From: Clostridia bacterium
Lineage (GTDB): Bacteria; Bacillota; Clostridia; Oscillospirales; CAG-272
Direction: 5' to 3'
Length of the DNA stretch: 64,000 bases
NCBI GenBank assembly: GCA_017547755.1
Contig: JAFYOX010000024.1
Location: 34,287 to 98,286 of the forward strand
Each line of letters starts with the position of its first letter. Position 1 is the first letter of the stretch. A program made the position numbers and the translations under genes. The notes below the pieces were generated by a model, which was not told the origin of the DNA, searched no databases, and worked only from the letters and a program-made list of their open reading frames with translations. Of the stretch, positions 1 to 64,000 are shown in pieces.

Positions 1-994
1 AAACTGCCGCCGCGTAAGTTCCTTCCCTGAAAAGACAGATCCCGGACACATCCAGACCGTTCAGCGCGGAAATATCTTCCCGCAGAGAGGGACCGGTCGC
101 TTCCGCAAATGCCTGCAGACCCATGATCACGGAGAGTCCGTGACGCTGTGTTCCTTCCGCTACATTGCGGATCCAGCTTCCGTTTCGTCCGTATGACCGG
201 GAATATGCCATGGGCAGGACCGCATCGTACCGTCCGACGGCATCGTCGTAATTCTGACCGTAATGAAGATCCGCAAACGTCGGGTCTTTGGAAGCTCCTT
301 CCGGCATCAGCGCGGCCGTGATCTGGATCCCGCTTTTTGTACTCCGTGCAGCCTGCGCCAGACGATCCGCCACCGCCGTCACATCGCGGCGGCGGAGATC
401 CGCCAGAACCTGCACATCCGGATCCCCGGAACGGTATGCATCAAACATAAGATTTCCGTCCGGATTCTCGGTATAGTACATCTGTTCCAGCATCCGGCAG
501 AGTTTTCCTTCATCGGCACCTTCCGCCGTCATACGCACACGGTCTTCCGGCGACCAGCCGTAAACAATGTGATTGTACCGGATATAGTCCAGATGGATCC
601 CGTCCACAGGGTAGAGAGTGCAGACTTCACGGGTGATCTGCTCCATGTACTGCCGGTATCCTTCGTCCGTCAGCGATACCAAGGAGTCATCCGGCCCCTT
701 TTTGTAATGATAACGTCCGCATTCCGGATGGAGACGCACGTAGTTCTTGTCTCCGCCGACCGTGAACCATGCGTGCACCCGGATGTTTTTGCGGTGTGCC
801 TCCGTCAGCAGTTCTCCCAGAAGATCACGTTCCTCATCACAGGGAGCATACTTTCCCGGATATGCCGTTGTCCCTAACAGCCCTTTGACCAGATAAAAAA
901 TATCGGTGATCCCGAAACGCGCACACTGCGAAACCACCGTTTCCGCACCGCGTTCCCGAACGCTCTTACTCCACATCCATACTGACAGAATCAT
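1..994 (-). CDS. GHL10-type family 10 glycosyl hydrolase-like protein, 3' end cut by window
   Basis: The first 331 codons of a minus-strand gene that runs off the left edge. ATG at 992-994 follows a strong AGGAGGAACGAT ribosome binding site. The translation begins MILSVWMWSKSV, continues with RVHAWFTVGG and then DGIHLDYIRYN. That last motif is typical of the GHL10/YngK-like glycosidase superfamily (TIM barrel), where the Asp/Glu-rich strand holds catalytic residues. There is no signal peptide, so the protein is probably cytoplasmic. Its own promoter lies 45 bases upstream, so it is transcribed separately from the GH3 gene behind it. The family is assigned from motifs only; the substrate is unknown. 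Confidence 0.75.
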   Translation of the reverse strand, partial: MILSVWMWSKSVRERGAETVVSQCARFGITDIFYLVKGLLGTTAYPGKYAPCDEERDLLGELLTEAHRKNIRVHAWFTVGGDKNYVRLHPECGRYHYKKGPDDSLVSLTDEGYRQYMEQITREVCTLYPVDGIHLDYIRYNHIVYGWSPEDRVRMTAEGADEGKLCRMLEQMYYTENPDGNLMFDAYRSGDPDVQVLADLRRRDVTAVADRLAQAARSTKSGIQITAALMPEGASKDPTFADLHYGQNYDDAVGRYDAVLPMAYSRSYGRNGSWIRNVAEGTQRHGLSVIMGLQAFAEATGPSLREDISALNGLDVSGICLFREGTYAAAV

Positions 995-1038
995 ATCGTT
1001 CCTCCTTCAGAAATTCAAACTGTGAATGATTTATATAA

Positions 1039-1067
1039 ATTATAGCACATTCCCTTCGATATTACAA
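1039..1067 (-). promoter_or_regulatory. sigma-A promoter for the GHL10-like gene
   Basis: On the minus strand, TTGTAA (1062-1067) and TATAAT (1039-1044) are separated by 17 bases. The -10 is preceded by TGC, an extended -10 feature. It sits 45 bases upstream of the ATG at 994. Confidence 0.7.
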
Positions 1068-1091
1068 CCATTTCCACAATTCCCGGATATC

Positions 1092-1127
1092 AAAAAATTG
1101 CGGGTCTGCCATTTCCGACAGACCCGC
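1092..1127 (-). terminator. Rho-independent terminator of the GH43-GH3 operon
   Basis: A perfect 9-bp stem (1100-1108 with 1119-1127, GCGGGTCTG/CAGACCCGC) is followed on the minus strand by AATTTTTTG. It lies 30 bases past the GH3 stop codon and upstream of the next gene's promoter. Confidence 0.88.
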
Positions 1128-1158
1128 AGACGGATATTATAACTTTATATAATCGCAA

Positions 1159-3414
1159 TTACTTGATCGTGATCATTTTCTGAATCCGGATATCCGACGC
1201 GGACGCACCGATCAGAATATTGAACTCACCCGGTTCGACCTTCCACTTGTTGTCAAGACCGTAGAGTTTGAACTCATCATAATCAAGAATAAAGGTAACG
1301 TCCTTCGTTTCTCCGGCACGAAGGGAGATTCTCTTGAACTTGCGGAGCAGGCGTTCGGCAATGACGACCGAGCATTCGCGGTCATTCACATAAAGCTGTA
1401 CGACTTCATCCCCGTCCGTGTCACCGGTATTGGTCACGCGGAACGTAACTTCCTGCGTGAAACCGCCGAGAGAACGGATCTCAAGATCGGAATATTCGAA
1501 CGTCGTGTAGGAAAGACCGTGACCGAAAATAAACAGGGGATCGAAATTGCCTTCCAGATAATGATCGGAACCGCCGGGCAGACGGGAGTAATAGCAGGGA
1601 AGCATTCCTTCGTCCTTCGGATACGATACGGTCAGACGACCCGCCGGATTGATGTCACCGGCAAGCGCTTCCACAATCGCTTTTGCACCGAATTCACCGC
1701 CGAATCCCGCAACAACAATCGCCGCGCAGACTTCGGTTTCTGCGGAAAGATCGATCGCCTTGCCGTTTTCCAGAACGAGAACCACCGGCGTTCCGGTTTC
1801 CGCAACACGGAGGATCAGTTCGCGCTGACGTCCGTTCAGAACCAGACGGCACCGGTCGGAACCCTCGCCGCTCGTTACATTGTTGTCACCGCAGACAAGA
1901 ACAGCGACTTCCGCATTCTTTGCCATAAGAACTGCATCGTCGATCATGTCGTTGATGTCGGAGTCGATCATCTTGGTAAGATGCGGCTGACCGTCAACGT
2001 AATGAACCGTTTCACCATTCGAACGGGTGATCGCACAGCCGTCGCACTGATGGATCTCCGCATCCGGATAGCGGTCTCTGAGTTCGTCATAGACGGAACG
2101 GATGGTGTATCCGCGCGGAACGGAAGAGTATCCGCCGACTTTCTGCGCCGCAGAAGACGGACCGATCAGAGCGATCTTCGTGAACTTGTCCTTCAGCGGG
2201 AGAACGCCGTTGTTGGTGAGAAGAACGATGCCTTCTTCCGCCGCACGGAGAGAGATTTCCTTGTGCTTGTCACAGCGGATGACCGATTTGTATGCATTTT
2301 CATCCACATAGGGGTTTTCAAACAGACCGAGTTCGAACTTCATCTTCAGAATGCGCAGAACGGAATCGTCGATCCGCGCTTCGCTGATCTTGCCTTCCAT
2401 GACAAAATCATAGATGATTTCTTCCCATTCACGCGGTTCGAAGTCACAGCATCCCTGCATATCCAGCCCGCCGTTGATGGCGATCCGGACCGTATCCTTG
2501 ACGCTGGTCGTAAGATGATGCGCATGACGGATGCGCTTGACGCCGCACCAGTCCGCACGGGAAATACCGCGGAGTCCGAAGCGTTCCTTGAGAACTTCCT
2601 TGAGATAATGTTCACTGCACACAACCGCGTCGCCGTCGATGCTGTTGTAGCTTGCCATGACATTGTAGGCACCGCCGCGCTTGATGCCGGCTTCAAAAAC
2701 GGGGAGGTAGCTGGTTTCCACTTCACGCTGACCGACGCGTGCGGGAGCGCAGTTCAGACCGCCTTCCGGGATCCCGTGGACAACGTAATGCTTCGGTTCG
2801 GTGATGACGCTGTCGGGACGGGAAATATCGCCTTTCTGTTCCCCGGAAATGATCGCAACCGCCATTTCGGAGGAAAGACAGGTATCTTCGCCGAAGGTTT
2901 CTTCCGTTCTGCCCCAGCGAGGATCTCTGGCAACGTCAAGGTTCGGTGCAAGAATTTCATGATGTCCGAAAACACGGGATTCCGAAGCGATGCCATCCCC
3001 GATCTTGTTGACGAGATCGGGATCGAAGGTCTGGGAAAGCGTCAGCGGCACCGGGAAGATCGAGCATCCCGCAAAGCTCAGACCGTGCAGAGCTTCCGCA
3101 GTAAAGATCGCGGGAATTCCGAGACGGGTTTCTTCCACCATGTATTTCTGAACCTGGTTCTTGATTTCCGGCAGGGAATAGATATCGTGGATATATCCGA
3201 TCCCGCGGTCGGCAACCGTCGCGCGGAACTCTTCTTTCCTGAAGGTTTCACCGGGTTCCACAGTACAGGTCGAGGAACGGGGCTCCTTTTCTTCAAAGTA
3301 TTCAACACCGCGAAGAATGTTGATCTGGGCGATCTTTTCTTCCAGTGTCATTTTCGAGAGCAGGTCTTTTGCACGGATCTCCGGAGAGAGTGCGGGATTC
3401 TTGTACTGATCCAT
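1159..3414 (-). CDS. Glycoside hydrolase family 3 (beta-glucosidase/beta-xylosidase type)
   Basis: 751 residues, usual length for a three-domain GH3. The N-terminal TIM-barrel domain (about 15-370) carries the KH pair (K208-H209, in EPKHYVVHG) and the nucleophile region GISRADWCGV with D288; the usual SDW is ADW here. The alpha/beta sandwich (about 390-620) starts with EGIVLLTNNGVLPL and ends in the GFGGEFGA region. An Fn3-like domain (about 655-745) contains VTNTGDTDGDEVVQLY. It has no signal peptide and should act on imported oligosaccharides. It follows the GH43 gene by 34 bases with an AAAGGAT ribosome binding site, so the two form an operon. Whether it is a glucosidase, xylosidase or arabinosidase cannot be told from sequence; pairing with GH43 favours xylose or arabinose substrates. 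Confidence 0.92.
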   Translation of the reverse strand: MDQYKNPALSPEIRAKDLLSKMTLEEKIAQINILRGVEYFEEKEPRSSTCTVEPGETFRKEEFRATVADRGIGYIHDIYSLPEIKNQVQKYMVEETRLGIPAIFTAEALHGLSFAGCSIFPVPLTLSQTFDPDLVNKIGDGIASESRVFGHHEILAPNLDVARDPRWGRTEETFGEDTCLSSEMAVAIISGEQKGDISRPDSVITEPKHYVVHGIPEGGLNCAPARVGQREVETSYLPVFEAGIKRGGAYNVMASYNSIDGDAVVCSEHYLKEVLKERFGLRGISRADWCGVKRIRHAHHLTTSVKDTVRIAINGGLDMQGCCDFEPREWEEIIYDFVMEGKISEARIDDSVLRILKMKFELGLFENPYVDENAYKSVIRCDKHKEISLRAAEEGIVLLTNNGVLPLKDKFTKIALIGPSSAAQKVGGYSSVPRGYTIRSVYDELRDRYPDAEIHQCDGCAITRSNGETVHYVDGQPHLTKMIDSDINDMIDDAVLMAKNAEVAVLVCGDNNVTSGEGSDRCRLVLNGRQRELILRVAETGTPVVLVLENGKAIDLSAETEVCAAIVVAGFGGEFGAKAIVEALAGDINPAGRLTVSYPKDEGMLPCYYSRLPGGSDHYLEGNFDPLFIFGHGLSYTTFEYSDLEIRSLGGFTQEVTFRVTNTGDTDGDEVVQLYVNDRECSVVIAERLLRKFKRISLRAGETKDVTFILDYDEFKLYGLDNKWKVEPGEFNILIGASASDIRIQKMITIK

Positions 3415-3448
3415 AATGTATATTTATCCTTTCAAAGTATGATCGGTT

Positions 3449-4306
3449 TTATCTGCGGACGAGCCGGTCGCCCATATCTTCGATTTTCACGAAGCAGGGA
3501 TGTTCCGAGCCGGAAGCATTGGGCGTATGGAAAGTAAGGTACAGACGGTCCTCTGCACGGAAAATCATGCCGTGACCGCCGTCGTCGGTAATGATGGGTT
3601 CCTGATGTTCAAATTCGGATCCGAGTCTGCCGTCCGCGAATTTCACGGGAAGCACCACGTATCTTCCGTTGATGAACGAAGACCAGATCATGAACTGCTC
3701 TCCGGATTCCGAACGGTACATGAAAGGACCGTCGGTAACATAGTTCCGGCCGCCGCCGAAAGGAATCGACTCCGCCCAGCCGGATTCGGATGCCCTGAAC
3801 AGCAGAACCGGTTCGCTGACCGCGTGCGTCAGATCATCGCTCAGTTCTACATAACAGATGGTGCCGTCCGAAATCTGTGTATGTTCATGGCAGAACACCA
3901 GATACGGCGTTCCTGCCGGACTTACATAAAGGGTTCCGTCCAGACATTCCCATTCTGCGGGAGTCAGTTCCTTGTCACCATGCGGAACAAAGGGACCGAG
4001 CGGACTGTCCGCACGAAGAATGTACGTTCCGTGCAGACCGCATTCACGGGTGAACGTTGCCAGCATATAGTACGCACCTTTGTAAACATGAACTTCCGGC
4101 GCCCAGTTGACACCGCGGTTCATTCCGAAACGAACGGAATCGAAACAGGGGATCGGATCGCTCCATGTTTCCATATCCTCGGACGTATACACATCAACCC
4201 CGCCGGTTCTGTTTCCGAAATTGGCAGCACGGGTACCGTACATATAAAAGATCCCATCCTCAAAGACCACAAAAGGGTCGCGGATGTTGATATCAGAACA
4301 TTTCAT
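3449..4306 (-). CDS. Glycoside hydrolase family 43 (five-bladed propeller)
   Basis: 285 residues from an ATG at 4304-4306, preceded by GAGGAAAAGAAAATT. An in-frame upstream extension to 4468 is rejected because the promoter (4352-4380) lies inside it. The N-terminus has INIRDPFVVFEDG, where the Asp of RDP is the expected general base, followed by WAPEVHVYKGAYYM, the typical WAPE blade, and SWAESIPFGG and VTDGPFMYR blades. Such enzymes remove arabinofuranosyl or xylosyl units from hemicellulose oligosaccharides. No signal peptide. First gene of a two-gene operon with GH3. Exact specificity is not determinable from sequence. Confidence 0.88.
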   Translation of the reverse strand: MKCSDINIRDPFVVFEDGIFYMYGTRAANFGNRTGGVDVYTSEDMETWSDPIPCFDSVRFGMNRGVNWAPEVHVYKGAYYMLATFTRECGLHGTYILRADSPLGPFVPHGDKELTPAEWECLDGTLYVSPAGTPYLVFCHEHTQISDGTICYVELSDDLTHAVSEPVLLFRASESGWAESIPFGGGRNYVTDGPFMYRSESGEQFMIWSSFINGRYVVLPVKFADGRLGSEFEHQEPIITDDGGHGMIFRAEDRLYLTFHTPNASGSEHPCFVKIEDMGDRLVRR

Positions 4307-4351
4307 AATTTTCTTTTCCTCTTTCTTTGCGATACGGAATTCAATAGTTTC

Positions 4352-4380
4352 ATCATACTGTGCCTCACGGGATTTGTCAA
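4352..4380 (-). promoter_or_regulatory. sigma-A promoter of the GH43-GH3 operon
   Basis: Minus strand: TTGACA (4375-4380), 17-base spacer, TATGAT (4352-4357), 46 bases upstream of the GH43 start. A near-consensus promoter. Confidence 0.8.
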
Positions 4381-4473
4381 GTGCTCTCTCCCGAAAAGTT
4401 CCGATTTCTCCGGGAATCCGCAGAAAATCGCACAATTCCGAAAAGGAAACCGGCTTGTCCGGACACAAAAGGA

Positions 4474-4502
4474 TTGCACCGCCGCCGGAAATGTGATATA
4501 AT
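4474..4502 (+). promoter_or_regulatory. sigma-A promoter of the dehydrogenase-hydrolase unit
   Basis: TTGCAC (4474-4479), 17-base spacer, TATAAT (4497-4502), 41 bases upstream of the ATG at 4543. Divergent from the GH43 promoter across about 95 bases. Confidence 0.82.
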
Positions 4503-4542
4503 CCGGTTAACTTACTTATAAACGATTCAAAAAAGAGGAAAT

Positions 4543-5595
4543 ATGCTTACCTATACCTACATCTCCAAAGGAAAATTCGAACTGACCGAAAAGCCGAAAC
4601 CGACGCTTCTGCATGAACGCGATGTGATCGTCCGTGTCACACTTGCAAGTATCTGCTCCAGTGATCTGCACATCCGCCACGGCAGTGTACCGCGTGCAGT
4701 CGAGGGAATCACCGTCGGTCATGAAATGGTCGGCATTGTGGAAGAAACCGGTTCCGCAGTCACTCATGTAAAACCCGGCGACCGTGTCACGGTAAACGTG
4801 GAGACCTTCTGCGGCGAATGTTTCTTCTGCAAAAAGGGATTTGTCAACAACTGCACCGACAAAAACGGCGGATGGGCGCTGGGATGCCGGATCGACGGCG
4901 GTCAGGCGGAATACGTCCGCGTACCGTTCGCGGATCAGGGTCTGAATAAGATCCCGGACAACGTGACCGACCGTCAGGCACTGTTTGTCGGCGACGTTCT
5001 CGCCACGGGATACTGGGCGGCAAAAATCTCGGAGATCACCGAAGAAGACACCGTTCTGATCATCGGCGCGGGACCCACGGGAATCTGCACGCTTCTCTGT
5101 GTGATGCTGAAAAATCCGAAACGCATCATCGTCTGCGAAAAGGACGAAAACCGTCTCCGGTTCGTCAGAAAGCATTATCCTTCCGTTCTGACCGTCCGTC
5201 CCGAAGACTGTGCGGATTATGTCCGTCAAAACAGCGACCACGGCGGCGCGGATGTGGTGCTTGAAGCGGCAGGAGCAGACTCCACCTTCCGTCTTGCATG
5301 GGAATGCGCGCGTCCGAATGCCGTTGTCACGGTGGTCGCGCTGTATGACCGTGACCAGATCCTGCCTCTGCCCGAAATGTACGGCAAAAATCTGATTTTC
5401 AAGACCGGCGGTGTGGACGGATGCGACTGCGAAGAAACGCTCCGTCTGATTTCCGAAGGAAAAATCGACACGGAACCGCTGATCACCCATACCTGTACGC
5501 TTGCGGAGATCGCTGAAGCGTACGAACTTTTTGAAAAGAAACTTGACGGGGTGATGAAGATCGCGGTGGAATGCGGTCATGTTCATAATCCTTAA
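4543..5595 (+). CDS. Zinc-dependent medium-chain dehydrogenase (polyol/threonine dehydrogenase type)
   Basis: 350 residues; an NAD(P)-dependent oxidoreductase of the MDR superfamily that probably oxidises a polyol, sugar or sugar acid hydroxyl. The catalytic zinc site is visible as ICSSDLHIRHG and TVGHEMVG. A four-Cys structural zinc lobe follows (CGECFFCKKGFVNNC). The Rossmann motif is VLIIGAGPTGIC. The ribosome binding site AAAGAGGAAAT sits close to the ATG, 41 bases after a clear promoter. It is co-transcribed with the metal-dependent hydrolase at 5640, so the two may oxidise a sugar and open its lactone. The substrate is inference. Confidence 0.88.
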   Translation: MLTYTYISKGKFELTEKPKPTLLHERDVIVRVTLASICSSDLHIRHGSVPRAVEGITVGHEMVGIVEETGSAVTHVKPGDRVTVNVETFCGECFFCKKGFVNNCTDKNGGWALGCRIDGGQAEYVRVPFADQGLNKIPDNVTDRQALFVGDVLATGYWAAKISEITEEDTVLIIGAGPTGICTLLCVMLKNPKRIIVCEKDENRLRFVRKHYPSVLTVRPEDCADYVRQNSDHGGADVVLEAAGADSTFRLAWECARPNAVVTVVALYDRDQILPLPEMYGKNLIFKTGGVDGCDCEETLRLISEGKIDTEPLITHTCTLAEIAEAYELFEKKLDGVMKIAVECGHVHNP

Positions 5596-5639
5596 ATCAT
5601 AAGAAAGGCGGCGAAAAATCCGCAGGAAAGGTGATCCAT

Positions 5640-6536
5640 ATGTTTTTTGATATTCATGCCCATATGTACAAATACCCCTATCCCACCGAAACCGGACAAT
5701 ACCTCATGTCCACGCCGGAACAGGTCGCAGAACGCTATCGGGAACTTGAGATCACCGGTGCGGCAATCCTTCCGATTCTCGGTCCCGAGCTGTATGTCCC
5801 GCAGTCCGTCGGCGAAGTCATCGATATGGCAAATGCCTCTGACGGAAAATACGTCGCCTTCTGCAATGTCGATCCGCGTGCATTGACCAATTCGTCCGAT
5901 GCACCGCTCGGGATTCTCCTGGAACATTACAAAAACCTGGGATGCCGCGGTGTCGGAGAAGTCATGCCCAACCTTCCGTGGGAAGATCCTCTGCTCCGGA
6001 ACCTTCTGAAATGCACGGAAAAAGCCGGTCTTCCGCTTCTTTTTGATATGACCGGCCGCCTCGGATGCAGTTACGGCATCTACGATGATCCCGGCATGCC
6101 GCAGCTGGAACGCTGTCTGGAACGTTATCCGGATCTGATCTTCATCGGTCACGGTCCCGCGTTCTGGGCGGAGATCTCCGTTCTGCGTGATCCCGCCGAC
6201 CGGACGGGATATCCGGCTTATCCGGTCATCGGAGAGGGAAGAGTGGCGGATCTGATGCGGAAATACCCCAATCTGTGGGTGGATCTGTCCGCGGGAAGCG
6301 GTGCCAATGCCATGATGCGTGATATGGAATATGCCGGACACTTCCTCAGAGAATTCCACGAAAGAGTTCTGTTCGGCACGGATCTCTGTTACTGCGACCA
6401 GCGCATCCCGCAGCCGCAGATTCTGAAAAATCTGCTGTCCGACGGAAGTCTGACACAGGATATGTTCGATGCCATCGCCAGAAACAATGCTTACCGTCTG
6501 CTTGGGATCCATCCCGACGGAGCAGAAATCGAATAG
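5640..6536 (+). CDS. Amidohydrolase-family metal-dependent hydrolase (PF04909 type)
   Basis: 298 residues from ATG 5640. A GTG nine bases upstream is also in frame, but the sequence AGGAAAGGTGATCC is an extended match to the anti-Shine-Dalgarno complement and positions the ATG, so the GTG belongs to the ribosome binding site. N-terminal FDIHAHMY gives the first metal-binding histidines, IFIGHGP a further His, and RVLFGTDLCYC the catalytic Asp near the C-terminus. Relatives hydrolyse sugar lactones or decarboxylate aromatic acids. It lies 44 bases after the dehydrogenase in the same unit, which favours a lactonase-like role. Cytoplasmic. Confidence 0.85.
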   Translation: MFFDIHAHMYKYPYPTETGQYLMSTPEQVAERYRELEITGAAILPILGPELYVPQSVGEVIDMANASDGKYVAFCNVDPRALTNSSDAPLGILLEHYKNLGCRGVGEVMPNLPWEDPLLRNLLKCTEKAGLPLLFDMTGRLGCSYGIYDDPGMPQLERCLERYPDLIFIGHGPAFWAEISVLRDPADRTGYPAYPVIGEGRVADLMRKYPNLWVDLSAGSGANAMMRDMEYAGHFLREFHERVLFGTDLCYCDQRIPQPQILKNLLSDGSLTQDMFDAIARNNAYRLLGIHPDGAEIE

Positions 6537-6547
6537 TACTGCCGAAT

Positions 6548-6596
6548 AACAGCAGAAGACAGATCGTTTGCGTTTTTGTCTCCTGCTGTTTCTTTC
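6548..6596 (+). terminator. Probable terminator after the dehydrogenase-hydrolase unit
   Basis: AACAGCAG-A-AGACA (6548-6561) pairs with TGTCT-C-CTGCTGTT (6577-6590), a 13-bp stem with one mismatch, followed by TCTTTC. It separates the unit from the promoter at 6626. Confidence 0.65.
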
Positions 6597-6612
6597 GCAG
6601 ATTAAGGAATAT

Positions 6613-6631
6613 TTGCATAAACCGCTTGCAA
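6613..6631. promoter_or_regulatory. Candidate LacI-family operator overlapping a -35 box
   Basis: TTGCATAAACCGCTTGCAA has perfect TTGCA/TGCAA arms and a central CG. Its right arm is the -35 box of the next promoter, where a repressor would block RNA polymerase. A second inverted repeat, TTGC-AAAAAA-GCAA, follows at 6626-6639. No LacI-type gene is in the window, so this rests on symmetry and position only. Confidence 0.35.
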
Positions 6632-6654
6632 AAAAGCAACGTCTGTTATATAAT
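6626..6654 (+). promoter_or_regulatory. sigma-A promoter of the xylose-isomerase-like/URO-D/GH39 unit
   Basis: TTGCAA (6626-6631), 17-base spacer, TATAAT (6649-6654), 51 bases upstream of the ATG at 6706. Confidence 0.82.
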
Positions 6655-6705
6655 TACAACAAAAGAAGAACGAAAAAATCAAATCACAGAAAGGATCACA
6701 CGACC

Positions 6706-7485
6706 ATGAAAATCGGTGTATGTACATCTCCGGACAAGCTTCCTCTCCTTACGGAACTGAAATATGACTATTTTGAAGCCTGCTTCAGCTGGCTGGCGGA
6801 TCTGAGCGAAGATGATTTCCGTGCACAGACAGCGCTTGTTGAAAAATATCCTCTCGCTGGGGAAGTCTACAACATCTTTTTCCGCGGCGGGACACAGCTC
6901 TACGCTCCCGACGGCAATCAGGATCCGCTCCTGCGTGAAGTCGACGCCTACGCGGAAAAGGGATTCAGCCGCGCTGCCGTATGGGGAGGCAAAATTGCCG
7001 TCATCGGAAGCGGTTTTGTCCGCGGTCTCCGAGACGATATGACCCGTGAAGAGACCGACCGTCAGTTTGCCCGTGTCCTGAACGTCTGCGGTGAAGCGGC
7101 ATCCCGTCACGGAATGAAGATCGTCGTGGAACCGCTGTCCCGCAACGAATGCAATTATATCCACACCATGGAAGAAGGCGCTGCTGCCGCACGTGCGGCG
7201 GATCATCCGGCGGTCGGTGTTCTGGCGGATTTCTATCATCATGCAAAAAACGGCGATGATCTGGACGCACTGCCGCAGTATGCCGATCTGCTGTATCATA
7301 CCCATTATGCACGCCTCTGTGACCGCGGTGTTCCGCAGGAAGAAGACCGCAGCCAGCTCCTTCGTCTGGCGGAACTTCTGAAACAGTGTCCGAAAGCGGA
7401 ACGGATCAGTCTGGAATGCAGCTGGGGTGCCGATTTTGATGCCGCGGTACGCTCCGCAAGAAAAATCATGGAAATCTTCAGATAA
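6706..7485 (+). CDS. Xylose isomerase-like TIM barrel protein (sugar phosphate isomerase/epimerase)
   Basis: 259 residues. An upstream in-frame extension to 6568 is rejected because it crosses the promoter; AGAAAGGA precedes the ATG at 6706. The sequence fits the AP-endonuclease-2/xylose isomerase-like fold (PF01261): MKIGVCTSPDKLPLL at strand 1, a metal-ligand Glu in KIVVEPLSRNECNYIH, an Asp in GVLADFYHHAKNG, a His pair in LYHTHYAR and ISLECSWG near the end. Relatives isomerise or epimerise free or phosphorylated sugars and keto-acids using a divalent metal. It heads an apparent operon with URO-D-like and GH39 genes, so a role in sugar interconversion is likely; the substrate is unknown. Confidence 0.8.
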   Translation: MKIGVCTSPDKLPLLTELKYDYFEACFSWLADLSEDDFRAQTALVEKYPLAGEVYNIFFRGGTQLYAPDGNQDPLLREVDAYAEKGFSRAAVWGGKIAVIGSGFVRGLRDDMTREETDRQFARVLNVCGEAASRHGMKIVVEPLSRNECNYIHTMEEGAAAARAADHPAVGVLADFYHHAKNGDDLDALPQYADLLYHTHYARLCDRGVPQEEDRSQLLRLAELLKQCPKAERISLECSWGADFDAAVRSARKIMEIFR

Positions 7486-7497
7486 GGAATTTGCGAT

Positions 7498-8499
7498 ATG
7501 ACCAACAGAGAACGCTTTCAGGCGGTATTGCATTTTGAAAAGCCGGACGACCGCCTTCCCATGATCGAATGGGCATCCTGGTGGGGAGAAACCATTCAGG
7601 CATGGCAGAATCAGGGGCTGTCCAGAGAGATCTCCTATGGAGACATCGCACCGTCTCTCGGACTGGATCAGCACATGCAGTTCTGGCTTCCTCACCGTGC
7701 AGGAAACTGTCCGCAGCCGAAATTCCACGGCGGCCCGATCATGGAAACCGAGGAAGATTACGAAAATCTTCTTCCATACTTATATCCCGAACACGGTCCG
7801 GACGGACAGCTGGAAGCCATGCGCCGTCTGAAGCCGCAGCATGATGCCGGAGAATTCCCGATCTGGTTCTCCCTCGACGGCGGTTTCTGGTTCCCGCGCA
7901 CTCTGCTCGGGATCGAAAATCATCTGTATTCCTTCTATGACTGCCCGGAACTCTACCACCGGATTCTTGACGACCTTGCCGACTACCAGATCCGGCAGAT
8001 CGAACGGATCTACGAAATCCTGACACCGGACTTCATGACATTCGGCGAAGACATGAGCTACAACAACGGCCCCATGATCTCCGAAAACTGCTTCAACGAA
8101 TTTCTGGCACCGTATTACCGGAAAGTGATCCCTGTCATTCAGTCGCACGGAACCAAGGTCATCGTGGACACCGACGGCGACGTATCGAAAATGATCCCAT
8201 GGATGAAAAACGTGGGGATCGAAGGCGTCCTTCCGCTCGAACGGCAGGCAGGCGTGGACATTGCCGCCCTGCGGGAAGCCTATCCGGACTTTCTGTTCAT
8301 CGGCGCGTTCGACAAAATGACGATGCGCCGCAGTACGGAAGCCATGCGCGGTGAATTCGAACGGCTCCTTCCCGTCATGAAGACCAGCGGCTTCATCCCG
8401 AGCGTTGACCATCAGACTCCTCCGGACTGTCCGCTGGAACGGTATCACGATTATGTTGCCTTACTGGAAGAATACGCTGTCAGAGCGGTAAAAGAATAA
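7498..8499 (+). CDS. Uroporphyrinogen decarboxylase (URO-D) superfamily protein, non-haem type
   Basis: 333 residues in the URO-D/MtaA fold (TIM barrel), starting MTNRERFQAVLHF. Known relatives are either true uroporphyrinogen decarboxylases or zinc-dependent corrinoid:CoM-type methyltransferases. This copy lacks the HxC zinc motif: at the corresponding strand it reads VIVDTDGDV (D224, D226, D228). No haem-pathway gene or corrinoid protein is nearby. It lies 12 bases after the xylose-isomerase-like gene and 28 bases before GH39, so it belongs with glycan metabolism, perhaps on a modified sugar. Molecular function unknown. Confidence 0.75.
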   Translation: MTNRERFQAVLHFEKPDDRLPMIEWASWWGETIQAWQNQGLSREISYGDIAPSLGLDQHMQFWLPHRAGNCPQPKFHGGPIMETEEDYENLLPYLYPEHGPDGQLEAMRRLKPQHDAGEFPIWFSLDGGFWFPRTLLGIENHLYSFYDCPELYHRILDDLADYQIRQIERIYEILTPDFMTFGEDMSYNNGPMISENCFNEFLAPYYRKVIPVIQSHGTKVIVDTDGDVSKMIPWMKNVGIEGVLPLERQAGVDIAALREAYPDFLFIGAFDKMTMRRSTEAMRGEFERLLPVMKTSGFIPSVDHQTPPDCPLERYHDYVALLEEYAVRAVKE

Positions 8500-8527
8500 A
8501 ATTAAATTTAAAATAAGGAGAACATCT

Positions 8528-9865
8528 ATGGAACAGATCACCGTCAATTTTTCCAATATCACAGGTCCAATCAAGCCGATGCACTCGGTAAATAACGGTC
8601 CTGCCGGTTCCAGAGTCCGCGGAACCTCCAATTTTGACACCTATGCCGCAGCCGGAATCCCCTTTGCCCGGAACCATGACGCCTCCTTCTACTCCGGATA
8701 CGGCGGAGAACATACCGTAGACGTCCACCGTATCTTCCGGAACTTTGACGCCGACGAAAACGATCCCGCATCGTATATTTTCGCGCCTACCGACCGTTAT
8801 GTGGCGGATGTCATCGAATGCGGAACGAAAGTCTTCTACCGTCTCGGCGCCACCATCGAACACGGCTACAAGTTCGGCACCTATGCGCCGAAGGATTTTG
8901 CCAAGTGGGCAAGAATCTGCGAACATATCATCCGTCACTACAACGAAGGCTGGGCGGACGGTTTCCATTACGGCATCGAATACTGGGAAATCTGGAACGA
9001 ACCCGACTGCCGCAATGCCGACGGTTCCAATCCCTGCTGGCAGGGAACGGACGAACAGTTCACAGATCTGTTCATTACCACACTCCGTCATCTGAAAACC
9101 TGCTTCCCGGATCTGAAGATCGGCGGTCCCGCGCTGTGCAGCTCCTGGAACGACGCATGGAACAAGCGCATCTTTGATGCAGTCAAAGAATCCGGTCTGC
9201 CGTTCGACTTCTTCTCCTTCCACGGATATACGAAATACCCGGCAGATTACCGTCTGCAGGCAGAAAGAGCCCGGAAAGCACTGGATGAATACGGTTTCAC
9301 CGATACCGAAATCATCCTGAACGAATGGAACTACATCAAGGGATGGCTGAACGAAGACTGGAAATACTCCCTGCGGATGGAAAAGGGACTGAAGGGCGCA
9401 TCCTTCATCACCGCTTCCATGATCTGCGCGCAGGATTCTCCCATGACCCACTTCATGTACTACGACGCAAGACCCTGCGGCATGAACGGCATGTACGACA
9501 CCGACACCCTGCTTCCGCTGAAGGGTTACTATCCGTTCCCCATGTACAACGAACTCTACAAGATCGGTTCCGAAGCAGAAGTTCCCGCACAGACCGGCAA
9601 TATCTATGCGCTTGCCGCCGCTTCTGATGCAAAATGCGCCGTTCTTCTGACCAATTACACCGACGATGACACCGCTCCTGCCGCAGAAGTCAAACTCTCC
9701 CTCACGGGTCTTCCGGCAGGCACATGGAAGATCTCCTACCGTCTTCTTGACGCGGAACACGACTGCACTCTGGTACGCGAAGAAAAAACGACCGTTTCCG
9801 ATGCTGTTTCCTATGTAACTCTGCCGCTGTTCGGAACCGTGCTTGTATCGCTCGAAAAGGAATGA
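8528..9865 (+). CDS. Glycoside hydrolase family 39-like (beta-xylosidase type)
   Basis: 445 residues. The acid/base is E158 in EYWEIWNEPD and the nucleophile E266 in EIILNEWNY, both at the strand ends expected for clan GH-A. SFHGYTKYP lies between them, and a beta-sandwich domain (about 345-445) follows the barrel. Family members include beta-xylosidases and alpha-L-iduronidases. There is no signal peptide, so action is intracellular. AAGGAG lies 6 bases before the ATG. Located in the same unit as two URO-D-like proteins, which flank it on both sides. Xylosidase activity is the most likely, not proven. Confidence 0.88.
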   Translation: MEQITVNFSNITGPIKPMHSVNNGPAGSRVRGTSNFDTYAAAGIPFARNHDASFYSGYGGEHTVDVHRIFRNFDADENDPASYIFAPTDRYVADVIECGTKVFYRLGATIEHGYKFGTYAPKDFAKWARICEHIIRHYNEGWADGFHYGIEYWEIWNEPDCRNADGSNPCWQGTDEQFTDLFITTLRHLKTCFPDLKIGGPALCSSWNDAWNKRIFDAVKESGLPFDFFSFHGYTKYPADYRLQAERARKALDEYGFTDTEIILNEWNYIKGWLNEDWKYSLRMEKGLKGASFITASMICAQDSPMTHFMYYDARPCGMNGMYDTDTLLPLKGYYPFPMYNELYKIGSEAEVPAQTGNIYALAAASDAKCAVLLTNYTDDDTAPAAEVKLSLTGLPAGTWKISYRLLDAEHDCTLVREEKTTVSDAVSYVTLPLFGTVLVSLEKE

Positions 9866-9930
9866 TCCGTCCGGCAAAGACGGTTTCTCCCGTACATTGA
9901 AGAAAAACGGAAAGACAAAGGAACAGAACC

Positions 9931-10998
9931 ATGACTCACCGTGAAAATTACCTCGCCATCGCACGTCGGCAGGAGTACGAGTACATGCCGGTGCATTTCA
10001 GTATGTGCCCCGATCTTCAGCAACGGTTCGAACAGTACCGCAGGGAACATGATCTGTTTATTCCCGAAGGACCGTGCCATGTGGGCCCGCTCTCCATGCG
10101 CTGTGCATCTCCGTCGGACTTCGAAAAGTATTACGCGGAGAACCCCATCCGTCCGGGCGGACAGATCGACTCCTGGGGCGTCGGGCACGAACCCGGCTCC
10201 AAAGCGGCGTTCCACATGACCTATATGCGCCATCCCATGGAGCATTTCGATTCTCTTGAACAGATCCGGTCCTATCCTTTCCCGGTCTTCCTTCCGGAAG
10301 GTGCGGATCAGCAGAAAGCAAAGACCGAAGCATATCATGCACAGGGAAAAGCTGTCCAGGGAGACCTCGGATGTTCCCTGTGGGAGCAGGCGTGGTATCT
10401 GCGCGGCATGGAAAATCTGTTCTGCGATATGATGAGCGAGGATCCCATGGCGGAGGAACTGCTTGACAGAGTCACCGATATCGCCGTCGCCCAGATGGAA
10501 AGCCTTGCCCGCGCCGGTGTGGACTCCGTTTATTTCGGAGATGATGTCGGCATGCAGCGTACCCTCATGATGAGCGAAGAACTGTACTGTGAATGGCTCA
10601 AGCCCCGACTGAAGCGGCTGATCGATGCCGGAAAGGCAATCAATCCGGATCTGATCGTGATCTATCATTCCTGCGGACATATCAACGAACTGATCCCGCA
10701 TCTGATGGATGCGGGGATCGATGTCCTCAATCCGGTACAGCCGGAATGTATGGAATTCCGCGAACTCCATGCGCAGTACGGCGACGTCCTGTCCTTCCAC
10801 GGAACCATCGGTACCCAGAGCACCATGCCGTTCGGCACGCCGGAAGACGTCCGGAAAATGGTGTTTGACAATCTGGATATCGCCGGCAGAAAGGGCGGTC
10901 TGTTTGTTGCACCCACCCATCTGCTGGAACCGGACGTTCCCGTGGTAAATCTTGTCGCGTACATCGAAGCCTGCGCGCAGTACACCAGCCGCTGGTAA
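9931..10998 (+). CDS. URO-D superfamily protein with intact HxC zinc-type motif
   Basis: 355 residues, starting MTHRENYLAIARRQ. Unlike the copy at 7498 it keeps YHSCGH (H246, C248), the His-X-Cys signature by which MtaA/MtbA-type methyltransferases bind the zinc that activates a thiol. Other family features are YFGDDVGMQ and the C-terminal VAPTHLLEPDVP. No corrinoid-binding partner is encoded in the window. It lies 65 bases after GH39 and ends the transcription unit, followed by a strong terminator. A methyl-transfer role, for example on O-methylated sugars, is speculation consistent with the motif and the neighbours. Confidence 0.78.
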   Translation: MTHRENYLAIARRQEYEYMPVHFSMCPDLQQRFEQYRREHDLFIPEGPCHVGPLSMRCASPSDFEKYYAENPIRPGGQIDSWGVGHEPGSKAAFHMTYMRHPMEHFDSLEQIRSYPFPVFLPEGADQQKAKTEAYHAQGKAVQGDLGCSLWEQAWYLRGMENLFCDMMSEDPMAEELLDRVTDIAVAQMESLARAGVDSVYFGDDVGMQRTLMMSEELYCEWLKPRLKRLIDAGKAINPDLIVIYHSCGHINELIPHLMDAGIDVLNPVQPECMEFRELHAQYGDVLSFHGTIGTQSTMPFGTPEDVRKMVFDNLDIAGRKGGLFVAPTHLLEPDVPVVNLVAYIEACAQYTSRW

Positions 10999-11012
10999 TA
11001 TCTCAAATAACG

Positions 11013-11063
11013 AAAAGCAGACATCCCCCGCTCGGAAATCCGGAGAGGGATGTCTGCTTTTTT
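11013..11063. terminator. Strong Rho-independent terminator
   Basis: AAAAGCAGACATCCC (11013-11027) pairs with GGGATGTCTGCTTTT (from 11047), followed by further Ts. A-runs and T-runs flank both sides, so it could act in both directions; here it ends the unit that closes with the URO-D gene. Confidence 0.9.
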
Positions 11064-11088
11064 AGCGTCAGCGAATTTTTCAAATCCC

Positions 11089-11117
11089 TTGCAATCGGAA
11101 GAAAATTATTGTATGAT
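11089..11117 (+). promoter_or_regulatory. sigma-A promoter of the beta-helix/CE7 unit
   Basis: TTGCAA (11089-11094), 17-base spacer, TATGAT (11112-11117), 42 bases upstream of the ATG at 11159. Confidence 0.8.
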
Positions 11118-11158
11118 GTAGTCAGTCAATTTCCGTACGTATTTTTTAAGGAGGTATT

Positions 11159-13645
11159 ATGATCTACTACATTGACCCGATGTACGGCTGTCCGGAAGCC
11201 GACGGCAGGTCGCCGGAAAACGCACGGCGTGAATACCGTGATCTCGCGCTCGAACCCGGCGATAAAGTCCTGTTCCGCCGAGGCAGCTTCATCCGTGCAA
11301 ATCTCGAACGATGCTCCGGCACACCGGACGCACCCATCACTTACGGTGCCTATGGGGAAGGCGAAAATCCCGTTTTCTGCGGATCCGTGGACGTGAGCGA
11401 TCCCGCAAAATGGACGGAGATCCGCCCGAACATCTGGAAATATACCGAATCCCTTCCGAGCGAAGCGTGCAACTTCATCTATGACAACGGCAGGATCGGC
11501 GCAACTCTGCGCTGGGAAGAACACCTGCTGTCCGCACAGGGCGACTGGTACGACAGCCGTATGGGATGCCGCGAACAGAGAAGAACCGTGGACGAAGAAA
11601 AAGTTCTTCTGTATTCCGAAGGAAATCCCGGCGAAGTCTATTCCCACATCGAATGCGCGGTCTGGGGACAGCGGAATCTTTCGTCGAACGTATCCTGCAC
11701 CGTCTGTGAAAATCTGATTTTCTTTGGCAGCGGCGTTCATGCGCTGTCCGGCGGTTCGGATCACATTACGGTAAGACGCTGTACGTTCAGCTTCATCGGC
11801 GGCGCCGTCTGGAACCGCAATCTCCGCATCCGCTTCGGCAACGCCATCGAATTCTGGGAACGCGGAGACGATATTCTGATCGAAGACTGTTATTTCAATA
11901 ACATTTACGACTCCTGCATCACCCATCAGGGAACAACGAAGTGCAAACCGGCGGAAAACTTCGTGATGCGCCGGAATCTGTTCGTGAACTACGGCATGGG
12001 TGCCTACGAAGGCCGCGACAAAATGGCGGTCAATATGGAATTCACGGACAACCTCTGTCTCTGTGCGGGCGGCGGATTCTCCGGATTCGGCGATACCAAG
12101 CCCCGCAATTCCGAAATTTATCCCCAGCCGATGGGACACCACCTCTTCATGTGGCGGATCCCCGAAGCCACGGAAAACGGCAGTTTTCTTGTGGCACGCA
12201 ACCGCTTCTACGACGCCTCCGGTGCGGCGATGTACGCAATCATTTCGCCCGAAGCGGACGCGCAGATGCACATGAAGGATAACCTCTACTGGACGACCAA
12301 CAAAAATCTCATGAATCTGGTCGGCGGCAGCAGCTACCGTCCGGACGAATTCGACAAATACCTCGCGGAATACGGCGAACCCGGCGCGGAATATGTCACA
12401 CCCGATCCGGAAGCCGAAACCGAAGCATGGTTTGCCGAAACCGGATGCGGACGGTACGGCGCAAAGATCTTCACCGATCGTCTGCCGGAACCGAAGTATT
12501 TCATCGGATCCACGGAAAAGGACGCACTGTCCTACGAAATCGGTGAAGAAATCGTCTTCCATCTGACGACACAGCCTGCCGGAATAACCAATTTCCGCTA
12601 TGTCCGCCGCGGCGACGACGGAAAAACGGACGAAGGTATGACCGTATCCGCAGACGGTACGTTCGAATACCGCACTACGCTCGACTGCGCGGGCTATGTC
12701 CATCTGATCGTGACCGCATGTGATGAAAACGGAAATCCGCGGAAGGATTACGACGTCTTCGAAGGCGGCGCCTGCGCAGGATTTGACGAGATCCGCCAGG
12801 CAGGAACGATCCCGGAAGATTTTGATGCTTTCTGGAGCCGTGTGATCACGGAAGAACTTGACTCCGCCGCTCCTGTGGAAATCGAAAAGAAAGAATTCCA
12901 CTGCGGCGACCCGGGCGATATCGTATATGACGTAAAGATCGCCTGCCCGGGAAAATATCCGGTCTCCGGATATCTCCGTCTGCCGCGTGACGCCGGGGAA
13001 AGATCCCTGCCGATCCGCGTCGGATTCCTCGGCTACGGTGTAAGCAGTGCGGCAATTCCGACCAAGGGACGTGCGATCCAGCTGAATCTCAACCAGCACG
13101 GCATCGAAAACGGACAGCCGATCGAATATTATCAGAAAATGGATCGAGAAATTTTCTCCGGTTTCGGCTTTGACCGGAACGAAAACAAAAATCCCGACAC
13201 GGTATACTTCAAATATATGATCCTCCGTGCTCTGCAGGCGATCCGTTACTGCCGGACCCTTCCGCAGTGGGACGGCGTGAACATTACGCTTGCCGGCGGA
13301 AGCATGGGCGCGTTCCAGGCGACTTCGGCGGCGGCACTCGATCCTTCCGTGACCCGTCTGGAGATCGCCGTACCGTGGATGTGCGACCTGCGCGGTACGG
13401 AAAAGAGCCGTCTCAGCGGCTGGAGACCCGCGGCAGATACCGGTCTCGATTATTACGACACCGTTTCGATGGCATCCCGTGTAAGTGCGGAAACCGTCAT
13501 CACCGCCGGACTCGGTGACTATGTCTGCCCGCCGTCCGGTGTAACGGCACTTTATCACAGCTTCTCCTGCAGAAAAACGCTGACCATGCTGCAGAACAAA
13601 ACGCATCCGTATACTGCCCCCGAATACGACAGCTATACGAAATAA
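11159..13645 (+). CDS. Fusion of a parallel beta-helix domain and a CE7-type (acetyl xylan esterase) domain
   Basis: 828 residues, no signal peptide. Residues about 1-400 read as a right-handed parallel beta-helix of the pectate-lyase superfold, with repeated short strands such as HITVRRCTFSFIGG, ILIEDCYFNNIYDSC and FVMRRNLFVNYG. A beta-sandwich-like linker spans about 450-535. The C-terminus (about 545-828) is a complete CE7/AXE1 esterase: IPEDFDAFWSRV at its start, nucleophile S715 in LAGGSMGAF, D787 in GLGDYVCPPSGV and H816 in NKTHPYTAPEYD. CE7 enzymes remove acetyl groups from xylo-oligosaccharides and related small substrates inside the cell. The helix may be a glycosidase or lyase, giving a bifunctional enzyme. 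AAGGAGGTATT precedes the ATG. Confidence 0.85.
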   Translation: MIYYIDPMYGCPEADGRSPENARREYRDLALEPGDKVLFRRGSFIRANLERCSGTPDAPITYGAYGEGENPVFCGSVDVSDPAKWTEIRPNIWKYTESLPSEACNFIYDNGRIGATLRWEEHLLSAQGDWYDSRMGCREQRRTVDEEKVLLYSEGNPGEVYSHIECAVWGQRNLSSNVSCTVCENLIFFGSGVHALSGGSDHITVRRCTFSFIGGAVWNRNLRIRFGNAIEFWERGDDILIEDCYFNNIYDSCITHQGTTKCKPAENFVMRRNLFVNYGMGAYEGRDKMAVNMEFTDNLCLCAGGGFSGFGDTKPRNSEIYPQPMGHHLFMWRIPEATENGSFLVARNRFYDASGAAMYAIISPEADAQMHMKDNLYWTTNKNLMNLVGGSSYRPDEFDKYLAEYGEPGAEYVTPDPEAETEAWFAETGCGRYGAKIFTDRLPEPKYFIGSTEKDALSYEIGEEIVFHLTTQPAGITNFRYVRRGDDGKTDEGMTVSADGTFEYRTTLDCAGYVHLIVTACDENGNPRKDYDVFEGGACAGFDEIRQAGTIPEDFDAFWSRVITEELDSAAPVEIEKKEFHCGDPGDIVYDVKIACPGKYPVSGYLRLPRDAGERSLPIRVGFLGYGVSSAAIPTKGRAIQLNLNQHGIENGQPIEYYQKMDREIFSGFGFDRNENKNPDTVYFKYMILRALQAIRYCRTLPQWDGVNITLAGGSMGAFQATSAAALDPSVTRLEIAVPWMCDLRGTEKSRLSGWRPAADTGLDYYDTVSMASRVSAETVITAGLGDYVCPPSGVTALYHSFSCRKTLTMLQNKTHPYTAPEYDSYTK

Positions 13646-13672
13646 CCTTCAGAAATCACGGAGGACATTTCT

Positions 13673-14773
13673 ATGGAATTCTATGCAAATACCGACCAGC
13701 GCAAAATATATCATAATCCGGACTCGTTTTTCCCGTACTGCGGCTGGCCGTCCGTCTGCCATGACGGAGAAGGCGTACTATACGCGGTCTGTTCCGGGAT
13801 CCGTGCGGCACACATCTGTCCCTTCGGAAAAACCCTTCTCTTCAAAAGCTGGGACAACGGTCAGACCTGGTCGATCCCCATGGTCATCAATGACACATGG
13901 CTTGACGACCGGGATGTCGGCATCCTGTGGCTTGGCGGAAGCACCCTTCTTGTCAGCTGGTTCACCCACCCGACGGGAGTCTATCTGAACAAATACGGCA
14001 ATGCGATCCGAAACGGATGGAAAGGCTCCGGCGGCGTGCTCGATCAGTATCCCTCCATCCCGGAAGAACACAGCAGGGGCGGCTCGTTCATCCGCGTGTC
14101 TCACGACGGCGGCATGACCTGGGGAGAAACCGTACAGGTTCCCGTATCTGCGCCTCACGGACCGATCCTCCGCAGAGACGGCTCTCTCCTGTATCTCGGA
14201 AAGGAAATGTACGCGCAGGACGGACTGGACAAGGACTGCGTCGCCGCATACGAAAGCCGTGACCAGGGCAAAACATGGGAACGTCTGTGTATCCTTGACA
14301 AGCAGGACGATGTTCCGTGGGTCTGGTACGATGAACCCCATGCGATCGAACTGGACGACGGCAGAATCCTCGGCAGCATCCGCTGGGAAGGCGCCGCCGA
14401 TGCTCCGCATCCGGTCATTCACCAGACATATTCCGCGGACGGCGGACGTACCTGGTCGGAAATCGTTCCTACAGACATCGCGGGAACCAGATATACACCG
14501 CCGCATCTGCTCCGCCATTCTTCCGGTGCGCTGATCCTGACCTTCGGCAGAAGAGAAGTGCCTTACGGCGAACGCGCCGTGGTCAGCTACGACAACGGCG
14601 AAACCTGGACGGACGAATACATCCTGAACGATTCCGGAAAAACCATCGACCTCGGCTATGCCGCAACGACAGAGCTGAACGACGGCTCTCTGCTGACGGT
14701 ATATTATCAGGCATACGGCGAAGACGATTTTCCGTCCTTCCTCTGTACGCGCTGGAATCTGAAAAACGAATAA
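13673..14773 (+). CDS. Sialidase-fold (Asp-box) exo-glycosidase-like protein
   Basis: 366 residues with five Asp-box motifs (S-x-D-x-G-x-T-W): SWDNGQTW 59-66, SHDGGMTW 143-150, SRDQGKTW 195-202, SADGGRTW 254-261 and SYDNGETW 305-312. These mark a six-bladed beta-propeller of the sialidase/neuraminidase superfamily. There is no signal peptide and no sialic acid catabolic gene in the window, so a true sialidase is doubtful; other members cleave other sugars or only bind glycans. CGGAGGACATT precedes the ATG, 27 bases after the esterase fusion. The context suggests a role on the same acetylated plant glycan. Confidence 0.82.
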   Translation: MEFYANTDQRKIYHNPDSFFPYCGWPSVCHDGEGVLYAVCSGIRAAHICPFGKTLLFKSWDNGQTWSIPMVINDTWLDDRDVGILWLGGSTLLVSWFTHPTGVYLNKYGNAIRNGWKGSGGVLDQYPSIPEEHSRGGSFIRVSHDGGMTWGETVQVPVSAPHGPILRRDGSLLYLGKEMYAQDGLDKDCVAAYESRDQGKTWERLCILDKQDDVPWVWYDEPHAIELDDGRILGSIRWEGAADAPHPVIHQTYSADGGRTWSEIVPTDIAGTRYTPPHLLRHSSGALILTFGRREVPYGERAVVSYDNGETWTDEYILNDSGKTIDLGYAATTELNDGSLLTVYYQAYGEDDFPSFLCTRWNLKNE

Positions 14774-14800
14774 TCCATCTCCCTGACCGAGGTATTTTCT

Positions 14801-16009
14801 GTGAACCATGTAAGACAAAACAAAATCCGGGCAATCGTGATCTACGCTCTGCGGACCGCCGCTCTCCTTTGTGCAAGCGGATCCGTAATGCAGACCTTCC
14901 TCAGCATTACCGGTTTCCCGGAAAAGTATATCTATTTCCACGCATCGCTGTATCAGGCGGTAAATGTACTGACCATCCTGTTCTGCGCCCGTTTCGCGGA
15001 TACCGGAAACGTGATCCGGCGATCCGCCATTGTACAGATTCCCGGCGCCCTGATGTTCCTGTTCTACCTGCCGCTCTGCATGCTGAATGATGTATCCACA
15101 ATCTCCTATCTGTGGCTCCTGCTCATCAGCGTCCTGCAGTCCGTCACCATTGCACTGCACACGATCTGTGAATACAAAACTCCGTACTATATCTACCGCA
15201 TCGAAGAATACGGCATGGTAATGTCCGTCTGCGGGATCCTGTCGTCGGCGGTATCCTTCGGCGTAGGTGCGCTGATCAGTTTCTTCAGCACACGGTATTC
15301 CTATGACCGGATCATGCTGATCGCTTTCGGCATCTCCTTTGCATTCATGCTCTCCGCGGCGATCCTGCAGTTCTTCCAGAAGTCTCTTCTCAAAGATACC
15401 GACACGAAAGACACGGAAAAGAAGCCGGAAAAACTTCCGCTGATGAATACCTTCCGTCATGAAGCGTTCTCACGCCTGTTCGTGGGGAATCTCACAAGAG
15501 GTTTCGCAAACGGCACCACCACCATCCTTGCCGCCGCCGCACTCAGCATCGGCTATGACGAAATACTGACCTCCGCGATGGTGTCGGTCTCTTCCGTCGC
15601 TACGCTGACAGCCTGCGCGCTGTTTGCCGTGATCTCCAGCCGGATCCCTCCGCGCTACGTGATCCTGTTCGGAAGCCTCTGTTTCCTGACCCTTCCGCTG
15701 CTTCTCATCCGGAACCGTCCGATCCTGTACCTCATTCTGTATGCGGTCCTGCTGTTCGGACGCACACTCGTGGATTACGCGGTTCCCGCCGCTCTGCTGT
15801 ATGCGGTCCCAGTGGAAATTGCCGGTACCTACAACGCATGGCGGATGATCCTGCACAACGGCGGTACCATGCTGGCAACCGTCGCCGCCGGATTCCTTCC
15901 GCTCCCGGTCCTCCTGACGCTGTCCCTGATCTGTCAGGTCGTTTCCGGCATCAACTTCTGCGCGGCAAAAGTCATGCGGAAGACGGAAAAAACAAACGCA
16001 GCCGGCTGA
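14801..16009 (+). CDS. Polytopic membrane protein, MFS-like transporter
   Basis: 402 residues from a GTG start placed 8 bases after GAGGT. About a dozen hydrophobic segments are visible, in two halves separated by a charged stretch (about 190-215) rich in Lys, Asp and Glu, which matches the central loop of major facilitator superfamily proteins. It lies 27 bases after the Asp-box protein and is the only transporter-like gene in this unit. It is therefore a candidate importer or exporter of the saccharide handled by the preceding enzymes. I do not recognise a specific family signature, so the substrate is open. Confidence 0.7.
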   Translation: MNHVRQNKIRAIVIYALRTAALLCASGSVMQTFLSITGFPEKYIYFHASLYQAVNVLTILFCARFADTGNVIRRSAIVQIPGALMFLFYLPLCMLNDVSTISYLWLLLISVLQSVTIALHTICEYKTPYYIYRIEEYGMVMSVCGILSSAVSFGVGALISFFSTRYSYDRIMLIAFGISFAFMLSAAILQFFQKSLLKDTDTKDTEKKPEKLPLMNTFRHEAFSRLFVGNLTRGFANGTTTILAAAALSIGYDEILTSAMVSVSSVATLTACALFAVISSRIPPRYVILFGSLCFLTLPLLLIRNRPILYLILYAVLLFGRTLVDYAVPAALLYAVPVEIAGTYNAWRMILHNGGTMLATVAAGFLPLPVLLTLSLICQVVSGINFCAAKVMRKTEKTNAAG

Positions 16010-16031
16010 TCCTGTCCGATCCATAAAAAAT

Positions 16032-16076
16032 GAGGAATCTCTCCGTAAAACCCACGGCAGAGATTCCTCTGTTTTT
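16032..16076 (+). terminator. Rho-independent terminator after the MFS-like gene
   Basis: GAGGAATCTCT (16032-16042) pairs with AGAGATTCCTC (ending 16069), followed by TGTTTTTC. It closes the 11.1-16.0 kb unit. Confidence 0.85.
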
Positions 16077-16162
16077 CATACCAAATCCTCCTGTTAATGC
16101 GGCGTTCTGCACGGTTCTCCCATGGATTTTTTCATTTTTTTATTAAAATTCCCGAATTGTTC

Positions 16163-16191
16163 TTTATCTTTTCTCTTTTATATGGTATACT
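16163..16191 (+). promoter_or_regulatory. Extended -10 promoter of the LURP-one gene
   Basis: TATACT (16186-16191) is preceded by TGG, an extended -10 element. The -35 at 17-base spacing, TTTATC (16163-16168), is poor, as tolerated by extended -10 promoters. It lies 45 bases upstream of the ATG at 16237. Confidence 0.6.
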
Positions 16192-16236
16192 CAAGAAAAC
16201 ATGACCGATCTTTTCAAACGATCACGGAGGTCTTTT

Positions 16237-16722
16237 ATGAATCTGTATATTCAGCAGAAAATTTTCACATGGGGCGACAAATTTTCCATCTACGATGAAG
16301 CCGGAAATGAAAAATATTTCGTTGAAGGGGAAGTGCTTACCCTCGGGAAAAAACTTCACCTGTATGATCTGCAGGGGCAGGAACTTGCCTATATCGAACA
16401 GCAGCTTTTCACCTTCCGTCCCAGATATCTGATCTACCTCGGCGAAGAAGAATTTGCCGAAGTGGTCAAGGAATTCACCTTTTTCCATCCCGAATACACG
16501 GTCAGCGGTCCCGGCATGAATAGTAACTGGACGGTCCACGGGGATTTCTTCGATCACGATTATGACGTAACGGACGGAAAGAATACGATCGCCTCCGTAT
16601 CCAAGGAATGGTTCACCTTCGGGGACGCCTATGAAATTCATATCGCAGACAATGCGGATGAAGTCGCAGCACTGGCGGTGGTACTGGTAATCGATGCCTG
16701 CATCGATGCACAGCGGAACTGA
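16237..16722 (+). CDS. LURP-one-related family protein
   Basis: 161 residues. The ATG at 16237, behind CGGAGGTC, is preferred over an upstream ATG at 16201. The protein is built of antiparallel strands with the family pattern YIQQKIFTWGDKFSIYDE, YFVEGEVLTLGKKLHLYD and AYIEQQLFTFRPRYLIY. It ends in a hydrophobic helix that starts AALAVVLVIDACIDA. This matches the LURP-one-related (YxjI-like, tubby-fold) family PF04525, small cytoplasmic or membrane-edge proteins of unknown role in bacteria. It has its own promoter and looks unrelated to the flanking glycan genes. Confidence 0.85.
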   Translation: MNLYIQQKIFTWGDKFSIYDEAGNEKYFVEGEVLTLGKKLHLYDLQGQELAYIEQQLFTFRPRYLIYLGEEEFAEVVKEFTFFHPEYTVSGPGMNSNWTVHGDFFDHDYDVTDGKNTIASVSKEWFTFGDAYEIHIADNADEVAALAVVLVIDACIDAQRN

Positions 16723-16788
16723 AAAATCCGAATTACCATACAGAATTCAACGGATCCCGACACCTTCGGACATCCGGAAGGAGCAGAT

Positions 16789-17736
16789 ATGAAACAAATC
16801 ACCTATTTATCAAAACCTGACAACACCATGCAGCCGGCACTGGTATGGGAAGCGTCCGGAACCGATGCCCGTCCTCTTGCCGTCTGCCTGCATACATGGA
16901 GCTACGGACTGGAACAGCCCTGCGATCATTTTCTGGAACAATGCAGAAACCGGAACTGGCATTTTATCTTCCCGTATTTCCGCGGTCCGAACTGGAATCC
17001 GGAAGCCTGCGGTTCCGATCTCGTCGTCTCCGACCTTGCCGATGCGGTTCATTATATGAAAGAGCATTACGCGGTCGATGAAACACGGATTTATCTGGTA
17101 GGCGGATCCGGCGGCGGACATGCCTCTCTGCTCATGGCAGGAAGACATCCGGAACTCTGGACGGCAGTTTCCTCCTGGTGTCCCATCAGCGATCTCGGCG
17201 CATGGTATACCGAAACCCGTCAGAAAAAGACCGATCCCGCAAAGAGAGGGTACGATACTCACATTTACGAAGCCTGCGGAGGAGATCCCGTCAGCGATGC
17301 GGAAGCTTCCCGTCAGGCAAAACACCGTTCCCCCCTGACGTGGCTGAAAAATGCCCGCGGAAGCGTGATTGTCGACATCGGCACCGGGATCCACGACGGA
17401 CATACGGGAAGCGTCCCCGTCTCCCATGCGATCCTGGCATACAACGAAATCGCAGAACCGCAGGACAGAATCGCTCAGGACGACATCGACTATATTACAA
17501 AAACCGAAAAAATCCCCGAACATCTCCAGTTTCACGGAGAAGATCCGGCATACGGTTCGCATACCGTCCTGATGCGCAGAACCTCCGGAAAAGTACGTCT
17601 CACCCTCTTTGAAGGCGGACACGATATCCTTGCGGAACCTGCATTCGGATTTCTGGAAAATCAGATTTCCGGCAGGGAACCCGTCTGGTATTCCGGCGAA
17701 AGACCGGCTGCGGAAGGAACACAGCTGACAAAATAA
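16789..17736 (+). CDS. Alpha/beta hydrolase, prolyl oligopeptidase/esterase type
   Basis: 315 residues, cytoplasmic. The nucleophile elbow is VGGSGGGHASL with S107. A probable acid lies in IHDGHTGSVPVSH and the catalytic His in FEGGHDIL near the C-terminus. The oxyanion region is LHTWSYG. These features fit peptidase S9-like esterases, which in glycan clusters usually remove acyl groups from sugars. GGAAGGAGCAG precedes the ATG. The URO-D and heparinase-like genes follow at 54 and 85 bases, so a small unit on one uronic acid- or ester-bearing glycan is plausible. The true substrate is unknown; a peptidase is less likely in this setting. Confidence 0.8.
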   Translation: MKQITYLSKPDNTMQPALVWEASGTDARPLAVCLHTWSYGLEQPCDHFLEQCRNRNWHFIFPYFRGPNWNPEACGSDLVVSDLADAVHYMKEHYAVDETRIYLVGGSGGGHASLLMAGRHPELWTAVSSWCPISDLGAWYTETRQKKTDPAKRGYDTHIYEACGGDPVSDAEASRQAKHRSPLTWLKNARGSVIVDIGTGIHDGHTGSVPVSHAILAYNEIAEPQDRIAQDDIDYITKTEKIPEHLQFHGEDPAYGSHTVLMRRTSGKVRLTLFEGGHDILAEPAFGFLENQISGREPVWYSGERPAAEGTQLTK

Positions 17737-17790
17737 ACAATAATTCCAATATAAACAAAAAAATCCCGCGTACGGTAGAAAGGACAAACT

Positions 17791-18903
17791 ATGGAACCCA
17801 GAAAACCCTGGAAAGGCACAATGACTCAGCGTGACCGCTTCAACGCTCAGATGCACTACCGCTCCTTTGACCGGACGGTCAACATGGAATTCGGCTACTG
17901 GCGCGAAAATTATCTGACATGGGATATTTTCCTCGAAAACAACATCCGGAACGAAGGGGATGCCAATCGTTTCTTTGCGTTCGAACCTCCGGCAGGCGTC
18001 GGCGGACACTATGAGATGTCGCCGGCATTCGAAGAAAAAATCCTTGAGGAACGCGAAAATACCATTGTAAAGATCGAATCCACCGGTCTGATCACCGAAA
18101 TCGCCAAGGACGGACACTCCTCCATCCCGCACTATCTCGGCAGCTCCATCGAAACGCCCGAAGACTGGAAAGCGGTCAAAGAACGCAGTTTTGTCCGCGA
18201 TGACGAATGCAGAAAACCGAATTTCGACTGGCTCGACAAGATCTGCGCGGATGACCGCACTTATCCGGTAGGGATCAGCTGCGGCTCCCTGATCGGACGC
18301 ATCCGTGATATGCTGACCGTGGAAGGGTTAGCCTATGCCATCGCGGATTATCCGGAAATGGTCGAAGATATGGTGGAAACCCGCTGTCAGCTCATCGAAG
18401 ACTATCTCGATGCCGTGCTCCCGCGGTATCACTTTGACTTCGCCACAGGCTGGGAAGACATCTGCTGCAAGAACGGTCCGCTCGTCAACATGGATTTTTT
18501 CAAATCCGTTGTTTTCCCCTGCTACAAGCGCATCGGCAACAAACTGCACAAACACGGTGTCGATCTCTGGTATACGGACTGCGATGGCGACGTACGTCCG
18601 CTTCTGCCGTATTTTCTCGAAGCGGGCATCAATTGCCTGTTCCCATATGAAGTCAATTCCTGCGCACATCCCGCCGAACTGTTTGCAGAATTCGGAAAGG
18701 ATCTGCACATCATGGGCGGCTTCGACAAAATGCAGCTGATCAAAGGAAAAGACGCCATCAAAGCTTATATGAAAACTCTCGAACCGCTCGTCGCACGCGG
18801 CGGATATATCCCGTTCTGCGACCATCGCTGTCCGCCGGATGTCACCCCGGAAAATTATCTTTACTATCTCGATCTGAAGGAAAAAACCTTCGGAATCGAA
18901 TAA
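17791..18903 (+). CDS. URO-D superfamily protein, DxDGD variant
   Basis: 370 residues. After MTQRDRFNAQMHYRSFDR the fold follows the URO-D pattern, with a glycine-rich GISCGSLIGRIRDML strand and WEDICCKNGP. At the strand where methyltransferases carry HxC it reads YTDCDGDV (D263, D265, D267), the same D-x-D-G-D as the copy at 7498. Two of the four paralogues thus share one altered putative metal site. An alternative start at Met11 (17821) is possible, but the ATG at 17791 has GAAAGGACAAACT before it. It stands between an esterase and a polysaccharide-lyase-like gene. Function unknown. Confidence 0.75.
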   Translation: MEPRKPWKGTMTQRDRFNAQMHYRSFDRTVNMEFGYWRENYLTWDIFLENNIRNEGDANRFFAFEPPAGVGGHYEMSPAFEEKILEERENTIVKIESTGLITEIAKDGHSSIPHYLGSSIETPEDWKAVKERSFVRDDECRKPNFDWLDKICADDRTYPVGISCGSLIGRIRDMLTVEGLAYAIADYPEMVEDMVETRCQLIEDYLDAVLPRYHFDFATGWEDICCKNGPLVNMDFFKSVVFPCYKRIGNKLHKHGVDLWYTDCDGDVRPLLPYFLEAGINCLFPYEVNSCAHPAELFAEFGKDLHIMGGFDKMQLIKGKDAIKAYMKTLEPLVARGGYIPFCDHRCPPDVTPENYLYYLDLKEKTFGIE

Positions 18904-18988
18904 ATCTGCCGTACTGTTCTTCCGGAGTATTTTCAGCACCGGAATCCCGACATGACATACAATGATTGAAATCGAAAAGGAGAAATTT

Positions 18989-20821
18989 ATGGAACCTATC
19001 TTCACCCGATTCATCTCCGATACCGCTTCGCTGCTTCTCCCGGCAGAAGACGTCCGTATGTACGGTGATCTTCCCGCGGCAGAATTCGTCTATCCGGATG
19101 CGGTTTCCAAGGCGGAAGCACTTCTCGGTCAGCCGATCCCCGCACTGCCAGCATCGCTGTACCGTCAGTATTACGAAAACGGAAACCGTTCCAACTATGA
19201 AAGCCCCTATTTTGCGCGCCGTCATGCCATGATGCTCCTTGCCGCCGCAGAAAAAACGGAAGGGAAAGGACATTTCCTTGACCTGCTCGTTGACTATATC
19301 TGGGCGATCTGCGAGGAATCCACCTGGGTCATCCCCGCACATAACAATCCCCGTCACGGCAGAAGGGAGCGTCTGGTCGACCACTTTGACCTCGGCGAAG
19401 GCGATGACGTCCACTACATCGACCTGTTTTCCGCCGCAACCGGCGCAGACATCGCCATGGTATATCATCTCCTTCACGAAGAACTGGACGCCCTGACGCC
19501 GGTGATCACCCGCCGTATGCTCGGTCTGCTTGAGCGCCGTATCTTCCACCCGTTCCAGTGTTTCCAGGACACCATGTGGTGGAAAGGAGCCACAGGGCAG
19601 GTGCTCAACAACTGGACGCCGTGGATCATCTCGAATGTTCTGACCGCACTTCTGCTGTGCGAAACCGATGCCGGCCGCCGGATCGAGGTTGTCCGGGAAT
19701 CCATGGAAATCCTTGACCGGTTCATCCTCTTCTACAAGAGCGACGGCGGATGCGACGAAGGTCCCGGATACTGGGGCGTAGCCGGAGCATCCTATTTTGA
19801 CTGTCTCGAGCTCCTGTGGGATCTTTCCGGCGGAAAAATCGATGTTTTCGGCGATCCTCTCATCCGACGCATGGGCGAATACATCGCCGATGTCCACATC
19901 ACCGGAGATCTGTACGTGAACTTCGCGGACGCTTCACACCGTCTCGGCGGAAATTCCGCACTGATCGCCCGTTACGGCAGACGTACCGCATCCCCGAAGC
20001 TGACCGCATTCGCCATCGAACTTGCGGACAGAAAAACCGATGCAAGAGCGCTGGATGTCGGAAACGGTTCTACCATTTACCGTGCCTTCCGCGATCCGAT
20101 CGAACCGATGCCGGAACCGATGACTGTAAAGCCGGAAAACCGTACCTACTACGACGGACTTGAAATTTTCATTGCCCGCGACGAAACCTCCGGCCTCTGT
20201 CTTGCCGCAAAAGGCGGCAGCAATGCGGAAAGCCATAACCACAATGACGTCGGCAACATCGTCCTGTTCCGCGGCGAGCATCCCGTATTCATCGATGCCG
20301 GTGTCGAACAGTATACCCAGAAAACCTTCTCGTCCGAACGATATACTCTCTGGACCATGCGTTCCTGTTATCATAATCTGCCCGATATCGGCGGTATTGA
20401 ACAGAAACCCGGTGGCAGCTATCGTTCCGGACTCGCGGAACGTACAGCCGACAGCGTTACCTACGACCTGACCGCCGCATGGCCGGCGGATACCGGCATT
20501 GTCCGCTTCACCAGAGAATCCGCCATGACCGGATCCGCAGTCACGGTGACCGATATGCTGAAGCTTACGGATGCCAAAGAAGTCTGCTGGTACTGGATGT
20601 GTGCCGAAAAGCCGGAAATCGCCGGCAATACACTGTACTTTGCAAATGCCGGATGCCGTGTGAACTTCTCCGGCGGTGATTTCCGCCTGACGGTTGAAGA
20701 ATTCCCGCTGACTGATGGAAAACTTCTCCGTGAATGGAGAGTAAATTCTCTCTGGCGCATCCATCTCTCCGCTGACACGTGGACGGACGGCGTCATGAAA
20801 ATGGAAGTTCTCCCCGAATAA
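18989..20821 (+). CDS. Heparinase II/III-like protein (polysaccharide lyase or glycuronidase type)
   Basis: 610 residues from the ATG at 18989; AAGGAG lies 6 bases before it, so the ATG at 18962 is rejected. An N-terminal alpha/alpha toroid (about 30-370) contains QDTMWWKGATGQVLNNW. The heparinase II/III-like beta-sandwich follows, with SNAESHNHNDVGNIVLF (H416, N417, H418, D420), the hallmark of PF07940. Family members depolymerise or trim uronic acid-containing polysaccharides by beta-elimination. No signal peptide is present, so it would act on imported oligosaccharides. It ends the plus-strand unit at a shared convergent terminator. The substrate could be a pectic or glycosaminoglycan fragment. 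Confidence 0.85.
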   Translation: MEPIFTRFISDTASLLLPAEDVRMYGDLPAAEFVYPDAVSKAEALLGQPIPALPASLYRQYYENGNRSNYESPYFARRHAMMLLAAAEKTEGKGHFLDLLVDYIWAICEESTWVIPAHNNPRHGRRERLVDHFDLGEGDDVHYIDLFSAATGADIAMVYHLLHEELDALTPVITRRMLGLLERRIFHPFQCFQDTMWWKGATGQVLNNWTPWIISNVLTALLLCETDAGRRIEVVRESMEILDRFILFYKSDGGCDEGPGYWGVAGASYFDCLELLWDLSGGKIDVFGDPLIRRMGEYIADVHITGDLYVNFADASHRLGGNSALIARYGRRTASPKLTAFAIELADRKTDARALDVGNGSTIYRAFRDPIEPMPEPMTVKPENRTYYDGLEIFIARDETSGLCLAAKGGSNAESHNHNDVGNIVLFRGEHPVFIDAGVEQYTQKTFSSERYTLWTMRSCYHNLPDIGGIEQKPGGSYRSGLAERTADSVTYDLTAAWPADTGIVRFTRESAMTGSAVTVTDMLKLTDAKEVCWYWMCAEKPEIAGNTLYFANAGCRVNFSGGDFRLTVEEFPLTDGKLLREWRVNSLWRIHLSADTWTDGVMKMEVLPE

Positions 20822-20850
20822 TCCGGATATACTGCGTCCAATAAAATAAC

Positions 20851-20911
20851 AAACGGGAGCGGTTCTTTCTGCAGCGAAAATTCAGCTGCAGAAACAGAAT
20901 CGCTCCCGTTT
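20851..20911. terminator. Bidirectional terminator between convergent genes
   Basis: AAACGGGAGCG (20851-20861) pairs with CGCTCCCGTTT (20901-20911), with an inner CTGCAG/CTGCAG stem. It lies between the lyase-like gene (plus) and the SIS-domain gene (minus). Confidence 0.82.
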
Positions 20912-20925
20912 CATATTGTTTCGCT

Positions 20926-21444
20926 TTATTCAAGATTCGCATGGCGTTTCCGCATGGCGGAAAAATCATCGTTCAGACACAGAACCACCCGGTCGCAGAA
21001 GAGCAGAAGTGCCTGTTCAAACAAAGTTCCCATCAGACTTTCCGGATTGATCGCGTCGTCTTTGGTCGGTGTCCGGAAGCATACGTCCGCTCCGGAGATT
21101 TCCGTCAGCTTTGACTTCTGAGAAGCGGTAAGGATCAGAAGATCCGCTCCGGCTTCCTTTGCGGTTTCGGCATACCGGCAGACACTGGCTGTATTTCCCG
21201 AGGCCGACGCAAGAACCAGCAGATCCCCTTCCGTGATCGCAGGCGTTACGGTTTCTCCGACCACATATACTGTCCGGTCCGCCTGTGACAGCCGCATGGC
21301 AAGAGCCTTCAGCATCAGTCCCGACCGTCCCGCACCGTAAACAAAGACCCTCCGGTGATCACAGATAACAGATGCCGCACGTTCCGCCGCATCCTCGGGC
21401 AGCTGACGGAACACTTCCGCCAGCGCTTCAAAATCGTAAATCAT
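20926..21444 (-). CDS. hxlB: SIS-domain protein, 6-phospho-3-hexuloisomerase-like
   Basis: 172 residues, usual for HxlB/PHI. It has the SIS fold with VYGAGRSGLMLKALAMRL, VYVVGETVTPAI, LLVLASASGNTASV and the C-terminal MRKRHANLE, a family hallmark. HxlB isomerises D-arabino-3-hexulose 6-phosphate to fructose 6-phosphate in the ribulose monophosphate pathway. No hexulose-phosphate synthase (HxlA) is in the window, so it may act on another ketose phosphate. It is the second gene after AraM, with only 3 bases between stop and start, so translation is probably coupled. Symbol given by similarity only. Confidence 0.8.
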   Translation of the reverse strand: MIYDFEALAEVFRQLPEDAAERAASVICDHRRVFVYGAGRSGLMLKALAMRLSQADRTVYVVGETVTPAITEGDLLVLASASGNTASVCRYAETAKEAGADLLILTASQKSKLTEISGADVCFRTPTKDDAINPESLMGTLFEQALLLFCDRVVLCLNDDFSAMRKRHANLE

Positions 21445-21447
21445 GCT

Positions 21448-22758
21448 TTACCCCTGTTCTGCAAGAAATGCCGTGCCGTCGACTTCCGCGCTCTTTCCGG
21501 AGAACAGGGAATAGTACAGCCAGAGCATACTGTACCGGTTCTTGAGATCCTTGCCGTACAGCATGGCATCCCGGATTTTTTCCTTGCCGTACATCCGTTC
21601 ACATTCCGGGAAGGAAAGTCCGACCGCGCTCATCATTCGGTCGCATTCGGCAGCCGAAGGACATTCCGCAAGAATTTCCCGGATCTCCTGCCATTTTTCA
21701 CGGTAAACCGGATTCAGATCACGCTCATAACTGCCGGATTCCTGCTGAAGTGCCCGGACTTCTTCCGCAACGGAAGCATAAATTCTCTCCCACGCACGGT
21801 CTCTGTCCTCTGCACTTTCCTCACAGAAACAGGGTTCCTCCATCCGGCAGATCTGTTCCCGCATTCCTGCGGTCATAATGGTATTGTACGCCACATCGGT
21901 CCCGTGCGGGAAATGCTTCCGATGACGGACCAGTCCGACGATCTCAAAGAAATGCGACAGATGATGTTCACTGCCGGAACCGGGACGCGTTGTTTCCACC
22001 AGACTCAGCGTGATCCCGATCAGCACCAGCGCCTTCGTGAGCTGTTCGATGGCGTAATCCTCTCTCGCGGCAATTCCTGCCGCCAGACCGTGGATATCGT
22101 CGGTCACACAAAGAACGAGATCATAAATTTCCTGACAGAAATATTCGCCGCAGATGAGATGGCTCAGTTTCCAGTCGTTCAGGGAGCTGTATTTTCCGAT
22201 GATGTCACCGTAACCCGAACGGATCATATCCATGGGAGCATTCTTCACGACATCAATATCCGCAATGATGTATTTCGGCGGCTGTGCGGTATAGGTAACT
22301 TTCATTCCGCCGATGATCATCGCCGCTCCGGACGATGCAAAACCGTCCATGGACGGTGCGGTAGCGACGATCGCACTGTCAAGTCCCCGTTTCCACGCCG
22401 TATATTTGCAGAGATCGTTGATTACGCCGGAACCGACGCCGAGGATCAGATCCGCCTCTTCCGGCACCTGTCCGCCGAGAGTACGGATCGCTTCTTCGTC
22501 CGGTACAAGTGCGCCTTCGCATTCAAATACCAGAAGACCGGCAGTTTTTCCGTCGAGCAGTTCCTGCACACGCCTGCCGCAGGCTGCGTAAGTATTGGTG
22601 TCAGCAACAAGAAAAATCTTATTGTATCCCTGCAGGATGTCCGGGAGACGGTTCAGAGCACCGCTGCAGATCACAATATCGGAAATCGGGCAGAAATGTT
22701 CACGTCCGCAGGAACACCGGATCCGCCGACTGCAGTAATCCGAAAGATTGATATTCAT
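21448..22758 (-). CDS. araM: Glycerol-1-phosphate dehydrogenase (AraM/EgsA family)
   Basis: 436 residues from ATG 22756-22758, preceded by AAGGAGAAC; an upstream in-frame extension is rejected because it runs through the promoter. The N-terminal Rossmann-like domain has LILGVGSGVINDLCKY and IVATAPSMDGFAS. The metal-binding helices include RPGSGSEHHLSHFFE and KHFPHGTDVAYN, giving the conserved His/Asp ligands of the iron-alcohol/glycerol dehydrogenase superfamily. AraM of Bacillus subtilis makes sn-glycerol 1-phosphate from dihydroxyacetone phosphate and sits in the arabinose operon beside abfA. Here the gene is divergent from a GH51 arabinofuranosidase, so the association with arabinose genes is kept. 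Cytoplasmic. Confidence 0.88.
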   Translation of the reverse strand: MNINLSDYCSRRIRCSCGREHFCPISDIVICSGALNRLPDILQGYNKIFLVADTNTYAACGRRVQELLDGKTAGLLVFECEGALVPDEEAIRTLGGQVPEEADLILGVGSGVINDLCKYTAWKRGLDSAIVATAPSMDGFASSGAAMIIGGMKVTYTAQPPKYIIADIDVVKNAPMDMIRSGYGDIIGKYSSLNDWKLSHLICGEYFCQEIYDLVLCVTDDIHGLAAGIAAREDYAIEQLTKALVLIGITLSLVETTRPGSGSEHHLSHFFEIVGLVRHRKHFPHGTDVAYNTIMTAGMREQICRMEEPCFCEESAEDRDRAWERIYASVAEEVRALQQESGSYERDLNPVYREKWQEIREILAECPSAAECDRMMSAVGLSFPECERMYGKEKIRDAMLYGKDLKNRYSMLWLYYSLFSGKSAEVDGTAFLAEQG

Positions 22759-22791
22759 ACGTTTTGTTCTCCTTGAATTCATAATATTATC

Positions 22792-22800
22792 ATTATACCA
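22792..22800 (-). promoter_or_regulatory. Extended -10 promoter for araM-hxlB
   Basis: Minus strand TGGTATAAT: TATAAT at 22792-22797 with TGG before it, 34 bases upstream of the araM start. No good -35 is visible at 17 bases (TCTGTT). A TTCCGGAA palindrome at 22806-22813 lies in the spacer and could be a regulator site. Confidence 0.55.
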
Positions 22801-22838
22801 CAGAATTCCGGAAAAACAGAACTTTTCCGAAAAAAACC

Positions 22839-22869
22839 TTGACAAACCGTCCGATTGCTGATATATAAT
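22839..22869 (+). promoter_or_regulatory. Promoter of the GH51 unit
   Basis: TTGACA (22839-22844) with TATATA at 17-base spacing (22862-22867) or the better TATAAT at 19 bases (22864-22869). It lies 56 bases upstream of the ATG at 22925 and divergent from araM. Confidence 0.72.
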
Positions 22870-22924
22870 AAGTACAATCATGTATATAATCACCAAACAC
22901 AAAGATATATAAGGAGTTTCTGTC

Positions 22925-24424
22925 ATGAAATATGCAATTGATCCCGCAAAAAAACTGTTCCGGCGCGATAAAATGCTCTACGGTCACTTCATCGAACATT
23001 TCCACCGTCAGATCTACGGCGGCGTGTATGATCCCGGAAATCCGCTGTCCGACGATATGGGATTCCGCACGGACGTTCTTGAAGCCATGCGGGCGATCGA
23101 AGTACCGATTCTCCGCTGGCCGGGCGGATGCTTCGTCTCGGCATACCACTGGAAAAATGCGGTCGGTCCGAACCGGGTTCCGTATTTTGACAAGGCATGG
23201 CACGTTGAGGAACCCTGCACCTTCGGTACCGACGAATACATCGAACTGTGCCGCAGAATCGGCTGTGAACCGTATATCTGTACCAATGCGGGAACCGGAA
23301 ATGCGGAAGAAATGAGCGACTGGGTAGAATACTGCAATCTGAAAACCGAAGGCATCTATGCAAAACAGCGCATCGCCAACGGCTATCCGGAACCGCATAA
23401 CGTAAAATACTGGAGCATCGGCAACGAAAACTGGGGCGACCACGAAATCGGTGCAAAGCCCGCGTCCGAATGGGGACGTCTGGTCAACGAATCCGCCAAG
23501 ATGATGCAGCGCGTTGACCCGGAAATCGAACTGTCCGCCGCCGCGCTGACCGACCTTGACTGGAATCTCAATGTTCTCCGCAGTGCCGGACACCGTCTGA
23601 AGTGGATCTCCATCCATGAATACTGGGACGGCATCCATCAGAGCAACGAATTCGCCACCTACGAGCAGTCGATCGCCTATACCGATTCGCTCGACCGCGG
23701 GATCCGGAAAGTACGCGGTCTTCTGTCCGCACTGGAAATGGAAAACCGGATCCGGATCGCGTTTGACGAATGGAATCTGCGCGGATGGTATCATCCGGAT
23801 TTCAACACCTACGGACGCGGTCTTGACCGTCAGAAGGACATCCTCGATCCCCGTGACCGGAACGACGACAACTATCTGTACACCATGGCGGACACCGTAT
23901 TCACCGCCTGCTTCCTCAATACCTGCAACCGGAACGCCGACATCGTCGGAATGGCAAACTTTGCTCCGATCGTGAATACCCGCGGCTGTATCTATACCCA
24001 TAAGGACGGGATCGTCCTGCGCGGCACATATTATGTCTTCTATATGTATGTTAAACTGCTCGGCGACACGATCCTTGATCTCTGGACGAAGGAAAAGGAA
24101 GTCCTGCATCCGACGGACCGCTGGGGTCGCCGCCGTACCGTTGACGCAGTGGATGTTCTGGCAACCCTCCGGAACGACGGGATCACAGCAGTTTCCGCGA
24201 TCAACAAGGATGCGGAAAACAGCCGTACCATTTCGTTTGCCGTACCGGGTGCAAAGAAATACCGCATCCACACGCTGAACGGCGAATCCTGCGACAGCTA
24301 CAACGACATCGATGTCAACGGCATCACTCTGCGCACCGGAGAATGGACCGGCTGTACGGAAGAAATCTCCGTCACGCTGGAACCGCACAGCGTCAATGTC
24401 ATCGAAATCGAAACCATGGAATGA
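22925..24424 (+). CDS. abfA: Alpha-L-arabinofuranosidase, GH51
   Basis: 499 residues, typical for intracellular GH51. The N-terminus has YGHFIEHFHRQIYGG, then ILRWPGGCFVSAYHW. The acid/base is E168 in YWSIGNENWG and the nucleophile E282 in IAFDEWN, each on the expected strand of the GH-A barrel. A C-terminal beta-sandwich (about 385-499) follows. It releases terminal L-arabinofuranose from arabinan and arabinoxylan oligosaccharides. AAGGAGTTTCTGTC precedes the ATG. The next gene follows by 21 bases. Divergent from araM, as in arabinose loci of other Bacillota. Confidence 0.95.
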   Translation: MKYAIDPAKKLFRRDKMLYGHFIEHFHRQIYGGVYDPGNPLSDDMGFRTDVLEAMRAIEVPILRWPGGCFVSAYHWKNAVGPNRVPYFDKAWHVEEPCTFGTDEYIELCRRIGCEPYICTNAGTGNAEEMSDWVEYCNLKTEGIYAKQRIANGYPEPHNVKYWSIGNENWGDHEIGAKPASEWGRLVNESAKMMQRVDPEIELSAAALTDLDWNLNVLRSAGHRLKWISIHEYWDGIHQSNEFATYEQSIAYTDSLDRGIRKVRGLLSALEMENRIRIAFDEWNLRGWYHPDFNTYGRGLDRQKDILDPRDRNDDNYLYTMADTVFTACFLNTCNRNADIVGMANFAPIVNTRGCIYTHKDGIVLRGTYYVFYMYVKLLGDTILDLWTKEKEVLHPTDRWGRRRTVDAVDVLATLRNDGITAVSAINKDAENSRTISFAVPGAKKYRIHTLNGESCDSYNDIDVNGITLRTGEWTGCTEEISVTLEPHSVNVIEIETME

Positions 24425-24445
24425 TTCCGGAAAGGAGAAAATCCC

Positions 24446-26545
24446 ATGAGAAAACATCAGTTAACCATCCTGCATCCCGCTAAAGAAACTCCTGCGAAAA
24501 ATCTGCCCGACGGAGCGATCACCGGCAACGGTGACGTCACCGCGGTTCTGGCAGGTACTCCGGACAGAGTCCGCATCTACATCGGCAAAGCAGATTTCTG
24601 GAAAGCGGACGGCAGAGTCTATACGGAACACAAAGGCGGCATTGCGCCGCTCGGAATGGCGGAAATTCTTCTGCCGCAGCTTGCATATGCCGACTATCGT
24701 GCGGAACAGGATCTGGATGAAGCCTGCATCCGTCTGCATCTTTCCTCCGGAAAACTCACCGCAGATCTGAAAATCACGGTCTGTGCATCAGAAAACACCG
24801 TTATTTTTGAACTTGACCGCACGCATCCCATGGTATCGGCGTCCTTCTCCCTGATCCCTCTCGAAGGTTCGGAAGCAGTGACCTGCCTCGGTACGGACGG
24901 GGATATTGCCTACTCCGTCCGCGGATTCGATACACCCGAATGCAGATTCCCCACCTACGGTATCTGCGCCGTAAAACAGATTTCCAGAACCGTCACTGAC
25001 GGCAGGGAACGCATTGTCTGGGCAATGTGCGTCTGCACGAATCACGATACCGCCGCTTACCGCAGACAGGCTGTCGAACGGGCGCAGATCCTTGATGAAA
25101 CCGCCTGCCGGCATCTTCTTGCCGCCCATGCCGCATGGTGGAAGGATTTCTGGTCCCGGAGTTCTGTGGAACTTCCCGACGAACGTCTGGAACTGTACTG
25201 GTACGCGGGGCTTTATTCCATCGCCTGCTGTGCACGGAACAAGAAGTTCCCGCCCGGTCTCTGGGGCTCCTATTCCACCGACGACGGCATGGGATGGTTC
25301 GGTGACTATCATCTCAACTACAATTTTGAAGCGCCGTTCTATGTGCTCACCTCGTCCAACCATCTCGAACTGATGGAATGCTACGCTTCACCGCTCAACG
25401 ATTTTCTGCCGATCGCCCGGAAATACGCAAAAGATTATCTTGGAATCGACGGTGCGTATTTCCCGGTCGGCATCGGACCGCTCGGTCTGGAAACCGACTA
25501 CCGTCCCGATACCAAGGAACACGGTCATCTGTTCCTCGGTCAGAAGAGCAATGCTGCCTACGGTGCGGTCATTCCCATGATGCACTGGTACGGAACCAGA
25601 GATACGGAATTTGCCAAACGCGAATATTACGACTATCTTCTCTCCGTCGCGGAATTCTGGGAAAATTATCTCGTCTTCGAGGACGGAAACTATCAGATCT
25701 ACAACGATGCCCTGAACGAAGTCGGCTGGTTTTCCGGTCCCTCCTATATGCCGCACGGTCATGACGACAAAAACCCCATCGTTTCCTGCGGTCTCGTACG
25801 GATGCTGATGAAGCTGATGATCGACCTGTCCGCAGAACTGGGAATGAACACCGATAAAATCCCGAAATGGCAGCATATCCTCGACAACATTGTATCCGCA
25901 CAAACCTTCGAAATGCAGGGAAAGACCTATCTGCGCGGAATCGAAGGACATCATGACATCCGGGAACTCGCGCTCGAATGTATGTTCCCGGCCGGTGAAA
26001 TCGGCAAATACACCACGCCCACGCTGTACGAAGCGGCAAAGAATACCCACCAGCATCTTTCCATTTGGGAAAGCCACAACCGCTTCTGTTCCTATTACCC
26101 CATGGCGGCAAGACTGGAATATCCGGCGGAAGAAATCATCGCTCACATCCATACCAACATTGAAAAGTACGGTCTCCCCAACGGAATGTTCCGGTTTGGC
26201 GGCGGCGGTCTTGAAAACAGTTCCGTCATCCCCATGACCGTGAACGAAATGCTTCTTCAGAGCTACGAAGGCATTCTCCGTCTGTTCCCCGTATGGGACA
26301 GAAAACAGGATGCCCGTTTCCGCGGACTCCGCGCATACGGTGCCTTTGTCATTGACGCAGGTCTGGAAAACGGCAGAATCCATGCGGAAATTCTGAGTGA
26401 AAAGGGAATGCGGCTGACCATCGAATCCCCCGGCAGCGGATATATCCTTCTCACGGGAGACGGAACTGCGGTTCCGCTGACCGAGCAATTCACGACCGTA
26501 AATACCGTTTCCGGAGAACGTCTGATCCTTACACAGAATGCCTGA
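24446..26545 (+). CDS. GH95-like six-hairpin glycoside hydrolase
   Basis: 699 residues. Order: N-terminal beta-sandwich (about 1-225), linker, (alpha/alpha)6 barrel (about 240-610) and a small C-terminal beta domain. The C-terminus follows the GH95 pattern closely: GGGLENSSVIPMTVNEMLLQ, then EGILRLFPVW and a final AEILSEKGMRLTIESP. Candidate catalytic acids lie in ESHNRFCSYYP and NDALNEVGW. Known GH95 activities are alpha-L-fucosidase and alpha-L-galactosidase. The protein is shorter than many GH95 members and overall similarity looks distant, so it may be a sister family. No signal peptide. AAAGGAGAAAATCCC precedes the ATG; co-transcribed with GH51. Confidence 0.72.
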   Translation: MRKHQLTILHPAKETPAKNLPDGAITGNGDVTAVLAGTPDRVRIYIGKADFWKADGRVYTEHKGGIAPLGMAEILLPQLAYADYRAEQDLDEACIRLHLSSGKLTADLKITVCASENTVIFELDRTHPMVSASFSLIPLEGSEAVTCLGTDGDIAYSVRGFDTPECRFPTYGICAVKQISRTVTDGRERIVWAMCVCTNHDTAAYRRQAVERAQILDETACRHLLAAHAAWWKDFWSRSSVELPDERLELYWYAGLYSIACCARNKKFPPGLWGSYSTDDGMGWFGDYHLNYNFEAPFYVLTSSNHLELMECYASPLNDFLPIARKYAKDYLGIDGAYFPVGIGPLGLETDYRPDTKEHGHLFLGQKSNAAYGAVIPMMHWYGTRDTEFAKREYYDYLLSVAEFWENYLVFEDGNYQIYNDALNEVGWFSGPSYMPHGHDDKNPIVSCGLVRMLMKLMIDLSAELGMNTDKIPKWQHILDNIVSAQTFEMQGKTYLRGIEGHHDIRELALECMFPAGEIGKYTTPTLYEAAKNTHQHLSIWESHNRFCSYYPMAARLEYPAEEIIAHIHTNIEKYGLPNGMFRFGGGGLENSSVIPMTVNEMLLQSYEGILRLFPVWDRKQDARFRGLRAYGAFVIDAGLENGRIHAEILSEKGMRLTIESPGSGYILLTGDGTAVPLTEQFTTVNTVSGERLILTQNA

Positions 26546-26551
26546 CAGCCT

Positions 26552-27139
26552 ATGAAAATAAACATTTTGACTGAATTATTCCTGATCTTTGCAAAGATCG
26601 GATTCTTTACATTCGGTGGCGGATATGCAATGCTTTCCATGATCGAAGACCATTGTGTGGAACGAAAACATTGGATCACCCATAATGAAATGATGGATAT
26701 CACCGTCATTGCCGAATCCACACCGGGCCCCATCGCCATCAACTGCGCCACCTTTACCGGGTATAAAAAAGCCGGTTTTCCCGGCGCATTGTCCGCAACC
26801 ATCGGGATCGTCCTGCCTTCCTTTCTGGTAATCTGGCTGATATCCATGTTTCTGGATCAATTTCTGGAACTGACGATCATTGCGAACGCATTCCGCGGAA
26901 TAAAAATCGCAGTCGGACTTCTGATCGCCGATGCCGCGCTCACAATGATCTCCAAAATGCCGAAAAAGCCGCTTCCGCTCGCCATTATGACAGCATCTTT
27001 CCTGCTCATGCTGATGATCAATGTTTTCGCATGGAATTTCTCTTCCATCAGCCTGATGCTCCTTGCCGCCGCAGTCAGTGTGACGGTATTCCTGACCAAA
27101 GGCAGTGGTAAACCCAAAGAGGGAGGTACCGGAAAATGA
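26552..27139 (+). CDS. Chromate transporter-type membrane protein, first half
   Basis: 195 residues of the CHR family (PF02417), short-chain form that works as a pair of two half-size proteins. Hallmarks are FAKIGFFTFGGGYAMLSMIE, ESTPGPIAINCATFTGYK and GFPGALSATIGIVLPSF, plus several further hydrophobic helices. Characterised members export chromate, but paired homologues in anaerobic gut bacteria are common and their natural anion is unknown. It starts 6 bases after the GH95-like stop with no clear Shine-Dalgarno, suggesting translational coupling to the glycosidase. Its stop overlaps the second half's start by 4 bases (ATGA). Confidence 0.88.
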   Translation: MKINILTELFLIFAKIGFFTFGGGYAMLSMIEDHCVERKHWITHNEMMDITVIAESTPGPIAINCATFTGYKKAGFPGALSATIGIVLPSFLVIWLISMFLDQFLELTIIANAFRGIKIAVGLLIADAALTMISKMPKKPLPLAIMTASFLLMLMINVFAWNFSSISLMLLAAAVSVTVFLTKGSGKPKEGGTGK

Positions 27140-27699
27140 TCTTTCTGGAACTGATCCTCGGATTTCTGAAAGTCGGTTGCTTTGCGTTCGGCGGAGCATA
27201 CGGCGCGATCCCTTTGATCCGGGATGTCGTCCTGTCTTACGGATGGATCGACGATGAAATGCTGACCTATATGATCGCGGTCAGCGAAAGTACGCCCGGA
27301 CCGATCATGGTAAATCTTGCATCGTACATCGGAAGCAGTCAAGCCGGTTTTCCCGGTGCCGCCGCCGCAACGTTGGCAGTGGTTCTGCCGTCTTTTCTGA
27401 TCATTCTTCTGGTCACCGCCGTTCTGAAAAATCTTATTAAGAACAAATACGTGCAGGCCGCTCTGCGCGGGATGAAGCCGTGCGTCATCGGGATCATTGC
27501 CGCCACCGGTCTGGAAATGATCCTCGGAAACTGCCTTGAAACATCCCCCGTTACCGCCGTTTCTCCGCAGGCGATCCTGCTGACTGTTCTTCTCATCGCA
27601 ATCATGACCGGATACCGTTTCCTTCGAAAAAAGAAACTCCCGTCCATTCCGCTGATTCTGATCTCCGCCTGTCTGGGCGCTGTCATTTACGCATTCTGA
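27136..27699 (+). CDS. Chromate transporter-type membrane protein, second half
   Basis: 187 residues, the partner of the preceding gene. It contains FLKVGCFAFGGAYGAIPLIR, VSESTPGPIMVNLASYIGSS and GFPGAAAATLAVVLPSF, the mirrored CHR domain that inserts in opposite orientation in paired transporters. GAGGTACCGG serves as ribosome binding site inside the upstream gene. No terminator of convincing strength follows. The real substrate (chromate, sulfate-like anions or an organic anion) is unknown. Confidence 0.88.
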   Translation: MIFLELILGFLKVGCFAFGGAYGAIPLIRDVVLSYGWIDDEMLTYMIAVSESTPGPIMVNLASYIGSSQAGFPGAAAATLAVVLPSFLIILLVTAVLKNLIKNKYVQAALRGMKPCVIGIIAATGLEMILGNCLETSPVTAVSPQAILLTVLLIAIMTGYRFLRKKKLPSIPLILISACLGAVIYAF

Positions 27700-27748
27700 A
27701 AAATGTTTTCCGTTTTCGGAAACCGCTCGTCAAAATAAGGAGTATTCC

Positions 27749-28417
27749 ATGAAAATCTCAGATAATATTCTGAAGCACTATCTGAAAAACGTATATTTTA
27801 TCACAGGTACCGCCTATGCTGGCAAATCCACCACCGTCCGGATGCTGGCAGACCGCTATGACATGATCTTCTGCGGCGAAAATTACCATATGGACGTCGC
27901 CGACGTCGTGGCGGATCCCGCGATCCAGCCGGACATCTGCTACAACCGCAGTCTGACGGACTGGCGGGATTTCGTGACCCGCACTCCCGAAGAATACGAA
28001 CGCTGGATCTACAGCGTCGGAAGAGAAGCGGCGGAATTCGAAGTGGCGGAACTTATCCGGATCTCAGCTGACAGAAAAGTCATTGTTGACACCAACATTC
28101 CGCTGGACATTCTGAAGGAAATTTCCGACTATCACCATGTTGCCGTCATGCTCAGTCCCCAGTCCATGAGCGTGGAACGCTTCTTTGAACGCAGTGACCC
28201 CGACAAACAGTTCCTGCTCAATGTCATCGACAGCTGCGAAAACCGCGATGCCGTTATGGAAAACTACCGCAAGGGTCTCGCACGCATCAACAGCAGGGAA
28301 CACTATGAAGAATATGCCTCCAGCGGTTTCTTCACAGTAATCCGTGAGGACAACGGCATCGATACCAGGGAAGAAGTGTGCGATAAAATCGCAGAGCATT
28401 TCGGTTTGATCGGATAA
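27749..28417 (+). CDS. P-loop ATPase/kinase-like protein of unknown function
   Basis: 222 residues. Walker A is FITGTAYAGKSTTVRML (G25-K26-S27-T28), close to the N-terminus as in shikimate kinase and adenylate kinase-like folds. KVIVDTNIPLDIL gives a possible Walker B strand with Asp. The rest is acidic and helical; there is no lid motif I recognise. AATAAGGAGTATTCC precedes the ATG. It lies 49 bases after the transporter pair and ends at a convergent terminator, so it may belong to the GH51 transcript. It could be a small-molecule kinase or an antitoxin-like zeta-type kinase; not recognised further. Confidence 0.65.
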   Translation: MKISDNILKHYLKNVYFITGTAYAGKSTTVRMLADRYDMIFCGENYHMDVADVVADPAIQPDICYNRSLTDWRDFVTRTPEEYERWIYSVGREAAEFEVAELIRISADRKVIVDTNIPLDILKEISDYHHVAVMLSPQSMSVERFFERSDPDKQFLLNVIDSCENRDAVMENYRKGLARINSREHYEEYASSGFFTVIREDNGIDTREEVCDKIAEHFGLIG

Positions 28418-28458
28418 TTTGCATCTTCCACAGGACTCATTGAATCCCATAAACGAAA

Positions 28459-28499
28459 AAACGACTGAAATGATTTTAAAACAATCATTTCAGTCGTTT
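28459..28499. terminator. Bidirectional terminator between convergent genes
   Basis: AAACGACTGAAATGATT (28459-28475) pairs perfectly over 17 bp with 28483-28499. A-rich and T-rich flanks fit both directions. It separates the kinase-like gene from the phosphatase. Confidence 0.92.
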
Positions 28500-28503
28500 C
28501 TCT

Positions 28504-29205
28504 TTATTCCACATAAAATTCCCGGAAATCTTCGAGTCGGATACAGCCGAGGGGAAGTCCGAATCCCGCACCGCAGTCTATGGCAAGATGTCCGTTCTTA
28601 TGGAATATCCTGCCGCGGTACTCCGGATCAATCACTGCAGTCGGCGTGTGTCCGGTCACAAGAGTGATTCCTTCATAATAGCGCAGACCGTAATCCGGGC
28701 GCTCCGAAATCAGATCGGCGGTCTCCTGCTTTTCAAGCGGGATATGCCGCTTACCGAGCGGAATTCCGCCGTGTACAAGCAGAAATTTTCTGCCGCTCAC
28801 CTCGATCACTTCATACGGAACAAATTCCTCAAAATAATCAATCAGTGCCTCACGGTCATCCGGAGAAAGTTTTTTGAAACTTTCGATCGTTGCCTGACCG
28901 CCGTCAAGCTGCCATGCCGCAAGCATCCGGAGGACGCTGTCATCCGCAAGAGCCGTATGGGTATCTTCTTCAATCTTCACACAAAGCTTCTTCAGCAGGA
29001 TCGATGCTATCATATCATGATTCCCGAGAATCGGATAAACATTTGAACGCATACTCATATCAAGAAGCAGTTCTGCAGACTGTGGTCCGCGGTCAACAAC
29101 ATCTCCGAGGATATATAATTCATCCTCATCGGAAAACGAGATAGTATCCAGCATTTTCTTATACTTTTCATAGTATCCATGCAGGTCAGACATTACATAA
29201 GTCAT
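28504..29205 (-). CDS. Metallophosphoesterase, PP1/PrpE-like protein phosphatase
   Basis: 233 residues with the complete phosphoprotein-phosphatase motif set: SDLHG (residues 6-10), GDVVDRG, GNHD, LVHGG and VTGHTPT. These bind two metal ions and catalyse phosphomonoester hydrolysis. Length and motifs fit bacterial PPP-type Ser/Thr or Ap4A phosphatases. GAGGGATCT precedes the ATG and a near-consensus promoter lies 65 bases upstream. It is monocistronic and unrelated to the surrounding glycan genes. The physiological substrate is unknown. Confidence 0.85.
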   Translation of the reverse strand: MTYVMSDLHGYYEKYKKMLDTISFSDEDELYILGDVVDRGPQSAELLLDMSMRSNVYPILGNHDMIASILLKKLCVKIEEDTHTALADDSVLRMLAAWQLDGGQATIESFKKLSPDDREALIDYFEEFVPYEVIEVSGRKFLLVHGGIPLGKRHIPLEKQETADLISERPDYGLRYYEGITLVTGHTPTAVIDPEYRGRIFHKNGHLAIDCGAGFGLPLGCIRLEDFREFYVE

Positions 29206-29269
29206 AGATCCCTCATTCTGTCATCCAACAGGTACAAAAAATTCTCAGGCTTTTCTTGTATGGAAGCGT

Positions 29270-29298
29270 ATTTTACCATAGATTCTCATAATAGTCAA
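29270..29298 (-). promoter_or_regulatory. sigma-A promoter of the phosphatase gene
   Basis: Minus strand: TTGACT (29293-29298), 17-base spacer, TAAAAT (29270-29275), 65 bases upstream of the ATG. Confidence 0.75.
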
Positions 29299-29360
29299 TA
29301 GATTTGTCCGTAAATTTTCTGAATATTTTATTTTCTGAAAAGAGAAGAAGCCACGTTTTA

Positions 29361-29389
29361 TTGACTTCCCGTGCTTCCTTCTGTATAAT
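29361..29389 (+). promoter_or_regulatory. sigma-A promoter of the beta-helix/PDZ-msrA unit
   Basis: TTGACT (29361-29366), 17-base spacer, TATAAT (29384-29389), 40 bases upstream of the ATG at 29429, which follows AGGAGGTCTGACT. Confidence 0.85.
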
Positions 29390-29428
29390 ACATATAAACT
29401 ATACGAAATACATCCAGGAGGTCTGACT

Positions 29429-31579
29429 ATGATCCCGAATCCAATCACAGACAATTTCACAGTCATACGTATTCCGGCGGGAATTCACCGTCTCCCCGAA
29501 CCTGTCCGTGTCAGCGGCAGAAATATCCGTATTCTCGGCGAGGACGGCGCAGTCCTTCGCGGTACCCGGCGGATCCCGACGGATAGCTGGCAGTATGAAG
29601 GCGAAAACATTTATTCCGCTCCCTGTCCGGACCCGGCGGACGGACTGCTGATCAGCGGACAGCCGTATATCATGGCAAGATATCCCAAATTCACCGATCC
29701 GGATGAAGTTTTCGGCGGATATGCCGCAGACTGCACGGATCCTTCAAAAACTGCAGACTGGGCAGACCCCACAGGCGGCTATATTCACGCCATGCACCGG
29801 CATCTCTGGGGCGGATACAGTTATGCCATTGACGGTAAAAATCCCGACGGCACCCTTCGTCTGTCCGGCGGCTGGCAGAACAACCGTCAGATGGGGATGC
29901 ACGAATCCTACCGCTTCGCCGAAAATATCCACGAAGAAATGACAGAACCAGGAGAATGGTACTACGATGTCCGTGAAAAACGGATCCGGCTCCGTTTGCG
30001 GGAAGGCGACTGCCTGACGGATGCGGAAGCGGTGGTGAATGCTTCCTTTTTCCTGCTCGAAAACTGCGAATCCGTGACTTTGGAAAATCTGACGCTGGAA
30101 TACAGCCGCCGTACATTCATGGAAACTAAAGAACCTCTGCTCCGCAGTGACTGGACGATTTACCGCGGCGGCGCAGTAGTTCTCCGGAACTGCAGAGACT
30201 GTACCCTCAACCGTATGACTCTGCGGAATGTCGGAAGCAACGGTGTGTTCGTTGACGGCAAGAACCGGAATATCACCGTTTCGCGCAGTCTTTTCTCGCA
30301 TATCGGGGCAACAGCCGTCTGCTTTGTCGGACATCCGGAAGCTGTACGCAGTCCTCTGTTCGAGTACAACGAAACGCTGCCTCTTGCGGAAATTGACAAA
30401 ACGCCGGGACCGCAGGCAGACTGCTATCCCGCCGAATGTACCGTGGACAACTGCCTGATCGAATACGTGGGAACCACGGAAAAGCAGGCGACCGGCATCC
30501 AGATCTCCATGGCATACAGCATCACCCTGCGTGACACCACCATCTGCCACACCTCCCGTGCCGGCATCAATATCTCCGAAGGAACCTTCGGCGGACATCG
30601 GATCGAGGGCTGTGACGTCTTCGATACCGTCCGGGAAACCGGCGACCACGGCAGTTTGAATTCCTGGGGCAGAGACCGTTTCTGGCACGTCCCTGATCTA
30701 GCGGACACCGATGCCGGATCATTGGCTTCGCTCGATATGCTTGCTCCCAATGTAATTACCCGCAGCCGTTTCCGCTGTGACCACGGCTGGGACATTGACC
30801 TGGACGACGGTTCTTCCAACTATATCATTACCGAAAATCTCTGTCTTCACGGCGGTCTGAAACTCCGTGAAGGCTTCCGTCGGACGGTAAAGCATAACAT
30901 CATCGTAAACAATTCCGTACATTGCCACGTATGGTATCCGTTCAGTGAAGACATCGTAGAGGAAAATATTGTATTTGACTCCTATCTGCCGATCAGTATG
31001 CCGGAAAAATGGGGAACTTCCTTTGGAAAGAACATTCTCCATTCCGCAGATATTTCCGGAATCCTTCCGGCGGCGTCTCTGAACAAAATTTACCCGAACG
31101 ATCGGGATTCCATCTCCCTGAACGCAGGATTTACCGATCCTTCCACAGGAAACTATATTCCCACGCATCCGCTGCTGTCGGCGTTTGCCGGTTTTCCGAC
31201 GGAATTCGGTGTCCGCTATGAACCTCTGCGCCGGATAGCCGATACACCGGTTCTGCCCTCATACTGTTCCGACAGCGCGGCCTCCGAAACCGACAGCAGT
31301 ATCTGTCTGGACGGCATGACCGGCAAAAACATCGAAACAGACGGGGAAATGTCCGTCTACGGAACAGCGGAACACAACGGCGTTCTGGTTCTCACGGTAG
31401 AAGAAAACTCTCCGGCAGACAAAATCGGTCTTCAGCCGGACGATGTCATCACGGAAATCCGTGGGAAAACCATCCGGAACACCGACGCACTGCGGGATAT
31501 TCCGGCACCCTTTTCCGGAGAAGTCACCATTCTGCGGAAACAGCAGAAGCTGATTCTGAAAGAAACGTCCGTAAAATAA
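29429..31579 (+). CDS. Parallel beta-helix glycosidase-like protein with C-terminal PDZ domain (GH120/GH141-like)
   Basis: 716 residues without signal peptide. The main body (about 15-540) is a right-handed beta-helix with an inserted beta-sandwich; helix turns include VTLENLTLEYSRR, CTLNRMTLRNVG and ITVSRSLFSHIG. The segment ETGDHGSLNSWGRDRFW resembles the conserved acidic region of GH120/GH141-type enzymes (beta-xylosidases, alpha-L-fucosidases). Residues about 635-715 form a PDZ domain: VLTVEENSPADKIGLQPDDV followed by ITEIRGKTIRNTDAL. PDZ domains usually bind C-terminal peptides of partners, so this may dock the enzyme to another protein or to itself. Co-transcribed with msrA 28 bases downstream. 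Confidence 0.8.
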   Translation: MIPNPITDNFTVIRIPAGIHRLPEPVRVSGRNIRILGEDGAVLRGTRRIPTDSWQYEGENIYSAPCPDPADGLLISGQPYIMARYPKFTDPDEVFGGYAADCTDPSKTADWADPTGGYIHAMHRHLWGGYSYAIDGKNPDGTLRLSGGWQNNRQMGMHESYRFAENIHEEMTEPGEWYYDVREKRIRLRLREGDCLTDAEAVVNASFFLLENCESVTLENLTLEYSRRTFMETKEPLLRSDWTIYRGGAVVLRNCRDCTLNRMTLRNVGSNGVFVDGKNRNITVSRSLFSHIGATAVCFVGHPEAVRSPLFEYNETLPLAEIDKTPGPQADCYPAECTVDNCLIEYVGTTEKQATGIQISMAYSITLRDTTICHTSRAGINISEGTFGGHRIEGCDVFDTVRETGDHGSLNSWGRDRFWHVPDLADTDAGSLASLDMLAPNVITRSRFRCDHGWDIDLDDGSSNYIITENLCLHGGLKLREGFRRTVKHNIIVNNSVHCHVWYPFSEDIVEENIVFDSYLPISMPEKWGTSFGKNILHSADISGILPAASLNKIYPNDRDSISLNAGFTDPSTGNYIPTHPLLSAFAGFPTEFGVRYEPLRRIADTPVLPSYCSDSAASETDSSICLDGMTGKNIETDGEMSVYGTAEHNGVLVLTVEENSPADKIGLQPDDVITEIRGKTIRNTDALRDIPAPFSGEVTILRKQQKLILKETSVK

Positions 31580-31607
31580 CACTTTGATCAATCAGGAGAT
31601 ACACAGA

Positions 31608-32195
31608 ATGGAATACATCAATGAAACAGAAAACGTGATCTACTTTGCCGGCGGATGCTTCTGGGGAATCGAACATCTTATGCAGTCGATCCCCGGTGTC
31701 ATCGATGCCCGGAGCGGATATGCCAACGGTACCGGCAAAGAAGATGCGGACTACAAAACCGTATGTACCGGAACAACCGGGTTCCGTGAAACGGTGAGGG
31801 TAGAGTATGATCCCGAAAAAGTATGCCCCGAAAACCTTCTTCTGGCATATTTCTATGTTGTCGATCCGACAGTACAGAACCGTCAGGGTGAGGACATCGG
31901 CACCCAGTACCAGGCAGGCATCTACTACACAAACGACCGTATCCGTGAAACCGTGGAACGGATCGCAGAAATTGAAAAAAACAACTCTGATCCGTTTTAT
32001 ATAGAAATCTCTCCTCTCCGGAATTTCTATGATGCAGAGGAATACCATCAGAACTATCTGGAAAAGAATCCGGGCGGATACTGCCATATTCCGCGGAAAG
32101 CAATGAAGCTGTTCGCAGATTTACGGATCGATCCGCAGGATTACTGCAAACCCGCCGCAGACATTGTCCGCGAAAAGATTCCGTCCGAACAGTAA
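31608..32195 (+). CDS. msrA: Peptide methionine sulfoxide reductase MsrA
   Basis: 195 residues from ATG 31608 behind AGGAG; an in-frame ATG at 31584 is less well placed. Catalytic Cys17 lies in YFAGGCFWGIEH. Further family motifs are GEDIGTQYQAGIYY and AEEYHQNYLEKNPGGYC, the last Cys being a likely resolving residue. The enzyme reduces methionine-S-sulfoxide in oxidised proteins with thioredoxin. It has no MsrB fusion. It follows the beta-helix/PDZ gene and ends at a terminator; the pairing looks like positional convenience. Confidence 0.95.
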   Translation: MEYINETENVIYFAGGCFWGIEHLMQSIPGVIDARSGYANGTGKEDADYKTVCTGTTGFRETVRVEYDPEKVCPENLLLAYFYVVDPTVQNRQGEDIGTQYQAGIYYTNDRIRETVERIAEIEKNNSDPFYIEISPLRNFYDAEEYHQNYLEKNPGGYCHIPRKAMKLFADLRIDPQDYCKPAADIVREKIPSEQ

Positions 32196-32230
32196 AACAA
32201 TGCAGGAAAATCCTGTGCACCCGAACAAAA

Positions 32231-32264
32231 AACCTCATCACACCGTCTGGTCTGTGATGAGGTT
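32231..32264. terminator. Bidirectional terminator between msrA and the nucleotidase
   Basis: AACCTCATCACA (32231-32242) pairs perfectly with TGTGATGAGGTT (32253-32264), with A-run before and T-run after. Confidence 0.9.
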
Positions 32265-32270
32265 TTATCT

Positions 32271-32837
32271 CTATCTGTTTTCCATTGCCAGAATCTGCCC
32301 GATCACATCTTTCCAGTCAGCCGCACGGGGATACACGGTTTCTTCCTCACGGTTGGCCTTGCTGGTGAAAAGAATCGCAGACGCACCTTCCTTTACGGCG
32401 GCATCGCAGTTCGCCGGAAGATCATCGATCAGAACATCGATCCGTTCTTCCCGACAGGCACTGCCTTTATCGAGGGTACAGATCAGTTTGTCATAAACGA
32501 TCCCGCCTTTTTCCAGTTCTTCCGTTGTGGTTTTGTACGGGTCCGTATAAAATGCCGTCGAGCGTCCGGTAATGATCACGATCCGATGCCCCATTTTCTT
32601 CAGTTCCGCCACACCCCATGCCGCATCGGACTTGAATGGCGTATCCGGAACCACTCTGTCATAATATGCCCGGTAAAAATCCAGTCCCCGGCTTTTCCAT
32701 TCCGGCGGCAGATTGCCGTACGAAATGTTTCTTCTGCGCACTTCTTCCGTATCTACGCCGAAATATTCCGCAACAAACGGCTGGAAATATTCAAAGGAGT
32801 CCGCCAGAGTATCGTCGATATCAATTGCAATGTTCAT
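32271..32837 (-). CDS. 5'(3')-deoxyribonucleotidase-like HAD phosphatase
   Basis: 188 residues of the HAD superfamily, close to NT5C (PF06941). Motif I is IAIDIDDTLADS (nucleophile Asp7 with Asp9), motif II IIITGRST, and motif IV DVLIDDLPANC. Such enzymes dephosphorylate deoxynucleoside monophosphates or act on other small phosphates. AAGGCGGAAC precedes the ATG, 37 bases after a clear minus-strand promoter. Monocistronic. The exact nucleotide specificity is not visible. Confidence 0.82.
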   Translation of the reverse strand: MNIAIDIDDTLADSFEYFQPFVAEYFGVDTEEVRRRNISYGNLPPEWKSRGLDFYRAYYDRVVPDTPFKSDAAWGVAELKKMGHRIVIITGRSTAFYTDPYKTTTEELEKGGIVYDKLICTLDKGSACREERIDVLIDDLPANCDAAVKEGASAILFTSKANREEETVYPRAADWKDVIGQILAMENR

Positions 32838-32873
32838 GCTGCTGTTCCGCCTTTTCGTTCAAATCTGTTATGG

Positions 32874-32902
32874 ATTATATCACATTCCCGGCAGATATGC
32901 AA
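32874..32902 (-). promoter_or_regulatory. sigma-A promoter of the nucleotidase gene
   Basis: Minus strand: TTGCAT (32897-32902), 17-base spacer, TATAAT (32874-32879). Confidence 0.82.
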
Positions 32903-32931
32903 TCTGTATTGTGAAGTTTTCAGCAAAACAG

Positions 32932-32960
32932 TTGACATCACGATTCCTATCCTGTATACT
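32932..32960 (+). promoter_or_regulatory. sigma-A promoter of the MDR/Gfo/six-hairpin operon
   Basis: TTGACA (32932-32937), 17-base spacer, TATACT (32955-32960), 64 bases upstream of the ATG at 33024. The -35 boxes of the two divergent promoters are about 30 bases apart. Confidence 0.85.
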
Positions 32961-33023
32961 GTGTACAACAAACCAAAGCGAATTCCGGACACAAATCCGG
33001 CAGGGAAGCAAAGGAGAAATATC

Positions 33024-34049
33024 ATGCTGAACACCTACATCACTTTTACGGCTCCCGGAAAAGCGGAATTGTTCGAAAAAGCAATCGATCCGCCGGGCCC
33101 GGGAAAGGTACTCGTCAAAACCTGTTATTCCACCATCAGCAGCGGTACGGAAAGAGCAAATCTGACCGGCAACCCCAACATCAGCATTGATCCGAAATCG
33201 GCAGGAGCTCCGGCTGTTTTTCCACGAACCGTAGGCTACAGTTCTTCCGGGATCGTCTGCGCGGTCGGCGAAAATGTCCGTTCCGTCAGAGAAGGAGACC
33301 TGGTCGCCGTTTCGTGGGGGATCCACAGCCGTTACCAGACAGTATCCGAAGCGAATGTCCATCTTCTCGAAAAAGGGAATACTCTCCGCGACGGTGCCCT
33401 CGGTCTGATCGGCACATTTCCTCTGGCGGCGATCCGGAAATGCCGTCTGGAGATCGGAGAATCCGCCATCGTAATGGGACTCGGCGTTCTCGGACTCCTG
33501 GCCGTCCAGCTTCTCCGTGCCGCCGGTGCGTATCCTGTCATCGCCGTGGATCCTGTACCGGAAAAGCGTGAAAAAGCACATCTTCTGGGTGCGGATTTCA
33601 CCGCCGATCCCTTTGCCCCGGACTTTACCGAACAGATCCGCGCGATCGTCCCAAACGGTGTCCGGGTTGCCGTTGAAGTTACCGGAAACGGCAAGGCGCT
33701 CGATCAGGTGCTCGACTGCATGGCACGGTTCGGACGCGTCGCGCTTCTCGGATGTACCCGCAGCTCCGATTTTACCATCGATTATTACCGGAAAGTACAC
33801 GGTCCCGGCATCTCTCTGATCGGCGCTCATACCAACGCCAGACCACAGGAAGAATCTTCACCGGGAATGTGGACCACACGTGATGATCTCCGTACGCTTC
33901 TTCAGCTTGCGGCAAACGGCAGGATCGTGCTCGAATCCATGGTGGAAGAAACGCATTCGCCCATGGAAGCCCCGGAAGTATTCGGCAAACTTGCCGCAGA
34001 AAAACATTTCCCCATCGTACAGTTCGACTGGACATTGCTGGAGGACTAA
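33024..34049 (+). CDS. Medium-chain dehydrogenase without canonical zinc ligands
   Basis: 341 residues from ATG 33024, preceded by AAGGAGAAATATC; longer in-frame readings cross the promoter. It has the GroES-like fold (CYSTISSGTERANLTGNP, YSSSGIVCAVG) and a Rossmann domain with AIVMGLGVLGLLAVQLL. The catalytic GHE motif is replaced by VGYSSSG and the structural four-Cys lobe is absent, as in BchC-like and bi-domain oxidoreductase MDRs. The next gene is a Gfo/Idh/MocA oxidoreductase, the same partner that is fused to such MDRs in bi-domain proteins. It probably works on a sugar derivative. Substrate unknown. Confidence 0.82.
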   Translation: MLNTYITFTAPGKAELFEKAIDPPGPGKVLVKTCYSTISSGTERANLTGNPNISIDPKSAGAPAVFPRTVGYSSSGIVCAVGENVRSVREGDLVAVSWGIHSRYQTVSEANVHLLEKGNTLRDGALGLIGTFPLAAIRKCRLEIGESAIVMGLGVLGLLAVQLLRAAGAYPVIAVDPVPEKREKAHLLGADFTADPFAPDFTEQIRAIVPNGVRVAVEVTGNGKALDQVLDCMARFGRVALLGCTRSSDFTIDYYRKVHGPGISLIGAHTNARPQEESSPGMWTTRDDLRTLLQLAANGRIVLESMVEETHSPMEAPEVFGKLAAEKHFPIVQFDWTLLED

Positions 34050-34053
34050 TACA

Positions 34054-35058
34054 ATGACAAAGAAAATCAAAATCGCGCAGGTCGGCACCAACAGCATGAC
34101 CCATGCCAGCCAGACCTTTACAAGCATCCGCAAACAGAACGATCTCTTTGATCTGATCGGTATTGCGGAACCCATTGACGAATGGAAACATAATCTGAAC
34201 GCCCCTTTATACCGGGATACACCGCAGTATACCGTGGATGAACTTCTGCAGATGGACGACCTTGACGCGGTCGCTGTTGAAACCAATGAAGAATTCATGA
34301 CGAAATACGCCCAGCTCTTCGCAGATAAGGGCATCGCCGTCCATATGGACAAGCCCGGTTCTCCCGATCATGCGGCTTTTGCAAAACTCGCACGGACACT
34401 GCAGGAGAAAAATCTTCCGTTCCATCTGGGATATATGTACCGGTTCAATCCGCTGATCCTGCGGGCATACGAAAAAATCGCCGCCGGAGAACTCGGAGAA
34501 ATCCTTTCCGTGGAAGCACAGATGAACTGCCTCCACAATGATCACAACCGCGCATGGCTCGGCAGACATCCCGGCGGAATGATGTATTATCTCGGCTGTC
34601 ATCTGGTCGATCTGGTGTACCGTCTGCAGGGAATGCCGGACAAAGTCATGCCCATGAACATGGCAACCGGAATCGGTGGGATCTCCTCGGAAGACTACGG
34701 ATTTGTGGTTCTGCAGTACCGCAGAGGAATCTCGTTCGTAAAAACCTCCGCCGCGGAAGTCAACGGATTCGCCAGACGTCAGCTGGTGATCACCGGAACA
34801 AAGGGTACCGTGGAAATCAAGCCGCTCGAAATGTTCAGCGGAGAAGGGCAGAAAACCTACGCCAGATATACCACCGCTGCCATGGCGACCTCCTGGGCGG
34901 ACTGCTCCGAAGCATGGGAAACCGAAGAATACGACCGGTATGATGCCATGATGCGGAATTTTGCCGCTCTGGTACGCGGAGAATACGCAAATCCCTACGA
35001 TTATGATTATGAAATCGCGCTTCACGGCCTGCTGATGATGTGCTGCGGCGCAGAATGA
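34054..35058 (+). CDS. Gfo/Idh/MocA-family oxidoreductase
   Basis: 334 residues from ATG 34054, 4 bases after the MDR stop, with CTGGAGGAC as ribosome binding site inside that gene. The N-terminal dinucleotide fold begins IKIAQVGTNSMTHAS. VHMDKPGSPDHAAF is the family's EKP-type motif, here DKP, with the catalytic Lys. GYMYRFNPLILRA and LGCHLVDLVYRL fit the C-terminal substrate domain, where His is the usual proton relay. Members oxidise or reduce sugars and inositols, sometimes creating 3-keto-glycosides. Coupled genes on both sides indicate one pathway. Confidence 0.88.
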   Translation: MTKKIKIAQVGTNSMTHASQTFTSIRKQNDLFDLIGIAEPIDEWKHNLNAPLYRDTPQYTVDELLQMDDLDAVAVETNEEFMTKYAQLFADKGIAVHMDKPGSPDHAAFAKLARTLQEKNLPFHLGYMYRFNPLILRAYEKIAAGELGEILSVEAQMNCLHNDHNRAWLGRHPGGMMYYLGCHLVDLVYRLQGMPDKVMPMNMATGIGGISSEDYGFVVLQYRRGISFVKTSAAEVNGFARRQLVITGTKGTVEIKPLEMFSGEGQKTYARYTTAAMATSWADCSEAWETEEYDRYDAMMRNFAALVRGEYANPYDYDYEIALHGLLMMCCGAE

Positions 35059-35069
35059 GGAAACCAGTC

Positions 35070-36653
35070 ATGGAATTCAGAAAATATGTAAACTGCAATA
35101 CCTGTGATCTCGACCTTGCACTCCGGGAAGGGATGCGTCCCATGCAGACCTTCTTTGACCCTACCCGGGATCACCTGCCTTTCTTCGGCAACGAAATGGC
35201 ACCGCACTGCCATAATTCCCATCATCCGACCTTCAGCGCGGCACACATTCCCGGACGCTGGCTCACGGCACTCCTTCACGCCGAAGAAGTGACCGGCATC
35301 TCCGTTTCTCCCGAAGCTGTGGAACATCTGCGGAAATGGGCGTTTGCCACACTGGAAAAGCATCCCATCGGGTTCCCGGCGTGCATGGATTTTGACAAAA
35401 TGGAATTCATCGATGCCACCGACCTGCACAATCTCCGTGAAATTATGCACGCGCTGTCCGCTCTTGTGAAATGGCGGCAGGACGATCACGCCGGAGAACT
35501 TGCACTCGGAGTCATCCGTTCCCTGAACCGGTTCTTTGATTTTGAAACCGGAAAATTCGATGAAGAATCCTACCGCCGTGAAACGGGAGCCGGTGTAATG
35601 TATTCCTGCTGTGCACCGTCGGAAGGACTTCTGTTTCCCGTTCATTTCGGCCGCTATATCGGTCCTCTTGTGAAATTCTGGCGCGCATCCGGAGAACCCG
35701 CGGCTCTCGAACAGGCACTCCGTCTGAAGGATACCTGCTTCCGCCATATTCTTCTGGAAGACGGCGATTACGATGCCGTACGGTTCGGCAGTCATACCCA
35801 TTCGACCACCGCAATGATCTCTTCTCTGGCACAGCTCGGCGATGTCACAAATGATCCCGAAATCTTCCGGCGGATCCACGCCTTCTTCCAGAACGGATTG
35901 CGGAAAATCGCGCTCCCGTTCGGCTGGTGCATCGAAGGCAATCACCGGAACGATCTGGTCGGAGAGATCAACAATACCTCCGACATCATGGAAGCATGTC
36001 TCATTATGGGTAAGCACGGCTATCCCGGATATTACGCCATGGCAGAACAGATTCTCCGGGCACATTTCCTGCCCGCACAGCTTCTTGATCCCTGCTTTAT
36101 CCCCGAAGATGAGGACGAATCGCATGCGGATACCTACCGCATGGCAAGCCGTTCCGTGGGATCTTTCGGATTCCCCACACCGTACGGTCACGAAGATCAC
36201 CCCGGCGCATGGATCTCCTTTAACTGGGACATCGTCGGCGGCGGTGTGAACGGTCTCTGTGAAGCGTACAAAAGCTGCGGTATTGCCGAAAACGGTCTCC
36301 TCACGATTCCTCTGCACTTTGCGGCAGACCGCATCACCCATACGGCAACCGATCCTTACCGGAACAACGGTATCATGACAGTCACCCCCAAAACAGACAA
36401 TCTTCGGATGAAAATCCGTATTCCTGTCCGTGCTTCGGTCAAATCGGTCAACGTTCCGTTTACTGCAGATGGGGAATGGCTGTATCCCGCGCCTGTGAAG
36501 GCAGGGGAAGCCGTTCAAATCTCCTTTGCGTTTGAAACAACGGATATCACCTACGATTTCCGCGGCAAGCGGATTCGTTACCGCTGGCACGGTGAAGAAG
36601 TAACCGGCGCAGACAACGCCGACCGCCGCCTGTGCTGGTTTGAGTCAATCTGA
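35070..36653 (+). CDS. Six-hairpin protein with GH127-like C-terminal beta-sandwich, function unknown
   Basis: 527 residues from ATG 35070 behind GAGGAAACC. The N-terminal two thirds is helical and reads as an (alpha/alpha)6 toroid: HNSHHPTFSAAHIPGRWL, FPACMDFDKMEFIDATD and ETGAGVMYSCCAPSEGL are conserved-looking. The C-terminus (about 430-510) resembles the sandwich of GH127/DUF1680 proteins (MKIRIPVRASVKSVNVP). The Glu-Cys-Cys zinc cluster of GH127 is not present in recognisable form; only a CC pair occurs. Third gene of the MDR-Gfo operon, so it may be a glycosidase or isomerase acting on the oxidised sugar. I do not recognise the family. Confidence 0.6.
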   Translation: MEFRKYVNCNTCDLDLALREGMRPMQTFFDPTRDHLPFFGNEMAPHCHNSHHPTFSAAHIPGRWLTALLHAEEVTGISVSPEAVEHLRKWAFATLEKHPIGFPACMDFDKMEFIDATDLHNLREIMHALSALVKWRQDDHAGELALGVIRSLNRFFDFETGKFDEESYRRETGAGVMYSCCAPSEGLLFPVHFGRYIGPLVKFWRASGEPAALEQALRLKDTCFRHILLEDGDYDAVRFGSHTHSTTAMISSLAQLGDVTNDPEIFRRIHAFFQNGLRKIALPFGWCIEGNHRNDLVGEINNTSDIMEACLIMGKHGYPGYYAMAEQILRAHFLPAQLLDPCFIPEDEDESHADTYRMASRSVGSFGFPTPYGHEDHPGAWISFNWDIVGGGVNGLCEAYKSCGIAENGLLTIPLHFAADRITHTATDPYRNNGIMTVTPKTDNLRMKIRIPVRASVKSVNVPFTADGEWLYPAPVKAGEAVQISFAFETTDITYDFRGKRIRYRWHGEEVTGADNADRRLCWFESI

Positions 36654-36668
36654 ACATAAACAACATCT

Positions 36669-36696
36669 AAAAAGAGATCCCGCAGATCTCTTTTTT
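36669..36696. terminator. Bidirectional terminator
   Basis: AAAAAGAGATC (36669-36679) pairs with GATCTCTTTTT (36685-36695), loop CCGCA. It serves the six-hairpin gene (plus) and the AraC gene (minus). Confidence 0.92.
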
Positions 36697-36700
36697 GTAT

Positions 36701-37549
36701 TCAGTATTTCAGTTTCCGGAATTTGTTCGGAGTCATTCCGGTATTCTGCGAAAACGAATGAATGAAATTCGACTCACTGTTGAAGCCCACCGTTTCCGCA
36801 ATCCCGGAAATACTCATGTCCGTCTGATGCAGCAGTTCCTTCGCGCGGTTCAGGCGGGAAATCAGAATATATTCGTAGGGTGACAGTCCGGTCTGCTGTT
36901 TGAAGACCCGTGAAAAATGCGTACTGCTCATGTATACCTGATCCGCAAGTTCCTTGACGCTCATACGTTCACTCAGATGCAGAGAAACGTAATCCTTCAC
37001 ATCCTGGATCAGACGTTCATACCGTCCCGGCTGATTTCCGGACAAACCGTCCGCCGAAAGCAGTTCCATAAGAAGCTTGTACAGTTCCAGAGAAAGTGCG
37101 GCTTCCGTCATCGGACTTTCCCCGCGGATGGCATCAAAAATCCGGAACAGACTGTTTTCCATCCGCCGCGGATCCCGGCACCGCACCGTACTCCCCGCAG
37201 TACGTTCGATCTCATGATACAGACTCAGACAGTTGCTCCCGCTGAAATGTACCCAGATGGATTCAAACGAATCGTTGGTGTAGTATTCATGATCCCTGTA
37301 GCAGTCTAAGATCACAGTTTCTCCGGCATATGCGGTACTGTGCTTTCCGTCCTTCACATAAGTGAACGAACCGCGAAGGATATGCGTAATGAGCAGACTG
37401 TCATAATTGCTGCGGATCAGATGATATCCCCGGACGCAGAAAAAATGTCCCGCACTGCCGGGATAAAAATGAAGTTTTTTCGCAATTTGTGTGGGGGAAA
37501 AGAAATAGAGATCCGAGATATCCAGAACACCGTTTTCCGTTGATTTCAT
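36701..37549 (-). CDS. AraC-family transcriptional regulator, divergent from the GH29 operon
   Basis: 282 residues from ATG 37547-37549, preceded by GGAGGCGGTTTTTT. The N-terminal cupin-like domain (about 20-150) would sense a sugar: RGSFTYVKDGKHSTAYAGET. The C-terminal double helix-turn-helix (about 185-282) has MSVKELADQVYMSSTHFSRVF and the AraC signature GIAETVGFNSESNFIHSFSQ. It has its own consensus-like promoter and faces the six-gene sugar operon across 241 bases. The operon promoter has no good -35, as expected for an AraC-activated promoter. Most likely the activator of that operon; the inducer is inferred to be L-galactose or L-fucose. Confidence 0.9.
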   Translation of the reverse strand: MKSTENGVLDISDLYFFSPTQIAKKLHFYPGSAGHFFCVRGYHLIRSNYDSLLITHILRGSFTYVKDGKHSTAYAGETVILDCYRDHEYYTNDSFESIWVHFSGSNCLSLYHEIERTAGSTVRCRDPRRMENSLFRIFDAIRGESPMTEAALSLELYKLLMELLSADGLSGNQPGRYERLIQDVKDYVSLHLSERMSVKELADQVYMSSTHFSRVFKQQTGLSPYEYILISRLNRAKELLHQTDMSISGIAETVGFNSESNFIHSFSQNTGMTPNKFRKLKY

Positions 37550-37614
37550 AAAAAACCGCCTCCGTGATGAAAAACTCCAAATCAATCACCGTCATTGAAG
37601 TCTTTTATGTATAT

Positions 37615-37644
37615 ATTATAAGATATTTTCCTGTATATTGTCAA
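37615..37644 (-). promoter_or_regulatory. sigma-A promoter of the AraC gene
   Basis: Minus strand: TTGACA (37639-37644), 18-base spacer, TATAAT (37615-37620), 66 bases upstream of the ATG. Confidence 0.8.
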
Positions 37645-37734
37645 TAGAAATTCCGCAGACGGCGGCACATCGGATACGGTAGGATTTTGATATTTTGTGG
37701 TTGTTTTTCTCATGTAATTCCGTCATTGATACGA

Positions 37735-37740
37735 TATAAT
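37735..37740 (+). promoter_or_regulatory. -10 box of the GH29/L-galactose operon, weak -35
   Basis: TATAAT at 37735-37740 lies 50 bases before the ATG at 37791. At 17-18 bases upstream the sequence is ATGTAA/CATGTA, far from TTGACA, and there is no TG extension. This suggests dependence on an activator bound within 37645-37715. Confidence 0.6.
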
Positions 37741-37790
37741 GAAGACAGCTCACACGAACGTTTTATTTCTCTCAAAGAAAGGATCTCATT

Positions 37791-39209
37791 ATGGAAAACA
37801 ACTTCAACGCTTCCTTCGAATCTCTGTACAATTACAAAGTGCCGGATTGGTTCCGCGACGTCAAGTTCGGTATCTGGAGCCACTGGGGACCGCAGTCCGT
37901 TCCGATGTACGGCGACTGGTACGCAAAAAACATGTATATCGAAGGATCCGAACAGTACCGGTACCATGTACGCCATTATGGTCACCCGTCCAAGTTCGGT
38001 TACAAGGACATCTGTGCTCTGTGGAAAGCTGAAAAATTCGATGCAGACGAACTGATGGCACTGTACTACAGAGCGGGCGCTCGTTACTTTGTAGCACAGG
38101 CAACCCATCACGATCATTTCTTCAACTATGACTCCGACGTCAACCGCTTCAATTCCGTCAAAGTAGGTCCCGGACGCGATATCTGCGGCGAATGGAAAGC
38201 TGCTGCGGACAAGTACAATATGCCGTTCGGTCTGACGGAACATCTTGCGGCTTCCTTCTCCTGGTGGCACCACAACAAGGACTGCGACAAGACCGGTCCG
38301 TACGCAGGAGTTCCTTATGACGGAAACGATCCCGAATACCGTGATTTCTACTACGACAACTACGAACATACCACCGGACATTCTCCGTGGCTGACCGAAA
38401 ATGCCGACTTCCAGGATTACTGGCTGACTGCAGTCAAGGAAATGATCGATAAGTACCACCCGGATCTTCTGTATTCCGACAGCGAACTGCCCTTCGGCAA
38501 CGACGGATACGCACACGGTCTGGAAGCAGTTTCCTATTACTACAACGATTCCATCGCAAAGAACGGTTACAACAAGGCTGTCTACACGCAGAAGAACCGT
38601 GACGCGAAGATTTTCAAAGTCGGCGTTCTCGACATCGAAAAGAGCCAGCTCCCCGGCATTCAGGAAGATCCGTGGGAAACTGACACCTGCATCGGCAACT
38701 GGTTCTATGACGTCCGTCAGACCTATAAGAAGCCCGGTCATATCATCGAAATGCTGGTCGACATCATCTCCAAGAACGGTACCATGCTTCTCAACATCCT
38801 GCAGCGTCCCGACGGTACCATCGACGAATGGGAACGCTGGACTCTTGAAGAAATCGGTACCTGGTTCGACGTTGCCGCAGAAGGCGTCTACGCATCCAGA
38901 CCGTGGCGCGTATACGGAGAAGGGGAATCCAAGGTCATCATCGACGGTTTCCGTGAATCCGAAGTTGCATGGGGGCCCTCCGACTATCGCTTCACCTGCA
39001 AGGGCAAGGACGTTTACGCATTCATGATGTGCGCTCCGGAAAACCGCCGTGCAGTTCTCAAGTCCTTCGTGGAAGATACCGTCGAAAAGGTAACGCTTCT
39101 CGGTTACGGTGAAGTGCCGTTCGCACAGAATTTCGGTATTCTTACCGTATCTCTTCCCGAAAATCTTCCTACGCAGTACACCAACTGTCTGAAGGTCACC
39201 CTCGCATAA
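37791..39209 (+). CDS. GH29 alpha-L-fucosidase/alpha-L-galactosidase
   Basis: 472 residues, cytoplasmic. GH29 features in order: WFRDVKFGIWSHWG near the N-terminus, ARYFVAQATHHDHF, and the nucleophile D230 in PDLLYSDSELPF. LLNILQRPDGTIDEWE is the late barrel motif, followed by a C-terminal beta-sandwich (about 365-472). GH29 enzymes release alpha-L-fucose by retention, and some prefer or accept alpha-L-galactose, which differs only in its C6 hydroxyl. The downstream genes encode L-galactonate and altronate steps, so L-galactose is the better predicted product. First gene of a six-gene operon; AAAGGATCTCATT precedes the ATG. Confidence 0.92.
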   Translation: MENNFNASFESLYNYKVPDWFRDVKFGIWSHWGPQSVPMYGDWYAKNMYIEGSEQYRYHVRHYGHPSKFGYKDICALWKAEKFDADELMALYYRAGARYFVAQATHHDHFFNYDSDVNRFNSVKVGPGRDICGEWKAAADKYNMPFGLTEHLAASFSWWHHNKDCDKTGPYAGVPYDGNDPEYRDFYYDNYEHTTGHSPWLTENADFQDYWLTAVKEMIDKYHPDLLYSDSELPFGNDGYAHGLEAVSYYYNDSIAKNGYNKAVYTQKNRDAKIFKVGVLDIEKSQLPGIQEDPWETDTCIGNWFYDVRQTYKKPGHIIEMLVDIISKNGTMLLNILQRPDGTIDEWERWTLEEIGTWFDVAAEGVYASRPWRVYGEGESKVIIDGFRESEVAWGPSDYRFTCKGKDVYAFMMCAPENRRAVLKSFVEDTVEKVTLLGYGEVPFAQNFGILTVSLPENLPTQYTNCLKVTLA

Positions 39210-39219
39210 GGAGGAACTC

Positions 39220-40425
39220 ATGAAAACTTACGGTACATATTTTCAGAATGATCCGGCTCATCCTCTCCGTTACGGAGAGGTGAATCTGATCAATCCCCTG
39301 CGGAAGCGTCTGCGCGGAGAAGAAGAAAAGGAAGGCATTGCCGCTCATCCGGTCTTCTGCGGTTTCTGCGGAACGGACTACGAACTGATGCGCATGGGCA
39401 GAGACGGAAAACTCGGCGCAAAATTCCCGGCAGGCGAAAAACGTCTGATCAACGGTCACGAAGGTGTCGTCTGGGTTCCTTCCGAAAACCGCTTTGCCGT
39501 TGTTCTGATCCGCGGCGGCGACAGCTACGACCCGACCCGCTATACGGAAGACGAAACCTACTTCGAATATGGCTGTGACCAGGCGGACGGCATCTTCTGC
39601 GACAAGGGATATTTCCATCCGGATATGCTTCTGCGTCTTCCCGCACAGTATGACGGATGCACAAAGCTTCCTCTCTCTGCGGCAAAGCGTCTTTCCTTCG
39701 CGGATCCCTATGCCTGCGCCGTTTTCCAGCTTGAACGTATGGAAGACCTCGGTTCCGCGCACAATTTCCGTGTGGAAATGGCAAAACATAAGTGTTCCGA
39801 AGAAGAAGCACGCAAAATTGCAGAAAACAGCATCTTTGAAAAAACGGTTGTTTTCGGTCTCGGCATGACCGGTCTCTTTATGGCGGATCAGATCCGCCGC
39901 AGTCATCCGTCCGCGAACATCCTGTTCGTCGGCAGAAGTCCCGAAACCAGCCGCAAGGTCGTATTCTCCAAGGAAATCGCGCAGGCGGATTACCTCTGCA
40001 CCGACGGCATGAACGAAGACCAGACCGCAGCGGCGATCATCGAAGCACTCGGCGGACGTGCAACGCTCTTCATCGGATGCAGCGGCAGTGCTGTGGAACA
40101 CCGGATCGCGTTCGAAAAGAAAGTTCTCGGCTGCAACGGCATTTACAACAGCTTCTCCCTCGGACCGGTTGTCGGATTCGACACCATGCCGTTCGGCTTC
40201 GAAAACCATCTCATCTTTGCCTCCATCAATTTCCGTCAGTCCCACATGGAAAAGGCAATCGAAATTCTCGCCGAAAGCCGTTACGACGAAATCGTCGAAC
40301 TGATCGACCGTGATGAATTCACCCGCGATCCCATCGACGCCTACGAAAATAAAATTTACTGCAAGGGTGCGCCGCTGAAAACCGGCGTGATCTGGAACAA
40401 AGACTATATCGAGGAGGATCAGTGA
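39220..40425 (+). CDS. Sugar 1-dehydrogenase-like MDR (candidate L-galactose dehydrogenase)
   Basis: 401 residues of the glucose 1-dehydrogenase branch of the MDR superfamily. The catalytic zinc site reads FCGFCGTDYEL (C47, C50) and INGHEGVV (H80-E81), close to the CGTD...GHE of archaeal sugar dehydrogenases. VVFGLGMTGLFMADQI is the nucleotide-binding motif. The four-Cys structural lobe is absent. Family members oxidise the anomeric hydroxyl of aldoses to the lactone with NAD(P). Placed 10 bases after GH29 with AAGGAGGAACTC before its ATG. With the lactonase at the operon's end it would form the first two steps of a non-phosphorylating aldose pathway. Confidence 0.78.
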   Translation: MKTYGTYFQNDPAHPLRYGEVNLINPLRKRLRGEEEKEGIAAHPVFCGFCGTDYELMRMGRDGKLGAKFPAGEKRLINGHEGVVWVPSENRFAVVLIRGGDSYDPTRYTEDETYFEYGCDQADGIFCDKGYFHPDMLLRLPAQYDGCTKLPLSAAKRLSFADPYACAVFQLERMEDLGSAHNFRVEMAKHKCSEEEARKIAENSIFEKTVVFGLGMTGLFMADQIRRSHPSANILFVGRSPETSRKVVFSKEIAQADYLCTDGMNEDQTAAAIIEALGGRATLFIGCSGSAVEHRIAFEKKVLGCNGIYNSFSLGPVVGFDTMPFGFENHLIFASINFRQSHMEKAIEILAESRYDEIVELIDRDEFTRDPIDAYENKIYCKGAPLKTGVIWNKDYIEEDQ

Positions 40426-40426
40426 T

Positions 40427-41446
40427 ATGAAAGCCATCGTGATCCCGAAACCGTATGAAATCGAAATCCGCGATCTCCCCATGCCGGAAGTAAAAGAAGG
40501 CGAAGCCCTTCTTCGCGTCCGCTGTGTCGGGATCTGCGGAGCGGACGTTGCCTCCTACACCGGCAATCAGCCGTTTACCACCTATCCGCGTATCCCCGGA
40601 CATGAATTTTCTGCGGAAATCGTGGAAATTCCGGACAATGACAAGGGTCTGAAGCCGGGAGATATCGTTACCTGCAATCCCTACTTCAACTGCGGAACCT
40701 GCTATTCCTGCCGCCGCGGTCATGTCAACTGCTGTACCGACAACCAGACCATGGGCGTACAGCGCGACGGTGCGTTCTGCGAATACATCGCAATGCCGGT
40801 CGACCGTATTTTCCCCGGTATGGGACTGTCTCCGGAAGAACTCGCACTCATCGAACCGTTTTCCATCTCCCGTCACGCCGTTTCCCGTGCGGAAATCAAA
40901 CCGACGGACAATGTTCTGATCGTCGGTGCCGGCCCGATCGGTCTCTTCGCCCTTCTTGCGGCAAAGCATACGGCAGGCAGAATCGCCGTTGCGGACATCC
41001 TTGACAACCGCCTTGAACTCGCTTCCGCTTACGGTGCGGACAGTGTGATCAACACAAAAACCGGCGATCTCGCCGCATTCACGGAAGAATTCACCGACGG
41101 CAACGGCTTTGATGTCTGCATCGAAGCCTGCGGTCAGCCGGAAACCTTCCTGATGTGCATCGATCAGGCCGCATTCGCCGCAAACATTATCCTGATTGGC
41201 AACGGCAAGCGGGAAACCTCGTTTGTCCATTCCGTGATCCTCAAAAAAGAACTGAACATTTTCGGCAGCCGCAATGCTCTGAAGCAGGATTTCCTTGCCA
41301 ATATCGAACAGGTCGCCGCCGGAAAAACCGATGTCAATAAAATGGTCAGCGGTATCTACCCGATGGATCGCGCCATCGAAGCCTTTGAAGCGCTTGCGAA
41401 CAACAAGGGCGATCTCGCAAAACTGCTGATCCGGATCGGAGAATAA
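40427..41446 (+). CDS. Zinc-dependent dehydrogenase, L-galactonate 5-dehydrogenase (LgoD)-like
   Basis: 339 residues, matching LgoD/RspB-type length. Catalytic zinc ligands: C37 in VGICGADVASY and H59-E60 in IPGHEFSAE. Structural zinc lobe: C89, C92, C95, C103 in FNCGTCYSCRRGHVNCC. Rossmann motif VLIVGAGPIGLFALL. LgoD of Escherichia coli oxidises L-galactonate at C5 to D-tagaturonate, which UxaB reduces to D-altronate. UxaB and UxaA homologues follow directly here, which is why I favour that reaction. A sorbitol/xylitol or 2-keto-3-deoxyfuconate dehydrogenase role is the alternative. GAGGAGGATC lies inside the upstream gene; ATG follows its TGA by one base. Confidence 0.82.
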   Translation: MKAIVIPKPYEIEIRDLPMPEVKEGEALLRVRCVGICGADVASYTGNQPFTTYPRIPGHEFSAEIVEIPDNDKGLKPGDIVTCNPYFNCGTCYSCRRGHVNCCTDNQTMGVQRDGAFCEYIAMPVDRIFPGMGLSPEELALIEPFSISRHAVSRAEIKPTDNVLIVGAGPIGLFALLAAKHTAGRIAVADILDNRLELASAYGADSVINTKTGDLAAFTEEFTDGNGFDVCIEACGQPETFLMCIDQAAFAANIILIGNGKRETSFVHSVILKKELNIFGSRNALKQDFLANIEQVAAGKTDVNKMVSGIYPMDRAIEAFEALANNKGDLAKLLIRIGE

Positions 41447-41448
41447 TC

Positions 41449-42771
41449 ATGCGTGAAACTATAATTCAATTCGGAGAAGGTGTTTTTCTCCGCGGATTTG
41501 CCGACTATTTTCTGGATATTCTGAACAAACAGGGTCTTTACGACGGCAAAGCCGTCGTGATCCAGCCCCGTCCGGGCGGAAAAGTCAAGCCTCTGCAGGA
41601 ACAGGACTGCAAATACAACCTCTTCCTGCGCGGCATCCGTGACGGTGAAGCCGTATCGGAACAGTACACCATCGGCTCTGTCTCCCGCTGTATCGATCCG
41701 TATATTGCATACGACGAATTTACCGCACTGGCGGAAAATCCGGATTTCCGATTTGTCTTCTCCAACACTACGGAAGCCGGCATCGCATTCGATCCTTCCT
41801 GCCGTCCGGAAGACACTCCGTGTCTTTCGTTCCCGGGAAAAGTGACTCAGCTTCTTTACCGCCGGTACAAACTGGGGCTGAACGGCTTCATTTTCCTGCC
41901 GTGCGAACTGATCGACAACAACGGCGATGCTCTGAAGAACTGCGTTCTGCAGTACGCAGTTCACTGGAACCTTGAACCGGAATTTGCCGTCTGGGTAAAA
42001 GAAAAGAATATCTTTGCCAACACCCTCGTCGACCGGATCGTCACCGGATATCCGGAAGCCGAAAAAGACACGCTTCTTCCTCTCGCCGGATTTGACGACA
42101 AGTGCATGAACACCGCAGAACTGTTCGGACTCTGGGTTATCGAAGGCAATTTCGAAAACGAACTTCCTCTGCAGAAAGCCGGACTTCCCGTTGTCTGGAC
42201 GGACGATGTATCGCCTTACAAAAAGCGCAAGGTACGCGTCCTTAACGGCGCACATACCTCTACCGTTTTCCCGGCACTCCTCTGCGGTGTCGAAACGGTA
42301 GGAGAAGCCATGAACGACACGCTGATCCGCGAGTTTCTGGGAAAAAATCTGTACGGATATATTCTCCCGATGCTCGGTGACACCGAAGAAAACAGAGAAT
42401 TCGCAAAAGCTGTACTGGATCGCTTCTCGAATCCGTACATCCGTCATCTCTGGAAGGCAATTTCACTCAACTCCGTCAGCAAATTCACCGTCCGCGTTCT
42501 TCCTACCATGACAGACTGGCGGAAGCAGAACGGTGAATGGCCGAAGAGTCTGGTATTCTCTCTGGCGTGCCTGCTGAAATATTATAAAGAACAGGAAGTA
42601 TCCGACAGCCCCGAAGCTGCCGCATATATCCTTGACAACGACATCCCCGCCATTCTTGCCAACTGTGACCTGTGGGGATGTGATCTCTCGGAATGCACCG
42701 ATGCGGTTCTCGAAGGAATGGAACGTCTCGCAAAAGACGCACGTGAGGCAGTACGATGGGCAATTTCGTAA
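41449..42771 (+). CDS. uxaB: Tagaturonate reductase (altronate oxidoreductase) UxaB-like
   Basis: 440 residues of the polyol-specific long-chain dehydrogenase family, close to UxaB length. The N-terminal Rossmann region starts IIQFGEGVFLRGFADYF, then FIFLPCELIDNNGDALK. The catalytic motif is KKRKVRVLNGAHTSTVFPA, with the Lys-x5-Asn-x2-His arrangement of mannitol dehydrogenase/tagaturonate reductase. It reduces D-tagaturonate to D-altronate with NADH. In galacturonate catabolism UxaC feeds it, but no UxaC is present; here the LgoD-like enzyme immediately upstream could supply tagaturonate. The last 16 bases overlap uxaA, so expression is coupled. Confidence 0.88.
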   Translation: MRETIIQFGEGVFLRGFADYFLDILNKQGLYDGKAVVIQPRPGGKVKPLQEQDCKYNLFLRGIRDGEAVSEQYTIGSVSRCIDPYIAYDEFTALAENPDFRFVFSNTTEAGIAFDPSCRPEDTPCLSFPGKVTQLLYRRYKLGLNGFIFLPCELIDNNGDALKNCVLQYAVHWNLEPEFAVWVKEKNIFANTLVDRIVTGYPEAEKDTLLPLAGFDDKCMNTAELFGLWVIEGNFENELPLQKAGLPVVWTDDVSPYKKRKVRVLNGAHTSTVFPALLCGVETVGEAMNDTLIREFLGKNLYGYILPMLGDTEENREFAKAVLDRFSNPYIRHLWKAISLNSVSKFTVRVLPTMTDWRKQNGEWPKSLVFSLACLLKYYKEQEVSDSPEAAAYILDNDIPAILANCDLWGCDLSECTDAVLEGMERLAKDAREAVRWAIS

Positions 42772-44129
42772 TTCATCCCGACGATACCGTCGAGATCTGT
42801 CTTGAAAACGGACAGAAATATGCCCGGCGCCGAATCGAGGCGGGAGAAGCCGTCATCAAATACGGCTATCCGATCGGAAAAGCCGTGACCGACATCGAAC
42901 AGGGAGAGCTTGTTCACTCGCATAATCTGAAAACTCTCCTCGACGGTGTTCTGGAATACACGTATACCCCGAAATTCCGTGACCGGCATGTCGATTCCGA
43001 TGAAACCATCCTCGCCTACGTCCGCGAAAACGGACAGATCGGCATCCGCAATGACGTTTGGATCATCAATACCGTCGGATGTGTGAACAAGACTGCCGAA
43101 ATTCTCAGCCGGGAAACCGGTGCGTTCGCATTTCCGCATCCGTACGGATGCAGTCAGCTCGGCGAAGATTCCGTCCGTACGATGCAGATCCTGTGCGGAC
43201 TGATCCGTCATCCCAATGCGGGAGGCGTTCTTGTTCTCGGACTCGGCTGCGAAAACAACAACATCGACGAGATGAAAAAAGTCCTTGGAGACTATGATCC
43301 CCGGCGCATCCGTTTTCTGAATGTACAGGACTGCGAAGACGAGATCGCGGAAGGGAAGCGCATCATCGGCGAACTGCAGGCGATCTGCGCGGATGACCGG
43401 CGCGAACCGGTTCCCGTATCCCGACTGGTGATCGGTCTCAAATGCGGGGGCAGCGACGGCTATTCCGGCATCACCGCCAATCCTCTGGCAGGACGGATCT
43501 GCGACCGTCATACAGCGGCAGGCGGCAGTGCCGTACTGACCGAGGTACCGGAAATGTTCGGCGCGGAACAAATCCTTATGGAACGCTGTGCGACCCGCGA
43601 AATCTTCGACAAAACCGTACGGCTCATCAACGATTATAAGAACTATTATATCGCTCACAACCAGCCGGTAAGCGAAAATCCTTCTCCCGGAAACCGTGCG
43701 GGCGGCATTACCACACTTGAAGAAAAATCGCTCGGCTGTGTTCAGAAAGGCGGAAGTGCGGTCGTCACGGATGTGCTCGATTACGGCGATACCGTCCGGA
43801 AACCGGGGCTGAATCTGCTGAACGGTCCCGGCAACGATATCGTCGCGATCACCAATCTGACTGCCGCCGGATGCCATCTGATCCTGTTCACCACCGGACG
43901 CGGAACACCTCTCGGTGCACCGGTTCCCACATTAAAAATCGCCACCAATACGGCTCTTGCGGGAAAAAAGTCCCATTGGATCGACTTTGATGCCCAGCAG
44001 ATCCTGGAGCGCGACTGTACCGACGATCTCTGGCAGTACATCCGTGAAGTCGCTGAAGGAAAGCCGAGCCGGAACGAACAGTGCGGCTACCGCGAAATTG
44101 CAATTTTCAAAGACGGAGTGACCTTGTAA
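42756..44129 (+). CDS. uxaA: Altronate dehydratase UxaA-like
   Basis: 457 residues, slightly shorter than E. coli UxaA. The N-terminal SAF domain (about 5-75) is followed by the D-galactarate dehydratase/altronate hydrolase domain with GQIGIRNDVWIINTVGCVN, FPHPYGCSQLGEDSVRT, GLGCENNNIDEM, GLKCGGSDGYSGITANPLAG and GRGTPLGAPVPTLKIATN. The Cys and His residues match the iron-binding pattern of the family. It dehydrates D-altronate to 2-keto-3-deoxy-D-gluconate. Homologues (split) also occur in the L-fucose locus of Campylobacter jejuni, so fuconate is an alternative substrate. It overlaps uxaB by 16 bases, and its stop TAA shares one base with the next ATG (TAATG). Confidence 0.88.
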   Translation: MGNFVIHPDDTVEICLENGQKYARRRIEAGEAVIKYGYPIGKAVTDIEQGELVHSHNLKTLLDGVLEYTYTPKFRDRHVDSDETILAYVRENGQIGIRNDVWIINTVGCVNKTAEILSRETGAFAFPHPYGCSQLGEDSVRTMQILCGLIRHPNAGGVLVLGLGCENNNIDEMKKVLGDYDPRRIRFLNVQDCEDEIAEGKRIIGELQAICADDRREPVPVSRLVIGLKCGGSDGYSGITANPLAGRICDRHTAAGGSAVLTEVPEMFGAEQILMERCATREIFDKTVRLINDYKNYYIAHNQPVSENPSPGNRAGGITTLEEKSLGCVQKGGSAVVTDVLDYGDTVRKPGLNLLNGPGNDIVAITNLTAAGCHLILFTTGRGTPLGAPVPTLKIATNTALAGKKSHWIDFDAQQILERDCTDDLWQYIREVAEGKPSRNEQCGYREIAIFKDGVTL

Positions 44130-45001
44130 TGTATATTATCGACGCTCACGCACACCTCTGGCTGCGCCAGAACGGAAAAGTCGACGGCAGAGATGTCTTC
44201 CCGGTCGGCAACGGAAAGAGCAATTTCGGCGGCTCGGTACGCCAGATGATGCCGCCGTACATGACCGACGACGCCAATCTTGCCGAACGTTTTCTGGCAA
44301 ACATGGATTACGCACAGGTTTCCGCCGCCGTTATCACACAGGAGGAGATCGACGGAAATCAGGACGATTATCTGCTGACCGTCCGTCAGAAATGGCCGGA
44401 TCGTTTCCGGATCTGCAGCCTGTATGAAGAAAACAAACCCTTCCGTACAGAAGGGTTTGACGGGATCAAGCTATGCGCCGGACGTCTGCCCACTGCCGAT
44501 CTCACACGCCACGCAGAAGTTTTTGAACGTGCCGCAAAGGAAGGGAAGTTTATTTCCATCGACCTTGCGGACGGCGATCTTCAGACCGGTTCTCTCGAAG
44601 AAATGATCCGTCAGTATCCCGATCTGCGGATCGCTGTCGGTCATTTCGGTATGGTGACCCGTCCCGGATGGCTCGAACAGATCAGACTGGCGCGCTATCC
44701 GAACGTCTTCATCGAAAGCGGCGGGATCACGTGGCTGTTCAACGAACAGTTCTATCCTTATCCGGACGCGGTTCGTGCCGTCCGGGAAGCAGCAGATATC
44801 TGCGGGATGGACAAACTCATGTGGGGCAGCGATTATCCCCGAACCATGGTGGAGATCACCTACAAAATGAGTTATGACTTCCTGTTAAAGAGCAAAGAAC
44901 TGACCGTAGCCGAAAAAGAAGCCTTCCTTGCCGGAAATGCCGTAAAATTCTATGCTTTCGATTCTCTGCATACCTGCGAAGCAATTCCGAATATGCTATA
45001 A
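44129..45001 (+). CDS. COG3618-type amidohydrolase, probable L-galactono/L-fucono-lactonase
   Basis: 290 residues from ATG 44129, overlapping the uxaA stop by one base. Metal-site residues: IIDAHAHLW at the N-terminus, FISIDLADGD, IAVGHFGMV and the catalytic Asp in LMWGSDYPRTM. This matches the lactonase branch of the amidohydrolase superfamily, whose members open L-fucono-1,5- and L-galactono-lactones made by aldose dehydrogenases. It is the last gene of the operon and supplies the step between the aldose dehydrogenase and the LgoD-like enzyme. GGAGTGACCTT is a modest ribosome binding site inside uxaA. A terminator follows within 15 bases. Confidence 0.85.
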   Translation: MYIIDAHAHLWLRQNGKVDGRDVFPVGNGKSNFGGSVRQMMPPYMTDDANLAERFLANMDYAQVSAAVITQEEIDGNQDDYLLTVRQKWPDRFRICSLYEENKPFRTEGFDGIKLCAGRLPTADLTRHAEVFERAAKEGKFISIDLADGDLQTGSLEEMIRQYPDLRIAVGHFGMVTRPGWLEQIRLARYPNVFIESGGITWLFNEQFYPYPDAVRAVREAADICGMDKLMWGSDYPRTMVEITYKMSYDFLLKSKELTVAEKEAFLAGNAVKFYAFDSLHTCEAIPNML

Positions 45002-45013
45002 CTATATTTCAAA

Positions 45014-45047
45014 CAAAGCTGTCTCTTATGCGGACAGCTTTGTTTTT
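45014..45047 (+). terminator. Rho-independent terminator of the six-gene operon
   Basis: CAAAGCTGTC (45014-45023) pairs with GACAGCTTTG (45033-45042), followed by TTTTT. It defines the operon end. Confidence 0.9.
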
Positions 45048-45068
45048 ACAGACTTTCCCATAAGCATC

Positions 45069-45097
45069 TTGCCGATTATCCAAAAAAGTGATATAAT
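45069..45097 (+). promoter_or_regulatory. sigma-A promoter of the metallophosphoesterase gene
   Basis: TTGCCG (45069-45074), 17-base spacer, TATAAT (45092-45097), only 27 bases upstream of the ATG at 45124. Confidence 0.78.
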
Positions 45098-45123
45098 AGT
45101 ATACACAAAAAGGGGGATGCCCT

Positions 45124-45828
45124 ATGATTTTTTATACCGGAGACATCCATGGTTCGGGAAAAGCACTCTTCCAATGGTGTACCGAACAGAAACTGACGGA
45201 AAACGACACCGTAATTCTGCTCGGCGACGTCGGTGCAAACTATTACGGCGGCGACTGGGACAAAAATCTGAAGACTCAGTTTTCCCGACAAGCCCCCACA
45301 TTCCTCTGCATCCACGGAAATCACGAAATCCGTCCGGCCAATCTTCCGACCTACCGCACCATGGAATGGAACGGCGGCACGGTATGGTATGAAGAAGCCT
45401 TCCCGAATCTGCTGTTTGCCAAAGACGGAGAAATCTACGATCTGGAAGGAAAACGGCATATCGCCATCGGCGGTGCCTACAGTGTGGACAAGCATTACCG
45501 CCTGAAAAACAAAATGCCGTGGTGGGTAGACGAACAGCCGAGCGACGCGATCAAAGAATATGTGGAACAGCAGCTGAAAAACAATAAGATCGATATCATT
45601 CTGTCCCATACCTGTCCGCATAAATATATCCCCACGGAAGCCTTTCTTCCGTCCGTCAATCAGAACACCGTAGATTCCAAAACAGAACGCTGGTTAGACA
45701 CCATTGAAGAAAACACCGGATATTCCGCCTGGTTCTGCGGACACTGGCATATTGACAAACGGATCGACCGGATGCACTTTCTGTTCCACGGGATCGAATC
45801 CGCCAGCTTCCCGGAAGCTGCGGAATGA
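45124..45828 (+). CDS. Calcineurin-like metallophosphoesterase
   Basis: 234 residues. Motifs for a di-metal centre are FYTGDIHGSG, VILLGDVGANY, CIHGNHEIRP, IILSHTCPH and WFCGHWHID. This fits a small cytoplasmic phosphoesterase of PF00149. AAAGGGGGATGCCCT precedes the ATG; the GGGGGATGCCCT segment is itself a short inverted repeat. Short 5' leader from a good promoter. It is separate from the sugar operon before it. The substrate is unknown. Confidence 0.85.
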   Translation: MIFYTGDIHGSGKALFQWCTEQKLTENDTVILLGDVGANYYGGDWDKNLKTQFSRQAPTFLCIHGNHEIRPANLPTYRTMEWNGGTVWYEEAFPNLLFAKDGEIYDLEGKRHIAIGGAYSVDKHYRLKNKMPWWVDEQPSDAIKEYVEQQLKNNKIDIILSHTCPHKYIPTEAFLPSVNQNTVDSKTERWLDTIEENTGYSAWFCGHWHIDKRIDRMHFLFHGIESASFPEAAE

Positions 45829-45870
45829 TCCCGCAGACTCCGAAACCATTTCCAGATAAAAGGAGACATC

Positions 45871-46623
45871 ATGTCCTGTACTCTCATCACATTCAGTCCT
45901 ACGGGAAGTACCGAAAGAACCGCCCGGATTCTTGCCTCTGCCATTGCGGAACACTGGGAGACAATTGACCTGCTGAAACCCGTTTCCGATCTTTTATTCT
46001 CTGCCGACGACCTCTGCCTTGTGGCACTGCCGTCCTACGGCGGAAGAATTCCCACTTTATCTGCCGAACGTCTCCGTTCCATCCATGCAGACGGTACCAG
46101 AGCGGTCCTGCTCTGCATATACGGCAATCGTGCTTACGAAGACACACTCAGCGAACTGCAGGATCTTCTGGAAGAACAGGGATTTATCTGCGTTGCCGCC
46201 GCGGCGGCGATTGCCGAACATTCGATTTTCCGCGAATTCGGAGCAGGCAGACCCGATAATGCCGATATTGCCGAACTGAACCTCTTCGGCGAAAAAATCA
46301 GAGAACGTCTTGCCGCCCCCAATGCCGGATCTTTGACCGTTCCCGGCGCACACGGCAGCTATAAACCGTACACAAACTCCGCGTTTGTTCCTGCGGAAAC
46401 CGATGCGTGCGTAAACTGCGGAACCTGCCGGGCAGAATGTCCCACGGATGCCATCGGCAATACACCGGCAGACATTGATCCCACACGCTGTATCAAATGT
46501 ATGCGCTGTGTCTCCGTATGCCCTACCGGAGCAAGACGTCCCGAACCGAAACTTCTGGCACCCCTGTACGAACGTCTGAAACCGCTGTGCACCGGCCGCA
46601 AGGCAAACGAGCTGTTCCTGTAA
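45871..46623 (+). CDS. EFR1-family protein: flavodoxin-like domain plus two [4Fe-4S] clusters
   Basis: 250 residues. The N-terminal flavodoxin-like domain (about 1-155) binds FMN with the FSPTGSTERTA loop. The C-terminus has two ferredoxin-type motifs: CVNCGTCRAEC (C180, C183, C186, C190) and CIKCMRCVSVC (C207, C210, C213, C217), each followed by Pro. This architecture is the EFR1 family, widespread in anaerobic Bacillota, probably an intracellular electron carrier. AAAGGAGACATC precedes the ATG. The nitroreductase 64 bases downstream could be an electron acceptor partner. Confidence 0.9.
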   Translation: MSCTLITFSPTGSTERTARILASAIAEHWETIDLLKPVSDLLFSADDLCLVALPSYGGRIPTLSAERLRSIHADGTRAVLLCIYGNRAYEDTLSELQDLLEEQGFICVAAAAAIAEHSIFREFGAGRPDNADIAELNLFGEKIRERLAAPNAGSLTVPGAHGSYKPYTNSAFVPAETDACVNCGTCRAECPTDAIGNTPADIDPTRCIKCMRCVSVCPTGARRPEPKLLAPLYERLKPLCTGRKANELFL

Positions 46624-46687
46624 GCATAACAATCCTGTCCGGAAAACCAATTCCCGGAATCCGAAGAAATAAAATAAGGAGTTCCTC

Positions 46688-47218
46688 ATGAATTTCACGC
46701 AAATTGCAGAAAACCGTCAGTCCTGCCGCAGTTATGATCCCACAAAACCGGTGGAACAGGAAAAACTCGACCGGATCCTCGCTTCCGCCCGTCTCGCACC
46801 GTCCGCCTGCAACGGTCAGCCGTACCACATCACCGTATGCAAGGGAAAGGCTGCCGCAGATGTCGCCAAAGCGGTGCAGGGTATGGGCATGAACAAATTT
46901 GCGTCCGATGCACCGGTGATGCTGGTCCTCTCGGAAAAGCCGTATGTTGCGACCGCCGGTCTCGGCGCAAAACTCAAAGGCATCGACTACCGCTCCATTG
47001 ATATCGGCATTCTGTCGGCATATATCACCGCGGAAGCCACGGCACAGGGGCTCGGCACCTGCATTCTCGGATGGCTGGATGACGATGCCATCCGTAAGAT
47101 CTGTCATCTGGACGGCGCTGTACGTCTTGTCATCACGCTGGGATATGCGAAGGAAGATGACAAGCTCCGTTCCAAAAAACGCAAGGATCTGGATACCTTA
47201 GTCAGCACCGTTGAATAA
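46688..47218 (+). CDS. Nitroreductase-family flavoprotein
   Basis: 176 residues, short form of the family. ENRQSCRSYDPTKPV is the FMN-phosphate-binding start (R-x-S-x-R type), LAPSACNGQPYH binds the flavin, and AQGLGTCILGWLDDD and LVITLGYAKEDD are typical later motifs. Such enzymes reduce nitro compounds, quinones or other substrates with FMN and NAD(P)H or ferredoxin. AATAAGGAGTTCCTC precedes the ATG. It probably shares a transcript with the EFR1 gene and ends at a hairpin terminator. Confidence 0.9.
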   Translation: MNFTQIAENRQSCRSYDPTKPVEQEKLDRILASARLAPSACNGQPYHITVCKGKAAADVAKAVQGMGMNKFASDAPVMLVLSEKPYVATAGLGAKLKGIDYRSIDIGILSAYITAEATAQGLGTCILGWLDDDAIRKICHLDGAVRLVITLGYAKEDDKLRSKKRKDLDTLVSTVE

Positions 47219-47237
47219 TCCTTTCCGCAGTTTTTCG

Positions 47238-47276
47238 AATCTCCGCAGGACGACTTCCGTTCATGCGGAGATTTTT
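47238..47276 (+). terminator. Rho-independent terminator after the nitroreductase
   Basis: AATCTCCGCA (47238-47247) pairs with TGCGGAGATT (47264-47273) with the T-run through 47276. Confidence 0.82.
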
Positions 47277-47366
47277 CGTCAGCTTCCGGTATTCCCGAAG
47301 AAACAGCAGGACAGCAAGAATTATGTAAACAAATCCATGAAAATCTGTTATTCTGTTTCTGAAGAA

Positions 47367-47380
47367 AGGAGGATGCTCCT
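47367..47380 (+). promoter_or_regulatory. Shine-Dalgarno inside a small hairpin
   Basis: AGGAG-GATG-CTCCT ends directly before the ATG at 47381. The ribosome binding site can pair with CTCCT (5 bp, 4-base loop), which could limit translation of the AraC-GNAT gene. The stem is short, so the effect is uncertain. Confidence 0.4.
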
Positions 47381-48232
47381 ATGGAAAATCCTGCAGTGGC
47401 GAACATTGAAATCGTCATAGAATATATCGAAAATCATCTGAATGACAAACTGACACTGGAAACCGTCGCGGAAGCCGTACATTTTTCAAAATATCATCTG
47501 CACCGGATGTTCACGGAAACCACGGGCATGACCATCCACGACTATATCCAGCGACGTCAGCTGACCGAAGCCGCAAAACTTCTTGTTTTCTCCGACAAAC
47601 CGATCATCGACATTGCATTTCTCTGCGGCTATGAAAGCCAGCAGGCGTTTTCTGCAGCCTTTAAATCCATGTACAAACTTCCGCCGGCAGAATACCGTGA
47701 AAACTGCATTTTTTATCCTCTGCAGCTGCGTTTTTCTCTGTATCGGAAGAATGCCGGATGCGGTTTTGAAAAAAGTGACATCCGCCCTGCAACTCCGGAC
47801 GATCTTCCCGCATGGATGGAGCTGATGCGTCTGGTCATCGACGGCTATCCGGTGATGGATGAGACCGACTACCAAAACAATCTCATCCGGTGCATCGCCG
47901 AGAAAAGAGCCCTTGTTCTGGAAGACGGCAGTACCATGATCGGCGCTATGATGTTCTCGTACGACAGCGGTTCCATTGAGTTTCTGGGAATCCATCCGCA
48001 ATACCGCAGAAAAGGGATCCAGAAACTGTTTCTGGATGTCCTTCTGGAAGTCTATCTTCCCGGACGCGAAATCTGCATGACAACCTTCCGGGAAGGAGAC
48101 AAAGCCGATACCGGATACCGCAAACTGCTGAAACAGCTCGGATTTGCGGAAAGGGAACTGCTGGTGGAGTTCGGTTACCCAACCCAGCGCTTCGTTTATC
48201 CGCCCGATCGTGAGCAGAAGGAGGAAACATAA
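47381..48232 (+). CDS. AraC-type DNA-binding domain fused to a GNAT acetyltransferase domain
   Basis: 283 residues. Residues 1-110 form a complete AraC double helix-turn-helix placed at the N-terminus: LTLETVAEAVHFSKYHLHRMF and DIAFLCGYESQQAFSAAFKS. Residues about 130-270 read as a GNAT fold: DIRPATPDDLPAWMELM at strand 1 and IEFLGIHPQYRRKGIQKLF with the acetyl-CoA loop (Q/R-x-x-G-x/A). A regulator whose effector domain is an acetyltransferase may sense acetyl-CoA or a small amine. It overlaps the operon with the MFS exporter that starts one base after its stop, so it probably controls that exporter. Known from other Clostridia but unstudied as far as I know. Confidence 0.82.
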   Translation: MENPAVANIEIVIEYIENHLNDKLTLETVAEAVHFSKYHLHRMFTETTGMTIHDYIQRRQLTEAAKLLVFSDKPIIDIAFLCGYESQQAFSAAFKSMYKLPPAEYRENCIFYPLQLRFSLYRKNAGCGFEKSDIRPATPDDLPAWMELMRLVIDGYPVMDETDYQNNLIRCIAEKRALVLEDGSTMIGAMMFSYDSGSIEFLGIHPQYRRKGIQKLFLDVLLEVYLPGREICMTTFREGDKADTGYRKLLKQLGFAERELLVEFGYPTQRFVYPPDREQKEET

Positions 48233-48233
48233 A

Positions 48234-49433
48234 ATGCCCGGAAAATATTCATGGAAAAAGCGTACGATCCTGTTTCTGATCAGTCAGTGTATCACTCTCT
48301 TCGGTTCCCAGATCGTCCAGATGGCGATCGTATGGTATGTCACCTTACGGACAGACAGCGGCATATGGGTCGCCGCTTTTTCGGTCTGCTCCAGTCTCCC
48401 GCAGTTTTTTGTTTCGTTCCCGGGTGGAGTTCTGGCAGACCGGTACAGCCGTAAATTCCTCATCATTGCCGCCGATGCTCTGATCGCCGCAGTCACTCTG
48501 CTCATGATCCTGTTCCTTCCATACATTACCGCCGAACCTCTTCTGCTGTCCGTCCTGCTGATTCTTTCGGTCATCCGCTCTGCCGGAGCCGGGATCCAGA
48601 CACCGGCAGTCAATGCGGTCCTTCCTCAGCTCGTCCCTGCGGAACAGCTCATGCGCTTCAACGGGATCAATGCCGCCATGCAGTCCGTCGTACAATTTTC
48701 CGCTCCGGCAGCCGCCGCAGTTCTCCTGACCGCCGGATCCCTGCGTTCGACGCTGACCGTCGATCTCCTGACAGCAGTTCTCGGTATCGGAGTACTTGCC
48801 GGAATCCCGCTTTCCGGACAGCAAAAAATCACGACAGAATCCCACGTTCTGTCGGATATGGGAAGCGGTATCCGGTATGCCGCTTCCAGTCATCCGATCC
48901 GTACTCTGCTGATCCTCTACAGTCTGTTTGTTTTCCTCACCGTACCGGCAGGTTACCTTTCCGGACTTCTCGTCAGCCGTGTTTACGGGGATACCTACTG
49001 GTATCTGACCGCCGTGGAACTTGCGGGTTTCGGCGGAATGCTCGCTGGAGGTCTGCTCATGAGTTTCACGGAAGGATTCCGGAGCCGCCGACATACGCTG
49101 ACCGCCGGTCTGACAATGTTCGGCGCAATGGCAGTCTGTATGGGCGCCTGCCGTCAGTTTGTTCTGTATCTTGCGTTCATGGCACTGTACGGCATTGCCT
49201 TGACCGCAGTACAGACGGTACTGACCACCATGCTTCAATCCAAAACAGATACCGCCATGCAGGGAAGGGTATTCGGGCTGATGAGCTCTCTCTATTCTGC
49301 CTGTTATCCGCTCGGGATGGTACTGTTCGGTCCCCTGGCAGATATCGTTCCGCTGCAGGGAATCATGATCCTGTCCGGAATCGCGCTGATTCTGACTGCC
49401 GCCGCAGCATTCCGCAGTCCGCATCTGGACTGA
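48234..49433 (+). CDS. MFS efflux transporter (macrolide/multidrug type)
   Basis: 399 residues from ATG 48234, one base after the AraC-GNAT stop, with AAGGAGGAAAC inside that gene. Twelve hydrophobic segments are visible, with the MFS loop motif GGVLADRYSRKFLI after helix 2 and a matching PLADIVPLQG near the end. The pattern resembles MefA/Lmr-type drug exporters. Close coupling with the AraC-GNAT protein suggests a regulated efflux module, possibly for a toxic compound that the GNAT domain recognises. The substrate is unknown. Confidence 0.85.
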   Translation: MPGKYSWKKRTILFLISQCITLFGSQIVQMAIVWYVTLRTDSGIWVAAFSVCSSLPQFFVSFPGGVLADRYSRKFLIIAADALIAAVTLLMILFLPYITAEPLLLSVLLILSVIRSAGAGIQTPAVNAVLPQLVPAEQLMRFNGINAAMQSVVQFSAPAAAAVLLTAGSLRSTLTVDLLTAVLGIGVLAGIPLSGQQKITTESHVLSDMGSGIRYAASSHPIRTLLILYSLFVFLTVPAGYLSGLLVSRVYGDTYWYLTAVELAGFGGMLAGGLLMSFTEGFRSRRHTLTAGLTMFGAMAVCMGACRQFVLYLAFMALYGIALTAVQTVLTTMLQSKTDTAMQGRVFGLMSSLYSACYPLGMVLFGPLADIVPLQGIMILSGIALILTAAAAFRSPHLD

Positions 49434-49453
49434 ATCGTTCTGCCGCACTACAA

Positions 49454-49481
49454 AAAGCACCCGAAAACATCCGGGTGCTTT
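49454..49481. terminator. Bidirectional terminator
   Basis: AAAGCACCCG (49454-49463) pairs with CGGGTGCTTT (49472-49481), with A-run and T-rich flanks. Shared by the MFS gene (plus) and the phosphoesterase gene (minus). Confidence 0.9.
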
Positions 49482-49490
49482 CATTTTTAC

Positions 49491-50498
49491 TCAGTCACGG
49501 TTAATATAGGACATATAGGTCTTCACATCCGCAGGATCTTCTTCGCGGATAACAAACATTCGTCCGCCCATCATGTGTTCGTGATGGTATGTATCGTAGC
49601 CGATATTCGCCGCATAGGCAAGACAGATACCGCAGTACGTACCTGCATAATCGTTGCAGTGGTCATGACCGCAGCAGACTGCGCGGATATCCCCGCGTTC
49701 GAGCATGGCGGTAAACAGTCCGGAATTCAGTACACCGGCACAGATTTCGCCTTCCTCCATCACACCGGTCATGCCGGTCTGTTCGGGATTGAGATAAACC
49801 GTATAGAATTCCTGGAGCGGAATGTGGAAATACATCAGCCCGGGAACTTTGTGGCCGGCATATTCTTCCATCTTGAGAGAGCTGTTGAAATACCACTGAA
49901 TCTGCGTAAAGGGAATATACGCGTAATCCGATCTGGGCTGTCCGAGGAACAGCGCGTTCGGCATGATCGCCTGATTGCCCGGTAGACCGGGATCACGAAC
50001 GTAGGCACCGGAGTCCAGACCCCATACCGCAAACAGAGGATCGCTGCGGCTGACATCGAAGGAATAGACGGGAAGCACATAATTCCCGACACCGGGGATC
50101 TCTTCGGGACCGGCTTTGGAGATGCAGTACGCAAAAGATTCGTAGATTTCCTGTTCTTCTTCACGGGTAAGGTCTTTTCCGATGCGCTCCGTATCGTGGT
50201 TTCCGTATACATGCGCCCACGGAATTTTCCGTTCTTCCGTATGCGCCGTCAGAACTTCAAGAAATCCGCGGAGCTGTTCTTCGGTCTCACATCCGGAGCA
50301 GATATCTCCGCCCAGCAGAATCAGATCGGGATCCTCCCGGTCAATCACCGCGTTCATATCACGGACAGTTCTTTCTGCGGGAACCGGTGGGTGTCCCTGA
50401 ATATCGGTAAATAAAAGCACACGGAATTCTCCGTTTTCACGGAAGCGAAGCGAATGTTTCTGCCCGTCAATTACAGCGGGAATTTTATTTTCGGACAT
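49491..50498 (-). CDS. Metallophosphoesterase, purple-acid-phosphatase-like
   Basis: 335 residues from ATG 50496-50498 behind AAAAGGAGAACATC; a longer in-frame reading crosses the promoter. Metal-site motifs: LLFTDIQGHP, LILLGGDICSG, HVYGNHDTE, YFHIPLQEF and AVCCGHDHCND. This is the extended calcineurin-like family seen in Bacillota and plant (PAP27-like) proteins. There is no signal peptide. Monocistronic from a consensus promoter. The substrate is unknown; a phosphodiester or nucleotide is possible. Confidence 0.85.
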   Translation of the reverse strand: MSENKIPAVIDGQKHSLRFRENGEFRVLLFTDIQGHPPVPAERTVRDMNAVIDREDPDLILLGGDICSGCETEEQLRGFLEVLTAHTEERKIPWAHVYGNHDTERIGKDLTREEEQEIYESFAYCISKAGPEEIPGVGNYVLPVYSFDVSRSDPLFAVWGLDSGAYVRDPGLPGNQAIMPNALFLGQPRSDYAYIPFTQIQWYFNSSLKMEEYAGHKVPGLMYFHIPLQEFYTVYLNPEQTGMTGVMEEGEICAGVLNSGLFTAMLERGDIRAVCCGHDHCNDYAGTYCGICLAYAANIGYDTYHHEHMMGGRMFVIREEDPADVKTYMSYINRD

Positions 50499-50538
50499 GA
50501 TGTTCTCCTTTTTCAAATAAGAATAAATGCGTGAGTTT

Positions 50539-50567
50539 ATTATATTCCAAATACTCCGCCGCGTCAA
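50539..50567 (-). promoter_or_regulatory. sigma-A promoter of the phosphoesterase gene
   Basis: Minus strand: TTGACG (50562-50567), 17-base spacer, TATAAT (50539-50544), 41 bases upstream of the ATG. Confidence 0.82.
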
Positions 50568-50606
50568 GCCCTTCCTTTGCTGAAGCGTCAAAAAACATGC
50601 TGCATC

Positions 50607-50635
50607 TTGCAAATATGTTATATTTGTGGTATAAT
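50607..50635 (+). promoter_or_regulatory. sigma-A promoter of the propeller/solute-binding lipoprotein
   Basis: TTGCAA (50607-50612), 17-base spacer, TATAAT (50630-50635) with TGG extension. The ATG is at 50736, so the transcript has an AT-rich leader of about 95 bases ending in TTCAGGAG. No recognised riboswitch. Confidence 0.78.
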
Positions 50636-50735
50636 GTTAAATAACAAATTCTTCTGTCCGTGCAATAAAATGCCACTCATTTGCATTAGCATTATATAAA
50701 TAAATTATATTTCAAATTATATTTCAGGAGAAATC

Positions 50736-53090
50736 ATGAAAAAATATACATCCTCTTTTCTTGCGGGACTATTGATCTTGTCTGTTCTGCTGACATCCTG
50801 CCGGATGGACAATTCATCCGTTCCGCTTTCCGGAACACAGGCATCCGATACAGAAATCGCTGATACTGTCAACAGCGATGAACCGGTAACACGTACCACA
50901 CATCTGACGGGTATATTCAAATCGGAAGCACTCACGCCGTCCAAAGACGTAACCTATCGTCGGAGATACTGCCCGGAATACGACGAAAACGGCAATCTGA
51001 CGATTTTTACATACACTGTTGTTAACAACGAAAAGCAGTATTCCATGCTGACCCTGTCTCCGGAAGGAGAAATTCTGAACCGGATTGCGGTGGATTATGA
51101 CCAGCGATACAACATCGATCGTATTACCACAGCAAACAATTCCGTATACTACACCCAACGGATGGACGGCGGTGCTTCGAATTGTCTGTTCTCTGTGGGA
51201 GAACACACCGTCAGCTCTCCGGTCAAGCTGAACGATATCTTTGCCTCAACCGATATGTACGGCTTCAATATTAAGGCAATCGCCACGGATAAGTCCGGCA
51301 ATCTTTATCTCTGTACCGCACAGGAAGCGGCGGTATTTTCACAGGATCTTGTATTACAGTTTGTTCTCCGTCCGGAAGGCGGTATAACGGCAATGGCGGC
51401 AGACAGGGACGAAACGGTCTGGCTTGCCGCGGGAACCGGGCAAACTTATGGGCTGTATCCGGTGGATATGGGTACAAAATCTCTCGGTACACCGCACCTT
51501 CTCGGAAAACTGCGTATTGAAAATCTGTTTTTCGGAGATGGATATGACTTTTATTATACCGATAACGCGACAGCGGTTTACGGTGTGAATTATGCTACGG
51601 AAGAGGGTGCGGAACCGGATAGCACGATCGTTATGAACTATCTTAATTCCGGTGTGGAACACACAAGTTTTACCCTGCTGAACGTCTGTAATGCAGAAAC
51701 GATGATCGCCGCGGAAGTTTCTCCGGTCGGAAATCAGGAAATCTCTCCGGTACTTTACCGGAAAGCTCCCGACCGCGATCTCTCCGAAATCACCGTTATC
51801 GAAGTTGCCTATACTGAAGCGGATTATTATTTCGAAGCCGATGTCATGAATTTCAACAAAAAGCATGACGATATAATGGTCATTTTGCAGGACTACTCCC
51901 GTTTCAGCAGTGAAATGGAACCGGAAGCCGGCAAAAACCGTCTTGCAATGGATGTAGTGACAGGAGTTTATCAGCCGGATATTCTTCTCGGAACGTATGA
52001 GCATCCTTTCGTAAAATCCATCGTCGATCAGAGCCTCTATGTCGATCTCCTGCCGTACATCGAAACAGACGAAAAAGTCAATACCGAAAACATCTTCCCG
52101 AGCATCCTGTATTCTTACTCCACAGCGGACAATAAAGTTTGGGGTCTTCCGCTGTGTTTCGAAATCCGTACACTTGTCGCAAACAATGCACTTACCAGAA
52201 CAAAAAACTCGTGGACCTTCACAGAAATGATGAATTTCAACACTGCTCTGCCACAGAATGTCCATATTCTGCAGGGACTGTCACGAAACAATGTTCTTGA
52301 AAATCTGCTCGGAAACAACGCCTTTGCCTCCTTTATCAACATGGAAGCCGGAACCTGTAATTTTTCCACGGCGGAATTCGAACAGTTTCTGGAATTCATG
52401 AAATCTCTGCCGCAGGAACCACGGATCAGCTCCGAAGAAGAAGAATACCTCGCACGCCATGAAGGAAAGGTTGCGCTGTACCGACATACAATCTCCGAAC
52501 TTGAAAACTGGCTCTCTCTGAAAGCAATCTATAATTCTGAGGATTACACACTCATCGGATATCCGACCGAAAAAGCATCCGAAAAAGGAGCACAGCTGGA
52601 TTTTGCAGAGAGTTACACCATCCTCTCCACGTCGGCAAATCCCGATGCCGCATGGGAATTCATAAGCTTTATGCTCGGCGACAAGTCGGTCTATACTCAT
52701 TCATCCTTCGGGTATACCCGCGGAATTCCCGTCATGCGGAATCAGCTGCTGGAAAAGATAAACGAAAGTGCACTGAAAACTGTCTATGATTTCCGCTTCG
52801 GGATGAACGGACACAGTACCTCTACCTTCAATAACGGCATCATTCCGAAAGATTTACCCGCACCGCGTGAACCTGCGGCGCGCGTCATTCCCACACAGGG
52901 TGATCTTGATGCGTTCATCCGCTTCCTCTCAAACGACATCGGCGGAAGAATCATCGACCGGATTCCGGATGAACTGAATGCAATCATCCTTGAAGAAATA
53001 TCCGCATATCTTGGCGGTATAAAGGATGCATCTGCCTGTGCTCATGTCATCCAGTCCCGTGTAAACCTCTGGCTCTCCGAACACAGCTGA
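50736..53090 (+). CDS. Lipoprotein: N-terminal propeller-like domain plus ABC-type solute-binding domain
   Basis: 784 residues. A signal peptide with lipobox LLTSC (C22) anchors it to the outer face of the membrane. Residues about 60-345 contain repeated beta motifs (GNLTIFTYTVV, GNLYLCTAQEAAVF, ETVWLAAGTGQTYGLY, FFGDGYDFYYTD) suggesting a beta-propeller. Residues about 350-784 are an extracellular solute-binding domain of the sugar ABC type: DRDLSEITVIEVAYTEADYY, PDILLGTYE, KVWGLPLCFEIRTLVANN and SANPDAAWEFISFML. No permease genes adjoin it, so it must work with permeases elsewhere or act as a sensor. It is monocistronic, ending at a shared terminator. Confidence 0.85.
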   Translation: MKKYTSSFLAGLLILSVLLTSCRMDNSSVPLSGTQASDTEIADTVNSDEPVTRTTHLTGIFKSEALTPSKDVTYRRRYCPEYDENGNLTIFTYTVVNNEKQYSMLTLSPEGEILNRIAVDYDQRYNIDRITTANNSVYYTQRMDGGASNCLFSVGEHTVSSPVKLNDIFASTDMYGFNIKAIATDKSGNLYLCTAQEAAVFSQDLVLQFVLRPEGGITAMAADRDETVWLAAGTGQTYGLYPVDMGTKSLGTPHLLGKLRIENLFFGDGYDFYYTDNATAVYGVNYATEEGAEPDSTIVMNYLNSGVEHTSFTLLNVCNAETMIAAEVSPVGNQEISPVLYRKAPDRDLSEITVIEVAYTEADYYFEADVMNFNKKHDDIMVILQDYSRFSSEMEPEAGKNRLAMDVVTGVYQPDILLGTYEHPFVKSIVDQSLYVDLLPYIETDEKVNTENIFPSILYSYSTADNKVWGLPLCFEIRTLVANNALTRTKNSWTFTEMMNFNTALPQNVHILQGLSRNNVLENLLGNNAFASFINMEAGTCNFSTAEFEQFLEFMKSLPQEPRISSEEEEYLARHEGKVALYRHTISELENWLSLKAIYNSEDYTLIGYPTEKASEKGAQLDFAESYTILSTSANPDAAWEFISFMLGDKSVYTHSSFGYTRGIPVMRNQLLEKINESALKTVYDFRFGMNGHSTSTFNNGIIPKDLPAPREPAARVIPTQGDLDAFIRFLSNDIGGRIIDRIPDELNAIILEEISAYLGGIKDASACAHVIQSRVNLWLSEHS

Positions 53091-53111
53091 CGCATTCTAC
53101 CACAAAATCAA

Positions 53112-53142
53112 AAAGAGACAGGACACTTCATCCTGTCTCTTT
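53112..53142. terminator. Bidirectional terminator
   Basis: AAAGAGACAGGA (53112-53123) pairs perfectly with TCCTGTCTCTTT (53131-53142). It lies between the lipoprotein gene (plus) and the GH127 operon (minus). Confidence 0.92.
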
Positions 53143-53154
53143 CTCTATCCCGTT

Positions 53155-55068
53155 TTATTTCACCGGAATCCATACACGCATCTGATTGATTCCGCGGTTG
53201 CCCCACATGAAATAGGGGATCAGCTTCACTTCTGCCGCCTCTTCGCGGTATCCGTCCGTAAAGTACAGCGCGTCGGGATCGTCCTGCACCAGACGGGTAC
53301 CTCCGGCAGTCACGGTATAGATCTTTCCGAGATCGTCCGTTGCCGGTGCAAAACCACCGAGATCCGCGGGAGTTTCACGATTCAGCCGCAGTGCACAACC
53401 GTCAATCGAGAAACTGAAAATATCGCCGCCGTTGTCCGCACCTTCCGCGCAGTAAACCACCGGTCCTACGGTGACCGCACCCATACCGCTGTCCTTGGCA
53501 ACGCGGCTGTTGGCACGGTTGAGCTTCGGAGACATATCCAGTTTCACTTCGATAACATCTCCTGCACAGGCAGTCAGATAATAGTAACCGTCTCGGTATT
53601 CCCCGGGAACCGATACGGAATACTTCTTTTCCGAGAATGCCGGAATATGGATCGCCAGCTTCGTTTCGCCGGAAACGACCGTATACCGTACGGTATCACC
53701 GAACGGATATTCGGTTTCCACCAGAATTTCCGTTTCAGGAAGGGTCAGTCTGCCTGCCGCAAACAGATTGGAATAGAGAATTCCGTCTTCCTGTTCCCAG
53801 AGATAGTTGGAAACGGAGGTCAGCAGACGTGCCGCATTGGGCGGACAGCATGCACAGCCGAACCAGCCCGGTCTTTTCGGAAGAGCATGTCCGTGCGTCG
53901 GGATCACGCCGGATACTCCCGGAATAACTTCCAGAGGATTGACATAGAAGAATTTTGTACCGTCCAGTTCAATGCCCGCAAGTACAGTATTATAGAACGC
54001 ACGCTCGATAATGTCCGCAAACCGTCCATCCCGCTTGAGCTTCAGCATCTTTGATGCGAAGAAGATCAAGCCGATGGAAGCGCAGGTTTCCGCATAAACG
54101 GTATCGTTCGGCAGATCGTAATCCTTTGTAAACGCTTCGCCGTAAACCATCGAACCAATGCCGCCGGTGATGTACATCCGGCGCTTTGTGATGCTGTCAA
54201 ACAGACGCATACATGCTTCGGTCAGTTCAGGTTCCCTGGTAACTGCGGCAATGTCCGCCATTGCGGTATACAGATACACCGCACGCACGGAATGTCCCAC
54301 AGCGTCCGGCTGTTCTCTTACGGGAAGATGGCTCTGCTGATATTCCTTGTTCGATGCGTCGTTGCCCCAGACCTTCCAGTCGCGCTTCGCCGCTTCTTTT
54401 TTATAGAAATCAGAATCCACACCGCGGACATTGACAAAATGTTCCGCCAGTTCACGGTATTTTTCATTCCCGGATGCACGCCACAGACGCATCAGAGCCA
54501 GCTCAACTTCCGGATGTCCGGGATAACCCTCCGTACCTTCGGTAATAAAATATCTGTACAGCAGATCGGCATTCTTCTGCATGACATCCAGCAGTTTACG
54601 GTTGCCCGTTGCTTCATACAGTGCAGCCGCCGCTTCCATCATATGTCCTGCACAGTACAGTTCATGACCTTCCAGCAGGTTGGTGAACTTCTTGTCGGGA
54701 CGGTTCAGCGTAAAATGCGTGTTCAGATATCCGTCCGCTTCCTGCGCACCGGCGATCAGATCGCAGAGTTCATCGATCCGTGCTTCCAGTTCCGCATCCG
54801 GCTTGATGACAAGGGAATATGCCGCCGCTTCGATCCACTTGGCAACATCGCTGTCCTGAAAGACCATTCCGTAAAAGTCCCCGTTTTCGGGCTTTTTTCC
54901 GGTACGGAGCAGAATGGACGCATTCCGGAAATTGTCGACAGCATGGCTGGGCGCAACCCCTTCGATCCGGTCATTGAGCACCGCTTCCTGAAAAGGGATC
55001 ACGGTATCGCAGAGCAGACGTGCATACCGCGGGATCAGCCCTTCCGATAATTTGTAATGATGAATCAT
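53155..55068 (-). CDS. Beta-L-arabinofuranosidase, GH127 (second of a tandem pair)
   Basis: 637 residues. An (alpha/alpha)6 barrel with the zinc-thiolate site of GH127: E311 in YGEAFTKDYDLPND, E327 and C329 in YAETCASIG, and C405, C407, C408 in WFGCACCPPNAARL, one of the last acting as the cysteine nucleophile. C-terminal beta-sandwiches (about 430-637) follow. The enzyme releases beta-L-arabinofuranose from hydroxyproline-linked or pectic arabinose chains. Cytoplasmic. It lies 20 bases after its paralogue, with a weaker GGGGATTTACTT ribosome binding site, and ends at the terminator at 53.1 kb. Confidence 0.93.
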   Translation of the reverse strand: MIHHYKLSEGLIPRYARLLCDTVIPFQEAVLNDRIEGVAPSHAVDNFRNASILLRTGKKPENGDFYGMVFQDSDVAKWIEAAAYSLVIKPDAELEARIDELCDLIAGAQEADGYLNTHFTLNRPDKKFTNLLEGHELYCAGHMMEAAAALYEATGNRKLLDVMQKNADLLYRYFITEGTEGYPGHPEVELALMRLWRASGNEKYRELAEHFVNVRGVDSDFYKKEAAKRDWKVWGNDASNKEYQQSHLPVREQPDAVGHSVRAVYLYTAMADIAAVTREPELTEACMRLFDSITKRRMYITGGIGSMVYGEAFTKDYDLPNDTVYAETCASIGLIFFASKMLKLKRDGRFADIIERAFYNTVLAGIELDGTKFFYVNPLEVIPGVSGVIPTHGHALPKRPGWFGCACCPPNAARLLTSVSNYLWEQEDGILYSNLFAAGRLTLPETEILVETEYPFGDTVRYTVVSGETKLAIHIPAFSEKKYSVSVPGEYRDGYYYLTACAGDVIEVKLDMSPKLNRANSRVAKDSGMGAVTVGPVVYCAEGADNGGDIFSFSIDGCALRLNRETPADLGGFAPATDDLGKIYTVTAGGTRLVQDDPDALYFTDGYREEAAEVKLIPYFMWGNRGINQMRVWIPVK

Positions 55069-55088
55069 AAGTAAATCCCCGCCGTTTC

Positions 55089-56897
55089 TTATCTGTAGCT
55101 GAGGAAGACCAGCATATTGGTTTCTTCACGGTTTGCGAATACATGATAGGGAATCATGGTGATTTCGGTTTCAACAAAGCTTTCCGCAAGCGGATAATAC
55201 AGACTGTCCGAAGGATCGATCCGGCGGAAACCGTGTCCGATGAATCTGGGGCATCCGCAGGTTTCGCAGACTTCCATCTTCCAGTTCGGAGAACGGGTAT
55301 CAAAATACAGGCTGTGAACGTCATTGCCGTTATCGATGCCTTCCGCACAGTAGACTAACGGTCCGTACTGGAGCGCCGCCTTGTCGAGGTTCTTGTATAC
55401 GCCGGTCGCCGACTGCATCAGCGTGGGTTCCATCACGAATTCCACGATGATCTCACCGTCACCCGTAAATACGGCATATCCCTTGTCCATGAGGTATGCA
55501 CGATTTGCGGTGAACTTGCGGCACCATGCGGGAATACGTACATAGACGGTTTCGGTACCTTCCGCCTGAAGAACGATCTTTCCGTCGACAGGATAACCGG
55601 TGGTCTGGGTAACCTTCATCTGTCCGTTGTCAAATACACTGTCACCGAACTGGTTGACCCATACCTTGCCGTCTTCCCAGCCGTAGAAGTACTGACCGAG
55701 CGAGGAGAGTACACGGTTCAGGTTCGGCGGGCAGCAGGAACATCCGAATACCTTCTGACGACGGGTGATCGGATAACGTCCGCCCTGTTTCTTGTAATTG
55801 TCCAGATGGATTTCCAGAGGATTTTCATAGAAGAACGCATCGCCCGACAGAGAAATGCCGGAGAGCATACCGTTATACAGTTCCTTTTCGATGGTATCGG
55901 CATACTTTGCATCCCGTTCGATCTGATTCATCCGGTGAGCGAAGAAAATCATGGCAATGGATGCACAGGTTTCGGTATACGCCTGATCGTTGGGAAGGTC
56001 ATAGGGGATCGTGAATGCTTCGCCGTGGCAGGTGGAGCCGAGACCGCCGGTAATGTACATCTTTCGGTCGGTCAGATCGGTATAAAGCTGTCTGCAGGCA
56101 AAGAGAAGAGCTTCGTCTCCGGTTTCCGCAGCGAGATCCGCCATCGCGGTATAGAGATATCCGGCACGGACGGAGTGACCGACGGCAGAGAACTGTTCAC
56201 GGATCGGCAGATGGGACTGTACCTGCTTCTGAACGGCGCCCCACTTCTTGGGATCGTCTTCTTCCGGGCAGGTACCGCGGTTATTCAGGAAAAACGCCGC
56301 CAGTTCAAGCCAGTCGCGGTTTCCGGTACAGCGGTACATCCGGAACAGCGCCAGTTCGATTTCTTCATGACCGGGAGTACGGAACTTCGGCTTCGGTTCT
56401 GCCGTACCGTCCATGAATACCGCCTTGATATATGCGGCATATTTTTCCGCGATCTTCAGGAAACGGTCCCGTCCGGTCGCTTCATAATATGCCACTGCTG
56501 CTTCAAACATATGACCGGCGCAGTACAGTTCGTGCCAGTCGCGGTTGGTAAAGCGTGCTTCCGGACGAACCACGGTGAAATGGATGTTAAAATATCCGTC
56601 TTCGCCCTGATTCTTTTCGATCTCGTCGATCAGAGCTTCAACCTGTGCTTCCAGTTCCGGATTTGCTTCTCTGGACAGAACATAGGCGGCACCTTCCATC
56701 CATTTTACAACGTCGGAATCCCAGAAAATATGGGGCTGCTTCGGCATGCCTTCCTTCCAATTGCACTGGAAAGCTTCGATACGTCCGGTTTCGTCAAAGC
56801 GATTGAATACGGCGGGAATAGTGGAATCCCGGTTCAGGTCTTCCTTCCGTTTCCAGAAACCGCCGATAAGACGTACATTGCGGTAATCGTTCTGCAT
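55089..56897 (-). CDS. Beta-L-arabinofuranosidase, GH127 (first of a tandem pair)
   Basis: 602 residues from ATG 56895-56897 behind AGGAGGAAATTTT; an upstream in-frame extension runs through the promoter and is rejected. The GH127 site is complete: E293 in HGEAFTIPYDLPND, E309 and C311 in YTETCASIA, and C386, C388, C389 in VFGCSCCPPNLNRV. It starts MQNDYRNVRLIGGFWKRK, closer to the classic HypBA1-like N-terminus than its neighbour. The two paralogues differ substantially outside the catalytic core, so they probably take different linkages or chain lengths. Own promoter at 56.9 kb. Confidence 0.93.
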   Translation of the reverse strand: MQNDYRNVRLIGGFWKRKEDLNRDSTIPAVFNRFDETGRIEAFQCNWKEGMPKQPHIFWDSDVVKWMEGAAYVLSREANPELEAQVEALIDEIEKNQGEDGYFNIHFTVVRPEARFTNRDWHELYCAGHMFEAAVAYYEATGRDRFLKIAEKYAAYIKAVFMDGTAEPKPKFRTPGHEEIELALFRMYRCTGNRDWLELAAFFLNNRGTCPEEDDPKKWGAVQKQVQSHLPIREQFSAVGHSVRAGYLYTAMADLAAETGDEALLFACRQLYTDLTDRKMYITGGLGSTCHGEAFTIPYDLPNDQAYTETCASIAMIFFAHRMNQIERDAKYADTIEKELYNGMLSGISLSGDAFFYENPLEIHLDNYKKQGGRYPITRRQKVFGCSCCPPNLNRVLSSLGQYFYGWEDGKVWVNQFGDSVFDNGQMKVTQTTGYPVDGKIVLQAEGTETVYVRIPAWCRKFTANRAYLMDKGYAVFTGDGEIIVEFVMEPTLMQSATGVYKNLDKAALQYGPLVYCAEGIDNGNDVHSLYFDTRSPNWKMEVCETCGCPRFIGHGFRRIDPSDSLYYPLAESFVETEITMIPYHVFANREETNMLVFLSYR

Positions 56898-56934
56898 AAA
56901 ATTTCCTCCTGAAGGATGTAATATTGTTGAGATA

Positions 56935-56963
56935 AGTCTACCATGATTTTCAGACAAAGTCAA
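56935..56963 (-). promoter_or_regulatory. sigma-A promoter of the GH127 pair
   Basis: Minus strand: TTGACT (56958-56963), 17-base spacer, TAGACT (56935-56940), 38 bases upstream of the ATG. Confidence 0.75.
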
Positions 56964-57000
56964 CTGTTTTCCGCCATCCTTCCGGAGATATTTTGGCGCA

Positions 57001-57060
57001 AAAAGCAAGACAGGACTGCCATATCCGGAAAATTCTCCGGAATACAGCAGTCCTGTCTTT
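57001..57060 (-). terminator. Terminator of the GH2 gene
   Basis: AAGACAGGACTG (57007-57018) pairs with CAGTCCTGTCTT (57048-57059), with an inner TCCGGA(A)/TTCCGGA stem. On the minus strand GCTTTTT follows. It separates GH2 from the GH127 promoter. Confidence 0.88.
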
Positions 57061-57090
57061 ATAATTTTTATAAGATCACATAATCCTGTT

Positions 57091-60063
57091 TCAGATATTC
57101 TTCATCCGTTCAAACGCCGCTTCATTGCCGCTGTCCGGCATAAGAAGGAATGTGAAATCAAATTCTCCCGTACGGAGCTCATACATTTCTTCCGGTTCCG
57201 GCCCGCAGGAATGGCTTCCGAGACCTCTGTGACGGTGATCGATGTACAGATACTTTTCCGCAGTTGTCCGCAGTTCGTTTCTGTGACGTGCGGAAGTAAG
57301 ATTTTCCAGCGTGAAATCGTGGCAGGAGAACGAAAAGTCCCCGACTGCGCAGATGCCGTAATTTTCTCCCGTAACACGGACAAACCGCGTATTTTCACGG
57401 TTGCCGGTTTCCTGCGGAACATCGTAGATGAAATTCATATCGGCAATATCCATGCCGTAAAGTCCTACCGGAGATGCGTGCTTCCGGTCGGAGTAAGAAT
57501 CGCCGGGACCTCTGCCGAACCATTCCGTACGGTCCGCTTCTTCCGGCAGACATACACTCACGCCGATCCTCGGCAGAATTCCGGGATGACCGCCGTACGG
57601 TTTTCCCTTCATGCCGATCTCAACAACACCGTCCGCCGAGATCGTATAGGTAAGTTCCGCATCAAAGCCCCAGAAATGGCTCTGCGGAAGAATCTTTCCG
57701 ACCGCACGGATGACACAGCGGTCTTCAAACTGTTCGTACGTCTGTGTGTGCATTCCGAAATGAAGATCCTGCACGAGCCGTCTCTTCCATTCGCCGGCAT
57801 GGCGTTCGTCAAATCCGGTGATACCGTCGTTGTCGGTCGGTGCACGATGGAAATTCGGACGAACCGGCGAAGAAATCAGCTCCTGCCCTCTGACCGCATA
57901 TCGGCAGAGCAGACCGTCTTCCACTTCGATGCAGACATCTCCGGCAGTCACGGAAATACGGCCATATTCTTCCGTGACGGTATACTCAAACGGCTTATAT
58001 TCCATCGGAACAGATTCGCTTCTTCCGAGAAGAATCTGCTTGTGCGCGATCACTTCTTCGCCTCTGCGGGCAATGAAATCCGCACGGAAATCGCCGGTAC
58101 AGCCGTCCGTCGAGAGATCCGGCGCGAAATTCTTCGTCCGATGCGGCAGGATTCCGTCAAGCGGCAGAACACCCGAGCGTACCGGCGTATTGTCCGCATA
58201 CAGCGTCCAGTGCAGTGCAACACCGTCAAGCGGCAGGAAGTCGTACGTATTGCGTACCTCAATGCCGTCTTCCGTACGTTCCACCCATACGGGAGCGGAT
58301 ACTTCACGGAGTTCGTTCCATGCCGGTTTCGGTGTACCGTCGCTGGTATGGAAGCCGTCGAGAGAGAAGTTCGACCAGTGATAAAGATCTCCGAAATCGC
58401 CGCCGTAGAGATACGCCGTACGTCCTTCTTCATCATCGCGTGCAAAACCGTGACTCTTGAATTCCCAGACATAGCCGCCGCAGATGTAATCATGGCTGTA
58501 AACGAAACGCCAGATATCTTCCAGACCTCCGGGGCTGTTGCCCATCGCATGAGCATATTCCAGCATCATTACCGGCGCACCGTCGGGAGAGAACCCTTCC
58601 AGAACGGACATCGGCATATATCCCGTATCGCGGAACGGTGCGGGATTCTTTGCATCGAACTGCGATGCGTAATACGTTGTCGGAATCTTCGGCTTCTGTT
58701 CCTTCAGCCATTCGATGCAGGCATACAGATTTTTGCCTTCGCCCGCTTCGTTGCCGAGAGAACGGAGGTTGATGCAGGTTTCGTTTTTATCCTGATAATA
58801 GGCTCTCGAAACACGGTCAAGGAAAGCGCCTGCCCATTCGTCCATCTTTGCAAGTCTTCCCATATCCCCGGTTTCCGCCATGCCGTGCGACTCGATGTCC
58901 GCTTCATCCATGACATAGATTCCGAGTTCCGAAGCAATTTCAAAGAAAAGCGGATGATTGGTATAATGGCTTGTCCGGATCGCGTTGAGATTGCAGGACT
59001 TGATGTCTTCCAGTTCCGCAATGATCTGTTCCGCCGTCACCGCGCGTCCGCGCCGGCAGTTGTTTTCGTGGCGGTTCACACCCTTGAGCGTGATGGGCGA
59101 ACCGTTGAGCTTTATGAAATGTCCGTCGATCTCAGAGAAACGGATGCCGGCTTTTTTCGTATGGATTTCCACTGCATTTCCGTCGCGCAGAAGGGAAAGA
59201 ACTACTTTATAAAGATACGGATCTTCCGCATTCCAGAGATGCGGAAGCTTGACCGGAAGAGAGAGCTCGGTTTTTCCGGAAGCTGCGGATTCCGCTCTGC
59301 AAAGTTCCTGTCCGTCCGCATCATAAAGAACCGCTTTGAGGACCGCACCGTCCTCTGCCGTACGGCAGTCGGCAGTCAGTTCAAACCCGTTTTCCGTGGG
59401 AAGGAGCAGATAGTCCCATACATAATCCGCACCGCAGGAAATCAGCGTGACATTCCGGAAAATACCGCATGCCATGAGCATATCCTGATTTTCCAGATAG
59501 GAACCGTCGGAATACCGGTGCACCTGCACCGCAAGGATGTTTTCTCCTTCACAGAGATATTCCGTAATGTCAAATTCGGAACTCAGACGGCTTCCTTTGG
59601 AGAAACCGACATAATTGCCGTTGACCCATACAAAATACGCACTTTCCACACCGTCAAACCGGAGAATCGCACAGTCCGGAACGGCGGTCAGCGAAATTCT
59701 GCGGCGGTACAGACCGATCGGATTCACCGCATGAATGTACGGCGGATCGACCGGGAAGGGGTATTCCACATTCGGGTAATAGCAGGTACCGTATCCGTGG
59801 AACTGCCACATGGACGGAACCTCCAGCGTATCCCATCGGCTGTCATCGTATTCCGCGGAATAAAAACCGCGTACTTCCGCCGGAATTTTTCCGTCGGCAA
59901 GATAGCAGAACGCCCAGTCACCGTTCAGAGAAGTGATTCTGTCCGAGTCGGTGCAATTCCGGTGGGTAATGCCGCTTTTCTGCGCCGGGATCAACAGAGA
60001 ACGGGGAGGAAGCCGGTTCTCATGCAGAAGCGCGGGATTTTCGATATAATGTCTCAGATTCAT
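57091..60063 (-). CDS. lacZ: Beta-galactosidase, GH2 (LacZ type)
   Basis: 990 residues, close to E. coli LacZ. Domains: jelly-roll sugar-binding (about 45-210, ending ENQDMLMACGIFRNVTL), Ig-like (about 215-305), TIM barrel (about 310-600), second Ig-like, and a large C-terminal beta domain (about 715-985). Acid/base E439 in INLRSLGNEAGEG and nucleophile E502 in MMLEYAHAMGNSPGG. It cleaves terminal beta-D-galactosides; in this setting the substrate is likelier to be galactan or arabinogalactan fragments than lactose. No signal peptide. AGGAGACAGGTC precedes the ATG. Monocistronic between a promoter and a terminator. A 990-codon open frame antisense to it is a shadow. Confidence 0.95.
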   Translation of the reverse strand: MNLRHYIENPALLHENRLPPRSLLIPAQKSGITHRNCTDSDRITSLNGDWAFCYLADGKIPAEVRGFYSAEYDDSRWDTLEVPSMWQFHGYGTCYYPNVEYPFPVDPPYIHAVNPIGLYRRRISLTAVPDCAILRFDGVESAYFVWVNGNYVGFSKGSRLSSEFDITEYLCEGENILAVQVHRYSDGSYLENQDMLMACGIFRNVTLISCGADYVWDYLLLPTENGFELTADCRTAEDGAVLKAVLYDADGQELCRAESAASGKTELSLPVKLPHLWNAEDPYLYKVVLSLLRDGNAVEIHTKKAGIRFSEIDGHFIKLNGSPITLKGVNRHENNCRRGRAVTAEQIIAELEDIKSCNLNAIRTSHYTNHPLFFEIASELGIYVMDEADIESHGMAETGDMGRLAKMDEWAGAFLDRVSRAYYQDKNETCINLRSLGNEAGEGKNLYACIEWLKEQKPKIPTTYYASQFDAKNPAPFRDTGYMPMSVLEGFSPDGAPVMMLEYAHAMGNSPGGLEDIWRFVYSHDYICGGYVWEFKSHGFARDDEEGRTAYLYGGDFGDLYHWSNFSLDGFHTSDGTPKPAWNELREVSAPVWVERTEDGIEVRNTYDFLPLDGVALHWTLYADNTPVRSGVLPLDGILPHRTKNFAPDLSTDGCTGDFRADFIARRGEEVIAHKQILLGRSESVPMEYKPFEYTVTEEYGRISVTAGDVCIEVEDGLLCRYAVRGQELISSPVRPNFHRAPTDNDGITGFDERHAGEWKRRLVQDLHFGMHTQTYEQFEDRCVIRAVGKILPQSHFWGFDAELTYTISADGVVEIGMKGKPYGGHPGILPRIGVSVCLPEEADRTEWFGRGPGDSYSDRKHASPVGLYGMDIADMNFIYDVPQETGNRENTRFVRVTGENYGICAVGDFSFSCHDFTLENLTSARHRNELRTTAEKYLYIDHRHRGLGSHSCGPEPEEMYELRTGEFDFTFLLMPDSGNEAAFERMKNI

Positions 60064-60098
60064 GACCTGTCTCCTGAGTATGATTTTTTGGTGCTTCG

Positions 60099-60127
60099 AT
60101 TATATCATACTTTCCGCTGTTTTTCAA
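60099..60127 (-). promoter_or_regulatory. sigma-A promoter of lacZ
   Basis: Minus strand: TTGAAA (60122-60127), 17-base spacer, TATAAT (60099-60104), 36 bases upstream of the ATG. Confidence 0.82.
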
Positions 60128-60172
60128 TCGCCGGTTTCAAATCTTCAAAAATAACGAAATGCCGAAACATTC

Positions 60173-60202
60173 TTGCATATTGATTAATGATATGGTATAA
60201 TT
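60173..60202 (+). promoter_or_regulatory. sigma-A promoter of the SASA esterase/URO-D unit
   Basis: TTGCAT (60173-60178), 18-base spacer, TATAAT (60197-60202) with TGG extension, 43 bases upstream of the ATG at 60245. Confidence 0.8.
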
Positions 60203-60244
60203 ATCACAAATCATACTCCCGAAAAACTCATTGGAGGTTATCAA

Positions 60245-61015
60245 ATGTTAAAAGATTTTTCAAAATGTGCATTTGACATCATCGTTCAGGCAGGACAGTC
60301 CAATGCGGAAGGCTACGGCTTCGGCAGCGTTTCCGACCCCTGGAAGCCCTCTGACCGCGTATGGTATCTGAACGGGGATTTCACCATCGTCCCGGCGGTG
60401 GAAGAAGTAACCGGCAACGAAATCCAGAGCAATTTCGCACTCCCGTTTGTACGGGAATATATGAATAACGGCTGTCTCGCGGAAGGCAGAAATCTGCTGA
60501 TCCTCCGTACGGCCGTCGGCGGTACCGGTTTTCTGGACAACAACTGGAAACTCACCGACGATCTCTATCTCCGCATGATGGAAATGATCCGTACGGCGCT
60601 CTCTCTGAATCCTGAAAACCGTCTCACCGCGTTCCTCTGGCATCAGGGCGAAACCGATGCTTCTCTGAATGCTTCCTACGATGTACACTATCAGCATCTG
60701 ATGACGCTGTTCCGTTCCGTAGCGGAAGAATTCCGCGTGCCGGATCTGCCGTTTATCGCCGCCGACTTTGTTCAGCACTGGAAGAACGACAATCTTGCCA
60801 TCTGCACTCCGGTCGTGGATGCGATCCGTGCCGTCTGCCGTGATATCCGATGCGGTGCTTTCGTCGAAACGGACGGTCTCCTGTCTAATTATCAGGAGCT
60901 TCATCGTGATCCGCTGGGCTGGTTTGACCCGATCCATTTCTCCCGCGCTGCCATTTATGAACTGGGCAAACGGTATTTTGCCGCCTTCGCCGCCCTGAAA
61001 GGAACCGCATCATGA
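60245..61015 (+). CDS. SGNH-type carbohydrate esterase (SASA/CE6-like)
   Basis: 256 residues. The catalytic block I is IIVQAGQSNAEGYG with S19, the oxyanion-stabilising block is LTAFLWHQGETDAS, and the Asp-x-x-His dyad is WFDPIHFSRAA near the C-terminus. This matches the sialate O-acetylesterase (SASA, PF03629)/CE6 group, which removes acetyl groups from sialic acids or xylan. No sialic acid pathway is visible, so a plant glycan acetyl esterase is more likely. TTGGAGGTTATCAA precedes the ATG. Its stop overlaps the next gene's ATG by 4 bases (ATGA), coupling it to a URO-D-like protein. Confidence 0.87.
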   Translation: MLKDFSKCAFDIIVQAGQSNAEGYGFGSVSDPWKPSDRVWYLNGDFTIVPAVEEVTGNEIQSNFALPFVREYMNNGCLAEGRNLLILRTAVGGTGFLDNNWKLTDDLYLRMMEMIRTALSLNPENRLTAFLWHQGETDASLNASYDVHYQHLMTLFRSVAEEFRVPDLPFIAADFVQHWKNDNLAICTPVVDAIRAVCRDIRCGAFVETDGLLSNYQELHRDPLGWFDPIHFSRAAIYELGKRYFAAFAALKGTAS

Positions 61016-62253
61016 CAATTTCCGTAAAAGACCGTGAAACCCTGCGCACCCTTGCTGCAAAATATATGACCTACGCCCTCTCTGAGCAGAACAACGCAAA
61101 GAGGGAACTGTGGCGTGCGCTGAACAATATGAATATGCAGAAACCTCTGATCACCATCGATCAGATGCCGTGGCACGAACTGGATGTGGACGGTTCTCTC
61201 ATCTGTACCGTGGAAGATCCGTATTTCCGCGGTGTGGAATGGCAGCTCCGCTCGGAAATCTACAAGTGGGAACATCTGCCCGCCGATATGGTGCTCAATC
61301 CCTATATCAATCTGCCGCGTCAGGTATCCAATACCGGCTTCGGAATGACGACACGCCGTCTGGCACACGATTCCACCGGCAATATCCATTCCCATCTCTT
61401 CGAAGACCAGTTCGAAGAAATGGAAGACGTTGAAAAAATCAAAACGCCCGTTCTCACACACAACAAAGAAAAAGAAGCTGAAATTTTTGCTGCCGCGGAA
61501 GACATTTTCGCCGGAATCGCTCCCGTAAAGCCGGGCGGTATCCTCCTCCACTCCGGTCTGTGGGATTCCATCACCTTCTGGAAAGGCGTAGAAGCCTGCT
61601 ATATCGATCTTCTGGACCGTCCGGAGCTGATCCATGCCATTCTGGACCGCTACACCAATGCATTCATCGCACAGATCGAGCAGATCAACGCGCTCGGTCT
61701 CTACGATATCACCTCCAACACCTGCCACTGCTCCTATACCTTCGCCGACCGTCTGCCGTCCGATTCCTGTGATCACGAGCATCCGACTTCCTACGACGGC
61801 TGGACGTTCAGCATGGCACAGCTCTTTACTTCGGTTTCTCCCGCAATCAACGAAGAATTCGAAGTCCCGTATATGTCGAAAATCTTCTCCTATTTCGGCT
61901 CCGTTTATTACGGATGCTGTGAACGTCTGGACGACCGTCTGCATATTATTGACCGGATGCCGAACATCCGCAAGATCTCCTGCAGCCCGTGGAGCGACCG
62001 TGAACACTTCGCCGCTGTTCTGCCGAAAAAATACATCATGTCCAACAAACCCAATCCGTCCTATCTTGCGGAATCCGTCTTTGACGAAGATGTGGTGCGC
62101 GCCGATCTCCGCCGTACCATCACCGCGGCAAAGGCAAACGGTCTGGGACTGGAACTTCTCCTCAAGGATATCTCCACCGTCAGAAACGATCCGCAGAGAC
62201 TGTGGAGATGGTCGGAAATCGCCCTTGAAGAAACCATGAATTCCGTACTGTAA
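61012..62253 (+). CDS. Divergent URO-D superfamily protein
   Basis: 413 residues, longer than the three other paralogues in the window. Features of the fold are KPGGILLHSGLWDSITFW, GLYDITSNTCHCSYTF and VYYGCCERLDDRLHIIDR. At the strand where methyltransferases have HxC it reads GCCERLDD, so Cys and Glu replace His. It overlaps the SASA esterase gene by 4 bases, giving strict co-expression with a deacetylase. Known family functions (haem decarboxylation, corrinoid methyl transfer) do not fit the neighbours; modification of a sugar substituent is the inference. Function unknown. Confidence 0.7.
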   Translation: MTISVKDRETLRTLAAKYMTYALSEQNNAKRELWRALNNMNMQKPLITIDQMPWHELDVDGSLICTVEDPYFRGVEWQLRSEIYKWEHLPADMVLNPYINLPRQVSNTGFGMTTRRLAHDSTGNIHSHLFEDQFEEMEDVEKIKTPVLTHNKEKEAEIFAAAEDIFAGIAPVKPGGILLHSGLWDSITFWKGVEACYIDLLDRPELIHAILDRYTNAFIAQIEQINALGLYDITSNTCHCSYTFADRLPSDSCDHEHPTSYDGWTFSMAQLFTSVSPAINEEFEVPYMSKIFSYFGSVYYGCCERLDDRLHIIDRMPNIRKISCSPWSDREHFAAVLPKKYIMSNKPNPSYLAESVFDEDVVRADLRRTITAAKANGLGLELLLKDISTVRNDPQRLWRWSEIALEETMNSVL

Positions 62254-62351
62254 CATCACTGCTGCAGAATTTCCTCTGACTCCGTATTCCATGGATGCAG
62301 ATGCCGTCTGTATCATCATTTATTCTATCATTTTCAGAAAGGATCCCAATC

Positions 62352-63836
62352 ATGAAGAAAGTCATTACCATGCTCCTTGCTGTCCTGCTTCTGCTGCAGA
62401 CCGTTGCCTGTGCCGAAAGCAGTGACAACGCCGAAGAAACTGCCTCACCCGAAGCCGCTTCCGCTGAAGTCACCGGTGTTGAAGAAATCGTGGAAGAAAC
62501 AGAACCTGAAATCACCGATGACCTCCCGGAATCGAATTTTGAAGGCTACGAATTCGTCATCTTCAACTCCAATCCGGAAAGCAATACCTGGTTCACAACC
62601 GTTCACGTTGACGTGGAAGAAGATTCCGGAGACGCGATTCCTTCCGCGATCTTCAACCGCAATCTGGCTGTGGAAGACCGTCTGAACATCAAGATCTCCG
62701 AAACGGAACAGACCGCCGACCAGATCAAGAATACGATCCTCGCCGGTGACGGTGCATTTGATATGTCGCTGATGCAGGGCTCGAACATTCTCGCTCATGC
62801 ACAGTCCGGCTATCTGATGAATCTGCACACTCTGCCGTACCTGAATTTCGAAAAACCCTACTGGGATGCCAATGCCGTAGAACAGCTCTCCATCTGCGAT
62901 AAGCTGTATGTAGGCGTAGGCGATTTCATGACCACGCAGATCGACGAAACCATCTGTATGTTCTTCAACAAGAACCTGATCGACGACCACAATCTCGAAT
63001 CTCCTTACGATCTGGTTGCAAACGGTACCTGGACGCTCGATAAACTCGCCGAAATGGCTTCCACCACCGGCAACGATGCCAACGGTGACGGCGTATACGA
63101 CGACAAGGACAACTACGGTATGATGTCGTGGCGCGGCGTATTCTATATGTTCCTTCTCAACGGCTGCGGCAATACGCTGATCGAAAAGGACACGGATGAC
63201 ATTCCGGTCTTCACCTTCTACAACGAAAGCTTTGTAAACTCCTACGAAAAGATCCTCAGCATCATCCACGGCGAAAAGAAGATCTACTTCGACGCGGAAA
63301 AGGACGTCAACAACCACCGCGTACAGGAAATCATGTTCCCCGCAAATCAGGTCCTCTTCTGGTCCGAATGTATCAGCTGGGCTAAGGCTCTGCGTGAAAT
63401 GGAAGCAAACTTCGGTATTCTCCCGGCGCCCAAGTTCGACGAAACACAGTCTCAGTATTATTCCTGCAACAACGGCAACTTCTTCGGTATGTCCGTTCCC
63501 GTTTCGGTAAGCGATCCTGAACGTGCGGCGATCATCATCGAAGCGCTTCAGTCCGCATCCACCAAGACCGTTCTTGCAGCGTACTATGACATCACCCTGA
63601 AATCCAAGTATTCCCGTGACGAAGAATCCTCCGCGATGGTGGATATCATCTTCGATACGACGACCTATGACTGCTCCACCGTATACGGTCTCGGCGGCGT
63701 AAAAACCAACATTTACACGATGGCATCCGAAAACAACAAGGACCTCGCTTCCTTCTACAACAAGCAGAAGAAGGCTCTGACCAAGACCATCGAAAAGATC
63801 GTCGAAAAGTTCCAGGAAATGGACGACCAGCCGTAA
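62352..63836 (+). CDS. Extracellular sugar solute-binding lipoprotein (ABC type)
   Basis: 494 residues from ATG 62352 behind AGAAAGGATCC. Signal peptide MKKVITMLLAVLLLLQTVAC with lipobox TVAC (C20; slightly unusual for lacking Leu at -3). An acidic linker (about 21-55) follows. The solute-binding fold contains GYEFVIFNSNPESN, GDGAFDMSLMQGSN, WTLDKLAEMASTTG and a calcium loop DANGDGVYDDKDN at about 242-254. It delivers oligosaccharides to an ABC permease, which is not in the window. The 98-base gap before it holds no convincing promoter, so it may be transcribed with the esterase/URO-D unit. Confidence 0.9.
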   Translation: MKKVITMLLAVLLLLQTVACAESSDNAEETASPEAASAEVTGVEEIVEETEPEITDDLPESNFEGYEFVIFNSNPESNTWFTTVHVDVEEDSGDAIPSAIFNRNLAVEDRLNIKISETEQTADQIKNTILAGDGAFDMSLMQGSNILAHAQSGYLMNLHTLPYLNFEKPYWDANAVEQLSICDKLYVGVGDFMTTQIDETICMFFNKNLIDDHNLESPYDLVANGTWTLDKLAEMASTTGNDANGDGVYDDKDNYGMMSWRGVFYMFLLNGCGNTLIEKDTDDIPVFTFYNESFVNSYEKILSIIHGEKKIYFDAEKDVNNHRVQEIMFPANQVLFWSECISWAKALREMEANFGILPAPKFDETQSQYYSCNNGNFFGMSVPVSVSDPERAAIIIEALQSASTKTVLAAYYDITLKSKYSRDEESSAMVDIIFDTTTYDCSTVYGLGGVKTNIYTMASENNKDLASFYNKQKKALTKTIEKIVEKFQEMDDQP

Positions 63837-63867
63837 ATTCCTCTCACAGATCCCTATAAAAATCAAA

Positions 63868-64000
63868 GGGGCTGTCGCAAATTAGGAAATCGTAACCAAT
63901 TCATCGGCAACATACACAAGAAATCATTTGATTTCGAAAGATTAACACTTGATTTTTTGTATATGTTACTGAACAATTGGAAACTTTACCCTAATTTGCG
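63868..64000. mobile_element. MITE-like palindromic element, right end cut by window
   Basis: The left end GGGGCTGTCGCAAATTAGG (63868-63886) has a terminal-repeat look. The last 11 bases of the window (63990-64000, CCTAATTTGCG) are the exact inverse of 63876-63886, so about 8 more bases (ACAGCCCC predicted) would complete the right end. The arms continue to pair imperfectly inward, e.g. ACCAATTCATCGGCAACATA with its counterpart ending at 63980. No coding capacity. It lies just after the solute-binding gene, so it could also work as a terminator hairpin. Confidence 0.65.

Follow-up and report, generated by a model that had tools for sequence, protein, structure and literature searches.

Six adjacent genes in the window, by which we mean the whole 64,000-nt stretch of DNA from an uncultured gut bacterium that was analysed, quite probably make up a catabolic unit for L-galactose, as predicted from sequence. 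Candidate genes for all steps from the sugar to 2-keto-3-deoxygluconate (KDG) lie together, those for the dehydrogenase and the lactonase being candidates by weak homology. From observed gene order, family membership, conservation and co-occurrence, we infer this reading to be the best one, and every substrate named is a predicted one.

In the proposed route (genes and proteins are called by their first positions in Table 1), the GH29 glycosidase would release terminal α-L-galactose, which the 39220 protein would oxidise at C1 to L-galactono-lactone. After ring opening by the 44129 amidohydrolase, the resulting L-galactonate would be oxidised at C5 to D-tagaturonate by the 40427 enzyme. UxaB would then reduce D-tagaturonate to D-altronate, and UxaA would dehydrate D-altronate to KDG, from which a kinase and a KDPG aldolase encoded elsewhere would yield pyruvate and glyceraldehyde 3-phosphate. 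The operon's probable activator is the AraC protein.

Table 1 Features of the operon and its surroundings (positions in the window)
Feature	Position	Strand	Remarks
AraC-type transcriptional regulator	36701..37585	-	divergent to operon; Pfam HTH_18 and AraC_binding
Divergent control region	37586..37790	.	between AraC-type gene and GH29 gene
GH29 glycosidase, candidate exo-α-L-galactosidase	37791..39209	+	Pfam Alpha_L_fucos, E 2.7e-80
Divergent MDR-like protein, candidate NADP-dependent L-galactose 1-dehydrogenase	39220..40425	+	profile match to glucose dehydrogenases
Zinc MDR, LgoD-like, candidate L-galactonate 5-dehydrogenase	40427..41446	+	35.5% to E. coli LgoD
Tagaturonate reductase UxaB	41449..42771	+	NF002969, 497 bits (cut-off 359); 43% to E. 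coli UxaB
Altronate dehydratase UxaA	42756..44129	+	GD_AH domains; 53% to E. coli UxaA
Amidohydrolase, candidate L-galactono-lactonase	44129..45001	+	Pfam Amidohydro_2
Intrinsic terminator	45011..45045	+	-18.6 kcal/mol, z -6.25

The six ORFs run in one direction at the positions first claimed for them, with gaps of 10, 1, 2, −16 and −1 nt, confirming the sequence-only reading, which had described genes that overlap or lie at most 10 nt apart. Its terminator is backed by a hairpin that none of 200 shuffles equals, and that is absent from the list of a simple terminator scan. The AraC-type gene that it had named as the operon's own activator was found as well and is likely the operon's regulator. 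The regulator promoter has a perfect σ70 consensus (37644-37615, minus strand), while the plus strand of the control region has TATAAT at 37735-37740 without a listed −35 element, as would fit an activator-dependent promoter for the operon. A 10-nt repeat, CCGTCATTGA, occurs exactly at 37589 and 37720. No transporter is among the operon genes. An Rfam search of the window gave no element at gathering score, and positions 30000-50000 contain no tandem repeats and no obvious composition break.

The set of dehydrogenase, LgoD-like enzyme and lactonase, often with UxaB and UxaA, recurs in herbivore-gut Clostridia. Neighbourhoods were counted over 84 loci, with the window's own locus (L001) left out and both L002 and L076, identical in DNA, kept; the 83 dehydrogenase-bearing genomes leave out L029 and L076, which come from the same genomes as L017 and G072. 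At 69 of 78 loci, LgoD is the next gene after the dehydrogenase. Downstream sequence of 6 kb is present at 58 loci; of these, 36 have all four dehydrogenase partners and 16 have LgoD and the lactonase only, the lactonase being found in 55, and UxaB and UxaA in 37. Counting against the L-galactose reading, some loci (L041, L042 and L068) have the dehydrogenase without LgoD or the lactonase. In 10/84 loci the dehydrogenase has upstream of it a divergent gene for a relative of the AraC protein (47-60% identity), and FucU, an L-fucose-type mutarotase, is found in 10/85, once as a fragment (family checked on L058 only). The neighbour families at at least four relative loci (GH110-like, GH35, GH2, GH101-like and DUF5696) indicate no single glycan. 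With the source genome included, the dehydrogenase is found in 1/398 sampled genomes of the source organism's phylum at E 1e-20, and in 5/295 of its order at E 1e-15.

The first dehydrogenase had been described as a sugar-1-dehydrogenase-like MDR. No Pfam or NCBIfam family matches it at E 0.001, and what stands of that description is a weak but specific profile match. Using a 59-sequence alignment (the window protein and 58 of the 83 listed dehydrogenases), the only solved matches at E 0.05 are the glucose dehydrogenases 2cd9, 2cdb and 2b5w, with E-values from 1.6e-5 to 0.0025. The same profile matches that of the LgoD-like enzymes with 52% probability (E 1.5e-4, 145 columns). C50, T52, H80, E81 and E116 are invariant in the alignment, and are counterparts of C39, T41, H66, E67 and E114 of the Sulfolobus and Haloferax glucose dehydrogenases (2cd9, 2b5w); unlike those enzymes, the 39220 family appears by eye to lack the zinc-binding cysteines of the structural lobe. 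The protein is tied only weakly to sugar dehydrogenases, which counts against the L-galactose reading. It has no Pfam match to the AKR fold (PF00248), and is not an AKR member on that basis. BVU_0219, LguA and plant GalDH form a group of aldo-keto reductases. The source genome has nine AKR matches elsewhere, and none of the eight scanned with NCBIfam matched as an L-galactose dehydrogenase, the one match being to the L-glyceraldehyde 3-phosphate reductase subfamily, below cut-off.

The claimed relationships to LgoD, UxaB and UxaA are borne out by the identities to the E. coli enzymes. The 40427 protein scores 206 bits with LgoD and 172 bits with RspB (32.5%); Pfam and NCBIfam place it among MDRs akin to LgoD/RspB, with IolM as the top NCBIfam model at 210 of 450 bits. 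UxaB exceeds its family cut-off. UxaA scores 210.6 of the 730.85 bits set for galactarate dehydratase (GarD), and by similarity belongs with UxaA rather than GarD, its substrate being predicted. Dehydratases of L-fuconate and of L-galactonate also belong to the UxaA/GarD family (PMC6336799), which counts against the L-galactose reading.

The call of a candidate COG3618-type lactonase holds by its amidohydrolase family and its conserved metal and catalytic residues: H7, H9, H172 and D235 are invariant in a 46-sequence alignment (the window protein and 45 of 63 listed lactonases), and the profile matches 4i6k and 2ffi. The protein falls short of the fuconolactonase NCBIfam model (24 of 400 bits), which counts against the L-galactose reading.

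The GH29 call is upheld by its Pfam match. Among solved structures, the BpGH29 exo-α-L-galactosidase is the best match of the window enzyme (E 5e-77), followed by a fucosidase at 1.5e-40, and it is also the best match of the GH29 proteins of L012 and L035, the two tested of 11 from other loci. This nearest solved relative is a porphyran enzyme (PMC12316285); it has 597-599 residues, compared with 472 in the shorter, divergent window enzyme. Fucosidases also fall in the sequence cluster of BpGH29 (PMC11189522). The window enzyme is only 32-36% identical to the GH29 proteins of most other loci (29-36% with fragments), and near the active site reads GIWSHWG in place of GxFIHWG. GH29 is found at only 13/84 loci. 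This low count, the low identities, the altered motif and the fucosidases in the BpGH29 cluster all count against the L-galactose reading.

A GH95-type protein at 24446-26545, with no solved relative at E 1e-5, was considered as a second α-L-galactosidase and rejected for the fucosidase-like His in its H-x-N-x-N motif (HLNYN, by eye); BACOVA_03438 has Thr at that position, according to the accessible part of PMC4491172.

UxaB above cut-off was found in 80/83 dehydrogenase-bearing genomes and in 37/194 others of the order (Fisher p 1.8e-36, kinship ignored); one of the remaining three has a partial match. UxaC and FucI were searched in 42 of the 83 genomes. UxaC had been called missing, and this holds for the operon and for 85 homologous loci, many cut by contig ends, none of which has it; UxaC next to close homologues of the operon was what the sequence-only reading had named as refuting it. 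The absence does not hold for the source genome, which has UxaC outside the operon, or for 40 of the 42 genomes. The operon carries UxaB in 26 of the 42, 25 without another above cut-off, and 23 of these 25 also carry UxaC. In the other 16, UxaB lies outside the locus, and near UxaC in G237, G099, G072 and G303. Because the operon UxaB is the sole one found in 23 genomes with UxaC elsewhere, D-tagaturonate is probably a shared node, and the operon UxaB is predicted very probably to handle it.

The same 23 genomes would also suit an operon mainly for D-galacturonate, with UxaC elsewhere and the remaining genes serving an unrelated glycoside. This is very improbable, as UxaC is in none of the 85 loci and as the 16 loci without UxaB and UxaA make the dehydrogenase, LgoD and lactonase the core. 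An oxidative L-fucose operon is unlikely but deserves more weight. In it, the dehydrogenase and lactonase would give L-fuconate, LgoD and UxaB would epimerise C5, and UxaA would form a 6-deoxy keto-acid to be cleaved unphosphorylated. GH29 and FucU are families linked to fucose, and one characterised aldose dehydrogenase accepts D-arabinose, L-fucose and L-galactose (PMC6336799). However, FucI is found elsewhere in 33/42 genomes, which gives them their own route for L-fucose, and in the 23 genomes UxaC needs a tagaturonate reductase, for which the operon UxaB is the sole one found. A further point against this reading is that KDG kinase could not, on chemical grounds, act at C6 of a 6-deoxy product. 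FucI was not found in the source genome (75% complete), in G099 or in three relatives 93-99% complete, and in such genomes L-fucose could be a substrate of the operon.

About as unlikely as the L-fucose operon is one that resembles the Luteolibacter system, in which first enzymes of low specificity would let at least two sugars in, L-galactose and one or more of L-fucose, D-arabinose and L-glucose. Luteolibacter LguA and LguD work on the L-glucose and L-galactose series, by the accessible text of PMC12632266, and FucI and FucU lie directly upstream of the dehydrogenase in L057 and L058. The L-galactose reading draws on operon conservation, homology to LgoD, UxaB and UxaA, UxaB co-occurrence, the nearest GH29 relative, FucI elsewhere and UxaC-free loci; besides the missing UxaC, the claim of completeness was too broad. 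The operon is complete as far as KDG, with Eda (aldolase) and a KDG-kinase-like protein encoded elsewhere in the source genome and no transporter within.

In four relatives (L050, L060, L072 and L079), an AraM-type dehydrogenase takes LgoD's place. The chances are about even that the 39220 proteins of herbivore-gut Clostridia, glucose-dehydrogenase-like MDRs, represent a novel and non-homologous class of L-galactose 1-dehydrogenase, that the AraM/glycerol-1-phosphate-dehydrogenase-like iron-ADH of these four is a new L-galactonate 5-dehydrogenase, and that the pathway was assembled independently of Bacteroides. L-galactose, a rare plant sugar, occurs in side chains of corn-fibre glucuronoarabinoxylan (PMC7176698 and PMC4491172, in their accessible parts). 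A dedicated operon in many Clostridia of ruminants and other herbivores would explain the fate of plant L-galactose, make its use recognisable from marker sequences and bring in an enzyme family nameless in Pfam and NCBIfam annotation.

The L-galactose pathway itself is already known from Bacteroides and Luteolibacter; a literature search, with most subscription journals outside it, recognised no paper on one in Clostridia. What would be new here, judging by homology, is a glucose-dehydrogenase-like enzyme in place of the Bacteroides and Luteolibacter dehydrogenase, so that the pathway would begin with an enzyme of no apparent relation to the known ones for L-galactose oxidation. The Bacteroides (Phocaeicola) vulgatus pathway (BVU_0219/0220/0222) reportedly includes a lactonase (Hobbs, 2014). 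It resembles the proposed one in using an aldose dehydrogenase, an L-galactonate dehydrogenase giving D-tagaturonate and then the uronate pathway. The accessible text of PMC12632266 names BVU_0219 and BVU_0222 as its genes and groups BVU_0219 with LguA and plant GalDH, whereas the operon here has an MDR-like protein. By the same text, lguABCDEF of Luteolibacter LG18 likewise brings together genes for a dehydrogenase, an L-galactonate dehydrogenase, a tagaturonate reductase and an altronate dehydratase, and next to them runs a divergent gene for an activator with the annotation Btr; its first enzyme, in contrast, groups with plant GalDH, its KDPG aldolase is inside the cluster, and that part of the text mentions no lactonase and names no GH in the cluster. 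The E. coli LgoD/UxaB/UxaA route shares homologues with the operon (35.5, 43 and 53% identical), but its genes are at three places and its starting point is L-galactonate.

The six plus-strand genes at 37791-45001, which the sequence-only reading took for an L-galactose operon, were confirmed as ORFs, five of them also with Pfam or NCBIfam families, with intergenic gaps of 10, 1, 2, -16 and -1 nt in order. The terminator placed after them was likewise recovered (45011-45045, -18.6 kcal/mol, z = -6.25, 0 of 200 shuffles equally good). The divergent AraC-type regulator gene has a perfect sigma-70 consensus promoter in a scan whose total sites were no higher than in shuffles. The operon side of the control region has TATAAT at 37735-37740 alone, which would fit activator-dependent transcription.

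Convergent to the regulator gene is a 537-aa ORF (35040-36653), for which Pfam gave nothing even at E 0.1, preceded by MDR and Gfo/Idh/MocA oxidoreductase genes. A 990-aa ORF at 57211-60183 (plus) also has no Pfam match at E 0.1, and the opposite strand holds an equally long ORF. The window is abundant in plant-glycan enzymes (alpha-L-arabinofuranosidase, two GH127, GH39, GH3, AXE1), and 24446-26545 encodes a GH95-type protein with H-x-N-x-N.

For the 39220 protein (named, like the others, by gene start), a GTDB contig scan found 243 relatives. Most record titles of the best 80 are of Clostridia either uncultured or assembled from metagenomes, with ruminants and other herbivores as a frequent source; five loci from whole genomes were added to these 80 (n = 85). 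Among these best 80 of 243 plus five, 78 loci have room for LgoD directly 3' of the dehydrogenase, and 69 of them carry it there; in the 58 with 6 kb downstream, the lactonase occurs in 55, UxaB with UxaA in 37, all four partners in 36, and LgoD and lactonase alone in 16. These counts (69/78, 55/58, 16/58) define a core of dehydrogenase, LgoD and lactonase, which on predicted functions would lead from L-galactose to D-tagaturonate in three steps. In the same best 80 of 243 plus five, GH29 is present in 13/84 loci overall and 6/38 with 6 kb on both sides, and is thus an optional part, and a relative of the AraC gene is divergently upstream in 10/84. UxaC adjoining homologous operons, named beforehand as a refutation, was found in none of these 85 loci, many of which end at contig ends.

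The 39220 protein matched no family in Pfam and NCBIfam searches. Its family profile (59 sequences) matched glucose dehydrogenases alone (2cd9, 1.6e-5; 2cdb, 8.8e-5; 2b5w, 0.0025), and matched the LgoD-like profile weakly (52% probability). C50, T52, H80, E81 and E116 are invariant, corresponding to C39, T41, H66, E67 and E114 of glucose dehydrogenase. In alignments, R239 follows the second Rossmann strand and is invariant, which would favour NADP as cofactor; D190, invariant at the corresponding place of the 40427 family, suggests NAD. The 40427 enzyme scores higher with E. coli LgoD (206 bits) than with RspB (172 bits); identities to E. coli counterparts are 35.5% for this enzyme, 53% for UxaA and 43% for UxaB, the last at 497 bits against a curated NCBIfam cut-off of 359. 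The 44129 protein belongs to Amidohydro_2, its family profile matches structures 4i6k and 2ffi, and H7, H9, H172 and D235 are invariant across such lactonase candidates; it does not reach the cut-off of the NCBIfam fuconolactonase model. The closest solved relative of the GH29 is BpGH29 (E 5e-77; next, fucosidases, 1.5e-40), also the top structure match of GH29s from two other loci (6.5e-130 and 2.6e-111). PMC12316285 describes BpGH29 as an exo-alpha-L-galactosidase, and as the same protein as structure 7snk, labelled fucosidase.

UxaB exceeds the cut-off in 80 of 83 dehydrogenase-bearing genomes, mostly drafts (42/42 and 38/41), versus 37 of 194 without the dehydrogenase (order-wide 40/197, three with it; Fisher 1.8e-36, relatedness not corrected). 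It is inside the operon in 26 of 42 genomes, 25 of which have no other above cut-off, and 23 of the 25 also carry UxaC. Because of this lone UxaB in 23 genomes with UxaC, the operon enzyme very probably reduces D-tagaturonate, though second copies may hide in drafts. In the remaining 16, UxaB lies outside the locus, near UxaC in G237, G099, G072 and G303. UxaC occurs in 40 of the 42 genomes searched, own genome included, so that its proposed absence holds for the operon and homologous loci (0/85) but not for the genome. The latter also has one KDPG aldolase match and a PfkB protein resembling KDG kinase, which reaches no cut-off.

FucI was found in 33 of 42 genomes searched, where an isomerase route is therefore available for L-fucose; it was not found in our genome (75% complete), G099, or G072, G237 and G273 (93-99% complete). 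Within the loci (best 80 of 243 plus five), FucU mutarotase occurs in 10/85, one a fragment, and FucI in 5/85, which fits a galacto-configured L-sugar, L-fucose and L-galactose alike. FucI, FucU and the dehydrogenase are consecutive on one strand in two loci (L058:4246-7683, L057:2203-5625), where genes for L-fucose and L-galactose are apparently merged. We favour L-galactose over L-fucose as the operon substrate, because the D-tagaturonate node is shared and KDG kinase requires the C6 hydroxyl.

Nine loci lack LgoD directly after the dehydrogenase. Four have an iron-ADH of the AraM/glycerol-1-phosphate-dehydrogenase kind there instead. As it occupies the place of LgoD and all four genomes have UxaB above cut-off, it points to a putative second solution to L-galactonate oxidation. 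LgoD is farther away in L038, and was not found within L041, L042, L068 and L083. Dehydrogenase relatives in L041, L042, L063 and L068 are in loci without LgoD or lactonase; L063 ends just downstream, and L042 has a GH39-like gene after the relative.

Coordinates of the regulator gene and of iron-ADH genes in LgoD's place
Feature	Position	Strand
AraC-type regulator gene, divergent to operon	37585-36701	minus
AraM-type iron-ADH directly after dehydrogenase	L050:10229-11584	
AraM-type iron-ADH directly after dehydrogenase	L060:3712-5076	
AraM-type iron-ADH directly after dehydrogenase	L072:4764-6119	
AraM-type iron-ADH directly after dehydrogenase	L079:10226-11578	

By comparison, the reading as a predicted L-galactose operon, a known pathway in a new form, is well supported. 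The B. vulgatus pathway is reportedly from Hobbs 2014. PMC12632266 names that pathway and gives the same known chemistry for Luteolibacter lgu; the first enzymes of both cluster with plant L-galactose dehydrogenase, whereas that of the window is MDR-like. As far as our literature searches show, the MDR-like first enzyme, GH29 within the operon and the clostridial spread are new. Luteolibacter LguA and LguD, in PMC12632266, show an NADP/NAD split like that suggested for the 39220 and 40427 enzymes.
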